Virus record (IMG/VR): IMGVR_UViG_3300028800_000172
Location: 1 to 41,779 of that record
Strand: one strand, 5' to 3'
Length of the DNA stretch: 41,779 bases
DNA from: a virus
Positions 1 to 41,779 of the stretch are shown here, in pieces. The notes below the pieces were generated by a model. The model was not told the DNA's origin. It did not search any database and worked only from the letters and a program-made list of their open reading frames with translations. Position numbers and translations under genes: made by a program. How positions within the stretch are numbered: the first letter of the stretch is position 1; every line of letters starts with the position of its first letter.

Positions 1-545
1 GCCGCTTCAATTTCGTAAGTGTGGACAGTGCTAGCTCCTCCAGGCTTCGGCGTGGCACGAGGCATCAGCAATGCCGCCGCAAGCAAAAGCTGAAATGCCT
101 CGCGCTCCGCTCCCTGCGACGGTGAGGGAGGGGCGGCGATCACACCAAGTGGTTCGATAGCCCACATCTGGGGAGCTTGGTGAAAGCGGACACGCAATTC
201 AGTTTCGAGACTATAGCGATCTGTGTCTAACTTCACGCCTCCGGTTTCTAGATTAACAGCTCTCCACGCCACCACCGGGAGACGAGAAGAGCTGGTCGAT
301 GCGAGGCGGAGGGCGGCAAGCTCATCCCAATATTTTACGATGAGTTCCTGGTATCGACGGATGATCTTGCGCGCCCTATCCGGCGTAAAATCACCATCGT
401 CATTTGGAATCTCAGGCAACTGACGAGCGAGCAACTCAATCCCTTTTGCTTCTGCGGTCGGTATCATGGACTTGTGACTTTCTGCCGCCTGCTTTGCGGC
501 TCCGCGAGTTGCTGCGCAATCAATCGGATCGATCAGTTTGGTCAT
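1..545 (-). CDS. Hypothetical protein, 3' end outside window
   Basis: The reading frame is open on the minus strand from an ATG at 545 to the window edge, giving 181 visible residues and no stop. The start follows the upstream gene's stop by 13 nt, with a weak GAG upstream. The visible part is mixed alpha/beta in appearance, with a KYWDEL-type helix and a region rich in Ala, Leu and Pro. It has no signal peptide, membrane segment or motif I recognise. It is the distal visible gene of the leftward accessory cluster. The function is unknown; the reading frame itself is well supported because it has no stop in 545 nt and is collinear with its neighbours. Confidence 0.6.
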   Translation of the reverse strand, partial: MTKLIDPIDCAATRGAAKQAAESHKSMIPTAEAKGIELLARQLPEIPNDDGDFTPDRARKIIRRYQELIVKYWDELAALRLASTSSSRLPVVAWRAVNLETGGVKLDTDRYSLETELRVRFHQAPQMWAIEPLGVIAAPPSPSQGAEREAFQLLLAAALLMPRATPKPGGASTVHTYEIEA

Positions 546-558
546 CTCAAATCTCGCG

Positions 559-882
559 TTAAGTAAATTCGTTCGCTACCCACGCTTCCCAATCGAAGCC
601 ACAGCGGCATTTAGGAGCAAAGCCTGGCAGGTATTTGCCGTCTTTGTAGTTTGGGCTGCGGGTATCATCACACTGCGGGCACATCGGCTCCAGAACCCGC
701 ACGATGGTGCCAGGTGGGAACATCTTGGCGTCGAGTTCCAGCGGCTCGACCTGATGGTCGCCTTCCTTATCGCCGTCAGCGTAACACCACCAACGAGGAC
801 GCATCTGGTCGCACTCCGGACCGTCGTACATGTCCGGCTGCATCGTCGCAGTCATCGTTTCGTGGCGCTGGATCTTGATCAT
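559..882 (-). CDS. Small zinc-ribbon-like phage protein
   Basis: This is a 107-residue protein. I chose the ATG at 882 because it is preceded by ACGAGAAA; a TTG at 909 would add nine residues. The C-terminal half holds a CPQCD pair and a CRCGFDW pair about 28 residues apart, which fits a four-cysteine zinc ribbon. The N-terminal half is acidic and rich in Trp, Asp and Met. No catalytic motif is seen. It lies between two leftward hypothetical genes and probably belongs to the same transcript. Zinc binding is inferred from cysteine spacing only; the role is unknown. Confidence 0.6.
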   Translation of the reverse strand: MIKIQRHETMTATMQPDMYDGPECDQMRPRWWCYADGDKEGDHQVEPLELDAKMFPPGTIVRVLEPMCPQCDDTRSPNYKDGKYLPGFAPKCRCGFDWEAWVANEFT

Positions 883-915
883 TTCAATTTCTCGTAGATT
901 TAAGATCAACGGTAA

Positions 916-1476
916 TTATGCGGCCTTGCGCTCCCGAAGGTCGGTTTTCAGGATCGCGATTTGCTCGGGGTTGATCGGGATCAGAGAGTTGGCCGCAGGG
1001 ATCAAATCGGCGACCTCGGGCCATACCTCGATCACGTCTTCCAGTGATCCAGAAGCCATCACCAGCGCCTTATAGGCGTTGACGCGGATGGTCTTCTCTT
1101 TCTTGAAGGCGTCGTCTGCCGTCACCCAGGCTTCAACCGCAGCGGCGGTCTTCTCGTCGCCAATGTAAATGCGGCTGTAGCAGTTCCGATTGCAGGCGAT
1201 GACGGGCGCGCAATCATCATTCGTGAAACGGAACTGCTGCACCGCGCCGTCCGGGTATTTTACCCGAATACAGGAATCACGCTGGGTGAGGCCATATTTT
1301 TCGCAGACGACCATATCGGCTGGCTTGAATTTGGCTTCAACGATCTTGCGAACAAGAGGCTCGGCCTTCTTGTAGGCAGACGCCAAAGCCTTGGCTTCAG
1401 CAACTGGCGAAACATGTTCATTGGCGTGAGCAATCAACTTTTCGCGCATCCACTGCAACATCCGACGTTTAGCCAC
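916..1476 (-). CDS. Hypothetical phage protein, possibly Nmad5-type
   Basis: This is a 186-residue protein starting with GTG at 1476, preceded by a good ribosome site (CAGGAGA, about 7 nt upstream). It has a basic amphipathic N-terminus, a central region with several cysteines (VVCEKYG, DSCIRV, DDCAPV, CNRNC) and an alpha-helical C-terminus. The overall look, an N-terminal helical part followed by a beta-rich middle, recalls phage proteins annotated as nucleotide-modification-associated domain 5, but I cannot verify that match. It is leftward and in line with its neighbours. A profile search would decide the family. Confidence 0.55.
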   Translation of the reverse strand: MAKRRMLQWMREKLIAHANEHVSPVAEAKALASAYKKAEPLVRKIVEAKFKPADMVVCEKYGLTQRDSCIRVKYPDGAVQQFRFTNDDCAPVIACNRNCYSRIYIGDEKTAAAVEAWVTADDAFKKEKTIRVNAYKALVMASGSLEDVIEVWPEVADLIPAANSLIPINPEQIAILKTDLRERKAA

Positions 1477-1531
1477 TGTGTTCTCCTGTGAAAATATTGA
1501 TCTAACGGCTCATCCAGGCTGAGAGGTCGGG

Positions 1532-2254
1532 TCAGTCGAGGGGAGATTCAGCCGAAGCACACATCCTGATATCTTCAAGAGCGGCCTCATCATCAGCGAA
1601 GAAATCGGGGAGAGGAAGATTTAGACGACTAACGGCGTAGATCATGCGGCCTGCGGTTTCTGATCCGTATTTCTTCTCCAGGACGAAGCCTGCTTTTCCA
1701 GCCAGACAAATCGCGAAGCCTGCCCGACAATGTGTTGTGTTACACCAATTGGTTTCATCGCACTGACCGCCATGCCAGCCAGACATGTCGAGACCTTGTG
1801 CCTTTTTACTTTCGAGCGCGGCAAGAATTGCGGCATCGATGTTTGGCACGACGTAATCCGCGGTTGCTGGGTCGATGCCGTGAAATTCGCAATATTCTGC
1901 GCCAGTCCTTGGCTCTGGCGCGGCTTGCATTTGTCGGCCACCCTCAAGACTTTGAGCCGAACCATGAACCATGATGGAGACGTGAGCCGAAGCCTTGATT
2001 TTCAGTGCCGACCAGAGGCGGACAAATACATTCCCCCACGCCTCGACACTGGAATTCTCCCACGCCACGACACTGGAATTCTCCCGCGCCTCGACACTGG
2101 AATTCTCCCACGCCTCGACACTGGAATTCTCCCACGCCTCGACACTGGAATTCTCCCGCGCCACGACATGACAGCCAATAACGATTGCGATATTGCCGAG
2201 CTTAATACAGGCATCAAATTCTGCCTGGGAGCGTACCTCAACTCGCTTCTTCAT
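1532..2254 (-). CDS. Phage protein with 8-residue tandem repeats
   Basis: This is a 240-residue protein. The ATG at 2254 follows AAGGAGAATGAG, a near-perfect ribosome site, and the protein opens with Met-Lys-Lys-Arg. After an N-terminal beta-type segment come five copies of an octapeptide of the ENSSVEAW type (roughly residues 35-75), encoded by 24-bp DNA repeats. The pattern suggests a short beta-solenoid. The C-terminal half (about residues 110-240) contains a cysteine-bearing block (DETNWCNTTHCRAG) and a PDFFADDEAALEDI motif that I recognise from phage hypothetical proteins. The C-terminal domain's function is unknown. A distinctive feature is that the repeat array is open in all frames because 24 is a multiple of three. 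Confidence 0.65.
   Translation of the reverse strand: MKKRVEVRSQAEFDACIKLGNIAIVIGCHVVARENSSVEAWENSSVEAWENSSVEARENSSVVAWENSSVEAWGNVFVRLWSALKIKASAHVSIMVHGSAQSLEGGRQMQAAPEPRTGAEYCEFHGIDPATADYVVPNIDAAILAALESKKAQGLDMSGWHGGQCDETNWCNTTHCRAGFAICLAGKAGFVLEKKYGSETAGRMIYAVSRLNLPLPDFFADDEAALEDIRMCASAESPLD
2041..2160 (-). repeat. Five tandem 24-bp repeats inside a coding region
   Basis: There are five head-to-tail 24-bp units at 2041, 2065, 2089, 2113 and 2137, each containing GGAATTCTCCC on the plus strand. Units differ only by CCTCG/CCACG and CCACG/CCGCG changes. A partial sixth copy follows at 2161. They encode the octapeptide repeats of the surrounding minus-strand gene. Near-identity at silent positions implies recent expansion or homogenisation. 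Confidence 0.95.
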
Positions 2255-2273
2255 CTCATTCTCCTTAATGGTC

Positions 2274-2372
2274 TTAGCCCTCAAGCCAACGCATCATTCC
2301 CCTGAACAAAACAAACGCGATCGGTGGGCCTATGATGAATAGCCAGAGACCGCTCATCCGAATAAACGCCAT
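2274..2372 (-). CDS. 32-residue membrane peptide
   Basis: ATG at 2372 to TAA at 2274. The peptide is MAFIRMSG followed by a hydrophobic stretch (LWLFIIGPPIAFVLF) and a basic tail (RGMMRWLEG), so one membrane span is expected. There is no clear ribosome site, but the start lies 16 nt inside the end of the preceding 38-residue peptide gene, so coupled translation is likely. The function is unknown; the call rests on hydrophobicity, gene overlap and position in the cluster. Confidence 0.45.
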   Translation of the reverse strand: MAFIRMSGLWLFIIGPPIAFVLFRGMMRWLEG

Positions 2373-2470
2373 GCGCCAACATCCGGGATCTGCTGATACG
2401 ACGCCCACCAGGCGAACGAATAGAACAGCACGGCACCGGTCACGAAGGTCAGCAGGAAGGCGCGGGTCAT
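2354..2470 (-). CDS. 38-residue membrane peptide
   Basis: ATG at 2470 to TGA at 2354. The peptide begins MTRAFLLTFV and has a single hydrophobic span (about residues 4-23) followed by a short Trp/Tyr-rich exterior part. Its ATG overlaps the stop of the 75-residue gene upstream as ATGA, a usual sign of translational coupling. The length and single span fit small phage membrane proteins, but there is no partner gene that would identify it as a spanin or holin. The function is unknown. Confidence 0.5.
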   Translation of the reverse strand: MTRAFLLTFVTGAVLFYSFAWWASYQQIPDVGAWRLFG

Positions 2471-2694
2471 TGCCCTACTACCCTCAGTCGCCCAGGTTCA
2501 CGCCTCACATGTTTTGTCAGCCGGTCGCTAACCAGATGCATCGCCAGCAATGCACCGAACCATCGCGCATCGTTTGCAAGCATTCGATCCAGGCCCTGTG
2601 GAGACTCGGAGATGGAAAGCAAGTCTTTTGCAATCTGCTCCAGAGAAAAAAGCGTCATGTCGAGTAAAGGAGGCACTTCGTGGAGGTCGGTCAT
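2467..2694 (-). CDS. Hypothetical 75-residue protein
   Basis: I place the start at the ATG at 2694, where it overlaps the stop of the 24-residue peptide gene as ATGA; it has no ribosome site of its own. A longer frame upstream (to 2799) exists, but it would run through two other genes. The protein is helical and acidic at first (MTDLHEVPPLLDMTLFSLEQ), ending with a basic tail (HVRREPGRLRVVGQ). No known domain is recognised. It sits inside a chain of coupled leftward genes. Confidence 0.5.
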   Translation of the reverse strand: MTDLHEVPPLLDMTLFSLEQIAKDLLSISESPQGLDRMLANDARWFGALLAMHLVSDRLTKHVRREPGRLRVVGQ

Positions 2695-2765
2695 GTCAAA
2701 CACCAAACTGCAATCAGGATTACGCCTGTGAAAAGAACCGCGAGCGAAAGGAGGAAATCGCGCAT
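2691..2765 (-). CDS. 24-residue hydrophobic peptide
   Basis: ATG at 2765 to TGA at 2691. The peptide is MRDFLLSLAVLFTG followed by VILIAVWCLT: essentially one membrane span with a charged start. It overlaps the upstream 77-residue gene as TGATG and the downstream 75-residue gene as ATGA, so it fills the gap between them exactly. That tight fit is the main argument that it is translated. The function is unknown. Confidence 0.45.
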   Translation of the reverse strand: MRDFLLSLAVLFTGVILIAVWCLT

Positions 2766-2998
2766 CACACGGCCTCCGATGCTTCGATCGCGTCGGCAAT
2801 GCCTTCAGCCTCTCGGCGTTCAGCAGCAGCCTTGCGCGCCTCTGCCATCACCGCTTGAAAACGGCGTTCGCTGTCGATCATGTAGAAATGAAAGCGCCAG
2901 CCCTTGCAGTGCTCGTCGTGCTGTTGCGGCCCGAACAGGCAGTCGATGAAGAGCTGCGTGTCGTTGGTGGAGAAGGCGGTGGCGGTGAAGAGGGGCAT
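2765..2998 (-). CDS. Hypothetical 77-residue protein
   Basis: The ATG at 2998 is preceded by GGAG about 9 nt upstream, and the preceding gene stops 5 nt before it. The N-terminal half has aromatic residues and two cysteines (DCLFGP, EHCKGW). The C-terminal half is a strongly charged Ala/Glu/Arg helix (AEARKAAAERREAEG) that could form a coiled coil. It belongs to the leftward accessory operon. No family is recognised. Confidence 0.55.
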   Translation of the reverse strand: MPLFTATAFSTNDTQLFIDCLFGPQQHDEHCKGWRFHFYMIDSERRFQAVMAEARKAAAERREAEGIADAIEASEAV

Positions 2999-3003
2999 GA
3001 CGG

Positions 3004-3345
3004 CTACTCCGCCGCGTCTGCAAAACGAGCGGAAGCACGAGCCCCCAATGCAAGACGTGCCGACTCGGCAACATCAACGGCAGAGTCCAGACCGCGCAGT
3101 AAATGCATTTTCATGCGCTGGTAGGCGTAAGGATTGGAGGGATCGGCTTCAGCGTGCAGCTTTGCTGCCGCATCGATTGCCTGAATATCCTTGCCATTCC
3201 AGAGCGGCTTGCGGAAGCGCGGCAGATTCCAAGCAGCCCGCTGGTTCAAGAGCTTCAGAAGCTCGCTATCGTTCTTCTTGGCTGGCATTGCCGTCCCCCA
3301 TCGATTGGCTTGTGCGCCGGGTGGTGTTTGATGGGTTTGGGTCAT
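3004..3345 (-). CDS. Hypothetical 113-residue protein, first gene of leftward operon
   Basis: The ATG at 3345 is the last three bases of a 16-bp operator-like sequence. A second candidate start, ATG at 3288, has a better ribosome site (GGGGGACG) and would give 94 residues starting MPAKKND. The protein is basic and helical, with an LLKLLNQRAAWNLPRFRKPLWNGKD segment and an Ala-rich C-terminus. It is the first gene after the candidate leftward promoter/operator, so repressor control is likely. The function is unknown. Confidence 0.55.
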   Translation of the reverse strand: MTQTHQTPPGAQANRWGTAMPAKKNDSELLKLLNQRAAWNLPRFRKPLWNGKDIQAIDAAAKLHAEADPSNPYAYQRMKMHLLRGLDSAVDVAESARLALGARASARFADAAE

Positions 3346-3396
3346 AGCATCACTGAAACCATAGTGCAACTGAAAAACGTAGCAATACTGAAAATA
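3343..3396 (-). promoter_or_regulatory. Candidate leftward operator/promoter cluster
   Basis: Three TTTCAGT-type sites occur on the minus strand within 54 bp: TTTCAGTGATGCTATG (3358-3343), TTTTTCAGTTG around 3370-3378, and TTTTCAGTAT around 3386-3394. The first is an exact 16-bp copy of a site before the Cro-like gene (3881-3896). The cluster lies between the repressor's terminator and the first leftward accessory gene. I infer repressor binding from the repetition and position. Confidence 0.6.
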
Positions 3397-3403
3397 GTTT
3401 TGG

Positions 3404-3435
3404 ACAAAGAAAAACCCGCCAGAATCGGCGGGTTT
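3404..3435 (-). terminator. Rho-independent terminator after the repressor gene
   Basis: A 9-bp perfect stem (AAACCCGCC at 3412-3420 against GGCGGGTTT at 3427-3435) with a 6-nt loop. On the minus strand it is followed by a T-rich run (3404-3415). It lies 22 bp past the repressor stop codon, so it should end the leftward repressor message and insulate it from the accessory operon. Confidence 0.85.
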
Positions 3436-3457
3436 GGGTAATTTTATTTCACGCTGG

Positions 3458-3811
3458 CTAGTCTTGGGTTCCGGTTTTTGAGACCATGCCCTTCGCGATC
3501 TCTAATAGGGCATTACGCTGGGTGGCAGGGGCTCGTTGGAACAGCGACCATATATCATTGTCGTCTGCAGGGTTCACATCCAAGATCTGGCCTGGTGTAC
3601 AGTGTAGAGCCGCCGCAAGGGCGGCTAGGCCCTCATCGCTATACCCTTGAAGACCACGCTCTAGCTGGGAAACGTTCCCCACGGACCAGCCTACGGCCCC
3701 GGCAAGCTCTTCTTGGGTCATCCCTCGGAACTCCCGCCACTCTTTCAGGAATATGCGGCGCCGCGCCCTCTTAAAGCGCGTCTGCACTAGGTTCCGGGTT
3801 TTTCTAGCCAT
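3458..3811 (-). CDS. CI-like phage repressor, XRE-family HTH
   Basis: This is a 117-residue protein read from ATG 3811. Alternative starts at 3835 (ATG) and 3847 extend it by 8-12 residues. It has a helix-turn-helix of the XRE type (FRGMTQEELAGAVGWSVGNVSQLERG, about residues 30-55), then a short C-terminal helix (NALLEIAKGMVSK). It is shorter than lambda CI and has no LexA/CI peptidase domain, so RecA-stimulated self-cleavage is unlikely. With the 3811 start the ATG directly follows TTTCAGT, a site matching its probable operators. That would mean autoregulation and a nearly leaderless message. It is divergent from a Cro-like gene, the classic lysogeny switch layout. The fold is certain; the role comes from context. 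Confidence 0.85.
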   Translation of the reverse strand: MARKTRNLVQTRFKRARRRIFLKEWREFRGMTQEELAGAVGWSVGNVSQLERGLQGYSDEGLAALAAALHCTPGQILDVNPADDNDIWSLFQRAPATQRNALLEIAKGMVSKTGTQD

Positions 3812-3896
3812 ACTGAAATCGTATCGCGGCGCCATATTTCGGAACACACAGTAAAGCTGAAAAAAGTTGTTGCGGCCGGATTTCAGTGATGCTATG
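3809..3896. promoter_or_regulatory. Repressor/Cro intergenic operator region
   Basis: The divergent region holds TTTCAGT on the minus strand beside the repressor ATG (3811-3818), a TTTTTTCAGC variant (about 3856-3864, minus strand), and TTTCAGTGATGCTATG on the plus strand (3881-3896), 8 bp before the Cro-like ATG. The last is the inverted copy of the site at 3343-3358. I infer operators for both promoters; clear -10/-35 boxes are not visible. Confidence 0.6.
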
Positions 3897-3904
3897 GGTT
3901 GGCC

Positions 3905-4114
3905 ATGCAGCTTTCAGATTGGCTAACCGAGAACCACGTCAAACCGAGCGAATTCGCGTCGCGGATCGGCGTTTCGCCACAGGCGATCACCGGCTGGTGT
4001 GACGGATCGTTCTGGATTTCCAAGAAGAACGCACAATCGGTCTTTGCCGAGACCAAGGGCGCTGTAACGCCGACCGATTTCATGATGGTTGCGAAGAAGG
4101 AGGCCACGCAGTGA
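3905..4114 (+). CDS. Cro-like regulator
   Basis: This is a 69-residue protein from ATG 3905 (a TTG at 3899 would add two residues). It is a single HTH domain: QLSDWLTENHVKPSEFASRIGVSPQAITGWCDG, with the recognition helix around residues 24-34, then a short C-terminal segment. Small size, a lone DNA-binding domain and divergence from the repressor fit Cro, which represses the repressor promoter when lytic growth starts. No strong ribosome site is seen. Its stop overlaps the GTG of the next gene (GTGA), so the two are co-translated. Confidence 0.8.
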   Translation: MQLSDWLTENHVKPSEFASRIGVSPQAITGWCDGSFWISKKNAQSVFAETKGAVTPTDFMMVAKKEATQ

Positions 4115-4623
4115 CGGCCTCCTACATCTATTTCATTCAGGCTGGCGAAGGTGGCCCGATCAAAGTCGGCTTTACTTCGATGAAGCCAGAACGCCGCATT
4201 TCTCATATTCAAACCGGGTGCCCTTGGCCGATCAAAGTAATTGGCTTGATTGAAGGTGACGCGGCTGACGAAAAGAGAATTCATAAACAGCTCGCCCCAT
4301 ACAAAACCAAGGGCGAGTGGTTTTCCCCTGTCGCTGAAGTGCTTCGCGCTGTTGAAATGGCGCTTACTTCTGGCAAGCGTTTCGAAATTGCGCTCAAGAG
4401 CAAAATGAACTCACTTCGGCACATCCGAAAAACAGTCTTTGGCGTTACGCAGGCCGATTTGGCATCGATCGCGCGTGTCTCCCAAGGGACGGTTTCCAAG
4501 TGGGAACGCGAAAACCTCAAACCGAACTTGGAAGAACTCGAACGCATCCGTTCGGAAGCCGTCAAACGCGGCCTCGAATGGAATGATTCGTGGTTCTTCG
4601 AGCAGGAAGGGCGTGCTCAGTGA
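4111..4623 (+). CDS. GIY-YIG-type domain fused to XRE HTH
   Basis: This is a 170-residue protein starting with GTG at 4111 after AAGGAGG. Residues 5-80 match the T5orf172/Mug113 branch of GIY-YIG nucleases: YIYFIQ, then IKVGFTS, an Arg (R28/R29), HIQTGCPWP, and a Glu in GEWFSP near residue 69. Residues 100-150 form an XRE-type HTH (VTQADLASIARVSQGTVSKWERE). It occupies the position of cII in lambdoid phages. It could be a sequence-specific nuclease or a regulator whose GIY-YIG fold serves binding. The nuclease active site appears mostly present, but the first GIY triad is YIY/FIQ rather than the standard form. Domain calls are firm; the function is open. Confidence 0.8.
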   Translation: MTASYIYFIQAGEGGPIKVGFTSMKPERRISHIQTGCPWPIKVIGLIEGDAADEKRIHKQLAPYKTKGEWFSPVAEVLRAVEMALTSGKRFEIALKSKMNSLRHIRKTVFGVTQADLASIARVSQGTVSKWERENLKPNLEELERIRSEAVKRGLEWNDSWFFEQEGRAQ

Positions 4624-4889
4624 CGCAGTGTCCGCGCCTCTCTCAGGGTTTCGGCAATATTCTGGTTGATTGCCTCCATGGCAGCCGCCGTCGAGCGCTG
4701 CACCGCGTCCAAGAGGTCGTCCGCCCGCATCACACAAGAATAAAGCCAATGAATGTGGATGCCGCCCTTCCTGCAACCGCAATAGATGCGCACATCCGGC
4801 CCATCGATCTCGGTAATGGTTATGTTGATTTTGTATTCCGGAAGATCGAGAGACGCGGGGTGGATGGCTGCTACGTCGTGGATTCCCAT
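4617..4889 (-). CDS. Hypothetical 90-residue protein
   Basis: The ATG at 4889 follows GGAGCAATCGCA, a good ribosome site, and the gene ends 7 bp inside the convergent GIY-YIG/HTH gene. The protein has a beta-rich start (EYKINITITEIDGPDVRIYCGCRKGGIHIHW) and a helical end (DLLDAVQRSTAAAMEAINQNIAETLREA). The CGC and HIH residues could bind a metal. There is no membrane segment from this start. It is the only leftward gene in the rightward early region and shares a divergent intergenic region with the outer-membrane gene. The function is unknown. Confidence 0.5.
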   Translation of the reverse strand: MGIHDVAAIHPASLDLPEYKINITITEIDGPDVRIYCGCRKGGIHIHWLYSCVMRADDLLDAVQRSTAAAMEAINQNIAETLREARTLRH

Positions 4890-5022
4890 TGCGATTGCTC
4901 CAAAACTCCAAACACAATTTGCAATCACATAGGCACACCTCATCGCCGCGTTCACAACTTAATTTGCGCAAAGCAGTATTCCTCCCGGTGGAAAACTTCC
5001 AGTTGTTCCCATGTTGAGCCAC

Positions 5023-5081
5023 ATCGGAACTCGCTCGCGTTGGCATTACAGACGCCAACGCTAGAAGCATTGAGTTCCGAT
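5023..5081. repeat. Nested perfect inverted repeats
   Basis: Outer arms ATCGGAACTC (5023-5032) and GAGTTCCGAT (5072-5081) are perfect 10-bp complements. Inside them, GCGTTGGC (5037-5044) and GCCAACGC (5054-5061) are perfect 8-bp complements with a 9-nt loop. The whole folds as a two-tier stem with an asymmetric internal bulge. It lies in the 364-bp divergent gap between the 90-residue gene and the outer-membrane gene. It could be an operator, an RNA leader structure or a site for another protein; no T-run directly follows. Confidence 0.85.
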
Positions 5082-5116
5082 CCTTTTCTCCCAGCCCCAC
5101 CCCTCGGGGCCACCTT

Positions 5117-5141
5117 GGGCGGCTTTGCCGCTCCTTTTCTT
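5117..5141 (+). terminator. Possible rho-independent terminator or attenuator
   Basis: GGGCGGC and GCCGCTC pair over 7 bp around a TTT loop, followed by CCTTTTCTTC. The T-run is interrupted, so efficiency would be modest. It could end rightward transcription from the Cro operon before the outer-membrane gene, or act in that gene's own leader. Confidence 0.4.
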
Positions 5142-5253
5142 CAAGCGCGAGCCGCCGAGCATCCCCCGAAACGAGATGCCCGGCTCACGCACGCCTTACG
5201 CAACACACGCTTTCGCCGCGCCATGACGGCCCGGCAAACATGGGGAGTATGAA

Positions 5254-5952
5254 ATGAAGAAATTTCTCAGTTTGGCTTTGCTCTTGGGTTCGACGGCGCT
5301 CGCGAGTGCGGCGGATAATTTGCCGGTGAAGGCCGTCAATCCTTTTACGACCGGCTATCCGACCCGCTGCGGCGGTTATTATGGCATCGGCACTGGCGGC
5401 AATGCTGGCGCTGTCACTGGCGGCACAGTCGGCGAGCAGATCGTTCAGGGCGATCTTGACGCGCTGGTCGGTTATACCTGCCCGTTCGCGGGAAATGCCT
5501 TCTGGTTCGTAGAAGGACAGGCGGGGTTTTCGAACCTCAACGGCACGAGCAACGGCCTCGCGTTGTCCGGTCCGGGCGTTTTCATCGAACGAGCTGGCGT
5601 CGGTTCGCCGATCCAGCAGTATCTTTCCAGCATCCTTCCGAACCTCAATCTGCCGGCGCTTCCTTCGTTGCCATCCATTCCGGGCGCCACACCGAACGCC
5701 TCGCCGCAGTCCTATGGTTTCGTCGGTCTGGTCCAGCAGGACTTCGGCGCGCAGGTCGGCAACGCCTCCGCGCATGATTGGATCAATGCCCCGATCATCG
5801 GCGTGGGCCTTCTGACCCGCTACTCCAACAACATGGTCATCGACACATGGGCTGGCTGGCAGATGAACGCCACCAACTCGATTTGTTTGCAGGCTGGCGG
5901 GTGCATCAAACCCGGCAACATGGCGCGCGTAGGCGTTTCGCTGAAGTTCTGA
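5254..5952 (+). CDS. Phage-encoded outer-membrane-type protein with signal peptide
   Basis: This is a 232-residue protein with ATG at 5254 after GGGGAG. It opens with a Sec signal peptide (MKKFLSLALLLGSTALASA, cut before ADN). The mature part is rich in Gly, Asn and aromatic residues in alternating patterns, and it ends in VSLKF, a C-terminal Phe as in outer-membrane beta-barrels. Those features suggest an Omp-type barrel in the host outer membrane. A Leu/Pro-rich stretch (residues about 128-150) looks like an extracellular loop. It could be a lysogenic-conversion factor that changes surface receptors or excludes other phages. The export signal is plain; the barrel is inferred. Confidence 0.7.
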   Translation: MKKFLSLALLLGSTALASAADNLPVKAVNPFTTGYPTRCGGYYGIGTGGNAGAVTGGTVGEQIVQGDLDALVGYTCPFAGNAFWFVEGQAGFSNLNGTSNGLALSGPGVFIERAGVGSPIQQYLSSILPNLNLPALPSLPSIPGATPNASPQSYGFVGLVQQDFGAQVGNASAHDWINAPIIGVGLLTRYSNNMVIDTWAGWQMNATNSICLQAGGCIKPGNMARVGVSLKF

Positions 5953-6008
5953 CGGAGGGGCGGCGAGGGGGCAGGTCATGGCCTGTCCCCGTTTCTCAGG
6001 GGGTTTCG

Positions 6009-6122
6009 ATGCAGACGATCATTGATGGTGTCACGTTGCTCTGTTGGGCGCTTCTGATCGGCGCAGCTCTGGTCGGCATTGGGTTTAGCGGCTGGGCGCT
6101 CATCGCTCCCGCGTTTCAGTAA
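6009..6122 (+). CDS. 37-residue membrane peptide
   Basis: ATG at 6009, preceded by a GGGGG run about 5 nt upstream; stop at 6120-6122. The peptide is one long hydrophobic stretch (LLCWALLIGAALVGIGFSGWALIAP), so a single membrane span is expected. It lies 56 bp past the outer-membrane gene and could share its message. The function is unknown. Confidence 0.5.
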   Translation: MQTIIDGVTLLCWALLIGAALVGIGFSGWALIAPAFQ

Positions 6123-6219
6123 CAATTCAAGTGCGTTGCGGGTTGCCGCAGCGAGCCGGATGAACGGTAAGAGATCGTCGTCGGGCATTTGTTCAAAACA
6201 AAAATGTGAGGCGTCAGTC

Positions 6220-6741
6220 ATGGGCAGAGTATCCGCGCACGAGATCGAACTTGCAAAAACGGGAACCGCACAACCTTGCGGAAATCGACGCAGGGCTTTG
6301 CGGTTGAATGCCGCCGTCATGCAAAAAGCGCGTGACCTAAATCCTATTAAGACCTCGCACTATCTCGCCGACATCACAGGTTATTCGCTTCGCACTTGTG
6401 AATATTGGCTGAGCGAAAAGGTCGTCATTCCGAGTGACGCGCTGGCTGCGCTCATCCGATCAGAACAAGGGCGCGATTTCCTGGCTGAGGTAATGGCCGA
6501 TCAAACGCCGCGGTGGTGGAAACAGCTCAAAGCATGGATTGCCGCGACCAACATTCTGGCGGTCGAACGCAAACTCAAGCGCGAGAAGAAGCGGCTACTT
6601 GAGACAATTAACGGCGAGGAAATCGAATATGGCCCCGCGACTTCGTTTGCCGAGATGCTTCACGATCCGGAGTTTGCTGGCGCACAGGTTGCGCCGGTTG
6701 GCTCGACGCATCGCTCCATGGCTTCGCGGAGGGTGAGATGA
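6220..6741 (+). CDS. Putative phage DNA-binding regulator
   Basis: This is a 173-residue protein from ATG 6220 (GTGAGG upstream). Upstream in-frame starts exist at 6160 and 6079, but they run into the preceding peptide gene. The N-terminal half is basic. Residues about 45-85 look like a helix-turn-helix (TSHYLADITGYSLRTCEYWLSEKVVIPSDALAALIRSEQG). A tryptophan-rich linker and a basic helix (ERKLKREKKRLLETI) follow. DNA binding is inferred from the HTH-like pattern and charge; the target is unknown. Its stop overlaps the next ATG (ATGA). Confidence 0.55.
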   Translation: MGRVSAHEIELAKTGTAQPCGNRRRALRLNAAVMQKARDLNPIKTSHYLADITGYSLRTCEYWLSEKVVIPSDALAALIRSEQGRDFLAEVMADQTPRWWKQLKAWIAATNILAVERKLKREKKRLLETINGEEIEYGPATSFAEMLHDPEFAGAQVAPVGSTHRSMASRRVR

Positions 6742-6851
6742 GCTTTCTCTTTTGGGGCCTGATGATCTGGCTTTGCCTTCAACCGCTCGCGATTCCGCTG
6801 GGCCGCTTTCTGGCCGACCCGAGCAACGTCGATCCGCCATCGCAGGACTAA
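6738..6851 (+). CDS. 37-residue membrane peptide
   Basis: The ATG at 6738 overlaps the upstream stop as ATGA; TAA at 6849-6851. The peptide MSFLFWGLMIWLCLQPLAI is a hydrophobic N-terminal span. The remainder (GRFLADPSNVDPPSQD) is polar. Coupled translation with the regulator gene is likely. The function is unknown; the similar layout of other tiny membrane peptides in this genome supports it being real. Confidence 0.45.
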   Translation: MSFLFWGLMIWLCLQPLAIPLGRFLADPSNVDPPSQD

Positions 6852-6869
6852 CAGGGGGAATATGGGGCA

Positions 6870-7340
6870 ATGAGCATTACAGAGACGCACGTTTCCAACT
6901 TCAAGCTTCGTCAGGAACGATTGGCACGGCTCGGGGCCTTGCCGATCAAGAAAGACCCTTTGGTCATTAGACCGAAAGTGGAGCCTTACCCCTTCGACTT
7001 CGGTTGGGAGAATATGTGGTTCTACGAGCTCGTATGTGGCCGGCAGAGAAAGCTGGCTGTCAGTGCTCGGATGATTCAAATCGAAGCTTCTCAATATTTT
7101 AACATCTCGCTTGCCGATCTCCTCTCGCATCGCAAAACCAAGACCCTCGTGATTCCGCGCCAAATCGCGATTTACGTCATGAAGGTTCTTACACCACAGG
7201 GTTATGCCGCGATCGGCAGGGCATTCGGTGGGCGTGACCACTCGACCGTCATCCATGCCTGCCAGAAGATCGAAAGCCTGGTGGGAGTTAACGAGAATAT
7301 TACGGCAGCATTCATCAAGATCCGGGGGGCTTTTCTATGA
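6870..7340 (+). CDS. DnaA domain IV-like replication protein
   Basis: This is a 156-residue protein. Residues about 65-138 match the DnaA C-terminal DNA-binding domain: a helix before QYFNISLADLLSHRKTK, then PRQIAIYVMKVLT, and the signature GGRDHSTVIHA (residues 120-130), which in DnaA contacts the DnaA box. The AAA+ ATPase domain of DnaA is absent; the first 60 residues are unlike DnaA. Such stand-alone domains probably recognise DnaA-box-like sites at the phage origin or compete with host DnaA. ATG at 6870 has GGGGAAT upstream; the stop overlaps the next ATG. A second, diverged copy is at 11576-12004. Confidence 0.85.
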   Translation: MSITETHVSNFKLRQERLARLGALPIKKDPLVIRPKVEPYPFDFGWENMWFYELVCGRQRKLAVSARMIQIEASQYFNISLADLLSHRKTKTLVIPRQIAIYVMKVLTPQGYAAIGRAFGGRDHSTVIHACQKIESLVGVNENITAAFIKIRGAFL

Positions 7341-7519
7341 AGGCCCTCATCGATCTTGAACCGAACGATTGCCGGTATGTATGCACGGATGATTTTCAAT
7401 TCTGCGCACTACCGAAACACCTCTACCTTTTCGATGGCAAGCTTCGTCAATCGTCTTACTGCAAAGGTCATCACAATATTTGTTTGCGCCCCTTCGTTGA
7501 AAAGAAGGAGCGAGCATGA
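7337..7519 (+). CDS. GcrA C-terminal-domain-like protein
   Basis: This is a 60-residue protein whose ATG overlaps the upstream stop (ATGA). The pattern LEPNDCRY, then FCALP, then SSYCKGHH resembles the C-terminal part of GcrA, where a CRWP motif, an FCG motif and a PYC-x2-H motif follow in the same order. GcrA's C-terminal domain binds sigma-70 region 2. Here the CRWP tryptophan is replaced by tyrosine and the HTH is missing. The next gene encodes a GcrA-like HTH, so the two may act as a split regulator. The resemblance is by motif, not by search. Confidence 0.6.
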   Translation: MKALIDLEPNDCRYVCTDDFQFCALPKHLYLFDGKLRQSSYCKGHHNICLRPFVEKKERA

Positions 7520-7836
7520 GAGACCCCGATACTTATCAGCTTTGGACGCCGCACTGCGTTGCCGCTCTCTTGGGTTATCGAGCCAAGGGACTAACAATCC
7601 CGCAAATCGCAACCAGAATGCGACGCACGGATGATTCAGTCCGAACCAAGTTGAAGCTTCTCAAAGCCCCGCGAAAATCCAAGGTGAGAGTCCGGCCATC
7701 AAAGCCGATTACAACTTGCCTCGAAATGATGGCTGTCGAAAAAGATCGTGTTTGCGAGCTGTATACGCTCGGCTGGAGATTCGAACAGTTTTCCAACGAT
7801 GGCCTTTGCGTGATGCGGAAGGAGCGGCGGTTATGA
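7516..7836 (+). CDS. GcrA-N-like helix-turn-helix protein
   Basis: This is a 106-residue protein with ATG at 7516, an ATGA overlap and GAAGGAG upstream. Residues 10-48 (WTPHCVAALLGYRAKGLTIPQIATRMRRTDDSVRTKLKLL) have the spacing of the GcrA/SANT-type HTH: WT, a helix, GLT-x2-QIA, then a helix with VR-x-KL. A basic linker and a second small domain follow (MAVEKDRVCELYTLGWRF). It probably binds DNA. It follows the GcrA-C-like gene in an overlapping pair and precedes an adenine methyltransferase; host GcrA reads methylated GANTC sites. Confidence 0.55.
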   Translation: MRDPDTYQLWTPHCVAALLGYRAKGLTIPQIATRMRRTDDSVRTKLKLLKAPRKSKVRVRPSKPITTCLEMMAVEKDRVCELYTLGWRFEQFSNDGLCVMRKERRL

Positions 7837-8036
7837 TCCGAATCCTCGCCCTCCTGTGCCAGCTCTCCCACCCGGACAACTGCAACTGGACGACGATCAC
7901 CACGTCCGAGCAGCTTCAAATGTCGGATTGCTACAACCAAGCAAAGCTCGCGCAATGGATGCGGTCTCACCCGGCAGAACGGGTTGCGCGCGTGCGTTGT
8001 GAGTTCGGCAATCGGCAGAAGGGGAAGGATGTATGA
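7833..8036 (+). CDS. Hypothetical 67-residue protein
   Basis: The ATG at 7833 overlaps the upstream stop, with GGAAGGAGCGG upstream. The short hydrophobic start (MIRILALLCQL) is followed by SHPDNCNWTTIT, a DCY motif and a CEF motif. The start is too short for a clear signal peptide. Three or four spaced cysteines hint at disulfides or metal binding. It overlaps the methyltransferase ATG. The function is unknown. Confidence 0.55.
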   Translation: MIRILALLCQLSHPDNCNWTTITTSEQLQMSDCYNQAKLAQWMRSHPAERVARVRCEFGNRQKGKDV

Positions 8037-8566
8037 GCCAGCGCTATTCAGGTTACGAACGCAAAGAGCGGGATCTATACGAGACGCCCGAGTGGGTGAC
8101 GCTTGCGCTTGTGCCGCATATCCTCGATCTGATTCCGTCGAAGCTTATCTATGAGCCAGCCGCAGGAAGCGGCAAGATGGTATCAGCTCTCGTCAAGGGT
8201 GGCTTTGGAGTTAGGTCGGATGATCTATCAGAAGGTCGAGATTTCCTGAGCTGTTGGCACCTGAATTATCCAGACGAAGCGATCGTCACCAACCCGCCGT
8301 ATGAGCTAGCAACAGAGTTTATTGATCGCGCTCTTGCCCTGACTGCATCCAATGGTGTGGTCGCAATGTTGCTACGTACCGATTTCGATCATGCCAAAAG
8401 TAGGAAAGGAATGTTTGGCGAATGTTCAGTATTCGCCAAAAAGCTCGTCCTCACCAAGCGCATTAAGTGGTTCGAGGACTCCAAAGGCCAACCTTCATTC
8501 AACCATGCGTGGTTCATCTGGGATTGGAAACACCAGGGAGCGCCGACGTTGGCGTATGCTACGTGA
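8033..8566 (+). CDS. SAM-dependent DNA adenine methyltransferase-like
   Basis: This is a 177-residue protein with the class I methyltransferase motif I EPAAGSGKM (residues 41-49) for SAM binding, and motif IV NPPY at 87-90, typical of N6-adenine methyltransferases. The N-terminal YETPEW motif is usual in this phage family. At 177 residues it lacks an obvious large target-recognition domain. It may protect phage DNA from restriction or set methylation-dependent regulation. There is no cognate restriction gene nearby. ATG at 8033 overlaps the preceding stop. DNA specificity cannot be read from the sequence. Confidence 0.8.
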   Translation: MSQRYSGYERKERDLYETPEWVTLALVPHILDLIPSKLIYEPAAGSGKMVSALVKGGFGVRSDDLSEGRDFLSCWHLNYPDEAIVTNPPYELATEFIDRALALTASNGVVAMLLRTDFDHAKSRKGMFGECSVFAKKLVLTKRIKWFEDSKGQPSFNHAWFIWDWKHQGAPTLAYAT

Positions 8567-8853
8567 CCATCCCCCGCATCTACATCGCAGGCCCGATAAG
8601 GGGGAAGCCCGATTACAACCGCGCTGCGTTCGCAAAGGCAGCCGACCGACTGCGCGCCCAAGGCTACCAGGTCTACAACCCAGCGGCTGCGAACCTCGAA
8701 CACCTTCCCCTCAATCGCATCATGGGGATCGTGCTCGAACAGCTTTGCGAATGTGACGCTATCGCCATGCTCCCGCAGTGGTGGCGGAGTGGAGGGGCCA
8801 GGATCGAGTGGATGCTGGCGGGCTATTTGGGGAAGAGGAGGGTTTATTTGTGA
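8563..8853 (+). CDS. DUF4406-like nucleoside deoxyribosyltransferase-fold protein
   Basis: This is a 96-residue protein starting with GTG at 8563, which overlaps the methyltransferase stop (GTGA). The start YIAGPIRGKPDYNRAAF, the middle GYQVYNPAA, and the end CDAIAMLPQWWRSGGARIEWMLA follow the DUF4406 / nucleoside 2-deoxyribosyltransferase-like pattern. Those proteins bind nucleotides or nucleosides; the role in phages is not settled, perhaps base salvage or counter-defence. A longer in-frame ATG upstream (8467) would lie within the methyltransferase gene and is less likely. Confidence 0.75.
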   Translation: MTIPRIYIAGPIRGKPDYNRAAFAKAADRLRAQGYQVYNPAAANLEHLPLNRIMGIVLEQLCECDAIAMLPQWWRSGGARIEWMLAGYLGKRRVYL

Positions 8854-9029
8854 CGGACATATTCACCATTATTCGCAGACTTCGACGTTTGCCAAGACAT
8901 CACCGTATCGCGCATTTGCAGGCTCTTATCAGGATTGAACTTCCGCGATCACATCGTCGGCGCGAACTCGAAACGTATCTGAAGAACGAAATGCTTGCTC
9001 AATTGAGGGCCGAAGGTCGCGCCGCATGA
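8850..9029 (+). CDS. Hypothetical 59-residue basic protein
   Basis: GTG at 8850 overlaps the previous stop, with GAAGAGGAGGG upstream. The protein is rich in Arg, His and Leu (RRLRRLPRHHR, SHRRRELETYL), helical and strongly basic, which suggests nucleic-acid or acidic-partner binding. It overlaps the RusA gene's ATG. No family is recognised. Confidence 0.55.
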   Translation: MTDIFTIIRRLRRLPRHHRIAHLQALIRIELPRSHRRRELETYLKNEMLAQLRAEGRAA

Positions 9030-9400
9030 TGACATTTACGCTTCCATATCCCCCGAGTGTCAACGGCTTGTTTGCGAGCGGTAAGACGCGTCGCTTCAAG
9101 AGCCAGAAATACTGCGATTGGTTACTGGAAGCTGGCTTTCGTCTAGCGCAGCAAAAGCCCACGAAAATTAAGGGACAAGTTCACCTTCATTACGTTCTGC
9201 AAGAGAAGGACGACAAGATCCGGCGCGATCTCGCCAACTTCGAAAAGGCGACGACGGATTTGCTGGTCTCTCATGGGATTATTGAGGCGGACGATTGCCG
9301 GATTGTCCGAGAGATCACCATGAAGTGGGGACTAGTTGAGGGAATAGAGGTCACGATCAAATCGCTTTCACAACAGGAAGAGGTAGCCGATGTCGCGTGA
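9026..9400 (+). CDS. rusA: RusA-like Holliday junction resolvase
   Basis: This is a 124-residue protein with the RusA layout: LPYPPSVNGLF near the N-terminus (residues 6-15), the core RRDLANFEKATTDLL with Asp68, Lys74 and Asp78, and the acidic pair EADD (Asp89, Asp90). RusA cuts four-way junctions during recombination and resolves branched DNA before packaging. The length is typical (about 120 residues). ATGA overlap with the gene upstream. It sits beside the candidate annealing protein and replication genes, fitting a recombination-replication module. Confidence 0.88.
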   Translation: MMTFTLPYPPSVNGLFASGKTRRFKSQKYCDWLLEAGFRLAQQKPTKIKGQVHLHYVLQEKDDKIRRDLANFEKATTDLLVSHGIIEADDCRIVREITMKWGLVEGIEVTIKSLSQQEEVADVA

Positions 9401-9878
9401 AATTGAACTATCTCGTGGCCTTGTGGCCATCGTTGACGACGAAGATTTTGAGTGGCTATCAGCGCACTCATGGTGCGCAAAGCCAACGACGGGTGGAAAG
9501 TTCTACGCTCATCGCGGTGGTCGCGGTCATAGCATCTATATGCACAGAGCGATCATGGATGCTCCTGTTGGACTCGAAGTCGATCATGCTGATCGCGATA
9601 CACTAAACAACAGGCGAGAAAATCTTCGGATATGCACTCGGAGTGATAACTGCGCCAATTCCGCAAACCGGATCGGACAAAGCGGCTTTCGCGGAGTCGC
9701 GCTGGATAAGCGCAACGGAAAATGGTTTGCGATGATTTTCGCAGAAGGAAAGCGAACAAGAATTGGATCTTTCGAAGATCCAGTGCATGCGGCTCTTGCG
9801 CGCGACGCTGCGGCAAAAGAGAAGTTTGGCAGTTTTGCAATCTTGAATTTTCCAAGTGAAACAGGAGTAACGCTATGA
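9390..9878 (+). CDS. HNH homing endonuclease with AP2 domain
   Basis: This is a 162-residue protein. The N-terminal part (residues 1-95) is an HNH_3-type nuclease with MHRAIM, LEVDHADRDTLNNRRENLRICT; His64-Asp-class residues and the Asn pair are present. The C-terminal part (105-158: GFRGVALDKRNGKWFAMIFAEGKRTRIGSFE) is an AP2-type DNA-binding domain. This combination marks free-standing phage homing endonucleases. It begins 11 bp inside rusA and ends overlapping the next gene, so it is well integrated. It could mobilise itself or, in principle, an endonuclease-less intron. Confidence 0.88.
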   Translation: MSREIELSRGLVAIVDDEDFEWLSAHSWCAKPTTGGKFYAHRGGRGHSIYMHRAIMDAPVGLEVDHADRDTLNNRRENLRICTRSDNCANSANRIGQSGFRGVALDKRNGKWFAMIFAEGKRTRIGSFEDPVHAALARDAAAKEKFGSFAILNFPSETGVTL

Positions 9879-10639
9879 GTACCAAGACGGAATTGTGGGA
9901 TCGTCTCGGAAAAACCGATCCTAAGCATACGAGCAAGTTTCAACGCGCGGGAGGGTTTAAGGGAACGGCCATCAAGCCGATCTATTCAATCCATCGCATG
10001 ACCGAAGAGTTTGGCCCATGCGGGGCTGGTTGGGGCATCAACGAACCTACGTTTCAATTAGTTCATGGAAACGATGAGGTTCTTGTCTATTGCTATGTAA
10101 GCATTTGGCACGGAACGCGCGATAACACCGTGTTCGGCGTTGGGGGTGATAAGGCCATTGGCAAAAACCGCAATGGCGCATTCACCGACGATGAAGCATT
10201 CAAGAAAGCGTTCACTGACGCGATCACGAACGCCATGAAGTATATCGGTGTGAGCGCCGACGTTCATATGGGCCTATTTGATGACAGCAAATATGTCGAG
10301 TCTGTTCGTCAGAATCCACATGTGACCAGGCCGGCGGATATTTTCGAACCTGTCGATCACGATGAGCATGGCGAGGTCATTGACAATATTCCGGCTCCTG
10401 ATCCGGACTCTATCAAGAAGCTACGCGTTGCCGATCAGCGGCCGATTTTCAAAGAGCTTCAAGATGAAATCCAGGCGACAGCTTCGATCAAAGAATTACA
10501 GCAATGGGCTGAGCAAAACCGTAATCGGTTAGGTTCTCTCAAGTCTGATTGGCAGGATTTCCTGCGTGGCGTCTATGCGGAGCACTTGAAGGCTCTCCGA
10601 TTACTTGAACAAGGCGACGATATGCGGATGGCAGGATAG
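9875..10639 (+). CDS. Candidate single-strand annealing protein
   Basis: This is a 254-residue protein. The N-terminal 140 residues (WDRLGKTDPKHTSKFQRAGGFKGTAI, RMTEEFGPCGAGWGIN, VFGVGGDKAI, FTDAITNAMKYIGVSADVHMGLFDDSKY) match a phage family I recall as recombination proteins of the Rad52/ERF type. The C-terminal part is an acidic linker and helices. The position between RusA, an HNH gene and a small protein with an SSB-like tail supports annealing or recombination. The name of the family is from memory and is not certain. Confidence 0.5.
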   Translation: MSTKTELWDRLGKTDPKHTSKFQRAGGFKGTAIKPIYSIHRMTEEFGPCGAGWGINEPTFQLVHGNDEVLVYCYVSIWHGTRDNTVFGVGGDKAIGKNRNGAFTDDEAFKKAFTDAITNAMKYIGVSADVHMGLFDDSKYVESVRQNPHVTRPADIFEPVDHDEHGEVIDNIPAPDPDSIKKLRVADQRPIFKELQDEIQATASIKELQQWAEQNRNRLGSLKSDWQDFLRGVYAEHLKALRLLEQGDDMRMAG

Positions 10640-10642
10640 ATC

Positions 10643-10915
10643 ATGGCATACGAGCAAAGGGATAACAGCGGTTCGCTTTTTAAGAATGATCGAAAGGAAA
10701 AGAGCAGCCACCCGGACTACCAAGGGACCATGATGGTTGATGGTCGAGAATATTGGCTTTCCGGTTGGGTGAAGGAAGGAAACAAAGGAAAGTTCTTTTC
10801 TCTCGCCCTAAAGCCAAAAGATCAGCAGCGAAAGACCGATCCCATATCGACCGGCAGGCCACGCATGAATGACGCCCTTGACGATGAAATCCCATTCCTT
10901 GCGGAGTTTAGATAA
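10643..10915 (+). CDS. Small phage protein with SSB-like acidic tail
   Basis: This is a 90-residue protein starting [19 protein letters not shown]. It has a beta-rich middle ([34 protein letters not shown]), suggesting an OB-like small barrel. It ends [11 protein letters not shown], close to the DDDIPF tip by which bacterial SSB recruits partners. It follows the candidate annealing protein by 3 bp. Possible role: ssDNA binding or partner recruitment. The start and end motifs are conserved in phages I recall, usually unannotated. Confidence 0.6.
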
Positions 10916-11254
10916 TTGCAAAACCGATCTTTCATCACCGACGACGAGATCGACAAAGCGCTGGACTATTTGCGCGATAATGCCCGCGATGCAGCTCAGG
11001 CGCGGGCAGAGCGAATCTATGTTGAGGAATATCGCAAAACACTCAAGGCGCAACTCATGAAGGAGCACGGCCAAATGTCTGCCGTGCTCCAGGAGCGTGA
11101 GGCATATTCAGATCCTCGTTATGAACAGCATTTGGATGCGATCCGTGAAGCGGTCAGGTTGGATGAGTTTCATCGGTTCATGCGGATAGCGGCCGAAGCA
11201 AAGATTGAGGCCTGGCGCACGGCCAGCAGCAATGAACGGGCAATTAAAATATGA
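10916..11254 (+). CDS. Hypothetical 112-residue helical protein
   Basis: It starts with TTG at 10916, immediately after the upstream stop, with GCGGAG about 9 nt before. The protein is almost entirely helical and highly charged (EIDKALDYLRDNARDAAQARAERIYVEEYRKTLKAQLM), with coiled-coil potential. The end overlaps the next ATG (ATGA). It belongs to the recombination cluster. No known domain. Confidence 0.6.
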   Translation: MQNRSFITDDEIDKALDYLRDNARDAAQARAERIYVEEYRKTLKAQLMKEHGQMSAVLQEREAYSDPRYEQHLDAIREAVRLDEFHRFMRIAAEAKIEAWRTASSNERAIKI

Positions 11255-11607
11255 GGTACCCGCGCCAGCATAGCGAGAGACATTTGGAGTTCATTCGCTC
11301 GTTGCCGTGTTGCGTTTGTGGGAATGATATTGAGACGGAAGCTGCTCATTTGCGTGCCGGCAATCTCGACTATGGAAAACGATCTGCCGGGATGCAGGAG
11401 AAGTCACATGATTTTTGGTGTCTCCCCCTCTGTGGAATTCACCATCGCGAGCAACACCAGGCCAAAGAAAGCGAGTTCTGGAGCAAGCGCGGCATAGATC
11501 CTTGGAGAATGGCTTTGAGTCTGTATGCGTCGAGTGGGGATTCTGAAATGGCATATACGATCTTGGAGCGGCAAGGTGGATGCACTTCTTCAATCGCTAA
11601 GGGATAA
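11251..11607 (+). CDS. HNH-type phage nuclease (DUF968/Ref-like)
   Basis: This is a 118-residue protein. HLEFIRSLPCCVCG gives a zinc-binding CCVC, and EAAHLRAGN contains the HNH His. KSHDFWCLPLCGIHHREQHQ supplies the remaining Cys/His. This layout matches phage proteins of the DUF968 or Ref type, which are HNH nucleases used in recombination or replication. The tail is helical. It overlaps the next gene by 32 bp. Confidence 0.7.
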   Translation: MRYPRQHSERHLEFIRSLPCCVCGNDIETEAAHLRAGNLDYGKRSAGMQEKSHDFWCLPLCGIHHREQHQAKESEFWSKRGIDPWRMALSLYASSGDSEMAYTILERQGGCTSSIAKG

Positions 11608-12004
11608 TGCACGTTCGAAATACTGGTTCTGGATCGAGGAAGATATTGATCTGTGCAAATCGTGCACAGCTTCAATTGTCGCTATTCAAAAGGCGGTTTG
11701 TAGGCATTTTGAGATCACCCTTCACGAGCTGAAAGCAAATACCCGCGCACCGAATGAAGTGCTGGCGCGGCAGATAGGGATGTATCTTTCTCTCCAGTTC
11801 ACTGACCACTCGCACAATTTCATTGCGCAGAAGTTCAACCGGGCTGGACACAAGTGCTCGATCTGGTCGCGAGACAAGATCAAAAAACTACTCGGCGAAG
11901 GTCATCCCATCGCTCAAGACATAGAGGAAATCAAAGCACGTTTGTTAGTTGCGTCTGCGTCAGGCATCACATACGGGGCAGACCATGACGTTTTACGACG
12001 ATAG
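11576..12004 (+). CDS. Second, diverged DnaA domain IV-like protein
   Basis: This is a 142-residue protein from GTG 11576, with GGAG about 8 nt upstream. A longer frame from 11525 would overlap the HNH gene further. The segment IVAIQKAVCRHFEITLHELKANTRAPNEVLARQIGMYLSL, then IAQKFNRAGHKCSIWSRDKI, follows the helix order of DnaA domain IV. The signature GGRDHSTVxHA is altered to FNRAGHKCSIWSRDKI. So the DNA-box-contacting loop differs from the copy at 6870, implying another target or loss of binding. The C-terminal 25 residues are unlike DnaA. Confidence 0.6.
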   Translation: MDALLQSLRDNARSKYWFWIEEDIDLCKSCTASIVAIQKAVCRHFEITLHELKANTRAPNEVLARQIGMYLSLQFTDHSHNFIAQKFNRAGHKCSIWSRDKIKKLLGEGHPIAQDIEEIKARLLVASASGITYGADHDVLRR

Positions 12005-12197
12005 TTCAGTATCTAATGCCGAGATCGAGGCGGCTGCGGACGCGCTTAGGGTACTTTGGGAAAGTGATCGCAACCAACAGGCATTGCGCGAAACCGGAGC
12101 TGGGGCTGGGTGGCTATTCCAAGCTCAAGTAGCACTTGAAGCCGCACTCCGCTTTCGCGGCAAAAATGTCACCGAGGCGCCTGGAAATTATCAGTGA
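11985..12197 (+). CDS. Hypothetical 70-residue protein
   Basis: ATG at 11985, overlapping the DnaA-C-like gene by 20 bp; GGGG lies about 10 nt upstream. The sequence (SNAEIEAAADALRVLWESDRNQQALRETGAGAGWLFQAQVALEAAL) is helical. The stop overlaps the GTG of the replication gene (GTGA). It may be a small partner of the replication protein by position. No domain recognised. Confidence 0.5.
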   Translation: MTFYDDSSVSNAEIEAAADALRVLWESDRNQQALRETGAGAGWLFQAQVALEAALRFRGKNVTEAPGNYQ

Positions 12198-12931
12198 CAG
12201 TGCTGAGCGATTATGTCACCCGCATGGTTGAGGGTGGCTTGGATCAGGACGAGGCTATGCAGATAGCGGCGGAAATCTTCGCTGCTGGTGCTGCCGCGTA
12301 TGCCGAACGTCCCTCAAAAGCCGCGCTCCGAACCCGCAAATGGAGAGAGAAAAACCGTCACCAAAGCGTCACGGGTGACGCCACTGGCGATGAAAACGAG
12401 AGCGTCACAAACCGTCACAAACCGTCACAAGGCGTCACAGGTGATAAAGTGCCTAGAGAGAATAAGAATATAAGATCTTCTAGGCGCGGTACGCGCATCG
12501 GTGACGATTGGTCTCCATCACCGCCAGAACGCGAGCTTGCCAAGCAGGAAGGATTTTCAGATTCGGAGATTGACCGCGAAGCTTTGCGATTCCGCGATTA
12601 CTGGACGGCAGCCAGTGGAGCGAAGGCGGTCAAACACGATTGGGCGGCCACTTGGCGGAATTGGGTTCGCAATGCTGCGGACAAATTGGGACGTGCGCCA
12701 AAAATACCAGCGACAGCAACAATATCCAGCGGCAAACAGAAATACTACGCGCCGGCTGATAGCCCGCAACTATTCGCATGGGATGCGTTCACTCGACAAT
12801 CGACGGGCAAGAATTTACCGCGCGATCGCAATGGGGGCTGGAGAGTGGAAAGCGAATGGCCACCTGGCTACGTGAAACCGGACACTGAATTGATTGCCTT
12901 CGAAATTCCGAAATTGAAATCGGTTAGCTAA
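12194..12931 (+). CDS. O-like replication initiation protein containing the candidate origin
   Basis: This is a 245-residue protein starting with GTG at 12194. The N-terminal 55 residues are helical (MTVLSDYVTRMVEGGLDQDEAMQIAAEIFAAG) and basic. Residues about 55-95 are the low-complexity region encoded by iterons. Residues 100-165 (DDWSPSPPERELAKQEGF, FRDYWTAASGAKAVKHDWAATWRNWVRN) match a C-terminal motif shared by many phage replication proteins. By analogy with lambda O it should bind the iterons and recruit a helicase loader. No helicase or loader gene is recognised nearby. Initiator and origin are fused, as in lambdoid phages. Confidence 0.65.
   Translation: MTVLSDYVTRMVEGGLDQDEAMQIAAEIFAAGAAAYAERPSKAALRTRKWREKNRHQSVTGDATGDENESVTNRHKPSQGVTGDKVPRENKNIRSSRRGTRIGDDWSPSPPERELAKQEGFSDSEIDREALRFRDYWTAASGAKAVKHDWAATWRNWVRNAADKLGRAPKIPATATISSGKQKYYAPADSPQLFAWDAFTRQSTGKNLPRDRNGGWRVESEWPPGYVKPDTELIAFEIPKLKSVS
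12356..12480. repeat. Candidate replication origin: iterons plus AT-rich tract
   Basis: CGTCAC occurs at 12356, 12367, 12403, 12413, 12423 and 12433. The last four lie in 10-bp tandem units (CGTCACAA core, 12401-12440), one helical turn apart. Inverted copies (GTGACG) lie at 12375 and 12501. An AT-rich, purine-rich stretch (AATAAGAATATAAGAT, about 12461-12476) follows. The order iterons then AT-rich region inside the initiator gene matches lambda oriL. No functional proof is possible from sequence alone. Confidence 0.7.
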
Positions 12932-12960
12932 TTCTCGGACATCAAAAATGATCTCTCCCG

Positions 12961-13323
12961 ATGCTACCCCCATCGCCCACCACGCACCTCGACGAGATGG
13001 CATGGCAGGCTGCGGTGAACCGTGGCGAGCGGCTGTGGAGGGTTGTGGTTGAGTCTGCGCGGACGCCGGGGTTCATTCCATCTACGATGCCTCCAGGTGA
13101 CTCACATTTGGCGCGTGGTGCGTTAAACGAGGCTGAGGCTAGTCTGATAGCGGACGAGGCACAAAACGAACCAGTGGGCGCCCCATGGCCATTGCAGGAT
13201 GGCAGTAATACTACGGATACATCGCCGTCCGAGTTGACGCTGACCGCTAGAAGCGTGGTTTTGACGCCGGTGTCTGGGAAGGCTTGGGCGTGGGATTACC
13301 CGTCGAATACATGGCATGGTTGA
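12961..13323 (+). CDS. Hypothetical 120-residue protein
   Basis: ATG at 12961 with TCTCCCG upstream, so no clear ribosome site. The protein has a helix (DEMAWQAAVNRGERLWRVVVESAR), a Pro/Ser/Thr-rich middle and a short C-terminal beta part (KAWAWDYPSNTWHG). It overlaps the next gene by 8 bp. No family is recognised. The open frame is not matched by a better one on the other strand. Confidence 0.45.
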   Translation: MLPPSPTTHLDEMAWQAAVNRGERLWRVVVESARTPGFIPSTMPPGDSHLARGALNEAEASLIADEAQNEPVGAPWPLQDGSNTTDTSPSELTLTARSVVLTPVSGKAWAWDYPSNTWHG

Positions 13324-13516
13324 GCGGCTTGGAAGCATCCCAGAGCATCAGCGATGCCCTAATGGCGAGCGATGCATTATGACGCTAGATACGTGGGTAT
13401 CTATCCCGGCAGTGTTTGGCGGTAAGCCGGGCGACAAGGGGATTTGCAAGGGAAATAAAACTCGTTGCTCACGAGATTGCATTTCAGAGCAATACGACAA
13501 GGAATTTGGCAAATGA
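13316..13516 (+). CDS. Cysteine-rich 66-residue protein
   Basis: ATG at 13316 overlaps the upstream gene. Cysteines lie at CPNGERC, GICKGNKTRC and RDC, a pattern that fits metal binding or disulfides. There is no signal peptide. Its stop overlaps the next ATG (ATGA). The function is unknown. Confidence 0.45.
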   Translation: MVERLGSIPEHQRCPNGERCIMTLDTWVSIPAVFGGKPGDKGICKGNKTRCSRDCISEQYDKEFGK

Positions 13517-13611
13517 GCATGGCTGGGAACGGTGGCTCCATCCGCTGGAGCGTGGCGCAGATCTACAGCAAACGAGCGCACCCCCGCACAAATCTCACAT
13601 CGGCGCGATAA
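13513..13611 (+). CDS. 32-residue peptide
   Basis: The ATG at 13513 overlaps the previous stop (ATGA), TAA at 13609-13611. The sequence is MSMAGNGGSIRWSVAQIYSKRAHP plus a basic end. It fills the gap before the sigma factor gene. Support is only the overlap and position. Confidence 0.3.
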   Translation: MSMAGNGGSIRWSVAQIYSKRAHPRTNLTSAR

Positions 13612-13642
13612 TATAGATATGGGGTAAATTTTGGAGGTCGCT

Positions 13643-14359
13643 TTGGACCATGGCGTGACAGAAGCCGAGCAGAATCGCCTGATTCTGGAAAATATGGATT
13701 TGGTTTCAAAGGTTGCTTCAGAGTTTCGTGGTGGCAAGATTGAATTTGAGGAATTGCAGTCCATTGGGCGGGAAGGATTGGTAAAGGCCGCGCGGTCGTT
13801 TGATCCCTTAAAGGGAGCAAAGTTTTCGACATGGGCGAGGACTAAGATCGAATCTGTAATAAGCACGCAGATCCGCTCTCAACCCTCCGAATGGTATCCT
13901 AAGGATACTGACGATAGCTTGTCTCCCATGACCTCAGACAAGTTCGAGCGAATTTATGAGCATGATGTATGGGGCGATGGGGGCAATGCGATTGCAATTT
14001 CAGAAACATGGGCTCGGCTCAATAACTCCCCTGAAGACCTTGCACTACTCTTTGAAGACATTAGTGACAAGCGGTCAAAATTTGAAGCTGCATTCATTTC
14101 TCTTAGCGTAGCTCAGCGTAAATTGGTTCGTTGGGTCTATTTGACCCACCCGGCAATGAGCATCGAAGGAGCTTCCCGAGAGCTTCATATTTCACGCTTT
14201 GCGGCTGATAGGCTGCTAAAGAAAGCGCTTAAGACTATGCGAGAAGTCATTATCCGCATGGAAGACAACGAAATGGCGTTTGAGAGCAATACTGCCAATG
14301 TGCGCCGGCAACGAAAACGCGACATTCACGGCTGCGCTCTCGAAACTGTTGCTGCGTAG
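13643..14359 (+). CDS. Phage-encoded sigma-70-type factor
   Basis: This is a 238-residue protein from TTG 13643, placed 6-8 nt after GGAGG at 13633. Region 2: LILENMDLVSKVASEFRGGKIEFEELQSIGREGLVKAARSFDPLKGAKFSTWARTKIESVI (about residues 15-75), with the FDPxKGxKFSTWA core-binding and -10 reading motif. Region 4: SIEGASRELHISRFAADRLLKKALKTMRE (about residues 175-205). A reduced linker stands in for region 3. It likely redirects host RNA polymerase to late promoters. It is the last gene before the late operon. A basic C-terminal tail (RRQRKRD) is extra. Confidence 0.88.
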   Translation: MDHGVTEAEQNRLILENMDLVSKVASEFRGGKIEFEELQSIGREGLVKAARSFDPLKGAKFSTWARTKIESVISTQIRSQPSEWYPKDTDDSLSPMTSDKFERIYEHDVWGDGGNAIAISETWARLNNSPEDLALLFEDISDKRSKFEAAFISLSVAQRKLVRWVYLTHPAMSIEGASRELHISRFAADRLLKKALKTMREVIIRMEDNEMAFESNTANVRRQRKRDIHGCALETVAA

Positions 14360-14371
14360 GGCCAAACGCAG

Positions 14372-14440
14372 AACGGCTGGCATCGTAGCGTACCAGGCAG
14401 ACTGATCGCGGTGATCGGTGCGCGAGCCGTTTTAATTTTT
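14372..14440 (+). terminator. Possible terminator after the sigma factor gene
   Basis: AACGGCT (14372-14378) can pair with AGCCGTT (14425-14431), enclosing a second hairpin (CTGATC/GATCGG, 14402-14418), then TTTTAATTTTT. The long stem closure makes it a branched structure rather than a simple terminator, so this is tentative. The 156-bp gap otherwise holds an AAGGAGA ribosome-site-like sequence at 14494 and no clear promoter. Confidence 0.4.
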
Positions 14441-14515
14441 CCCACGGTTTTCATCACCTATTCATTTTCAGTAATTCCCTAGCAATCCTCTCCAAGGAGA
14501 TAAGCCCCGTGTGTC

Positions 14516-14809
14516 GTGGCGGACCTAGGGTTTGAGAACCGCCCGCCTCTAGCCAACCGTGGCCACACCCACCCCCAGGTGCTCCGGTTTTTACGTGAGC
14601 AGAGCCACAACGAGCAGAGCGCGGGCGGGCCTTATCCGTTCCTGAACATGGAAGCACATGTGGCGCGGTGCACAGCGCGCTTATCGAGCCAAGGTTCGCA
14701 ACTTGGGGAACGGTTCTTGTTCGAGCGCGCGGCTGAGAACCCGGAAGCCGATGCTAACAGGCGCCTAGCAGACTTAGCCCGGACAGGGACGGGCCGCTCG
14801 GAGTATTGA
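14516..14809 (+). CDS. Hypothetical 97-residue protein
   Basis: It starts with GTG at 14516. The best ribosome site (AAGGAGAT, 14494-14501) is 15 nt upstream and better placed for GTG 14509, which opens only an 8-codon peptide. The protein is Arg/Glu-rich in its C-terminal half (GERFLFERAAENPEADANRRLADLARTG). It is directly followed by the next gene's ATG. No domain is recognised. The start assignment is uncertain. Confidence 0.45.
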   Translation: MADLGFENRPPLANRGHTHPQVLRFLREQSHNEQSAGGPYPFLNMEAHVARCTARLSSQGSQLGERFLFERAAENPEADANRRLADLARTGTGRSEY

Positions 14810-15028
14810 ATGGTCACCTCCAAAGCCATCTACCTGGTTGTTTCGATCATGATGCCTCGGGATCAGCCCGACATCGATCACATGGCCAAGGTGGATTCGT
14901 TCGAGCATTGCTGGAAAGCAGCTCGCGAGTTCACCGAGAAGGATTTGACGGACGATCTGCGAGCCCATGGGGCCTTGGGGCTCAAAGCCACTTGTGGATA
15001 TCAAGAGATGCCGAGTACATCAGAATGA
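14810..15028 (+). CDS. Hypothetical 72-residue protein
   Basis: The ATG at 14810 directly follows the upstream TGA. The protein has a short hydrophobic strand (MVTSKAIYLVVSIMMP), then DQPDIDHMAKVDSFEHCWKAAREFTEKDL. Its stop overlaps the next ATG (ATGA). Similar small late-operon genes occur in related phages; the function is unknown. Confidence 0.55.
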   Translation: MVTSKAIYLVVSIMMPRDQPDIDHMAKVDSFEHCWKAAREFTEKDLTDDLRAHGALGLKATCGYQEMPSTSE

Positions 15029-15225
15029 CCGCTGAAATCGTCCAACTCCGGGACTTCTACCTGAAAAAACTTACTCGTGATGCCGACAAGCTTAAGGGCG
15101 AGCTCGTCAAGTTCGCCAAACAGGGCGCTCCGGTCGTGGAAGGTGCTGACCCGTATCAGGGCGTTGTGTGTCCTGAAGGCATCGAGGGATTGCCGAGTCA
15201 GTTCCCAGATTGGGATGTGGGGTAA
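15025..15225 (+). CDS. Hypothetical 66-residue protein
   Basis: The ATG at 15025 overlaps the previous stop. The N-terminal helix (MTAEIVQLRDFYLKKLTRDADKLKGELVKFAKQG) has coiled-coil character; a short acidic C-terminus (PEGIEGLPSQFPDWDVG) follows. No family recognised. Confidence 0.5.
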   Translation: MTAEIVQLRDFYLKKLTRDADKLKGELVKFAKQGAPVVEGADPYQGVVCPEGIEGLPSQFPDWDVG

Positions 15226-15227
15226 CT

Positions 15228-15422
15228 TTGGCAAAGGTTGAAGTCGAAATCTGGCAATCAAGCCAGAACCGCCACGAGAAGCATTACTTCATTCGCGATG
15301 GCCAGCACGCCTATCAGGACGGCGCATATTTGTTTGGCTTGAATCCCGAGCGCGTCACCCCCGAGCAAGAGCGCTCGATCCTCGCTATCCTTGGCTACGC
15401 ATTGGAAAAAGTCGGGCCGTAG
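15228..15422 (+). CDS. Hypothetical 64-residue protein
   Basis: TTG at 15228 follows the previous stop by 2 nt and has a GGGG run 7 nt upstream. An ATG at 15210 in the same frame would add six residues. The sequence (MAKVEVEIWQSSQNRHEKHYFIRDGQHAYQDGAYLFGLNP) suggests a small alpha/beta fold. It directly abuts the next GTG. Unknown function. Confidence 0.5.
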   Translation: MAKVEVEIWQSSQNRHEKHYFIRDGQHAYQDGAYLFGLNPERVTPEQERSILAILGYALEKVGP

Positions 15423-15959
15423 GTGCCCTGGACCCAGCGCGATGTCGATTGGGTAGCCGCCCGGCTAATGCCGGACTTGTATGACATCAACAAACGCGTT
15501 GCTTACGACCGCAACACAAAACGACTAGAGGCGCTTTATAGCGAATTGACTATGCGCCGCCGCCTGACTGAGCCCGCAATGGTTGACGGCGTAATGCGGC
15601 CAGCCGGATTTGAATTCGAAGATCTCTCCGCAGGTCCGCATCGCCGTACTGGCGATGGATTTGCCTATCACCCCCAATTTGTGAACATACCTGCAATGAG
15701 CGTTGCTGACAGACTCAAGAACAAAGCCCTTACGGCCAATGGCGTTGTTGGTCGTATCGTCAATAAGGTCGAATCCGGGTTGGATGAGATTATTGGCGCT
15801 GAGCAACCATTAATCAAATACGCTGATGAAGCGTTTGCTCCACATCTGGCGGCTATTTCTGAGACCAAGAGTACGCTGGATGGTGTGAAGGGGGCTCTGG
15901 ACCTGTTGTCAAATGGTGGTCCCCCTTTGCCGGAATCCGGTGGCGAGCCAAAAGCATAA
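15423..15959 (+). CDS. Hypothetical 178-residue protein
   Basis: GTG at 15423 immediately follows the previous stop. The N-terminal part has helices (MPWTQRDVDWVAARLMPDLYDINKRVAYDRNTKRLEALYSEL). The C-terminal part is helical and ends with a Pro/Gly-rich tail. It lies directly before the terminase small subunit gene. No motif is recognised. It could be a head or packaging accessory by position. Confidence 0.5.
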   Translation: MPWTQRDVDWVAARLMPDLYDINKRVAYDRNTKRLEALYSELTMRRRLTEPAMVDGVMRPAGFEFEDLSAGPHRRTGDGFAYHPQFVNIPAMSVADRLKNKALTANGVVGRIVNKVESGLDEIIGAEQPLIKYADEAFAPHLAAISETKSTLDGVKGALDLLSNGGPPLPESGGEPKA

Positions 15960-15962
15960 TAG

Positions 15963-16346
15963 ATGCCCGCAGGTCGTCCTTCTTCCTACAAAGAAGCCTA
16001 TTGCAATGAGATCATTGAATGCCTTGCAGAAGGCCACTCAATGGCAGGGTTTGCCGGATCGATAGGAGTTGCGCGCTCCACGGTCAATGAATGGATCGAT
16101 AAGTATCCTAACTTTGCGGCTGCCTATGAGATCGCAAAGGCGAAGTCGGTCTACTTTTGGGAAAAACGCCACATCGAATTTTCTAAAACGGGCCAAGGCA
16201 ATGCTGCCGGCATCATTTTTGGTTTGAAAAATCGCGCCTCTGAGGATTGGTCGGACAAGGTTGTAAACGAGCATATGGGCAAGGATGGCGCTGCAATCGC
16301 CCATTCGGTTGAGGTTACGTTCGTCGAAGCCAAGGGGAACGAATGA
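15963..16346 (+). CDS. Terminase small subunit-like
   Basis: This is a 127-residue protein. MPAGRPSSYKEAYCNEIIECLAEGHSMAGFAGSIGVARSTVNEWIDKYPNFAAAYEIAKAKSVYFWEKR is a terminase small-subunit HTH pattern (recognition helix about residues 36-47), followed by a helical oligomerisation part. It binds the packaging site and feeds DNA to the large subunit. It stands six genes before terL, with small proteins between. ATGA overlap with the next gene. Confidence 0.75.
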   Translation: MPAGRPSSYKEAYCNEIIECLAEGHSMAGFAGSIGVARSTVNEWIDKYPNFAAAYEIAKAKSVYFWEKRHIEFSKTGQGNAAGIIFGLKNRASEDWSDKVVNEHMGKDGAAIAHSVEVTFVEAKGNE

Positions 16347-16537
16347 ATTCAAGCGTAATGTTGACGGTCGGTCTTGGTTCAGAATCGACCATCGTTCTCG
16401 GTGTTATCGCTGATGGCAACATTATTTGCCAGGTCACGATGAACAAGCAGGCAACAGAAGAACATATCGGTATTCTGCAACGTCATTTGGATGCGTTGTA
16501 CCGAATGTCGAGCGAAGTGTCGGCGGCAATCAACTAG
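16343..16537 (+). CDS. Hypothetical 64-residue protein
   Basis: The ATG at 16343 overlaps the terminase small subunit stop. The first half is beta-like and hydrophobic (MLTVGLGSESTIVLGVIADGNIICQVTM); the second is a helix (EEHIGILQRHLDALYRMSSEVSAAIN). No motif. Unknown role in the packaging region. Confidence 0.5.
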   Translation: MNSSVMLTVGLGSESTIVLGVIADGNIICQVTMNKQATEEHIGILQRHLDALYRMSSEVSAAIN

Positions 16538-16546
16538 GGGAAATCG

Positions 16547-16801
16547 ATGAACAGGTACACGACCGCTTTTGCGGTCGCTTTGCTATGGGTTGGATTGGCT
16601 CATGCGCAAGATAAGACTTTCACGCTGACCGTCACCACCCAGGATTTGCAGGTACTCAGCGCTGCGTTGGACGAGCTTCCGCGGAAGGCGTCGCAACCTG
16701 TTGTAATGAAGTTGCAACAGCAGTTGATGGGGCAAATGGCTCCGCCTCCTGCTCAGGCGACTGACAGCAATGGGGCGACTAGCGAGCCCGACAAGAAATG
16801 A
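16547..16801 (+). CDS. Small exported protein
   Basis: This is an 84-residue protein from ATG 16547 (GGGGAAATCG upstream). A clear Sec signal peptide, MNRYTTAFAVALLWVGLAHA, is cut before QDK. The mature part has a beta start (TFTLTVTTQDLQVLSAALDELP), a helix (VVMKLQQQLMGQM) and a Pro/Ala-rich acidic tail. Periplasmic or virion location is inferred. It sits among packaging genes, where an exported protein is unexpected. Confidence 0.65.
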   Translation: MNRYTTAFAVALLWVGLAHAQDKTFTLTVTTQDLQVLSAALDELPRKASQPVVMKLQQQLMGQMAPPPAQATDSNGATSEPDKK

Positions 16802-17268
16802 GCGGTCACATTACGCCGAGCCTTATGTGCATGGAAATGGCGTGCCTGACGCGGTGTTTTCTGCATGGTGCTCATCTCAAATTTGTCCCAACGCCTCAGC
16901 ATGTTTGGATGGGCGCGTTTAAGGGGTGTGATCAGAAGCACATCGATTTCTTCATCGAGCCTAAAGAGCTTGTGCAAAGCCTAGATGATTTCGCTGAAAA
17001 AATGCTTGTCCCATGCGCCAGCAAGTTTGCTGAGCATCTGAAGAAGGACGGTATCCAATTCAGCTACGAACTGCCTCTGCCAAAGGGGCATATTTCGTCT
17101 CGCTACAATTACGACGGTTTATGTATGAGGCTCATCATGGAGCCCAGAGTAGACGAAGGAAGAACCCGAGCGCTTGAGGGCGAGAAGCCGGACAGCTATT
17201 TCATACGGTTTGATGTTCTTTATTCACATCTTCCAGTCGATTTGAACCGCAAGCACGAAGCCGCTTAG
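16798..17268 (+). CDS. Hypothetical 156-residue protein
   Basis: The ATG at 16798 overlaps the previous stop. The protein has aromatic and Cys residues early (CMEMACLTRCFLHG) and a helical middle (ELVQSLDDFAEKMLVPCASKFAEHLKKDG). The end is beta-like (SYFIRFDVLYSHLP). No signal or motif is recognised. It precedes a 81-bp gap with short GC-rich hairpins. Confidence 0.55.
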   Translation: MSGHITPSLMCMEMACLTRCFLHGAHLKFVPTPQHVWMGAFKGCDQKHIDFFIEPKELVQSLDDFAEKMLVPCASKFAEHLKKDGIQFSYELPLPKGHISSRYNYDGLCMRLIMEPRVDEGRTRALEGEKPDSYFIRFDVLYSHLPVDLNRKHEAA

Positions 17269-17349
17269 CGGACGCATGACGACCGGCGCTCTACCGGTTC
17301 AAAGAGCAACGCCGGCATTCGGCAACCTCACCCTCCTAGGAGACTATCG

Positions 17350-18003
17350 ATGAAAATTACCAAGACGCTGGGGCTGGCTGCTCTTCTGGCCGGCTCGCTT
17401 TCTGTTGCTGCCTACGCCTCTGGCATTTTCCAGGGCTATCCGATCGTTGGCTCTGGCTCGTTCTGCGCCACCAACAACAGCCAGCAGACCACGACGACTG
17501 TCCCTGGCGCTGCATATTCTAACTCGCAGTGCACCACGACTGTTCCGGCTGGTCCGACTACGCTGACCGGCGCGGAGGACTATGTTGCCGACACCAACGT
17601 CGCGAATGGCGGCGGTCAGGAAACCGTTCGCGTTCCTTCGTCCATGCTGGCGAATGGCTTTGGTAATACCACGATTGCCACGACCACCGGCACGACTGCT
17701 GCGGTCGTCGTCGCGGATGGCGTCTCGAACTACATCTACGCTGGCGCTGGTGCAGCGACCTACACCAGTTTCAAGCTGCCGCCCAATCCGATGCAGAACC
17801 AGAAGTTCTGTCTGACCGATGCCGGCACGGGCATCTTGACCACCACTTCTATTGCGGTTGGCACGTCAGGCCAGTCCATTGTTGGTACGGCTGTCACCTC
17901 GATCCCGGTTGCGACTGCGGTTGGCACGGCTGGCACGGTTACACTGTCGAGCAATTGCTGGCTGTACAACGTGTCGAACACGAGCTGGTACAGGGTTCTC
18001 TGA
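17350..18003 (+). CDS. Exported Thr-rich protein, possible virion decoration
   Basis: This is a 217-residue protein from ATG 17350 after TAGGAGA. Signal peptide MKITKTLGLAALLAGSLSVAAYA, cut near SGIFQ. The mature protein is rich in Thr, Val, Ala and Gly, with two Cys-containing blocks and a C-terminal segment (QKFCLTDAGTGILTTTSI ... WLYNVSNTSWYRVL) resembling beta-rich phage tail or decoration domains. It lies between the small and large terminase genes. A Sec signal on a virion-like protein is odd. Function uncertain. Confidence 0.6.
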   Translation: MKITKTLGLAALLAGSLSVAAYASGIFQGYPIVGSGSFCATNNSQQTTTTVPGAAYSNSQCTTTVPAGPTTLTGAEDYVADTNVANGGGQETVRVPSSMLANGFGNTTIATTTGTTAAVVVADGVSNYIYAGAGAATYTSFKLPPNPMQNQKFCLTDAGTGILTTTSIAVGTSGQSIVGTAVTSIPVATAVGTAGTVTLSSNCWLYNVSNTSWYRVL

Positions 18004-18004
18004 T

Positions 18005-18074
18005 CTCGTTCAGGGATCGCCTGTCTCTTTGAACGAGCTAGGCCAGTGACATTGTTCCCCTCAGTGTCACTGGC
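18005..18074. repeat. Two consecutive perfect hairpins before terL
   Basis: CTCGTTCA (18005-18012) pairs with TGAACGAG (18030-18037). GCCAGTGACA (18042-18051) pairs with TGTCACTGGC (18065-18074) around a 13-nt loop. The second ends 8 nt before the terL ATG and has no T-run. Possible packaging site, translation control, or transcript-processing structure. Confidence 0.85.
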
Positions 18075-18082
18075 TGCCCTTC

Positions 18083-19411
18083 ATGAGGAACAAGACCAAG
18101 CTCCAATTTCCATCTAAGGCCGCTTTTCTCTTCGAACCGCATCGCTACAAATGCATCTATGGCGGTCGAGGCTCTGGGAAATCTTGGGCATTTGCTCGTG
18201 CTCTATTGGTTCTTGGGAGACGCCGAAAGCTATTCATAGTTTGCGGGCGTGAGTTTCAGTCTTCTATCCGTGAGTCAGTTCACAAACTGGTATCTGATCA
18301 AGTTGATCAACTGGGATGGTCTGAATTTTATTCGGTATCTCAATATGAAATAGTCGGTGCTAATGGCACTCGCTTTGTCTTTGTTGGCGTAAAAAATAAT
18401 ACGACTTCTTTGAAGAGTATGGAGGCCGTAGATATCTTCGCGATGTTTGAGGCAAACTTAGTAAGTAAGTCATCGTGGGACATTTTGTTGCCGACAATCC
18501 GGCGTGACGCTCCCTTTGGGCCTTTTGATCAAGGAAGCGAAATCTGGCTTGAGCTAAATCCCGAGCTGGATACCGACGAAACCTATAAGCGCTTTGTGCT
18601 TGATCCTCCGCAGGACTGCATGAGTGTTTCCATGAATTGGTCGGACAATCCCTTCTTTCCGGAAATTTTGAAGGAGCAGAAAGACGAAGCCTTCCGCCGC
18701 GATCCTGACGATGCGCGAACGATATGGAACGGCAAGACCCGCAAAACATTAAAGGGCGCGATCTTCGCCAAGGAATTAGAACTGGCGATTGCTGAAGAAC
18801 GTATCAGTCCACGATACAAGGTGGATCGTTCGAAGCCTGTTACTTTTTCATTCGACCTCGGCGATTCCGATATGTGCGCGTGGTGGGCATGGCAGCAGAT
18901 CGGGATGGAACATAACGCCATCGATTACTACGGCAACACAGGCCACGGCATTGACCACTTCCTCGATGAGATCAGGAAGCGGGATTACAAGGTCGGACGA
19001 ATCTTACTTCCACATGACGCTGCACAAGCCCATCAATCAGCCAGAGGGAATAAGTCTGGCAACACGATCGAGAAACAGGTCAGGGCAGTCTACGCCGATT
19101 CTGTGCGATTGGTTCCCAGAGTTTCAATTGCCAATCGCATTAACGCCGCTCGCCAGCTCTTTCCTCGGATTAACTTTGCTGAGCAACCCACTTCTGCCGG
19201 CGTGCAAGGTCTGACTCACTACCAATTTAAATTGGACGAACGCGGACAGCGCTCGCGAGAACCGCTGCATAATTGGGCGTCGAATCCTGCTGACGCCTTC
19301 ACCTATTATGCTGTCTTCTTGAAGGAGGGCACGATGCAAAATCCCAAGAAGCAAGAAGACGAAGAACGCACGCTTGTGATGGGCCAGTCTTCGGCCGGGT
19401 GGATGGGCTGA
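18083..19411 (+). CDS. terL: Terminase large subunit
   Basis: This is a 442-residue packaging ATPase/nuclease. Walker A GGRGSGKS at residues 27-34; Walker B with catalytic Glu in VDIFAMFEAN (about 115-124). The nuclease domain starts at FSFDLGDSD (about residue 253), with further acidic residues in LPHDAAQ and SNPADAFTYY. The length is normal. No ribosome site precedes the ATG; a perfect hairpin lies just upstream and may affect expression. The family resembles P22/phi-KZ-type Terminase_6/3 proteins used for headful packaging, though the packaging mode is not proven. Confidence 0.93.
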   Translation: MRNKTKLQFPSKAAFLFEPHRYKCIYGGRGSGKSWAFARALLVLGRRRKLFIVCGREFQSSIRESVHKLVSDQVDQLGWSEFYSVSQYEIVGANGTRFVFVGVKNNTTSLKSMEAVDIFAMFEANLVSKSSWDILLPTIRRDAPFGPFDQGSEIWLELNPELDTDETYKRFVLDPPQDCMSVSMNWSDNPFFPEILKEQKDEAFRRDPDDARTIWNGKTRKTLKGAIFAKELELAIAEERISPRYKVDRSKPVTFSFDLGDSDMCAWWAWQQIGMEHNAIDYYGNTGHGIDHFLDEIRKRDYKVGRILLPHDAAQAHQSARGNKSGNTIEKQVRAVYADSVRLVPRVSIANRINAARQLFPRINFAEQPTSAGVQGLTHYQFKLDERGQRSREPLHNWASNPADAFTYYAVFLKEGTMQNPKKQEDEERTLVMGQSSAGWMG

Positions 19412-19412
19412 C

Positions 19413-19772
19413 ATGAAGCCGTTCTATAACAAAGCTCGTTGCCACGCCGCTAAGATCATCTCTTTCTCTTTTGAGAATGAAGATGCTTACGAGATGTGGG
19501 TCGATATCGAGGGTGGCCCGCTTACCAAGCGAAAAATTCATGGCGGATGGAATCTCATTCGTTTTGAGGAATATCCCAAGCGCCGCCAACCAATGATCGA
19601 ACATCGGCCGGATAATTTCTGGCTAATTGAACGATATGATATGAGTATGGATGAAATGAAATACAGCGTTGTGGAAGATGCTGTATTTCAGGAACAATTT
19701 TACCCGGATTACCCTCCCCAGCTAGTTGAGGGACATAGCTTTGAACGTCCGCGTAAGGTAGCAGCTGGCTAG
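19413..19772 (+). CDS. Hypothetical 119-residue protein
   Basis: ATG at 19413, one base after the terL stop; the last base of its stop is the first base of the portal GTG. The protein is beta-rich with many aromatic residues (YEMWVDIEGGPLTKRKIHGGWNLIRFEEY; NFWLIERYDMSMDEMKYSVVEDAVF). No signal or motif. It probably has a packaging or head role by position. Confidence 0.55.
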   Translation: MKPFYNKARCHAAKIISFSFENEDAYEMWVDIEGGPLTKRKIHGGWNLIRFEEYPKRRQPMIEHRPDNFWLIERYDMSMDEMKYSVVEDAVFQEQFYPDYPPQLVEGHSFERPRKVAAG

Positions 19773-21991
19773 TGGCCAAACGACAGCGTGACTCAGGCGA
19801 CGGCCTGAGCGATGACGACAAGATACTTACTGAGGCCATGGAGCGCTTCAAGAGGGCGCAGAACTGGGAAGAGACGTTCCGTCGCCTGTTCGTCATTGAC
19901 TCCAAGTTCGCGTATGGAGACTCAGACAATGGCTGGCAATGGCCGGACGACATTCGCAGGGATCGCGAGGTCAACAAGCGGCCTGCACTAACGATCCCGA
20001 TTATTCAGACGCACCTTAACCTGATCAAGAACGATGCTCGGCAGAACAAGCCTTCGATCAAGATCAGCCCTACCGACAACGAAGCATCGTTTGAATCCGC
20101 GCAAGTCTACGAAGGTCTGATCCGGGATATCGAATACAAGTCCCACGCCCAGGATATCTATGACGATGTGGGCGACGATCAGGTAGATGGCGGAATTGGG
20201 TATTGCAGGCTTGAGCAATACTATCCGGATGAGAAATCGTTCAACCAGGCGCTTCGCATATCGCCGGTTCCGAATGCTCTTTCTGTCCTGCTCGATTGCG
20301 ACATCAAGCTAAAGGACGGCTCGGATGCGATGTGGGGTTTCATCTTCGATGATGTGCCTCGCAAGGAGTTCGAGCGGGAATATCCAGACGCGGATCTGGA
20401 TGTGGTTAGTTCTGGCGTCATGTTCGACGCGGGCGATGATTGGGTAAGAACCGATTACGTTCGCAAGGCTGAATATTACCGGCTTTTGTTCAAGAACGAC
20501 ACGCTATATTGGGTAAGGGATGCGCAAGGAAACGAAAGCACGTTTCTGGCGAGTGAGGCGCCGAAGGGCTTCAAGGATACTCTTGATGCGCCTGGAACTG
20601 ATTTCAAAACCCGCGAAGTCAAAACCAAGCAGCTTGAGTGGTATCTGATCGCCGGCAGGCAGATCATCAAGCGGGATACAAAACGCAAGGGAAATTATAT
20701 CCCGATCGCTCGGGCGGTTGGGATTGAGAAAGCGATTGAGGGAAGGCTAGAGCGCAAGGGATTTGTCCGGTCTTTGAAGGACACCCAGCGGATGTATAAT
20801 TACAGTGCCAGTGGTGCTGTAGAATACGGGGCGCTTCAGACCAAGACGCCCTGGGTAGGGGCGGCTGCGGCGTTTGAGGGTAATGAAGTCCCTTGGAACA
20901 ACGCCAATCGTAGCAATGCGGCCTATCTGACGTTTAAGCATCTTGACAGCGAAGGAAATCCGATTCCGCCCAATGCGCTACCTCAACGCATTGAGCCGCC
21001 GACCTCTGCACCTGTAATGTTGCAGGCGATGGATACCGCTGAAAAGCAAATGCAACTGATTACGGGTCAGTTTGCTGCCCAGCAGGGCGCGAACGGCAAC
21101 GAGAAGTCCGGCAAAGCGATACAGGAGCATCAGCGCCAGTCGGACATTGCCACGTATTTGTTCGTGAACAACCTCGCGATCATGATTAGGCACTTGGGCC
21201 GCATGATCGTTGATCTTGTGCCGCACATTTACGATACGAAGCAGGTTCTTCAGATTTTGGGCAAGGACGGTACGCAGACAACCGTACAGGTCAATCCTGA
21301 ATTGGATGATGCATATTCATCCACCACGGTTGAGGGTGTTGAACAAGTGTTGTTCAATCCTGCGGTCGGGAAATACGAGGTTCAGGCCGATATTGGGCCG
21401 GCATACTCGACGCAACGGCAAGAGGCCTACAACGCCTTTGTGCAGATTGTCACAGGTGCGCCTGCTCTGATCGATGAAATTGGGGATTTGATGTTCAGGT
21501 CCGCTGATTTCCCATTGGCTGACAAGATCGCGGAGCGGCTAAGACGGAAGATACAGGCTAATGCGCCATACTTGCTGACGGACGGCGGGACAAGCCCGCA
21601 AATTGCGCAGATGCAAGCCGCTTTGGCCCAGGCCCAAGGTCAGGTTGGGGAATTGATCCAGAAGCTCGCTGAGAAGAACCTGGAGCTGAAGGACAAGCAG
21701 GAATCGCGCAACATTGAGTCTTATAAGGCCGAAGGCCAGCGGCTTGTCGATGAGGCGACTGCGTTCGAAAAGCTTCAATCCTCGCAGATTGAAATGCAGG
21801 AATTGCTGAGGACGATCGTCGAGACGATCCACGGCATGAAGCAGGACAGCGGGCAGCCTTCGGGAGCATCTACGACTGAGGATGCTGAATTAGGGTCGGG
21901 GGATGGCTCTAGTCCATTGGTTGAGGCCAATGACATCCCGCCATTTCTGGGCGCCATGAAGGCCGCGAGTGGGGTTTGGACGCAGCCGTGA
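19772..21991 (+). CDS. Portal protein, P22-type
   Basis: This is a 739-residue portal from GTG 19772. The N-terminal helical arm (ALTIPIIQTHLNLIKNDARQNKPSIKISP) and the region after it (EYKSHAQDIYDDVGDDQVDGGIGYCRLE) are typical of P22-like portals. The C-terminal part is a long helix rich in Gln, Glu and Leu (AQMQAALAQAQGQVGELIQKLAEKNLELKDKQESRN), the barrel domain. The length matches P22 gp1 (about 725). It forms the dodecameric ring at one head vertex and binds terminase. Overlap with the next GTG (GTGA). Confidence 0.92.
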   Translation: MAKRQRDSGDGLSDDDKILTEAMERFKRAQNWEETFRRLFVIDSKFAYGDSDNGWQWPDDIRRDREVNKRPALTIPIIQTHLNLIKNDARQNKPSIKISPTDNEASFESAQVYEGLIRDIEYKSHAQDIYDDVGDDQVDGGIGYCRLEQYYPDEKSFNQALRISPVPNALSVLLDCDIKLKDGSDAMWGFIFDDVPRKEFEREYPDADLDVVSSGVMFDAGDDWVRTDYVRKAEYYRLLFKNDTLYWVRDAQGNESTFLASEAPKGFKDTLDAPGTDFKTREVKTKQLEWYLIAGRQIIKRDTKRKGNYIPIARAVGIEKAIEGRLERKGFVRSLKDTQRMYNYSASGAVEYGALQTKTPWVGAAAAFEGNEVPWNNANRSNAAYLTFKHLDSEGNPIPPNALPQRIEPPTSAPVMLQAMDTAEKQMQLITGQFAAQQGANGNEKSGKAIQEHQRQSDIATYLFVNNLAIMIRHLGRMIVDLVPHIYDTKQVLQILGKDGTQTTVQVNPELDDAYSSTTVEGVEQVLFNPAVGKYEVQADIGPAYSTQRQEAYNAFVQIVTGAPALIDEIGDLMFRSADFPLADKIAERLRRKIQANAPYLLTDGGTSPQIAQMQAALAQAQGQVGELIQKLAEKNLELKDKQESRNIESYKAEGQRLVDEATAFEKLQSSQIEMQELLRTIVETIHGMKQDSGQPSGASTTEDAELGSGDGSSPLVEANDIPPFLGAMKAASGVWTQP

Positions 21992-22149
21992 ACCTTCCGA
22001 ATGGATATTACTGGATGCGGCATCCTGACGGGACCAAGTTTATCGTTTTAGTCGAAGACGAGCAGGCCTATGCGCCGGGGATTGGTCATCCGGTTGTGAA
22101 CCTGACTGAAGATCAGGTGATTTGTTTAGTGAAGAAGCCGGAGAATTAA
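21988..22149 (+). CDS. Hypothetical 53-residue protein
   Basis: GTG at 21988 overlaps the portal stop; TAA at 22147-22149 abuts the next ATG. The sequence (MNLPNGYYWMRHPDGTKFIVLVEDEQAYAPGIGHPVVNL) suggests a small beta sandwich. No family recognised; tight gene packing is the support. Confidence 0.55.
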   Translation: MNLPNGYYWMRHPDGTKFIVLVEDEQAYAPGIGHPVVNLTEDQVICLVKKPEN

Positions 22150-22296
22150 ATGCCACTCGTAAAAGGCAAAGCCGCGAGGAGTTTGAAAGGGTTCTCGAAG
22201 AACGTGAGGGCGGAGGTCAAGGCTGGAAAGCCGGTCAAGCAGGCCGTCGCCATCGCGTATTCCGAGGCCGGTGAGAAGAAAAAGAAGAAGCGCTGA
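22150..22296 (+). CDS. 48-residue basic protein
   Basis: ATG at 22150 directly follows the previous stop. The sequence SLKGFSKNVRAEVKAGKPVKQAVAIAYSEAGEKKKKKR matches a small phage family I recall with the SKN-x-R-x-E-x-x-AGKPxxQAVAIA pattern, often near portal genes. The poly-Lys tail suggests DNA or capsid-interior binding. TGATG overlap with the next gene. Confidence 0.65.
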   Translation: MPLVKGKAARSLKGFSKNVRAEVKAGKPVKQAVAIAYSEAGEKKKKKR

Positions 22297-22700
22297 TGTT
22301 TGACGCCGAGACCACCAAGAAGCTGCTCCGGGCTGCCGAGGAGTCTGACGCGGCGACTGCAACGAACCAGACTATCCGGTCTATGGCCAAGGAGTTGGCT
22401 TCAGAGTTTTATGAGGGCAATCGCTCTGCTGGCTTCCGCCGCGCTTTCCCGACATTGAAGAGCTATTTACGCGGGCAATGGCATCAACTGGACGGAAGCG
22501 TGACGGCATATCGGCCGGGGCATTTGCACCACATCGCGCTTGCCCGCAAGCTCTTGGCTCAGATGCTCGGCCGCTCCGATGTGCATGAGAATCTGAAGAT
22601 GCCGATCTACGAGGCGCTGATTGACGACCGTGAACGTTCGCTACGACCTAGCGCGAAAAAGCTACATCAGGCCGGACTTGGTGAGGGAACGTTGCAATGA
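22296..22700 (+). CDS. Hypothetical 134-residue protein flanking the transposon
   Basis: The ATG at 22296 overlaps the previous stop. The protein is helical (AKELASEFYEGNRSAGFRRAFPTLKSYLRG; HHIALARKLLAQMLGRSDVHENLKMPIYEALIDDRERSLR). Its TGA (22698-22700) lies inside the 8-bp target duplication of the transposon, so the gene is intact despite the insertion. Function unknown; conserved late location. Confidence 0.6.
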   Translation: MFDAETTKKLLRAAEESDAATATNQTIRSMAKELASEFYEGNRSAGFRRAFPTLKSYLRGQWHQLDGSVTAYRPGHLHHIALARKLLAQMLGRSDVHENLKMPIYEALIDDRERSLRPSAKKLHQAGLGEGTLQ

Positions 22701-22701
22701 G

Positions 22702-22724
22702 GGGAATTATATACTTGACAAGTA
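22702..22724 (+). repeat. Left terminal inverted repeat
   Basis: It starts GGGAATTATATAC at 22702 and is the exact complement of 25963-25985. The inner part TACTTGACAAGTA is a palindrome, which may be the transposase-binding site. TTGACA in it could serve as a -35 box for the transposase; a matching -10 is not clear. Confidence 0.95.
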
Positions 22725-22764
22725 CAGCCCTTTATGAGACCCTGAATCATAAGGGGAATTCGCT

Positions 22765-23712
22765 ATGTCCATCTTGTCCGAACCGCACTTCCACAACGAG
22801 GCCGCAGCCTACGCTCGGCTAGAGTCTATCGTTTGGCCTGATGGAGCTTTCTGCCCGCGCTGCGGCGGTTTTGATCGCATTACGCCGGTCAAGGGTGGTC
22901 GAATTGGGTTGCGCCGCTGTGGCCCCTGCAAGCGCGAGTTCACAGTCAAGGTCGGCACGGTTTTTGAGGACAGCAAGATCAAGCTGCACCTCTGGTTTCA
23001 GGCCGCGCATTTGATGGCATCCAGCAAAAAGGGCATCAGTGCCCATCAACTGCACCGCACGCTGAAGGTCACTTACAAAACCGCTTGGTTCATGGAGCAT
23101 CGGCTTCGCGAGGCGATGCGCGATGGTCATTTTCCCCCGATGGGTGGCGAAGGCAAAACCGTGGAAATTGACGAAACTTTTGTAGGAGGACTCGAGAAAA
23201 ATAAGCACCGCAGCAAGCGCAAGCACATCGGCACGGGCGGCGCGGGCAAGGAAGCTGTTTTCTCTCTAGTTGAGCGCGGCGGCAAGGTTCGTTCTCACCA
23301 CGTCCCGCAGGTCACCGCAAAGACACTGCGGCCCATCCTGCAAGCACAGGTCGATGGCAAAACCGCCGTGATGACCGATGAAGGACTTGTAGCGAAAACC
23401 ATTGGCAGGGATTTCGAGAAGCACGAAACGGTCAATCATAGCTTGGGTGAGTACGTTCGCGGCGGTGCACATACAAATACGATTGAGGGCTACTTCTCCA
23501 TTCTCAAGCGCGGCATCAACGGCACGTTCCACCATGTCAGCCAACAGCATTTGAAGCGGTATCTGGCAGAGTTTGATTTTCGTTATAATAACCGTATTGC
23601 GCTTGGGGTTGATGATGCCTCTCGCACTGAGGTTGCGCTTCGTGGTATTGTTGGCAAGCGTTTGATGTACAAGGACTCGTCAAAGGCGTCGATTTACGCC
23701 CGCGACAACTAG
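22765..23712 (+). CDS. tnp: IS1595-family (ISXO2-like) transposase
   Basis: This is a 315-residue transposase from ATG 22765 after AAGGGGA. An N-terminal zinc ribbon (Cys30, Cys33, Cys52, Cys55) is followed by an HTH (KGISAHQLHRTLKVTYKTAWFMEHRL, about residues 89-114). The catalytic triad is D136 in VEIDETFVGG, D205 in AVMTDEG, and E241 in HTNTIEGYFSILKRG. All are intact, so the element could still move. It lies 40 bp inside the left terminal repeat. Confidence 0.95.
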   Translation: MSILSEPHFHNEAAAYARLESIVWPDGAFCPRCGGFDRITPVKGGRIGLRRCGPCKREFTVKVGTVFEDSKIKLHLWFQAAHLMASSKKGISAHQLHRTLKVTYKTAWFMEHRLREAMRDGHFPPMGGEGKTVEIDETFVGGLEKNKHRSKRKHIGTGGAGKEAVFSLVERGGKVRSHHVPQVTAKTLRPILQAQVDGKTAVMTDEGLVAKTIGRDFEKHETVNHSLGEYVRGGAHTNTIEGYFSILKRGINGTFHHVSQQHLKRYLAEFDFRYNNRIALGVDDASRTEVALRGIVGKRLMYKDSSKASIYARDN

Positions 23713-23726
23713 AGTTGCCGATTGCT

Positions 23727-24497
23727 ATGCCCCGGAAACCGCGCACTACCAGGGCGGGTACTGAGTATCGATTCAGGATCGACGCCTACACGCCCGAAAA
23801 TATGCCCATGGCTCGGCTTGCCGAGTACATGGCAGAACTCGCTCTGCTTTTGGGTGAGCAAGCGGCTGTGCATTTCAGGCGGCTTGCTCGCGGTAGCACT
23901 GTCTTAGTGCACAGCGTCGATAATGAGGCTGTGCCTAAGGTGCGGAAGCGGACGGCGGCTGTCCGCCGTGGCGATGCACCTCAAGAAGCACAACGCGCCT
24001 TTAAGACGCTGAACCGATTCCTCCGTGAGGATAATGCTGTTGGTTCTCTTCGAGAGAAAAAGACAACCGCTGTGGTGCTGAAATTTCCCGGCCGACTGGA
24101 GCCGGAGGAAAAGTTCACGGCTGTCCGACAGCATGGCTCCATCGATGGAATCATCAATCGGATTGGAGGAAGAGACGACACCGTACATGTTTCTCTGGAA
24201 ATGGATGGGAAGCAGGTCAGCGGTTGCTATACGAATAGGGCCGTCGCGAAAGAATTGCGTCATGTGTTATTCGATACCGTTCGTCTATTCGGGCGCGGCA
24301 AATGGAGCCGCGACGGAGACGGAAATTGGTCTCTCGACGAGTTTAAGATCGAAGGATTTGAGCCGCTAAAGGAGGCTCCACTTTCTCAGGTTCTAACCGA
24401 ACTGCGTTCCATTCCAACTGAATGGACGGATGAGTCTTACGCTCAATTACAAGCGATCCGACGCGGCCCAGAAGGTAGGGGTAATGGAGGCCATTGA
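23727..24497 (+). CDS. Transposon cargo protein, partner of a PIN protein
   Basis: This is a 256-residue protein from ATG 23727, 14 bp past the transposase stop. It is alpha/beta in appearance: MARLAEYMAELALLLGEQAAVHFRRLARGSTVLVHSV at the start, a basic segment (KVRKRTAAVRRGDAPQEA), and beta blocks (TVHVSLEMDGKQVSGCY). I do not recognise a named domain. It overlaps the PIN-domain gene by 14 bp, as toxin-antitoxin partners often do. It could be an antitoxin, regulator or target adaptor of the PIN protein. It is too long for a usual VapB. Confidence 0.6.
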   Translation: MPRKPRTTRAGTEYRFRIDAYTPENMPMARLAEYMAELALLLGEQAAVHFRRLARGSTVLVHSVDNEAVPKVRKRTAAVRRGDAPQEAQRAFKTLNRFLREDNAVGSLREKKTTAVVLKFPGRLEPEEKFTAVRQHGSIDGIINRIGGRDDTVHVSLEMDGKQVSGCYTNRAVAKELRHVLFDTVRLFGRGKWSRDGDGNWSLDEFKIEGFEPLKEAPLSQVLTELRSIPTEWTDESYAQLQAIRRGPEGRGNGGH

Positions 24498-25086
24498 TGC
24501 CACCATGTTACTCCTGCTCTTACGGCCGGGGACGAAAGTTCCGGCCGACGCTGAAGGAGTCGAAATCGAGAAGCCGAAGGAGCGTATTGAATTTCTGATC
24601 CAGCGCCTTCAGCGAGAGAAAACAAAACTAATCATACCCACGCCCGCGCTGAGTGAGGCCCTTGTTCGGGCTGGAAACGAAGGAGCGGCGCAGATTGTCG
24701 AACATCTCAATAAGTTCGCTGTGTTTCGTATAGAGCCGTTCGATACACGCGCGGCCATTGAACTAGCAGCAATGTCTCGCGAAGCGCTGGGGCGGGCTGG
24801 CAAGCGCGGCGGGACAACTGCCGTTTGGGCTAAGGTGAAATTCGATAGACAGATAGTCGCTATTGCCAAGGTTGTCGGCGCCTCCGTGATTTATACAGAT
24901 GACGGAGATGTCGTTACGTTCGCGAAACAAGCTGGTATCAAAGCAATAGGTCTGACAGACCTTCCTCTTCCCGTAGAGGATAGGCAGTTCAGGTTAAACT
25001 TAGAGGGCCATGGTGATGCCGACGTCCCCGCGCCAAAAGAACCTGAAGAAGAGACTCTCGGTCCAGAAGATCAGCCAAGCGCCTAG
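24484..25086 (+). CDS. PIN-domain RNase-like cargo protein
   Basis: This is a 200-residue protein from ATG 24484 (GGTAGGGGTA upstream). The N-terminus MEAIDATMLLLLLRP carries the first PIN aspartate; SEALVRAG holds the conserved Glu. The third acidic cluster and last strand are FDRQIVAIAKVVGASVIYTDDGDV. This is the PIN fold of VapC-type RNases, with two acidic extensions, residues about 20-35 and the C-terminal 30. The overlap with the upstream gene suggests a co-translated pair. Metal-dependent RNase activity is inferred. Confidence 0.75.
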   Translation: MEAIDATMLLLLLRPGTKVPADAEGVEIEKPKERIEFLIQRLQREKTKLIIPTPALSEALVRAGNEGAAQIVEHLNKFAVFRIEPFDTRAAIELAAMSREALGRAGKRGGTTAVWAKVKFDRQIVAIAKVVGASVIYTDDGDVVTFAKQAGIKAIGLTDLPLPVEDRQFRLNLEGHGDADVPAPKEPEEETLGPEDQPSA

Positions 25087-25249
25087 GAATCCTGCCGCAC
25101 CAAGAGACGCAGACGATCTTGAACAGTCCAAGGCCTTTATCGAAAAGGCTCGCGAGATCGAAGCGGACGAGAAACATTCGGCTGCGGATGAATTGATGGG
25201 GCGCATGGCGAAAACGAAGCCTGAGCCACATAAGGCGGCCAAATCATAG
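25016..25249 (+). CDS. Small charged transposon cargo protein
   Basis: This is a 77-residue protein. I chose ATG 25016 because GAGGG lies 8 nt upstream; ATG 25010 is the alternative. It overlaps the PIN gene's end by 71 bp in another frame. The N-terminus is basic (MPTSPRQKNLKKRL), and the middle is a charged helix (DLEQSKAFIEKAREIEADEKHSAADELMGRMAKTKPEP). Looks like a small rhizobial protein family. Could be a third partner of the PIN module. Confidence 0.6.
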   Translation: MPTSPRQKNLKKRLSVQKISQAPRNPAAPRDADDLEQSKAFIEKAREIEADEKHSAADELMGRMAKTKPEPHKAAKS

Positions 25250-25279
25250 CGCGGTGCGTTGCGGAGACGATCCCGTCCG

Positions 25280-25519
25280 CTAAGACGGGTCGTGGTTTGC
25301 AAAAACAATCAATCTCCAGCGAATAGAACCTTGTTGCGCCGTATGGCTGTGGTGGCTTTGCGGCGGCAAAACATGCCCGTGAGCAATCGCTATTTCGCGT
25401 CCGCAGCCCATGCAGCGATAGATTCCGGCGAACGGTGCCGCAACGCCGGGAGAGTGATCCTTGTCATAAGGCGGGTGATCCACCTTCGTAAGATATTTTG
25501 CTTCCTTGTACCAAGCCAT
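25280..25519 (-). CDS. Zinc-ribbon-like cargo protein, opposite strand
   Basis: This is a 79-residue protein from ATG 25519 with GGAGGGG upstream. MAWYKEAKYLTKVDHPPYDKDHSPGVAAPFAGIYRCMGCGREIAIAHGHVLPPQSHH has a CxxC and His cluster that could bind zinc. I recall similar short proteins from Proteobacteria and their mobile elements. It reads toward the PIN module. Confidence 0.65.
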   Translation of the reverse strand: MAWYKEAKYLTKVDHPPYDKDHSPGVAAPFAGIYRCMGCGREIAIAHGHVLPPQSHHSHTAQQGSIRWRLIVFANHDPS

Positions 25520-25554
25520 TGAAACCCCTCCCAGTGCATCGAAAGGTCAACCAA

Positions 25555-25746
25555 ATGACGAGCATTAAAAATCGGCTAGCCGTCCTTGAGGACAGCTTCG
25601 AAGTGTTGAAAGGTGAGCAGAATGTAAGGCCGCGCCTAGAGATACTTGAAGCGCAGTTTGCGGGTCTATCCGCGCGGCTTGCGTTGATTGAGAGAACTAC
25701 AAAAGAGCAATCGACTGCTGCAATATTTCCTTCGCTCGCGCCTTAA
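25555..25746 (+). CDS. Short coiled-coil cargo protein
   Basis: This is a 63-residue protein from ATG 25555 with GAAAGG upstream. MTSIKNRLAVLEDSFEVLKGEQNVRPRLEILEAQFAGLSARLALIERTTKEQ shows leucine heptads. It overlaps the 3' end of the minus-strand 68-residue gene by 50 bp. Function unknown. Confidence 0.5.
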   Translation: MTSIKNRLAVLEDSFEVLKGEQNVRPRLEILEAQFAGLSARLALIERTTKEQSTAAIFPSLAP

Positions 25747-25903
25747 TCATGTCATTCGCCTGATTCAGCGTCTCATTCCCAGTGAAGTGCATCGCGAAAC
25801 TTACGTTCACGGAATCATTAGAGTTGGGGTCCGAATTCCAGAGATTGATGTTGCCGCGCTTATTGGCGATATCCGGCGTGACGTTTTGAATTTGCAGAGC
25901 CAC
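25697..25903 (-). CDS. 68-residue cargo protein near right transposon end
   Basis: It starts with GTG at 25903 after GGGAGGA. MALQIQNVTPDIANKRGNINLWNSDPNSNDSVNVSFAMHFTGNETLNQANDMIKARAKEI has a beta-rich first part and a helical end. No signal. It starts 60 bp inside the right terminal repeat and reads inward. Confidence 0.5.
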   Translation of the reverse strand: MALQIQNVTPDIANKRGNINLWNSDPNSNDSVNVSFAMHFTGNETLNQANDMIKARAKEILQQSIALL

Positions 25904-25962
25904 TATAAATCCTCCCTAGATGTCCGGTTGCAAGAGCAATACCGGACTACCGGAGGGAGAGA

Positions 25963-25985
25963 TACTTGTCAAGTATATAATTCCC
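25963..25985 (-). repeat. Right terminal inverted repeat
   Basis: Exact complement of 22702-22724. The element ends ATTCCC at 25985, followed by the duplicated target GCAATGAG, whose ATG starts the next phage gene. The ribosome site GAGGGA of the original gene stayed on the far left side. Confidence 0.95.
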
Positions 25986-25988
25986 GCA

Positions 25989-26201
25989 ATGAGCGTGAAG
26001 AAGCTTGGGAAGCTCACGAGCCCTAAGACCACTGGTCCGGTCGGCGTTGTTGGTGCAGTTCACTCGGATGAGATGCGCTGGAAGGCTCAGGATGCGCTCC
26101 GCACCATCCACGCGGCGGAAGGGCACAAGAAAGATCGCGAGCTGATGAAGCACGTGAAGAAAATGGCGAAAGAGCAGGCAAAAGCCTGTGGAGTAAAATA
26201 A
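25989..26201 (+). CDS. Hypothetical 70-residue basic protein
   Basis: ATG at 25989 lies in the right-hand target duplication. Before insertion its ATG overlapped the stop of the 134-residue gene (ATGA). The protein is Lys-rich (MSVKKLGKLTSPKTTGPVG; KKDRELMKHVKKMAKEQAKACGVK) and helical. It lies before the scaffold. It now lacks a nearby ribosome site; GGAGGGAG is about 30 nt upstream beyond the terminal repeat. Confidence 0.6.
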   Translation: MSVKKLGKLTSPKTTGPVGVVGAVHSDEMRWKAQDALRTIHAAEGHKKDRELMKHVKKMAKEQAKACGVK

Positions 26202-26237
26202 GCGTCGGGGCGCATTCCCCAGCAAACAGGAGACCAA

Positions 26238-27041
26238 ATGACCGAAGAGACCGTTGCAGAAACAGCAGCGGGTGATGTGAATCAAACTGAGACTACTGCC
26301 GAGACCACGAACCAAGCTACCGAGACACAAGCCCAAGAGACCACCCAGACCGAGCAGCAGACCCAGCAGGCTGAGCCGCAAGAGGACTGGCGCGACAAGG
26401 AAATCCGGCGCAAGCACGCCAAGCTCAAGGAAATGGAGCGCGAAACAGAGCGCATCAAGAAGGAGCGGGACGATGCTCTAGCTCTGGCGCAAGCTCGTAT
26501 CGATAGCAGCGAGACGGCTACTGAACAGCCCGCACCGCGCACGACACAGCAGCCAGCCGTCACAGAAGCCGAGATCGAACGCCGCGCCAATCTCAAGTAT
26601 CAGCAGGACAAGTATCAGGAACAACTGACGGCCACGAACGCGACCGGCGAAAAGGACTACGGCGACAAGTGGGGTAAGGCGTTAGACAAGCTCTCCACGT
26701 TCGGTCAGGTCGATCCAGCCGACATGACGGCGATCCTCAACACGGACAACCCGGCCAAGGTTCTCTTTGAACTCGGCTCCAATCCCGCCGAATATCAGCG
26801 CCTGATGGATCTCCCGCCGGCAAAACGGCTAACAGAAATCGTGAAAATTTCCATGAAACAAGAGGTCAAGCCGACTACTCAAATCTCACGCGCGCCACCT
26901 CCAACTGAAAGCGTGGGGAATCGCGTTGCGGCAGATACTGATTTGCGTTCTGAGAAAGTCTCGGACGAGGCCTGGTACGCCAAGCGTCAGGCTGAGAAAC
27001 GCGAGCGGTTTGAGCAGCAGAGGGCGTTGGGTAGGCGTTGA
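26238..27041 (+). CDS. Scaffolding protein
   Basis: This is a 267-residue protein from ATG 26238 (AGGAGA upstream). It has an acidic Thr/Gln/Glu-rich start (residues 1-50), a charged coiled coil (DKEIRRKHAKLKEMERETERIKKERDDALALAQ), and a basic C-terminal helix (WYAKRQAEKRERFEQQRALGRR). Composition, length and location right before the coat gene match P22-type scaffolds, whose basic C-terminus binds coat protein. TGATG overlap with the next gene. Confidence 0.8.
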   Translation: MTEETVAETAAGDVNQTETTAETTNQATETQAQETTQTEQQTQQAEPQEDWRDKEIRRKHAKLKEMERETERIKKERDDALALAQARIDSSETATEQPAPRTTQQPAVTEAEIERRANLKYQQDKYQEQLTATNATGEKDYGDKWGKALDKLSTFGQVDPADMTAILNTDNPAKVLFELGSNPAEYQRLMDLPPAKRLTEIVKISMKQEVKPTTQISRAPPPTESVGNRVAADTDLRSEKVSDEAWYAKRQAEKRERFEQQRALGRR

Positions 27042-27226
27042 TGTTCAAACAGAACAACTCAAGGCCTCAGCATCCCTCCGGACGACCAATCGTCGAAAAG
27101 CATTTTGGAGTCATTTCAAGGCCAAGATGCCCATTCGATGGACCGCTTTCGCCCGGTTTGCGTCGTAAAGAATTGACGCATGCAATAGGTTTCACCTCGT
27201 CGCTTGGATACGAGGAAGAAGAGTAA
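27041..27226 (+). CDS. Hypothetical 61-residue protein
   Basis: The ATG at 27041 overlaps the scaffold stop (TGATG). MFKQNNSRPQHPSGRPIVEKHFGVISRPRCPFDGPLSPGLRRKELTHAI is rich in Pro, Arg and Ser; the end is acidic (GYEEEE). No motif is recognised. The next 204 bp to the coat gene hold a TCCGGCCGGA palindrome (27229-27238) and a GTGTT-CTAA-AACAC hairpin (27249-27262) but no convincing gene. Confidence 0.5.
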   Translation: MFKQNNSRPQHPSGRPIVEKHFGVISRPRCPFDGPLSPGLRRKELTHAIGFTSSLGYEEEE

Positions 27227-27430
27227 TTCCGTCCGGCCGGATAAGCCGTGTTCTAAAACACTTTGCCTTGGCTTCCTGATGTGCCGTCAAACATCTCGCT
27301 TCTACCGAATTATGAATTCGTCCTGGCGATTTCTCCAGTGCTGCGCAGAAACCCACAACCGAAGTCGCGCATCGGCCCGCACCGCCTGCTGGGAAAGGGC
27401 AGGCTCGCAGCACAATTGGAGATGTCCATC

Positions 27431-28931
27431 ATGGCTGGTAACAGCCTTCTGACGATCTCGATGATTACCCGAGAGGCCATCGAACTCTTCGTCAACACTT
27501 AATTCGTAGGTGCGCCTATCGGTGACGATAGGTTGAAACTGGGTGAACTGCTGGAAACTCCGACCGCATGATGATGGCGAGGACAATCAGCAGCCAAGCT
27601 GCACATGTAGGGCGTGTCGCCTGAGGGGTGCAGAAGGTTCAACGACTAGGTCCCGCGCGAAAGCAGTAATGGACCCACGAGTGCCCAGCATCTCTCTGAG
27701 ATGAAGATATAGCCTGAGCCGGCGAGTAATCGTCGGAAGCGCGGGATAAAGAGCCCACGCGATAACACTACTGAACGCATTCATCAAAAACCTCGATCGG
27801 CAGTACGACTCCGAATTCGGAAAGAACGGCGAAAAAATCGGTAGCCAGCTTCGCATCAGGCTGCCGAACGACTACACGGTGCGTCACGGCCCTGCCGTTT
27901 CTATTCAGGACACTTCGGAACAGCAGATCGTTCTGACGATGGCAACGCAGGACGGCGTTGACGTGTCGTTCTCGACTGCCGACCTCTATCTCTCGCTGGA
28001 TGACTTCTCGGAGCGCATTTTGCTTCCGATGATGAACAACCTGGCGGGCGATGTTGCGTCCACCATCATGTCGTCGAACGCGCTTGCGCTCTGCAACATG
28101 AACGCAAATCTGGATGCGAACGGAGGACTGCTTACTCCGAACGACGGGACGTTCCTCAACGCGCAGGCTACTCTGGCGTTGAACTCGACCCCTCCGGGCG
28201 TGATGCAGAAGATCATCAACGATCCTCGCACCGAGGCTCGCGTGGTGACCTCGCTAGCTGGCTTGCTGAATCCGGCGACAGCGATCAGCGATCAGTACTA
28301 CGACGGCGTGATGTACCGTGCTCTTGGTGCCATGTGGTATCACGATCAGACGGTCATCAAGGCCACCACCGGTACTGCGACTAGCGATACCGTAAACGGT
28401 GCCGGTCAGACCGGCACGTCTTTGACGGTCAACGCGCTGTCTGGCACGTACAATGTTGGCGATATTTTCTCGATCGCCAATGTGAACGCGGTCAACATGG
28501 TGACCAAGCAGACGACTGGTGAAGTTCGCCAGTTTGTTGTGACGGTTGCTGCGGCTGCCAACGCGACGACGTTGACCTTCTTCCCGGCGCTCATTCCGTC
28601 TGCGAATGGTGTGGCGGGTGGTCCTTCGGTTCAGTATCAGACCGTTGACTCTTCGCCGGCCAACAACGCGACGATCACGCCGTACCTGCCTGCCTCGACC
28701 ACGTATCGGAATAACTTCCGCTACTCGCCGCAGGCTATCACGATGGCGACTGGTGACTTGCCACTTCCGGCGAACAAGGTCACTGCGCGTCACAAGTATG
28801 ACAACGTGTCGATGCGTGCGATTACCGATTACATGATCGGTACGGACCAGGAGATTACGAGGCTTGATGTCCTCTTCGGCTCGTTGACCATTCGTCCTCA
28901 GTGGGGCGTCAGAATTCCGGACCTGATCTGA
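27431..28931 (+). CDS. Major coat protein, P22 gp5-like, split by a group I intron
   Basis: The coding sequence is the join of 27431-27499 and 27774-28931, giving 408 residues. Exon 1 encodes MAGNSLLTISMITREAIELFVNT (23 residues); exon 2 continues NAFIKNLDRQYDSEFGKNG. The start follows TTGGAGATG. After the join the protein reads as P22-type coat proteins do: MxxNSLLTISMITREA, then NRQYDxxF, then GPAVSIQDTSEQQIVLTMATQDGVDVSFSTADLYLSLDDFSERI. The length is close to P22 gp5 (430). Without splicing, translation would stop right after FVNT (TAA at 27500). Forms the icosahedral head. Confidence 0.88.
27500..27773 (+). ncRNA. Group I self-splicing intron, 274 nt, no ORF
   Basis: Core elements are visible: P1 pairs exon CACT plus the first intron U (27496-27500) with AGGTG (27508-27512), giving the U-G wobble at the splice site. 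P2 is CCTATC/GATAGG (27515-27532). The Q-like element is CAATCAGCAGCC, the R element GTTCAACGACTA (27637-27648), the S element AAGATATAG (27704-27712), with P7 GCUA-type pairing and a bulged A. A P9-like hairpin CCGGCGA/TCGTCGG lies at 27719-27736. The intron ends in the terminal G (27773). Splicing restores the coat frame. There is no endonuclease ORF inside. Confidence 0.92.
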
Positions 28932-28962
28932 GATCTGACGCTAAGCGATCTCTAACGAACAT

Positions 28963-28993
28963 CCCTTGGGGCGAAATCCCCAAGGGCTTTTTT
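28963..28993 (+). terminator. Strong rho-independent terminator after the coat gene
   Basis: CCCTTGGGG (28963-28971) pairs perfectly with CCCCAAGGG (28978-28986) around a 6-nt loop, followed by C and six T (28988-28993). It lies 31 bp past the coat stop codon. It would reduce readthrough into tail genes, giving more coat transcript than tail transcript. Confidence 0.95.
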
Positions 28994-29015
28994 ATGCAAA
29001 CAGGACAGGTTCTAA

Positions 29016-29360
29016 ATGAACAAAATCTATGACATCCGCGATCAAATGCCGAAGTTCGCGGCCAACTTCTTCCCTCCGTATGAGCGTGAGGGAAAAGACT
29101 ATCCGAAGATGATGATTAATCCGGAGACGAAGAAGCCGTATCTGGACAAGGCCAAGAACATCATCGTGGTTCAGGACGAGCACGAGGAGAAACTTTTCCT
29201 CGCTCAGCACTATAAGCCGGAAACGCCAAAGTCGATTGATGTGCTTGTGGCAAATGCCGATCTTCCTGTTGCTCAGGTTGAGCAGCGGTTGGCTGAAGCA
29301 GACACGCCGGCCAAGCGCGGTCCAGGTCGTCCTCCGATGCCGAAAACGCTGACGGCGTAA
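29016..29360 (+). CDS. Hypothetical 114-residue protein
   Basis: ATG at 29016 with a weak AGG upstream; abuts the next ATG. The sequence (MNKIYDIRDQMPKFAANFFPPYEREGKDYPKMMINPETKKPYLDKAKNIIVVQDEHEEK) is mixed. It ends with TPAKRGPGRPPMPKTLTA, an AT-hook-like GRP motif. A role in head completion or DNA contact is possible by position. Confidence 0.6.
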   Translation: MNKIYDIRDQMPKFAANFFPPYEREGKDYPKMMINPETKKPYLDKAKNIIVVQDEHEEKLFLAQHYKPETPKSIDVLVANADLPVAQVEQRLAEADTPAKRGPGRPPMPKTLTA

Positions 29361-30101
29361 ATGGCGACCGGATCAGACATCATAACCTATGCCTTGAAGA
29401 AGGCGGGTGTCCTTGGCGTTGGCAGGAATGCCAGCGCACAGGATAACACGGATGCGTTGGCTGATCTGAACGATATGATTGCTGAGTGGAATACTCAGCG
29501 ATGGATGGTGTGGGATCTTCTGGTCCCTGGCTTTGTATCGGACGGACGAACGACTCCTTACACGATCGGGCCGGGCGGGAATTACAACGTATCGCGTCGT
29601 CCCGATCGGCTAGAGAGCGGATTTCTACGTCAGCTAGTTCAGAGCGGTCTTAACGTCGATACCCCAATTGAAATCATCCCGGCAGGCGAAGAGTACGATC
29701 GACTGAGCCTGAAAGGGCTCACATCCTTCACGCTAAATGCTTATCTGGATTCGGAATGGCCGGTTGGGAACATCTTTCTCTACCCGTGGCCGAATGCATC
29801 TCAGTACCAGATGTTCTTTCGGCTTAAGGACGTGATCCCGCTTGTTACGGCGGCCACTGATCTCTCCATCATTCCCGATCAATACATGTCTGCGCTCAAA
29901 TTCAATTTGGCGCGGCGACTTCGGCAGGCCTACGGCAAAGGCCTTCAACCCGATGTCGAATTGAACATGCTGGCGCGCAATTCGCTGGATGTCGTCAAGT
30001 GTTCGAATATCCAGATTCCGGAGTTGGTGCTCCCGAAGGTCCTAACGATGATGAGCAGCAGTTACAATATTTTGAGCGATCAATTTAGTGGGGCGAATTA
30101 G
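29361..30101 (+). CDS. Tail accessory factor, P22 gp4-like
   Basis: This is a 246-residue protein. MATGSDIITYALKKAGVLGVGRNASAQDNTDALADLNDMIAEWNTQRWMVW is the hallmark start of P22 gp4-like head-completion proteins. It binds the portal and begins tail assembly and DNA stabilisation; P22 gp4 is about 166 residues. The longer C-terminal part here (LRQAYGKGLQPDVELNMLARNSLDVVKCSN) is typical of relatives. Position after the coat gene agrees. Confidence 0.85.
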   Translation: MATGSDIITYALKKAGVLGVGRNASAQDNTDALADLNDMIAEWNTQRWMVWDLLVPGFVSDGRTTPYTIGPGGNYNVSRRPDRLESGFLRQLVQSGLNVDTPIEIIPAGEEYDRLSLKGLTSFTLNAYLDSEWPVGNIFLYPWPNASQYQMFFRLKDVIPLVTAATDLSIIPDQYMSALKFNLARRLRQAYGKGLQPDVELNMLARNSLDVVKCSNIQIPELVLPKVLTMMSSSYNILSDQFSGAN

Positions 30102-30178
30102 CGTTGAGTAAATACCGTTGAAAAATTGTCTGACCAATGGTCCGGCGCAAACTGACTTTTAAAAGGAGACTTTGAACT

Positions 30179-30583
30179 ATGTCTATCGTCGGAAAGGCAC
30201 CTCCCGCAAATTCCTCTTACCAGCTCATTGATGGGCGATGGGTTCTTGCTGTTGCGGCCGGGCTCAATCGCCCTTATCAGAGTGGCTTCACAGCTCATGC
30301 TGGCGGCACCAAAGCTGCTGCGCTTCAATTGCCGGCGCAAGTTGCCTTTCTCGAAGTAGACACGACCGCGACGAATGGCGACAGCGTTCTGCTTCCTGCT
30401 GCTCTTTCAGGCATGGAAATCAAGGTGTGGAATAACGGCGCAGCGACGCTAGATATTTACGGGCGCGGCACTGACACCATCAACCAGAGCGTAACCGCGA
30501 CGGCATACACCTTGACGGCTGGTCAGGCGGCTCATTTCTGTTGCGCCAAGAACGGTTCGTGGTTCGCTATCAAGACCGCCTAA
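30179..30583 (+). CDS. Putative head-decoration or tail beta-domain protein
   Basis: This is a 134-residue protein from ATG 30179 after AAAAGGAG. A beta-rich domain: VLLPAALSGMEIKVWNNGAATLDIYGRGTDTINQSVTATAYTLTAGQAAHFCCAKNGSWFA. The same pattern (VxN-GATLxIY then AYxLxxG) recurs in the protein at 32740, so the two are paralogous domains. Likely structural; possibly decoration or adhesin. The 77-bp gap before it holds no clear hairpin. Confidence 0.6.
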   Translation: MSIVGKAPPANSSYQLIDGRWVLAVAAGLNRPYQSGFTAHAGGTKAAALQLPAQVAFLEVDTTATNGDSVLLPAALSGMEIKVWNNGAATLDIYGRGTDTINQSVTATAYTLTAGQAAHFCCAKNGSWFAIKTA

Positions 30584-30595
30584 GTCTGACGCGCC

Positions 30596-32056
30596 GTGGG
30601 CAAACTTTATCTGACGAGCGGGGCGTATCAGGCTCGTAGCGTAATCCAAAATGCCCAACGGTGTTTGAACCTATTCCCTGAGGCGAACCCATCGGAAACC
30701 AATCCGCCCGTTCCTGTGACCCATCTGCCCAGACCTGGGAAGAAAACCTTTGCCATTCCTCCAACCCTTGGAGCTGGCAGGGGCCTTTACCGTGCTACCA
30801 ATGGCGATTTGTACACAGTTGTTGATGAGGTCTTGTACTTCGTCAACAGTGTCGGCGTGTATTCGGCAATAGGGAACCTGGGAGAAAAGACCAACCCCAT
30901 CGTATCGATGGCTGACAATGGTCAGGATGTCGGCGATGACATGGTGGTGGTGGACGGCACCACGAACGGCTGGACGGTTACACTTTCCACGCGTGCCTTC
31001 GCTCCGATTGTGGATGGGACCGGCACTTTCGTTGGGTCCACAACGGTCAAGTATACGACCGGGTTTTTCACCTTCAATGCTCCCGGTACTCCTTACTGGT
31101 ATTCGTCGCTTCCCAATTCCGTGACGTTTAACGCCCTGGATTTGGCAAGCAAGAACGGATACGCAGACAATATCCAGATCATTGGCATTAGAGCTCGTGA
31201 AGTCTGGCTGATCGGGGTGTTATCGACCGAGCCTTGGTATCTGGCGGGGACTTCGCCTTTCGCGTTCGAGTCGATCTCAACCACGTTCGTTTCCTACGGC
31301 TGTATCGCTCCTTATTCTCAGGTCGATCTTGACTCGGAATTGTTCTGGATTTCGCAAGACCTGAAAGGGCAGGCGATTGTTGTCCAGTCGAGTGGGTACA
31401 AAGCCGAACGAATCTCGACCCACGCCATTGAGCAGATTTTACAGGGGTATGTTGCTCAATTTGGCACGATTGCTGACGCGATAGGATCGACCTATCAGAT
31501 CGGTGGCCATACGTTCTATGTTCTGTCCTTCCCGACTGCTGATGCAACGTGGCAATACGATATCGCCACCAAGCAGTGGTCACAGCTTTGCTGGTTGGAT
31601 AATGATGGCAACGAGCATCGGGATAGGGCGTTGCTCTACGTCAACGCCTACAACCAGGTTCTTGGCCTCGATTGGCAGACTGGCATCATCTATACGATCG
31701 ACGTGAACACGTTCACGGACAATGGTCTCCCCATTAAGTGCCTGCGTAGTTTCCCGCACGTTGTAGACGAGATGAAGCGCCTCACGGTATGGTCTCTTGT
31801 GGCTGATATGGAGTGCGGTACGACCACGGATACCGTGAACACGCCATTGCTGAATTTGCGTTATTCCATGGATCGCGGCGTTTCCTTCAGCGATTACCTG
31901 ACAACCTCGATGGGTAATATCGGCGAGTATCTTACCTCTCCGCAGTTCACAAGATTGGGTCAGGCTCGTGACTGGGTTTTTGAGTTGTCGTGGTCTGAGC
32001 CGGTCAAGACGGCGCTGAATGGGGCGTATATTCTGACGGAAGAGGCGCAGTCTTAG
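30596..32056 (+). CDS. Packaged-DNA stabilisation protein, P22 gp10-like
   Basis: This is a 486-residue protein from GTG 30596. MGKLYLTSGAYQARSVIQNAQRCLNLFPEANPSETNPPVPVTHLPRPGKKTFA is a known start of gp10-type tail proteins. The rest is a beta-propeller-like series (GLYRATNGDLYTVVDEVLYFV, GDDMVVVDGTTNGW, IRAREVWLIGVLSTEPWYLAG). The length matches P22 gp10 (about 472). It forms the tail hub after gp4. Confidence 0.87.
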   Translation: MGKLYLTSGAYQARSVIQNAQRCLNLFPEANPSETNPPVPVTHLPRPGKKTFAIPPTLGAGRGLYRATNGDLYTVVDEVLYFVNSVGVYSAIGNLGEKTNPIVSMADNGQDVGDDMVVVDGTTNGWTVTLSTRAFAPIVDGTGTFVGSTTVKYTTGFFTFNAPGTPYWYSSLPNSVTFNALDLASKNGYADNIQIIGIRAREVWLIGVLSTEPWYLAGTSPFAFESISTTFVSYGCIAPYSQVDLDSELFWISQDLKGQAIVVQSSGYKAERISTHAIEQILQGYVAQFGTIADAIGSTYQIGGHTFYVLSFPTADATWQYDIATKQWSQLCWLDNDGNEHRDRALLYVNAYNQVLGLDWQTGIIYTIDVNTFTDNGLPIKCLRSFPHVVDEMKRLTVWSLVADMECGTTTDTVNTPLLNLRYSMDRGVSFSDYLTTSMGNIGEYLTSPQFTRLGQARDWVFELSWSEPVKTALNGAYILTEEAQS

Positions 32057-32076
32057 CGTATTCAAGGTGAAATTAG

Positions 32077-32334
32077 ATGACCGACAGCATGATAGATAAG
32101 GTAGCTGCGGCAATTCATGGTGTCGAAGGCCTCATGATTCCGTTTGCTGCCTTAAGAGAAGAGTCGGAGTTAAAACGTGCCTTGAGATTGAAGGCATGCG
32201 TTGCAATAGAGGCTATGCGAGACGTTCCGGAAAGTTGTTTTGACGACTATCGCAGTGACAAGATGTGGCGGGACCTTAATAGTAAAGAGGTTTGGAATCT
32301 CTGGCTAGACGCCGCCCTTAAGGTGAAATCGTGA
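32077..32334 (+). CDS. Hypothetical 85-residue protein
   Basis: ATG at 32077. The protein is helical (MIDKVAAAIHGVEGLMIPFAALREESELKRALRLKACVAIEAMRDVP) and ends WRDLNSKEVWNLWLDAALKVKS. Overlaps the next GTG. No family known. Confidence 0.55.
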   Translation: MTDSMIDKVAAAIHGVEGLMIPFAALREESELKRALRLKACVAIEAMRDVPESCFDDYRSDKMWRDLNSKEVWNLWLDAALKVKS

Positions 32335-32588
32335 TTGTTGGTCTTGATTATGACGGCACTTACACGCGAGATACATTCACGTTTCAAGGTATTGTGAACG
32401 ATTTTATCAGAGCGGGCCATAAAGTTGTTTGCATCACGATGCGAAGGCCAGAGGAGCGTGTCGAAATACCAGGATGCGAAACAATTTACACATCTCGTCG
32501 TGCCAAACTTCTCTATGCTGAGGAGAACGGAATCCCGATAGATATTTGGATCGATGACAAGCCGCGCTTTCTATTGTGCGATGGTTAG
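32331..32588 (+). CDS. HAD-superfamily phosphatase-like protein
   Basis: This is an 85-residue protein from GTG 32331. Motif I DYDGT (Asp6, Asp8) and motif IV DD (Asp75, Asp76 in IDIWIDDKPRF) are present, separated by a short alpha/beta core. It lacks a cap domain. Small HAD proteins act as nucleotide or phosphopolynucleotide phosphatases; the substrate here is unknown. It sits among accessory genes within the tail cluster. Confidence 0.75.
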   Translation: MIVGLDYDGTYTRDTFTFQGIVNDFIRAGHKVVCITMRRPEERVEIPGCETIYTSRRAKLLYAEENGIPIDIWIDDKPRFLLCDG

Positions 32589-32591
32589 GCT

Positions 32592-32768
32592 GTGATCGAC
32601 CTCAAGAAGGCTTACGCATGGGCCGCTGACGGAAAGTTCTTTCTTTCTCGCCTTCCCAAGCGTGACAAGCCGCAGCCTAAAAACACCTACGAAACGCGCG
32701 ATGCCCTTGCCGCAGAGGCGAGGGGAAGAGGAATAACGGTTGTCTGGATCGACGCAGCAACCCATTAA
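32592..32768 (+). CDS. Hypothetical 58-residue protein
   Basis: GTG at 32592, 3 bp past the HAD gene stop; TAA 32766-32768. MIDLKKAYAWAADGKFFLSRLPKRDKPQPKNTYETRDALAAEARGRGITVVWIDAATH has a small alpha/beta look. The 3' end overlaps the next gene's start. Function unknown. Confidence 0.5.
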   Translation: MIDLKKAYAWAADGKFFLSRLPKRDKPQPKNTYETRDALAAEARGRGITVVWIDAATH

Positions 32769-33186
32769 CATGCCAACAGCGGCCTCGCCGCTGGTTGAGG
32801 GTTTACAAGCGGGTCCTGCGCAAATCTGGTGGCGGTTCTGGAACGCGTTGCTGAATCGAACTCTGCAAACGGTACAGGCGACGGTTAACCCAACCGTAAC
32901 GGCGGCCGGAACGACACAGGCCACGGCGGCGGCGTTGGAATCTGAGTGGAACGTCGTCACATCAACACCTGTTAATTCTGGCGTTGTGCTGGATGGCTTC
33001 AACATCGGTGTTTCGACCACGGTATTCAATCAAGGCGGCGCGACGCTGAAGGTATATCCGCCTCCTGGCATGTCGATCGACGCACTGGCAACGAACGCGG
33101 CTTATTCGCTATCAAACGGCAAGCTACAAATCTTCAATCAGATTTCCGACACGCAATTTCTTACCACTCAATTGCAAGTACCATAG
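32740..33186 (+). CDS. Virion-type beta-domain protein
   Basis: This is a 148-residue protein. TTG at 32740 has AGAGGA 7 nt upstream; ATG 32770 is the alternative. The N-terminal helix (GPAQIWWRFWNALLNRTLQTVQATV) is followed by a beta domain similar to the protein at 30179 (VFNQGGATLKVYPPPG ... AAYSLSNGKLQIFNQISDTQF). Structural role in the virion is likely. Confidence 0.55.
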   Translation: MSGSTQQPINMPTAASPLVEGLQAGPAQIWWRFWNALLNRTLQTVQATVNPTVTAAGTTQATAAALESEWNVVTSTPVNSGVVLDGFNIGVSTTVFNQGGATLKVYPPPGMSIDALATNAAYSLSNGKLQIFNQISDTQFLTTQLQVP

Positions 33187-33192
33187 GGGCTT

Positions 33193-33723
33193 ATGGACAA
33201 CTTTTTCAGACTGGCAAAAGGCGTCAACTTTAATCCACTGTTGGTGGCGATCAATCGTCAACCAGAATTATGGGATCGGAACACGCTTCGGACCAAACAT
33301 CCAAACACGGCTCACAGTGAGGTGTCGGATATCTGGCTGATGTTCAATGAACTCGGCGAAGATGTCGCTAACGATATCATCGTTAAGCCATATCCTGCTT
33401 TTGAGAAACTGCCACAAGCTCGACCTCTGATCTTCGATCTCATGCGAACGGTTGAAGGCGTGACACTCGGAAGGGTGATTATCACCAAGCTTCCTCCGGG
33501 CAAGAAGATCACGCCGCATGTCGATGGAGGGGCGCCGGCCACTTACTATAAGCGCTATCAGATGGCATTGCAAAGTCTGCCGGGGGCGCTGTTTACGATC
33601 AGGGACGAAACAGTGCAGTTCGAAAGCGGCGAAGTCTGGCTGATTGATAACAAGAAAGAGCATTCGGTCGTCAATAATTCGCGAGATGACCGGATCGTCA
33701 TGATCGTGGATATCCGCAGTTGA
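33193..33723 (+). CDS. Aspartyl/asparaginyl beta-hydroxylase-like 2OG oxygenase
   Basis: This is a 176-residue protein. Residues 92-172 carry GRVIITKLPPGKKITPHVDGG with iron ligands His109 and Asp111, His157 in KKEHSVVNN, and Arg167 in DDRIVM for 2-oxoglutarate. That is the Asp_Arg_Hydrox fold. The N-terminal 90 residues have a helical domain. Such enzymes hydroxylate protein side chains; phage copies sit near tail genes. The substrate is unknown. Confidence 0.85.
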   Translation: MDNFFRLAKGVNFNPLLVAINRQPELWDRNTLRTKHPNTAHSEVSDIWLMFNELGEDVANDIIVKPYPAFEKLPQARPLIFDLMRTVEGVTLGRVIITKLPPGKKITPHVDGGAPATYYKRYQMALQSLPGALFTIRDETVQFESGEVWLIDNKKEHSVVNNSRDDRIVMIVDIRS

Positions 33724-33935
33724 CAGAGCTATCCGTCGATAAGTCCATTAGTGCTTCTCAGCCAACAGTTGAATGTTGTCTTGCCGACATGATGGCGGCG
33801 CCGGGATGCGTAGTTCAGATCGACGGTCATGAATTGTCGGCATCAGACAAGGCTCGCGTTGTCTCTGCTCTAAGGGCGGTCTCCGCTCTGATGGTTGCGT
33901 TCTTTCCGACAGATTACACGAGGCTCGGCGCTTGA
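33720..33935 (+). CDS. Hypothetical 71-residue protein
   Basis: TTG at 33720 overlaps the hydroxylase stop (TTGA). It has Cys in VECCLADMMAAPGC, and a helix (ASDKARVVSALRAVSALMVAFF). The next start overlaps its stop (TTGA). No family recognised. Confidence 0.5.
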   Translation: MTELSVDKSISASQPTVECCLADMMAAPGCVVQIDGHELSASDKARVVSALRAVSALMVAFFPTDYTRLGA

Positions 33936-34390
33936 TCACGTATCAGGTTGAGCCTTACGAAACCGCCCTTCCTGAACTGAAAGAGCTTCTACCGGTACAT
34001 TGGCTAGAGCTGGCATTGTTTCAGGACATGATGCCGCTTAAGCCACAGCACGCCGAATACATCGCGAGGGATCGAGAAGGAAGACTCTTCCTTACTACAT
34101 GCCGCAAAGACGGTGAGTTGATCGGGTATTACATCACCCTGATACACAACTCGCTGCACTACGACATCCCGACCGCCACGATGGATATCATCTACATGAA
34201 GATCGAATACCGATCTCGTGGATATGCCATTCGGATGATCAAATTCGTTGAAAAAGAACTGATAAAGCGCGGCATTCAGATTTGGTATTCGGGTTTTAAA
34301 ACTCAAAAAACATTAGGGCTTGATCGGGCGCTAAACGCGCTCGGCTTTGGTCCCGCTGATACTTATCTCGTGAAGTGGATCGGCAATTGA
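33932..34390 (+). CDS. GNAT-family acetyltransferase-like protein
   Basis: This is a 152-residue protein from TTG 33932. Strands and the acetyl-CoA loop: GELIGYYITLIHNSLHYDIPTATMDIIYMKIEYRSRGYAIRMIKFVEKEL, with R-S-R-G-Y-A forming the pyrophosphate loop (about residues 93-98). Then LDRALNALGFGPAD. N-acetyltransferase activity is inferred; target unknown. It lies directly before an ejection protein gene, in the same coupled chain. Confidence 0.7.
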   Translation: MITYQVEPYETALPELKELLPVHWLELALFQDMMPLKPQHAEYIARDREGRLFLTTCRKDGELIGYYITLIHNSLHYDIPTATMDIIYMKIEYRSRGYAIRMIKFVEKELIKRGIQIWYSGFKTQKTLGLDRALNALGFGPADTYLVKWIGN

Positions 34391-35271
34391 AGCTTAAGCT
34401 ATTCGATTACGAAGATTGGAAGCCATCCACTGACTGCTGTATCGCTGCCGCTGCTATCGGCGGGGCTGCTTCATTGGCCGGAGCCGGGATTAGTGCGTTT
34501 GGTGCGACGACCGCCGCAAACGATCAGGTCAAGGCTCAGCAAGCCGCTATCGCTGCTCAGCAGCAAATGTTCAATGTCGGGCAGCAGAATTTGCAGCCGT
34601 TCATTCAGGGTGGTGCTAATGCAATTCCTCAATTGGCAGCGCTCAGCAACACCTCGAATCCGAATTCTACTCTCTCGCAGTTGCTGGCGCTGACAACTCC
34701 TGGTTCGAATCAGACTGCTACGTTGGAAAAAACTCCTGGCTTTCAGTTCCTATCTCAGTACGGGACGATGGCGACGGAAAATGCTCAAGCTGCTCAAGGA
34801 GCGGGAGGGCCGGGTGGTAATTTAGCAACCGCGATTTCCAACTATAATCAGGGTCTAGCTGGAACGCAGTATTCGACCATCGTCAACTCGCTTCTAGGTG
34901 CCTATGGGGCTGGAACGGGCGCGCTTCAGAATCTCGCTAATATGGGGGCGAATGCGGCTGGAGGACTGGCTTCGAACGCGACAGCAGCGGGCCAGGGTAT
35001 CGCCAGTTCAACTGCCGGTATCGGCAACGCGCAGGCCGGGGCGGCTACGTCGATCGGGAACAGCGTCGGATCGGCTGTTGGAAGCATCGGCTCCAATCTC
35101 AGCAATATGAATATCCTCTCTCTGTTGTCAGGTCAGGGCGGCTTGTTTGGAGGTGGCGGCATCTACGGAGGTGGCTCGCCGGGTACTTCCATCGGTGGTG
35201 CGGTAGGCCCGACCTCGTTTGGCGGGGCTAATGGGCCTGCACCGCTTGTCGGATACGGGTTGGGCGCATGA
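34387..35271 (+). CDS. DNA ejection/transfer protein candidate
   Basis: This is a 294-residue protein from TTG 34387 (TTGA overlap). A hydrophobic Ala/Gly segment (IAAAAIGGAASLAGAGISAFGATTAANDQVKAQQAAIAAQQQ) is followed by a Gln/Asn/Ala-rich body and a Gly-rich tail. This matches podophage DNA-transfer proteins of the P22 gp7 or gp20 type, which leave the virion to form a trans-envelope channel. Confidence 0.7.
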   Translation: MKLKLFDYEDWKPSTDCCIAAAAIGGAASLAGAGISAFGATTAANDQVKAQQAAIAAQQQMFNVGQQNLQPFIQGGANAIPQLAALSNTSNPNSTLSQLLALTTPGSNQTATLEKTPGFQFLSQYGTMATENAQAAQGAGGPGGNLATAISNYNQGLAGTQYSTIVNSLLGAYGAGTGALQNLANMGANAAGGLASNATAAGQGIASSTAGIGNAQAGAATSIGNSVGSAVGSIGSNLSNMNILSLLSGQGGLFGGGGIYGGGSPGTSIGGAVGPTSFGGANGPAPLVGYGLGA

Positions 35272-35777
35272 TGGACAGTCCCGGAGCTTCAAATATGAGC
35301 AACCCGCTCGCCAATCAGCAAGCCCCGGAAGGCAACGGTAATCCGTTGGCGAGGATCGCCCCACAGATGGGGCCGTCTCCCCAACCCGCTCCAACGAGAG
35401 CACAGACGACTGCGGCGGTGCAGAGATTTTCCGCTATCCAAAACGCGATGCGCTCAGTGATGCAAGATCCGGCTTTCGGTAAGGAAAACGTTCGGCCTGA
35501 AGTCATGGATGCTGCGTCGAAGCTGCTGGGAAGCAAGCTTCTAAGCTTGCCTGAAGTGATGAACAGCATTTCAAGTCTACCTGACGACCCAATCAAGCAG
35601 AAAGCTTTCATTGAGGGGATTTTCAATTCTGCTCGTACTGCCGAATCTCAGGTTCTTGATCACCATGGAGCAGCGATAGTTTCCGGCAAACTTCCTCCAG
35701 ATGGAGGTGATAGCTACGATCCTAGCGCGCAAGAGCAGCATATGAATGGTTTGCTCTCACACTATCAGAGGTCGTAA
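35268..35777 (+). CDS. Hypothetical protein of the ejection cluster
   Basis: This is a 169-residue protein. The ATG at 35268 overlaps the previous stop (ATGATG). The start is low-complexity Pro/Asn/Gln; residues about 45-125 are helical (RFSAIQNAMRSVMQDPAFG, MDAASKLLGSKLLSLPEVMNSISSL). Late position between two ejection proteins suggests an internal virion protein. Confidence 0.6.
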   Translation: MMDSPGASNMSNPLANQQAPEGNGNPLARIAPQMGPSPQPAPTRAQTTAAVQRFSAIQNAMRSVMQDPAFGKENVRPEVMDAASKLLGSKLLSLPEVMNSISSLPDDPIKQKAFIEGIFNSARTAESQVLDHHGAAIVSGKLPPDGGDSYDPSAQEQHMNGLLSHYQRS

Positions 35778-37082
35778 ATGGCCGATGTCAACACAGCGAT
35801 TTATCAACCGTTGCAGGCACCGCAGCAACAGTTAGGCCCGTTGCAGGTGCTGCAGATGATCGGGCAGCTTAACGCCAATAAATTATTTCAACAGGAATTT
35901 GATTCAAGGCAGGCTATCGGTGACGCATACAAAGCTAGTAATGGCCCTAATGGCCTTGACGCCCAAAAGCTGCGCTCGCTATTGCCGAATGTTGGCTATC
36001 ACGCGCCAGAGGCGGTCGCGAGTGGCATTGCCAACGAATCTGCCTCAACTGATCTTGACTCAAAATATCAGCAGGCCGCGAGCCAAGTGATTGGCGAACT
36101 CTCAACCCATAAAACAATTACGCCTGTCGATATCTCGCAAGCGAAACAGAGATTGGCGGCGATGAGGGTGCCGGGAGGCGCGATCACTAGCATTTTTTCG
36201 TCGGCTCCCACCGATCCTAAAGAGCTGAAGGCTTGGGCAGCAACTCACGCGAATCTGGCCAAAGGTATAGGCGAAACGACTCAGCTCGTGCCGGGTGCGG
36301 TCAACGAGCAAACCGGCGTGCGACCGCTCCAGCCTGCAGGCCAAGTGTTGCGTCAAGCTGTTACTGGCGAAGGCGTCAACCCGGCGCTTCCGCTGGGAGA
36401 GCAGGAAAAGCGCATGGCATCGCAGAATACTGCGATTGCGTTGCGTGAGCGCAATGCTCATTACGCCGAGGATATGGTGCCAATCAATGGCTTTCTTGAC
36501 GCCGTTGAGGCCCTTCCGCCCAAGTCTACTGGGCCGGGACAGGAAGAGCTTAACAAACTTAAAACCGCGCTCTATCCGTTCTCTGATTGGGTTCCCGGAC
36601 TTGATAAGGCGCTTGGTGATCCTGAGAACATGGCGAATTTCACCAAGGGACAGAAGTATGCAACGCAGCTTGCGTCTCAAGTTGCTAACAACATTGGCCC
36701 TCATACCAACCAGGGTTTGACGACTGCGTTTAGCGCTTCTCCAAATATGAGCATGACGCAACTTGCCGCAAAGGACTTGGGCAAGGTTCTGTATGGTCTT
36801 CGCAATATGCAACAAGTGATGATGTTGCAGGCGAAGAAGGAGAACGTCCCGGATACGAATCTACTGAATTGGGCTTCTGAAGATTGGTCTACGCGCGTCA
36901 ATCCGGCGGGGTTCATGTGGGACCGGCTGGACGATACCGAGAAGGGTCGAGTTCTTCATAAGATAGAAACGATTAAAGACCCTTATCGGCGTAGCGCTGA
37001 AATGAAGAAGCTGCGCAATTCGGTGGAAATGGGGATTCAATCCGGCATTATCGCCGGACCGCCACAAGAGCAACAGCAGTAA
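35778..37082 (+). CDS. Internal virion / ejection protein candidate
   Basis: This is a 434-residue protein. It starts MADVNTAIYQPLQAPQQQLGPLQVLQMIGQLNANKLFQQEF and is Gln/Ala-rich and helical throughout, with SRQAIGDAYKASNG and QKYATQLASQVANNIG. Composition and place match podophage ejection proteins (P22 gp20-like role). There is no enzyme motif. It overlaps the next gene by one base (TAATG). Confidence 0.65.
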   Translation: MADVNTAIYQPLQAPQQQLGPLQVLQMIGQLNANKLFQQEFDSRQAIGDAYKASNGPNGLDAQKLRSLLPNVGYHAPEAVASGIANESASTDLDSKYQQAASQVIGELSTHKTITPVDISQAKQRLAAMRVPGGAITSIFSSAPTDPKELKAWAATHANLAKGIGETTQLVPGAVNEQTGVRPLQPAGQVLRQAVTGEGVNPALPLGEQEKRMASQNTAIALRERNAHYAEDMVPINGFLDAVEALPPKSTGPGQEELNKLKTALYPFSDWVPGLDKALGDPENMANFTKGQKYATQLASQVANNIGPHTNQGLTTAFSASPNMSMTQLAAKDLGKVLYGLRNMQQVMMLQAKKENVPDTNLLNWASEDWSTRVNPAGFMWDRLDDTEKGRVLHKIETIKDPYRRSAEMKKLRNSVEMGIQSGIIAGPPQEQQQ

Positions 37083-39838
37083 TGGCAGATCTTTCGCCCC
37101 AGGACCTGGACATGATCACTCGCACCGTGATCGGTGAGGCGGGACAAGAACCGAATATTGGTAAGGCAGCCGTGGCTCATGTCATCCTCAATAGGATGAA
37201 ACAGAAAAACGCGCCTGATGCTGCCAGCGTTATCCTTGCCCCCAAGCAGTTCACGACTTGGCAAGACCGGCCACGCGAGTTGCAGGCGATTTCTCCGAAG
37301 TCGAAAGCCTATCAGGACGCTTACAATATCGTTCATAACGTTGTTGATGGCGATATTCCAGACCCAACCAACGGCGCATTGAACTATGCCAATGTCGATC
37401 AGGTGCAGCGGTCGGGCAATACTTCGGCCATGAAGTGGATTAATGGCATGTCCAATGTGAACAAAATCGGTTCGCATACGTTTGGCAATGCTGATGGAGT
37501 CCCGGTGGCGAGCAATGATTTCGACACCGATAAGCAATTCCTGGAATCATTCGGCAAAAAGTCGGTTGCGACCCCGGAAGCTTCATCCAACTTTGACGAC
37601 GATAAGAAGTTTCTGCAATCGTTTACCTCAAAGAGTGCTGCACCTGCTGCAGTAACACCTTCGGATTCATCTATTCCGGTTCCTGAAGCAAACATGACGC
37701 CGGAACAGAAAGCGGATTTCAACGCTAGCCTCCAAAAGGGCGCGGATGAATCTCAGAAGTCCGCGTTACAACGCTTTCGGGAGGCGCTTGATCCGGTAAG
37801 CGCGGTTAGCTCGGCCGCAAGCTCGGTTTTTGACAAAGCTAAACAAAGCTGGAACTCAATCGGAAACGGCGTATCAAGCCCCAATATCGCACCCACCTTT
37901 GAAACGTTCCCATCCAAGGTAACTACGATTGCCGGCAATGAAGAGCCGGCTACTGGCCTTAGGATGAAAGACCCAGGAAAGGTTCTTGGTGTCCTTGGTG
38001 GACTTGCTGGAGTTGCCACATCTCCCATCAGCGCCGCTGAAAGCGGAATTGAATCGCTTACCGGTAACAAGGATTTTGCAGAGAAGCTGACTGATCTAGT
38101 CCCTGTACCTAAATTACTCAGGGGAGTTAATGAAGCTCGTCCCGCCGTGAAGGCGGTTCGTTCGGTAGAAGATTTGTTGCCTCCTGAAGCATTGGAAAAT
38201 GCTACCCGCAATCCAACACTGGCTCCTGTAGACGTATCAGATCAGGCCCGTAAACGTGCGGACATGATCGCAACTGATGCGTTGGCACCGAGAGCACAAA
38301 AGGCCGTGCTGGATTTTGTGGATCAACGCAAGGGTGAGCTGAAGGGCGATGTTCAATCTGCCGTCGAGACCTTGGGCGAGTTGCCGACTCCGTTTGACGT
38401 GGTGAAGCAGATTCAGCAGCGGGCACGCGATACGGGCGCGAAGGTCATCAATCCCGTCGTTGAGAATGCAGAACCCGTACCGATCAAGCCGCTATTGAAG
38501 CAAATCGATCGTATGATCGGGTCGCCTGAAGCTATTGCTGGCGAGACGCCACGTATTCCGTTGACACCAACTCAGGTGCGCTTACTGAATCTTCGACGCG
38601 ATATTACGACTGGCGAGATGGCGCCACTTAATGAGCGCGCAGGCCTTTCAGTTGGTCCGATCAATGATGCCCTGAAGCAGAGCCAAGCTGCGGCTGATGC
38701 CGGAACGAAGGCCGGTTACATGGGGAAGGACAGGACGGCAGATTTCATAGAAGCGCGCCGTCTTTTGAATAGCGCGCGTCGTGGCTACACTTCGGAAGAT
38801 GATTTGGTTGCTGGTCTAAAGGATCTGGCAAAAAAGCAAAATATCGTCGGACCCATTGATGATGCGCTGAAGATGATTCAGAAGGGGCCGGAAGAATTTC
38901 GAGGAGCAGATTTCCTCCATGGCGTTCAATCGCGTTTGCGCGAGGAAGCTACTGCCCTTTCTAAAAGCTCTACTGGTTCTGATCGTCTCATGTCGGGCGA
39001 TCTGTTCGACGCTCGCGACAAGATTGTGGGAGCGATTGATAAGGCTTCCAGCGGTGAATATCGGCCAGCGTTGGCTCAATATCGTACTGACAAGGAAGTG
39101 GCCGATGCCTTCGATAAGGGCCTGAACATTTCGCAGATGCCGGGGAAGACTTCGGAGTCGATCCTCGAACATTCTGGCGAAAGCTGGAAGGATTGGGCAA
39201 AAGAATCCAGCACTCATCCTGATGAGTTGGCTTCGGCTCGGCTTGGTGCGCTGTCATGGATGGCCCATGAAATTGAAGGCGTGAGGGCTGGAAAGAAACT
39301 ACTCGAAACCCCGAAGAACCCGGTTCTTCAGGCCAAGTTGGGAGCACTTTTCGGTAAGGATAAATCGGAACAGTATCTTAACCTGCTTGAGGACACCAAC
39401 AACAAGGCCAAGAGCGCCCAGATTGGCAATAATTCGGCCACCTTCCAACGGATGCGAGAGGCTGAAGCCTCACCGATCAGGGTGCCTGGACAGAACAAGA
39501 GTAGCCAGGCCACGCTCCAAAGCATCTTCCCGATTGCCGCCGGCATCGCGGCTGAGTCCATACCTCAGTTGGCAGCATTTCACGGCATTCCATCAATGAT
39601 TGGACTTGGCGCGGCTGCAGCACGCGGCGGCTACGCCGTCGCTAAGCATGTAGTCCAACATCATCAATATAAGAGCGATTTAGCTCGCAGGTTAGCTGAA
39701 GCTCGGCGGCTCACGACGCCGTTTTCCCAGCAACCTGATTTGCTGCAGCTTATGCGGGCTAGGCGCGAATTGCCTAGCCCGAGTTACAAACTCCAGGATT
39801 TGCTTTCTCCTGCGTTCCTCTCGGCGCCTACGCCATAG
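37082..39838 (+). CDS. Ejection protein with N-terminal SleB-type cell wall hydrolase
   Basis: This is a 918-residue protein. Residues 1-140 (MITRTVIGEAGQEPNIGKAAVAHVILNRMKQKNAPDAASVILAPKQFTTWQ) are a SleB-like Hydrolase_2 fold; the catalytic Glu is in GEAGQ. The rest is long, low-complexity and helical, with several amphipathic segments and Ser/Ala-rich linkers. The last 80 residues have a hydrophobic stretch (IFPIAAGIAAESIPQLAAF) and a basic tail. It likely opens the peptidoglycan during DNA entry, as T7 gp16 or P22 gp16 analogues do. Confidence 0.75.
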   Translation: MADLSPQDLDMITRTVIGEAGQEPNIGKAAVAHVILNRMKQKNAPDAASVILAPKQFTTWQDRPRELQAISPKSKAYQDAYNIVHNVVDGDIPDPTNGALNYANVDQVQRSGNTSAMKWINGMSNVNKIGSHTFGNADGVPVASNDFDTDKQFLESFGKKSVATPEASSNFDDDKKFLQSFTSKSAAPAAVTPSDSSIPVPEANMTPEQKADFNASLQKGADESQKSALQRFREALDPVSAVSSAASSVFDKAKQSWNSIGNGVSSPNIAPTFETFPSKVTTIAGNEEPATGLRMKDPGKVLGVLGGLAGVATSPISAAESGIESLTGNKDFAEKLTDLVPVPKLLRGVNEARPAVKAVRSVEDLLPPEALENATRNPTLAPVDVSDQARKRADMIATDALAPRAQKAVLDFVDQRKGELKGDVQSAVETLGELPTPFDVVKQIQQRARDTGAKVINPVVENAEPVPIKPLLKQIDRMIGSPEAIAGETPRIPLTPTQVRLLNLRRDITTGEMAPLNERAGLSVGPINDALKQSQAAADAGTKAGYMGKDRTADFIEARRLLNSARRGYTSEDDLVAGLKDLAKKQNIVGPIDDALKMIQKGPEEFRGADFLHGVQSRLREEATALSKSSTGSDRLMSGDLFDARDKIVGAIDKASSGEYRPALAQYRTDKEVADAFDKGLNISQMPGKTSESILEHSGESWKDWAKESSTHPDELASARLGALSWMAHEIEGVRAGKKLLETPKNPVLQAKLGALFGKDKSEQYLNLLEDTNNKAKSAQIGNNSATFQRMREAEASPIRVPGQNKSSQATLQSIFPIAAGIAAESIPQLAAFHGIPSMIGLGAAAARGGYAVAKHVVQHHQYKSDLARRLAEARRLTTPFSQQPDLLQLMRARRELPSPSYKLQDLLSPAFLSAPTP

Positions 39839-39961
39839 GAATGCGTACCAAACGTATATGCGCTCCAATTCGATAAGCGCGTAATCCAACAAGAAGAATC
39901 CAAGCGGTCGCATCAAGCCTCCTCAGCGCCCGCGCCCATCCTACCATAAATAGAGCATCAT

Positions 39962-41779
39962 ATGCACTCTGCAACCAGGCAAGTTATTGCCGGGATACTG
40001 ATCTATTTTCTGACGATTTATCAGGTATTTGGGCAGGCCGCGCTGCTTCCGAATGCTGAACAGCAATATTTTGACAACAGCGGCCATCCATTGGCGTCCG
40101 GCAGCGTCACTTATTACGTACCCGGCACGACCACGAAAAAAACCACGTGGCAAAATTCTTCACAAACAGTCAACAATCAAAATCCTGTGCCGCTCGACAT
40201 TGGCGGTCATTCGATCGCGTATGGACAGGGTAGCTATCGACAAATTGTCCAAGATGTAAACGGCGATGTCATCTGGGACCAGCCCACGACGGCTTATGGG
40301 TCTTCCCAGCCGAGCGGCGCGACGGGAACGGATACTGCGCCTGTCGGCTCGGTGATGGCCTACGGCGGCTTTGCGGCGCCTACGAATTGGCAGTTCGCGG
40401 CCGGCCAGGCTTTAAGCCGAACCACGTTTGCCGCGCTGATGACGGCGATTACGATTCAAGCCACAGGCATCTCCTGCACCAATACCTCTACGACCCTGAC
40501 AGGCTTTACGGACACCTCAACCATCCGCATTGGTGCGCCGATCGAGGCGACGTGTCTTCCTACATCCACCACGGTCTCTAGCATCACGAACGCGACCACG
40601 ATCGTGGTTTCAAACGCTGCTGCTGCAACCTCAACCGTGACCGCGACTATCTTTCCTTGGGGTAATGGCGATCAGGTTTCGACCTTCAACGTTCCAGACT
40701 TGCGTGGGCGCGCACCGGTAGGCGCGGACTGCATGGATTTCGTGGCGCTGGGCAGCACGTGCGCTGGGAATCTGACAACGGCTTTTTATGGGGCTAATCC
40801 TGGGGCGGGTGGTCAGGAGGGAGGAGCGCAATCTGAGACTTTGGCTCAAGGCAATTTGCCGAATTTCGTTCCGAAGTTCACAGGATCTTCTGGGGCCGTC
40901 AACGTTACATCGACTCCTACCAACGTGGCGCAAGGGTCGAACGTAAATGTCAATCAGCCTGGCACCGGATCGCCAACGGCCTTTCCGAGCCTCTCGTATA
41001 GTTCGATCGCTTCAACTGGCACTTTCACGCCGAGTGGCACTATCTCAACATTTTTAGGTGGCGTTGCGGTTTCGGCCACCTTGGGATCTACCGGTTCTGG
41101 ATATCCCGCGAGTTCAACCGTCACACTGACTCTTTCCGGAGGGACGTGCTCTGTTGAACCACAGTTCAGCATGAGCACGACAAGCGGTGGTGCTCTAACC
41201 GGGAGTGCCACTCTCGTCACCGCTGGTCAATGTACGACAGCCCCATCCAATCCAGCAGCGACCACGAGTGGCACAGGATCAGGCGGAACGCTCAATGTCA
41301 CTTATAGCGCGGCTCCTTTCGCTACCGTCCCCCCATCCAGCACTTTCAATTACATCATCAAGGTTGCTCCCAACTCGACCGGTGCTGGCGGTGTTGTTTC
41401 CTTTGGCGGGATGTTCGGGGATATCATCTGCGACTCTACGCTGACCTGTGGTCCTATTGCCGGGATCAACACGGTTGGGTGTACACCAGCAACCACAAGC
41501 CAGCTTGGTTGCGTTGAACCTGATGGCGTTACCACCAAGATCGTTGGAGGGCAGCTTACGGCTGTTGCCGGCGTGGCTTCGTCGGTCGGGATTAGCTCAA
41601 CCATAATTACTGGAGGGTTCGACGGAGATATCCTCTCAGTAAGTGGTGGCACCCTCGGACAAGTGGCAACTACCGGCTCCGGATCTGTGGTGCTGGCAAC
41701 GAGTCCAACGCTTGTAACTCCAACGATTGGGGTTGCTATGGCAACCTCGGTTAATGGGAACGCCTTTTCAGGTGGGCCG
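39962..41779 (+). CDS. Tail fibre with collar domain, 3' end outside window
   Basis: Open from ATG 39962 to the window edge (606 codons). It starts with a hydrophobic signal-like segment (RQVIAGILIYFLTIYQVFGQA). Next come LLPNAEQQYFDNSGHPLASGSVTYYVPGTTTKKT, a head-binding-like part, and a phage collar domain (PVGSVMAYGGFAAPTNWQFAAGQALSRTTFAAL ... FNVPDLRGRAPVGAD) split by a Thr/Ser-rich insert of about 75 residues. The rest is Thr/Ser/Gly-rich, repeat-like fibre (GSVVLATSPTLVTPTIG). Receptor binding is expected. The 123-bp gap before it has no gene on this strand. Confidence 0.8.
   Translation, partial: MHSATRQVIAGILIYFLTIYQVFGQAALLPNAEQQYFDNSGHPLASGSVTYYVPGTTTKKTTWQNSSQTVNNQNPVPLDIGGHSIAYGQGSYRQIVQDVNGDVIWDQPTTAYGSSQPSGATGTDTAPVGSVMAYGGFAAPTNWQFAAGQALSRTTFAALMTAITIQATGISCTNTSTTLTGFTDTSTIRIGAPIEATCLPTSTTVSSITNATTIVVSNAAAATSTVTATIFPWGNGDQVSTFNVPDLRGRAPVGADCMDFVALGSTCAGNLTTAFYGANPGAGGQEGGAQSETLAQGNLPNFVPKFTGSSGAVNVTSTPTNVAQGSNVNVNQPGTGSPTAFPSLSYSSIASTGTFTPSGTISTFLGGVAVSATLGSTGSGYPASSTVTLTLSGGTCSVEPQFSMSTTSGGALTGSATLVTAGQCTTAPSNPAATTSGTGSGGTLNVTYSAAPFATVPPSSTFNYIIKVAPNSTGAGGVVSFGGMFGDIICDSTLTCGPIAGINTVGCTPATTSQLGCVEPDGVTTKIVGGQLTAVAGVASSVGISSTIITGGFDGDILSVSGGTLGQVATTGSGSVVLATSPTLVTPTIGVAMATSVNGNAFSGGP

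Follow-up and report, generated by a model that had tools for sequence, protein, structure and literature searches.

An ORF-less group I intron in a P22-type phage coat gene, and recurrent introns in the coat genes of its relatives

Among cultured phages, introns have been listed chiefly in nucleotide-metabolism and polymerase genes. Capsid genes, too, are documented hosts: splicing of the intron in the late-expressed major capsid gene of mycobacteriophage LittleE was demonstrated by RT-PCR and N-terminal protein sequencing (PMC3706429), another capsid-gene intron, that of Tuc2009, is cited in the same report, and group I introns occur in the MCP genes of crAss-like phages (PMC7886860). Here, I show that an ORF-less group I intron of 274 nt interrupts the P22-type coat gene encoded in a window of 41,779 b, that is, the whole stretch of DNA analysed, a single uncultivated phage contig from an environmental sample; all intron and exon coordinates below refer to its + strand. 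The intron adds a new phage gene family to those hosting a known kind of element, and its surroundings matter more: an apparent insertion hotspot, a bias towards capsid genes and core-less mini-inserts in relatives are more surprising than the intron itself.

Like the window intron, that of LittleE (PMC3706429) is a probable group I intron in a major capsid gene, preceded by U and ending in G; unlike it, the LittleE intron is 819 bp long, encodes an endonuclease ORF and belongs to an unrelated capsid family and host, whereas the ORF-less 274-nt window intron is known from sequence. The MCP genes of the Delta/Zeta crAss-like phages (PMC7886860) resemble the coat family described here in having recurrent group I insertions, several per gene, but those introns were identified mainly via their endonuclease domains, and both the phages and the insertion sites differ. 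A search of annotated phages found nothing closely related to the window intron, the best DNA match to its core (80% over 65 bases) being the thyX intron of Alteromonas phage AD45 (KF005317). The latter scores 105.7 bits against RF00028, yet it differs in sitting in a thymidylate synthase gene, in having two hairpins in the P7-P3 interval and in lying near endonuclease ORFs.

The coat gene (27431-28931) lies in a head-gene block whose order fits a P22-type coat, with terminase (18083), portal (19772) and scaffold (26238) upstream and adaptor (29361) and closure (30596) downstream. Exon 1 (27431-27499) consists of 23 codons (MAGNSLLTISMITREAIELFVNT), its last base being U, as established by translation and by alignment with uninterrupted relatives; exon 2 (27774-28931) comprises 385 codons plus the stop and by itself matches P22_CoatProtein (PF11651, 3.1e-21). 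Removing 27500-27773 yields a 408-codon ORF, whose product matches the major head protein family phrog_283 (5.9e-50).

That this segment is a group I intron had been proposed from the letters alone, together with a covariance-model search as the check. The search returned a single Rfam match in the whole window, and thus no second intron: RF00028 at 27490-27736, covering the full model (1-253) with 70.2 bits (E 5.8e-16), well above the gathering score of 50 bits, so that the refuting outcome named beforehand, a score under threshold, did not arise. The borders come from an empty site. The IMG/VR contig L002 is syntenic with the window, encodes a coat protein 87% identical and lacks the intron; its DNA aligns by blastn to window positions 27315-27498 (82.5% identity) and 27773-29158 (75.6%), and the two aligned segments meet exactly at L002 3071/3072, corresponding to 27498 and 27773, which fixes the insertion to the base and sets G27773 as the terminal G. 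Counting that of L002, 224 distinct coat genes read through the same site without interruption. Translation bears out to the base the claim that the gene is interrupted after codon 23, the unspliced frame running into TAA at 27500-27502, which begins with the first base of the intron; full-length coat does require splicing, as that reading had it, for only excision restores the 408-codon frame. Thermodynamic folding was discarded as a line of evidence, the minimum free energy being uninformative (z -1.14).

The anatomy of the intron is that of a group I ribozyme, and by anatomy only it is tentatively assigned as IA2-like. The internal guide GGUG (27509-27512) pairs with exon bases CACU (27496-27499) to form a P1 of 4 bp, ended by the U.G pair between U27499, which precedes the 5' splice site, and G27509. 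There follow the P2 hairpin CCUAUC/GAUAGG (27515-27532), seen in the sequence and also present in the minimum free energy fold; the 5' strand of P3, CUGGG (27539-27543), whose partner is CCCAG at 27684-27688; and the P4-P5 domain (27548-27593), in which CUGCUG (27548-27553) faces CAGCAG (27588-27593), these last two being supported by the sequence and by the RF00028 alignment. The R element AAGGUUCAACGACUA (27634-27648), identified by aligning 41 related introns, includes the P7 5' strand GACUA (27644-27648), and the S element AAGAUAUAGCC (27704-27714) contains the 3' strand UAGCC. Between P7 and P3, where subgroup IA2 has the extra helices P7.1 and P7.2, stands one hairpin, P7.1 (GGUCC/GGACC, 27649-27675), with two-sided changes in all five pairs; P8 (CAUCUC/GAGAUG, 27689-27703) and P9 (CCGGCGA/UCGUCGG with a GUAA loop, 27719-27736) likewise covary. 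A 3' hairpin (P9.1/P9.2, 27739-27760) displays the invariant loop AUAAAGAG, with 96.5% of cells paired and six of seven pairs changed on both sides. Over the 41 introns, the structure of the 3' half pairs in 91.1% of cells, and helix covariation is 0.637 as against 0.141 +/- 0.011 in shuffled alignments and at most 0.114 when the structure is slid.

Hence P2, R, S and the terminal G are all visible, as the sequence-only reading had it, whereas its P1 is just 4 bp long and not significant by itself against shuffled exons (p 0.66), the weakest among the 11 inserts compared. Four of the five P7 pairs are standard, including the guanosine-binding G-C; the fifth, adjoining it and involving the C at 27713, is an A.C mismatch where A-U stands in 40 of the 41 aligned introns, so that activity may be lowered or the base may be a sequencing error. 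This mismatch and the shortest P1 of the set are what would speak for an intron that is degenerating or splices poorly, in a recorded genome partly defective or carrying a base error. I consider this unlikely, since both exons are open and the gene is evidently under constraint, the coat protein being 87% identical to that of L002 as against 75.6% for the DNA. Nor is a single A.C pair or a 4-bp P1 known to be disqualifying in group I ribozymes.

Very probably, then, this is a self-splicing, ORF-less group I intron of the IA2-like type frequent in tailed phages, placed after codon 23 of a P22-type coat gene; most likely, it is a mobile element or what remains of one. A ribosome would translate 23 codons and halt at the UAA where exon 1 ends, so that the intron could fold unhindered; such introns are known to have in-frame stops close to their 5' splice sites, which have been viewed as keeping ribosomes out (PMC3984707). 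Guanosine bound in P7 would attack after U27499 within P1, and the freed exon 1 would in turn attack after G27773, giving the message for the 408-codon coat. I infer such splicing activity, as well as spread by homing or recombination. The 274 nt of the intron hold no homing endonuclease ORF, its own endonuclease having most likely been lost or never present. A free-standing HNH_3+AP2 endonuclease ORF occurs at 9390-9878, 17.6 kb from the intron, with no sign of a link between the two.

Coat genes of this family are interrupted in six relatives, at six sites, five of which fall within codons 9-34 (window numbering): codon 9 phase 2 (intron 1 of both L073 and L116), codon 19 phase 2 (L071), after codon 23 (the window intron and the mini-inserts of L116 and L229 considered below), after codon 25 (L073 intron 2) and codon 34 phase 1 (L038, L116 and L229). 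The sixth, at about codon 86 in phage ctn9Y15 (L047), was called by inspection, and Rfam at E 0.1 gave no match to the insert. All inserts are preceded by U, end in G and have a guide of 5-8 bp, the 4 bp of the window being the exception. Two intron types are represented. The window intron, that of L071 and L073 intron 2 have the AUAAAGAG hairpin in common, while a second core type is common to L073 intron 1, L116, L229 and L038. In the P7-P3 interval, window-type introns have a single covarying hairpin, as against two in L073 intron 1, L038 and AD45. The 3' part of L073 intron 2 (S element and AUAAAGAG hairpin) also matches, by blastn, the introns of Streptococcus thermophilus lysin and JCL1032 tape-measure genes, hosts other than coat. 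The codon-34 intron of L038 includes an HNH-like coding sequence read by eye; a Pfam scan of its stop-masked translation matched no family, so the reading is one of frame inspection. The interruption test also covered prophage relatives at 9 loci in bacterial genomes and flagged none of them as split.

A case in point for turnover concerns L071 and L073: their coats are 97% identical, yet L071 carries one intron and L073 two, with no site in common, which points to fast gain and loss. L071 and L073 intron 2 are window-type introns at other nearby codons, with guides altered to match. In the tree of this type they cluster, but together with L219, and the ORF downstream in L219 showed no match to this coat; local movement of the pair is therefore not proven. 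The tree gave the window intron a long branch and no firm place, for which reason I do not claim that it jumped within the coat gene.

Some of these loci have further peculiarities. The coat gene of L116 (2252-3019) contains two full group I introns plus a mini-insert, with intervening exons of about 44 and 30 nt, and its short middle exon has a 1-nt frameshift relative to L229. Exon 2 of L071 has an in-frame stop (FA*APQM) in an otherwise well-conserved coat, which reflects a base error or else a broken gene. In L015, a partial extra coat N-terminus (4807-4971; residues 8-62, about 60% identical) lies just upstream of an intact coat gene.

The sequence-only reading had also suggested that the intron could be a timing element, with coat supply set by the speed of splicing. 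In such a timing or dosage role, slow intron removal would postpone or cap coat production compared with scaffold and portal. Coat is indeed a late protein in high demand, the weak P1 and the P7 mismatch could slow splicing, and GTP-sensitive 'molecular switches' have been contemplated for phage introns (PMC11878797). Nevertheless, this is very unlikely: the absence of the intron from the 224 coat genes, that of the 87%-identical L002 among them, is a patchiness that argues against an essential role and is more in keeping with a mobile element that can be dispensed with than with a timer that the phage needs; introns turn over between 97%-identical coats; and insertion sites and intron types vary among relatives, so that no conserved regulatory design is seen. 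An insertion that stays in the RNA, be it an intein, a ribosome-bypass element or an assembly artefact, found no supporting point and is in the main refuted by the initial in-frame stop and lack of an ORF, by the group I covariance score and covarying helices, and by homologous introns in the coat gene of independent contigs, which leaves it a negligible probability. The preferred reading is that of a mobile intron which would persist since it splices well enough, one among many recurrent, fast-turnover insertions in the coat gene.

At the very insertion site of the window intron, L229 (2617-2671, 55 nt) and L116 (2616-2700, 85 nt) harbour inserts with in-frame stops, a perfect guide helix AACACU:GGUGUU and a terminal G, and with no catalytic core. 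The two inserts have the same 12-nt guide, GCATTGGTGTTT, but are otherwise unalike; the L229 insert additionally has a 5-bp P10. A full intron lies 30-odd nt downstream of each. Ribosome bypass was dropped as an explanation for want of a matching pair of take-off and landing codons; exon skipping, which would shift the frame, was dropped as well. Non-autonomous mini-introns of this sort would need removal by the core of the neighbouring full intron and, if that is true, would be a natural counterpart of engineered spliceozymes (PMC4509937). The joint reading, an intron hotspot in the N-arm codons of P22-type coat genes that also hosts core-less, trans-removed mini-introns, is possible, though unlikely.

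The view that a coat gene is an unusual intron host does not hold, given the published capsid introns and the lead of major-head-protein genes in two IMG/VR samples. The first, recruited with a DNA pattern for the window-type core, comprises 99 contig stretches; the AUAAAGAG motif is present in 56 of 100 pattern matches, and many matches lie within major-head-protein genes whose families are unrelated to one another (phrog_1328/SU10, phrog_1005/cap_E, phrog_1357, phrog_267, phrog_9953 and phrog_283). About 24 memberships among its 68 deduplicated downstream exons are of head-protein families, bearing in mind that one protein may match several families. The second sample was recruited by a broader pattern for the core; its 79 listed exons include at least 13 matches to phrog_1328, at least 8 to 267, at least 6 to 3437, at least 4 to 1357, at least 3 to 14242 and at least 2 to 9953. 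Among the matches listed in these two samples, which are sequence-pattern recruits and not a census, major-capsid genes of at least six families are the commonest identifiable class of intron host. Introns in the capsid genes of phrog_1328, 1005, 1357, 267 and 9953 have the core and the AUAAAGAG 3' hairpin as in the window, the nearest alignment rows being 72% identical to the window intron.

Since hallmark genes partly drive the recruitment of virus contigs, those of at least 30 kb were considered separately: by a hand count among the matches listed, capsid genes make up about 13 of the 46 cases left after deduplication, a lower share, yet the largest identifiable class besides endonuclease ORFs, which were set aside as part of introns and not host genes. 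In these uncultivated-virus samples, major capsid genes thus emerge as a prime intron host, and a literature search, covering journals outside subscription, found no paper naming capsid genes as a main host of such introns. Should the bias hold under unbiased sampling, the annotation of capsids in uncultivated phages and the phylogenies built on them would be affected, and how to splice efficiently within the late gene with the highest expression would be a common and testable phage problem. Window-type introns (IMG/VR loci L130-L228 and L507-L624) also occur in DFDGD-type RNA polymerase and DnaB genes, and one phrog_1357 capsid gene (L179:3712-4594) has two of them.

Within the window, an IS1595-family transposase (22765-23712) lies inside the head block, between the portal and scaffold genes, and adjoins a PIN-domain ORF (24430-25086); a T5orf172/MUG113 (GIY-YIG-like) ORF with an HTH is found at 4111-4623. 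The noncoding coat leader (27315-27430), together with exon 1, is 82.5% identical to L002, as against 75.6% for the downstream coding part, and contains the complements GTGCTGCG...CGCAGCAC and GCCTGC...GCAGGC; by virtue of this conservation and these complements, it may be a structured regulatory leader.
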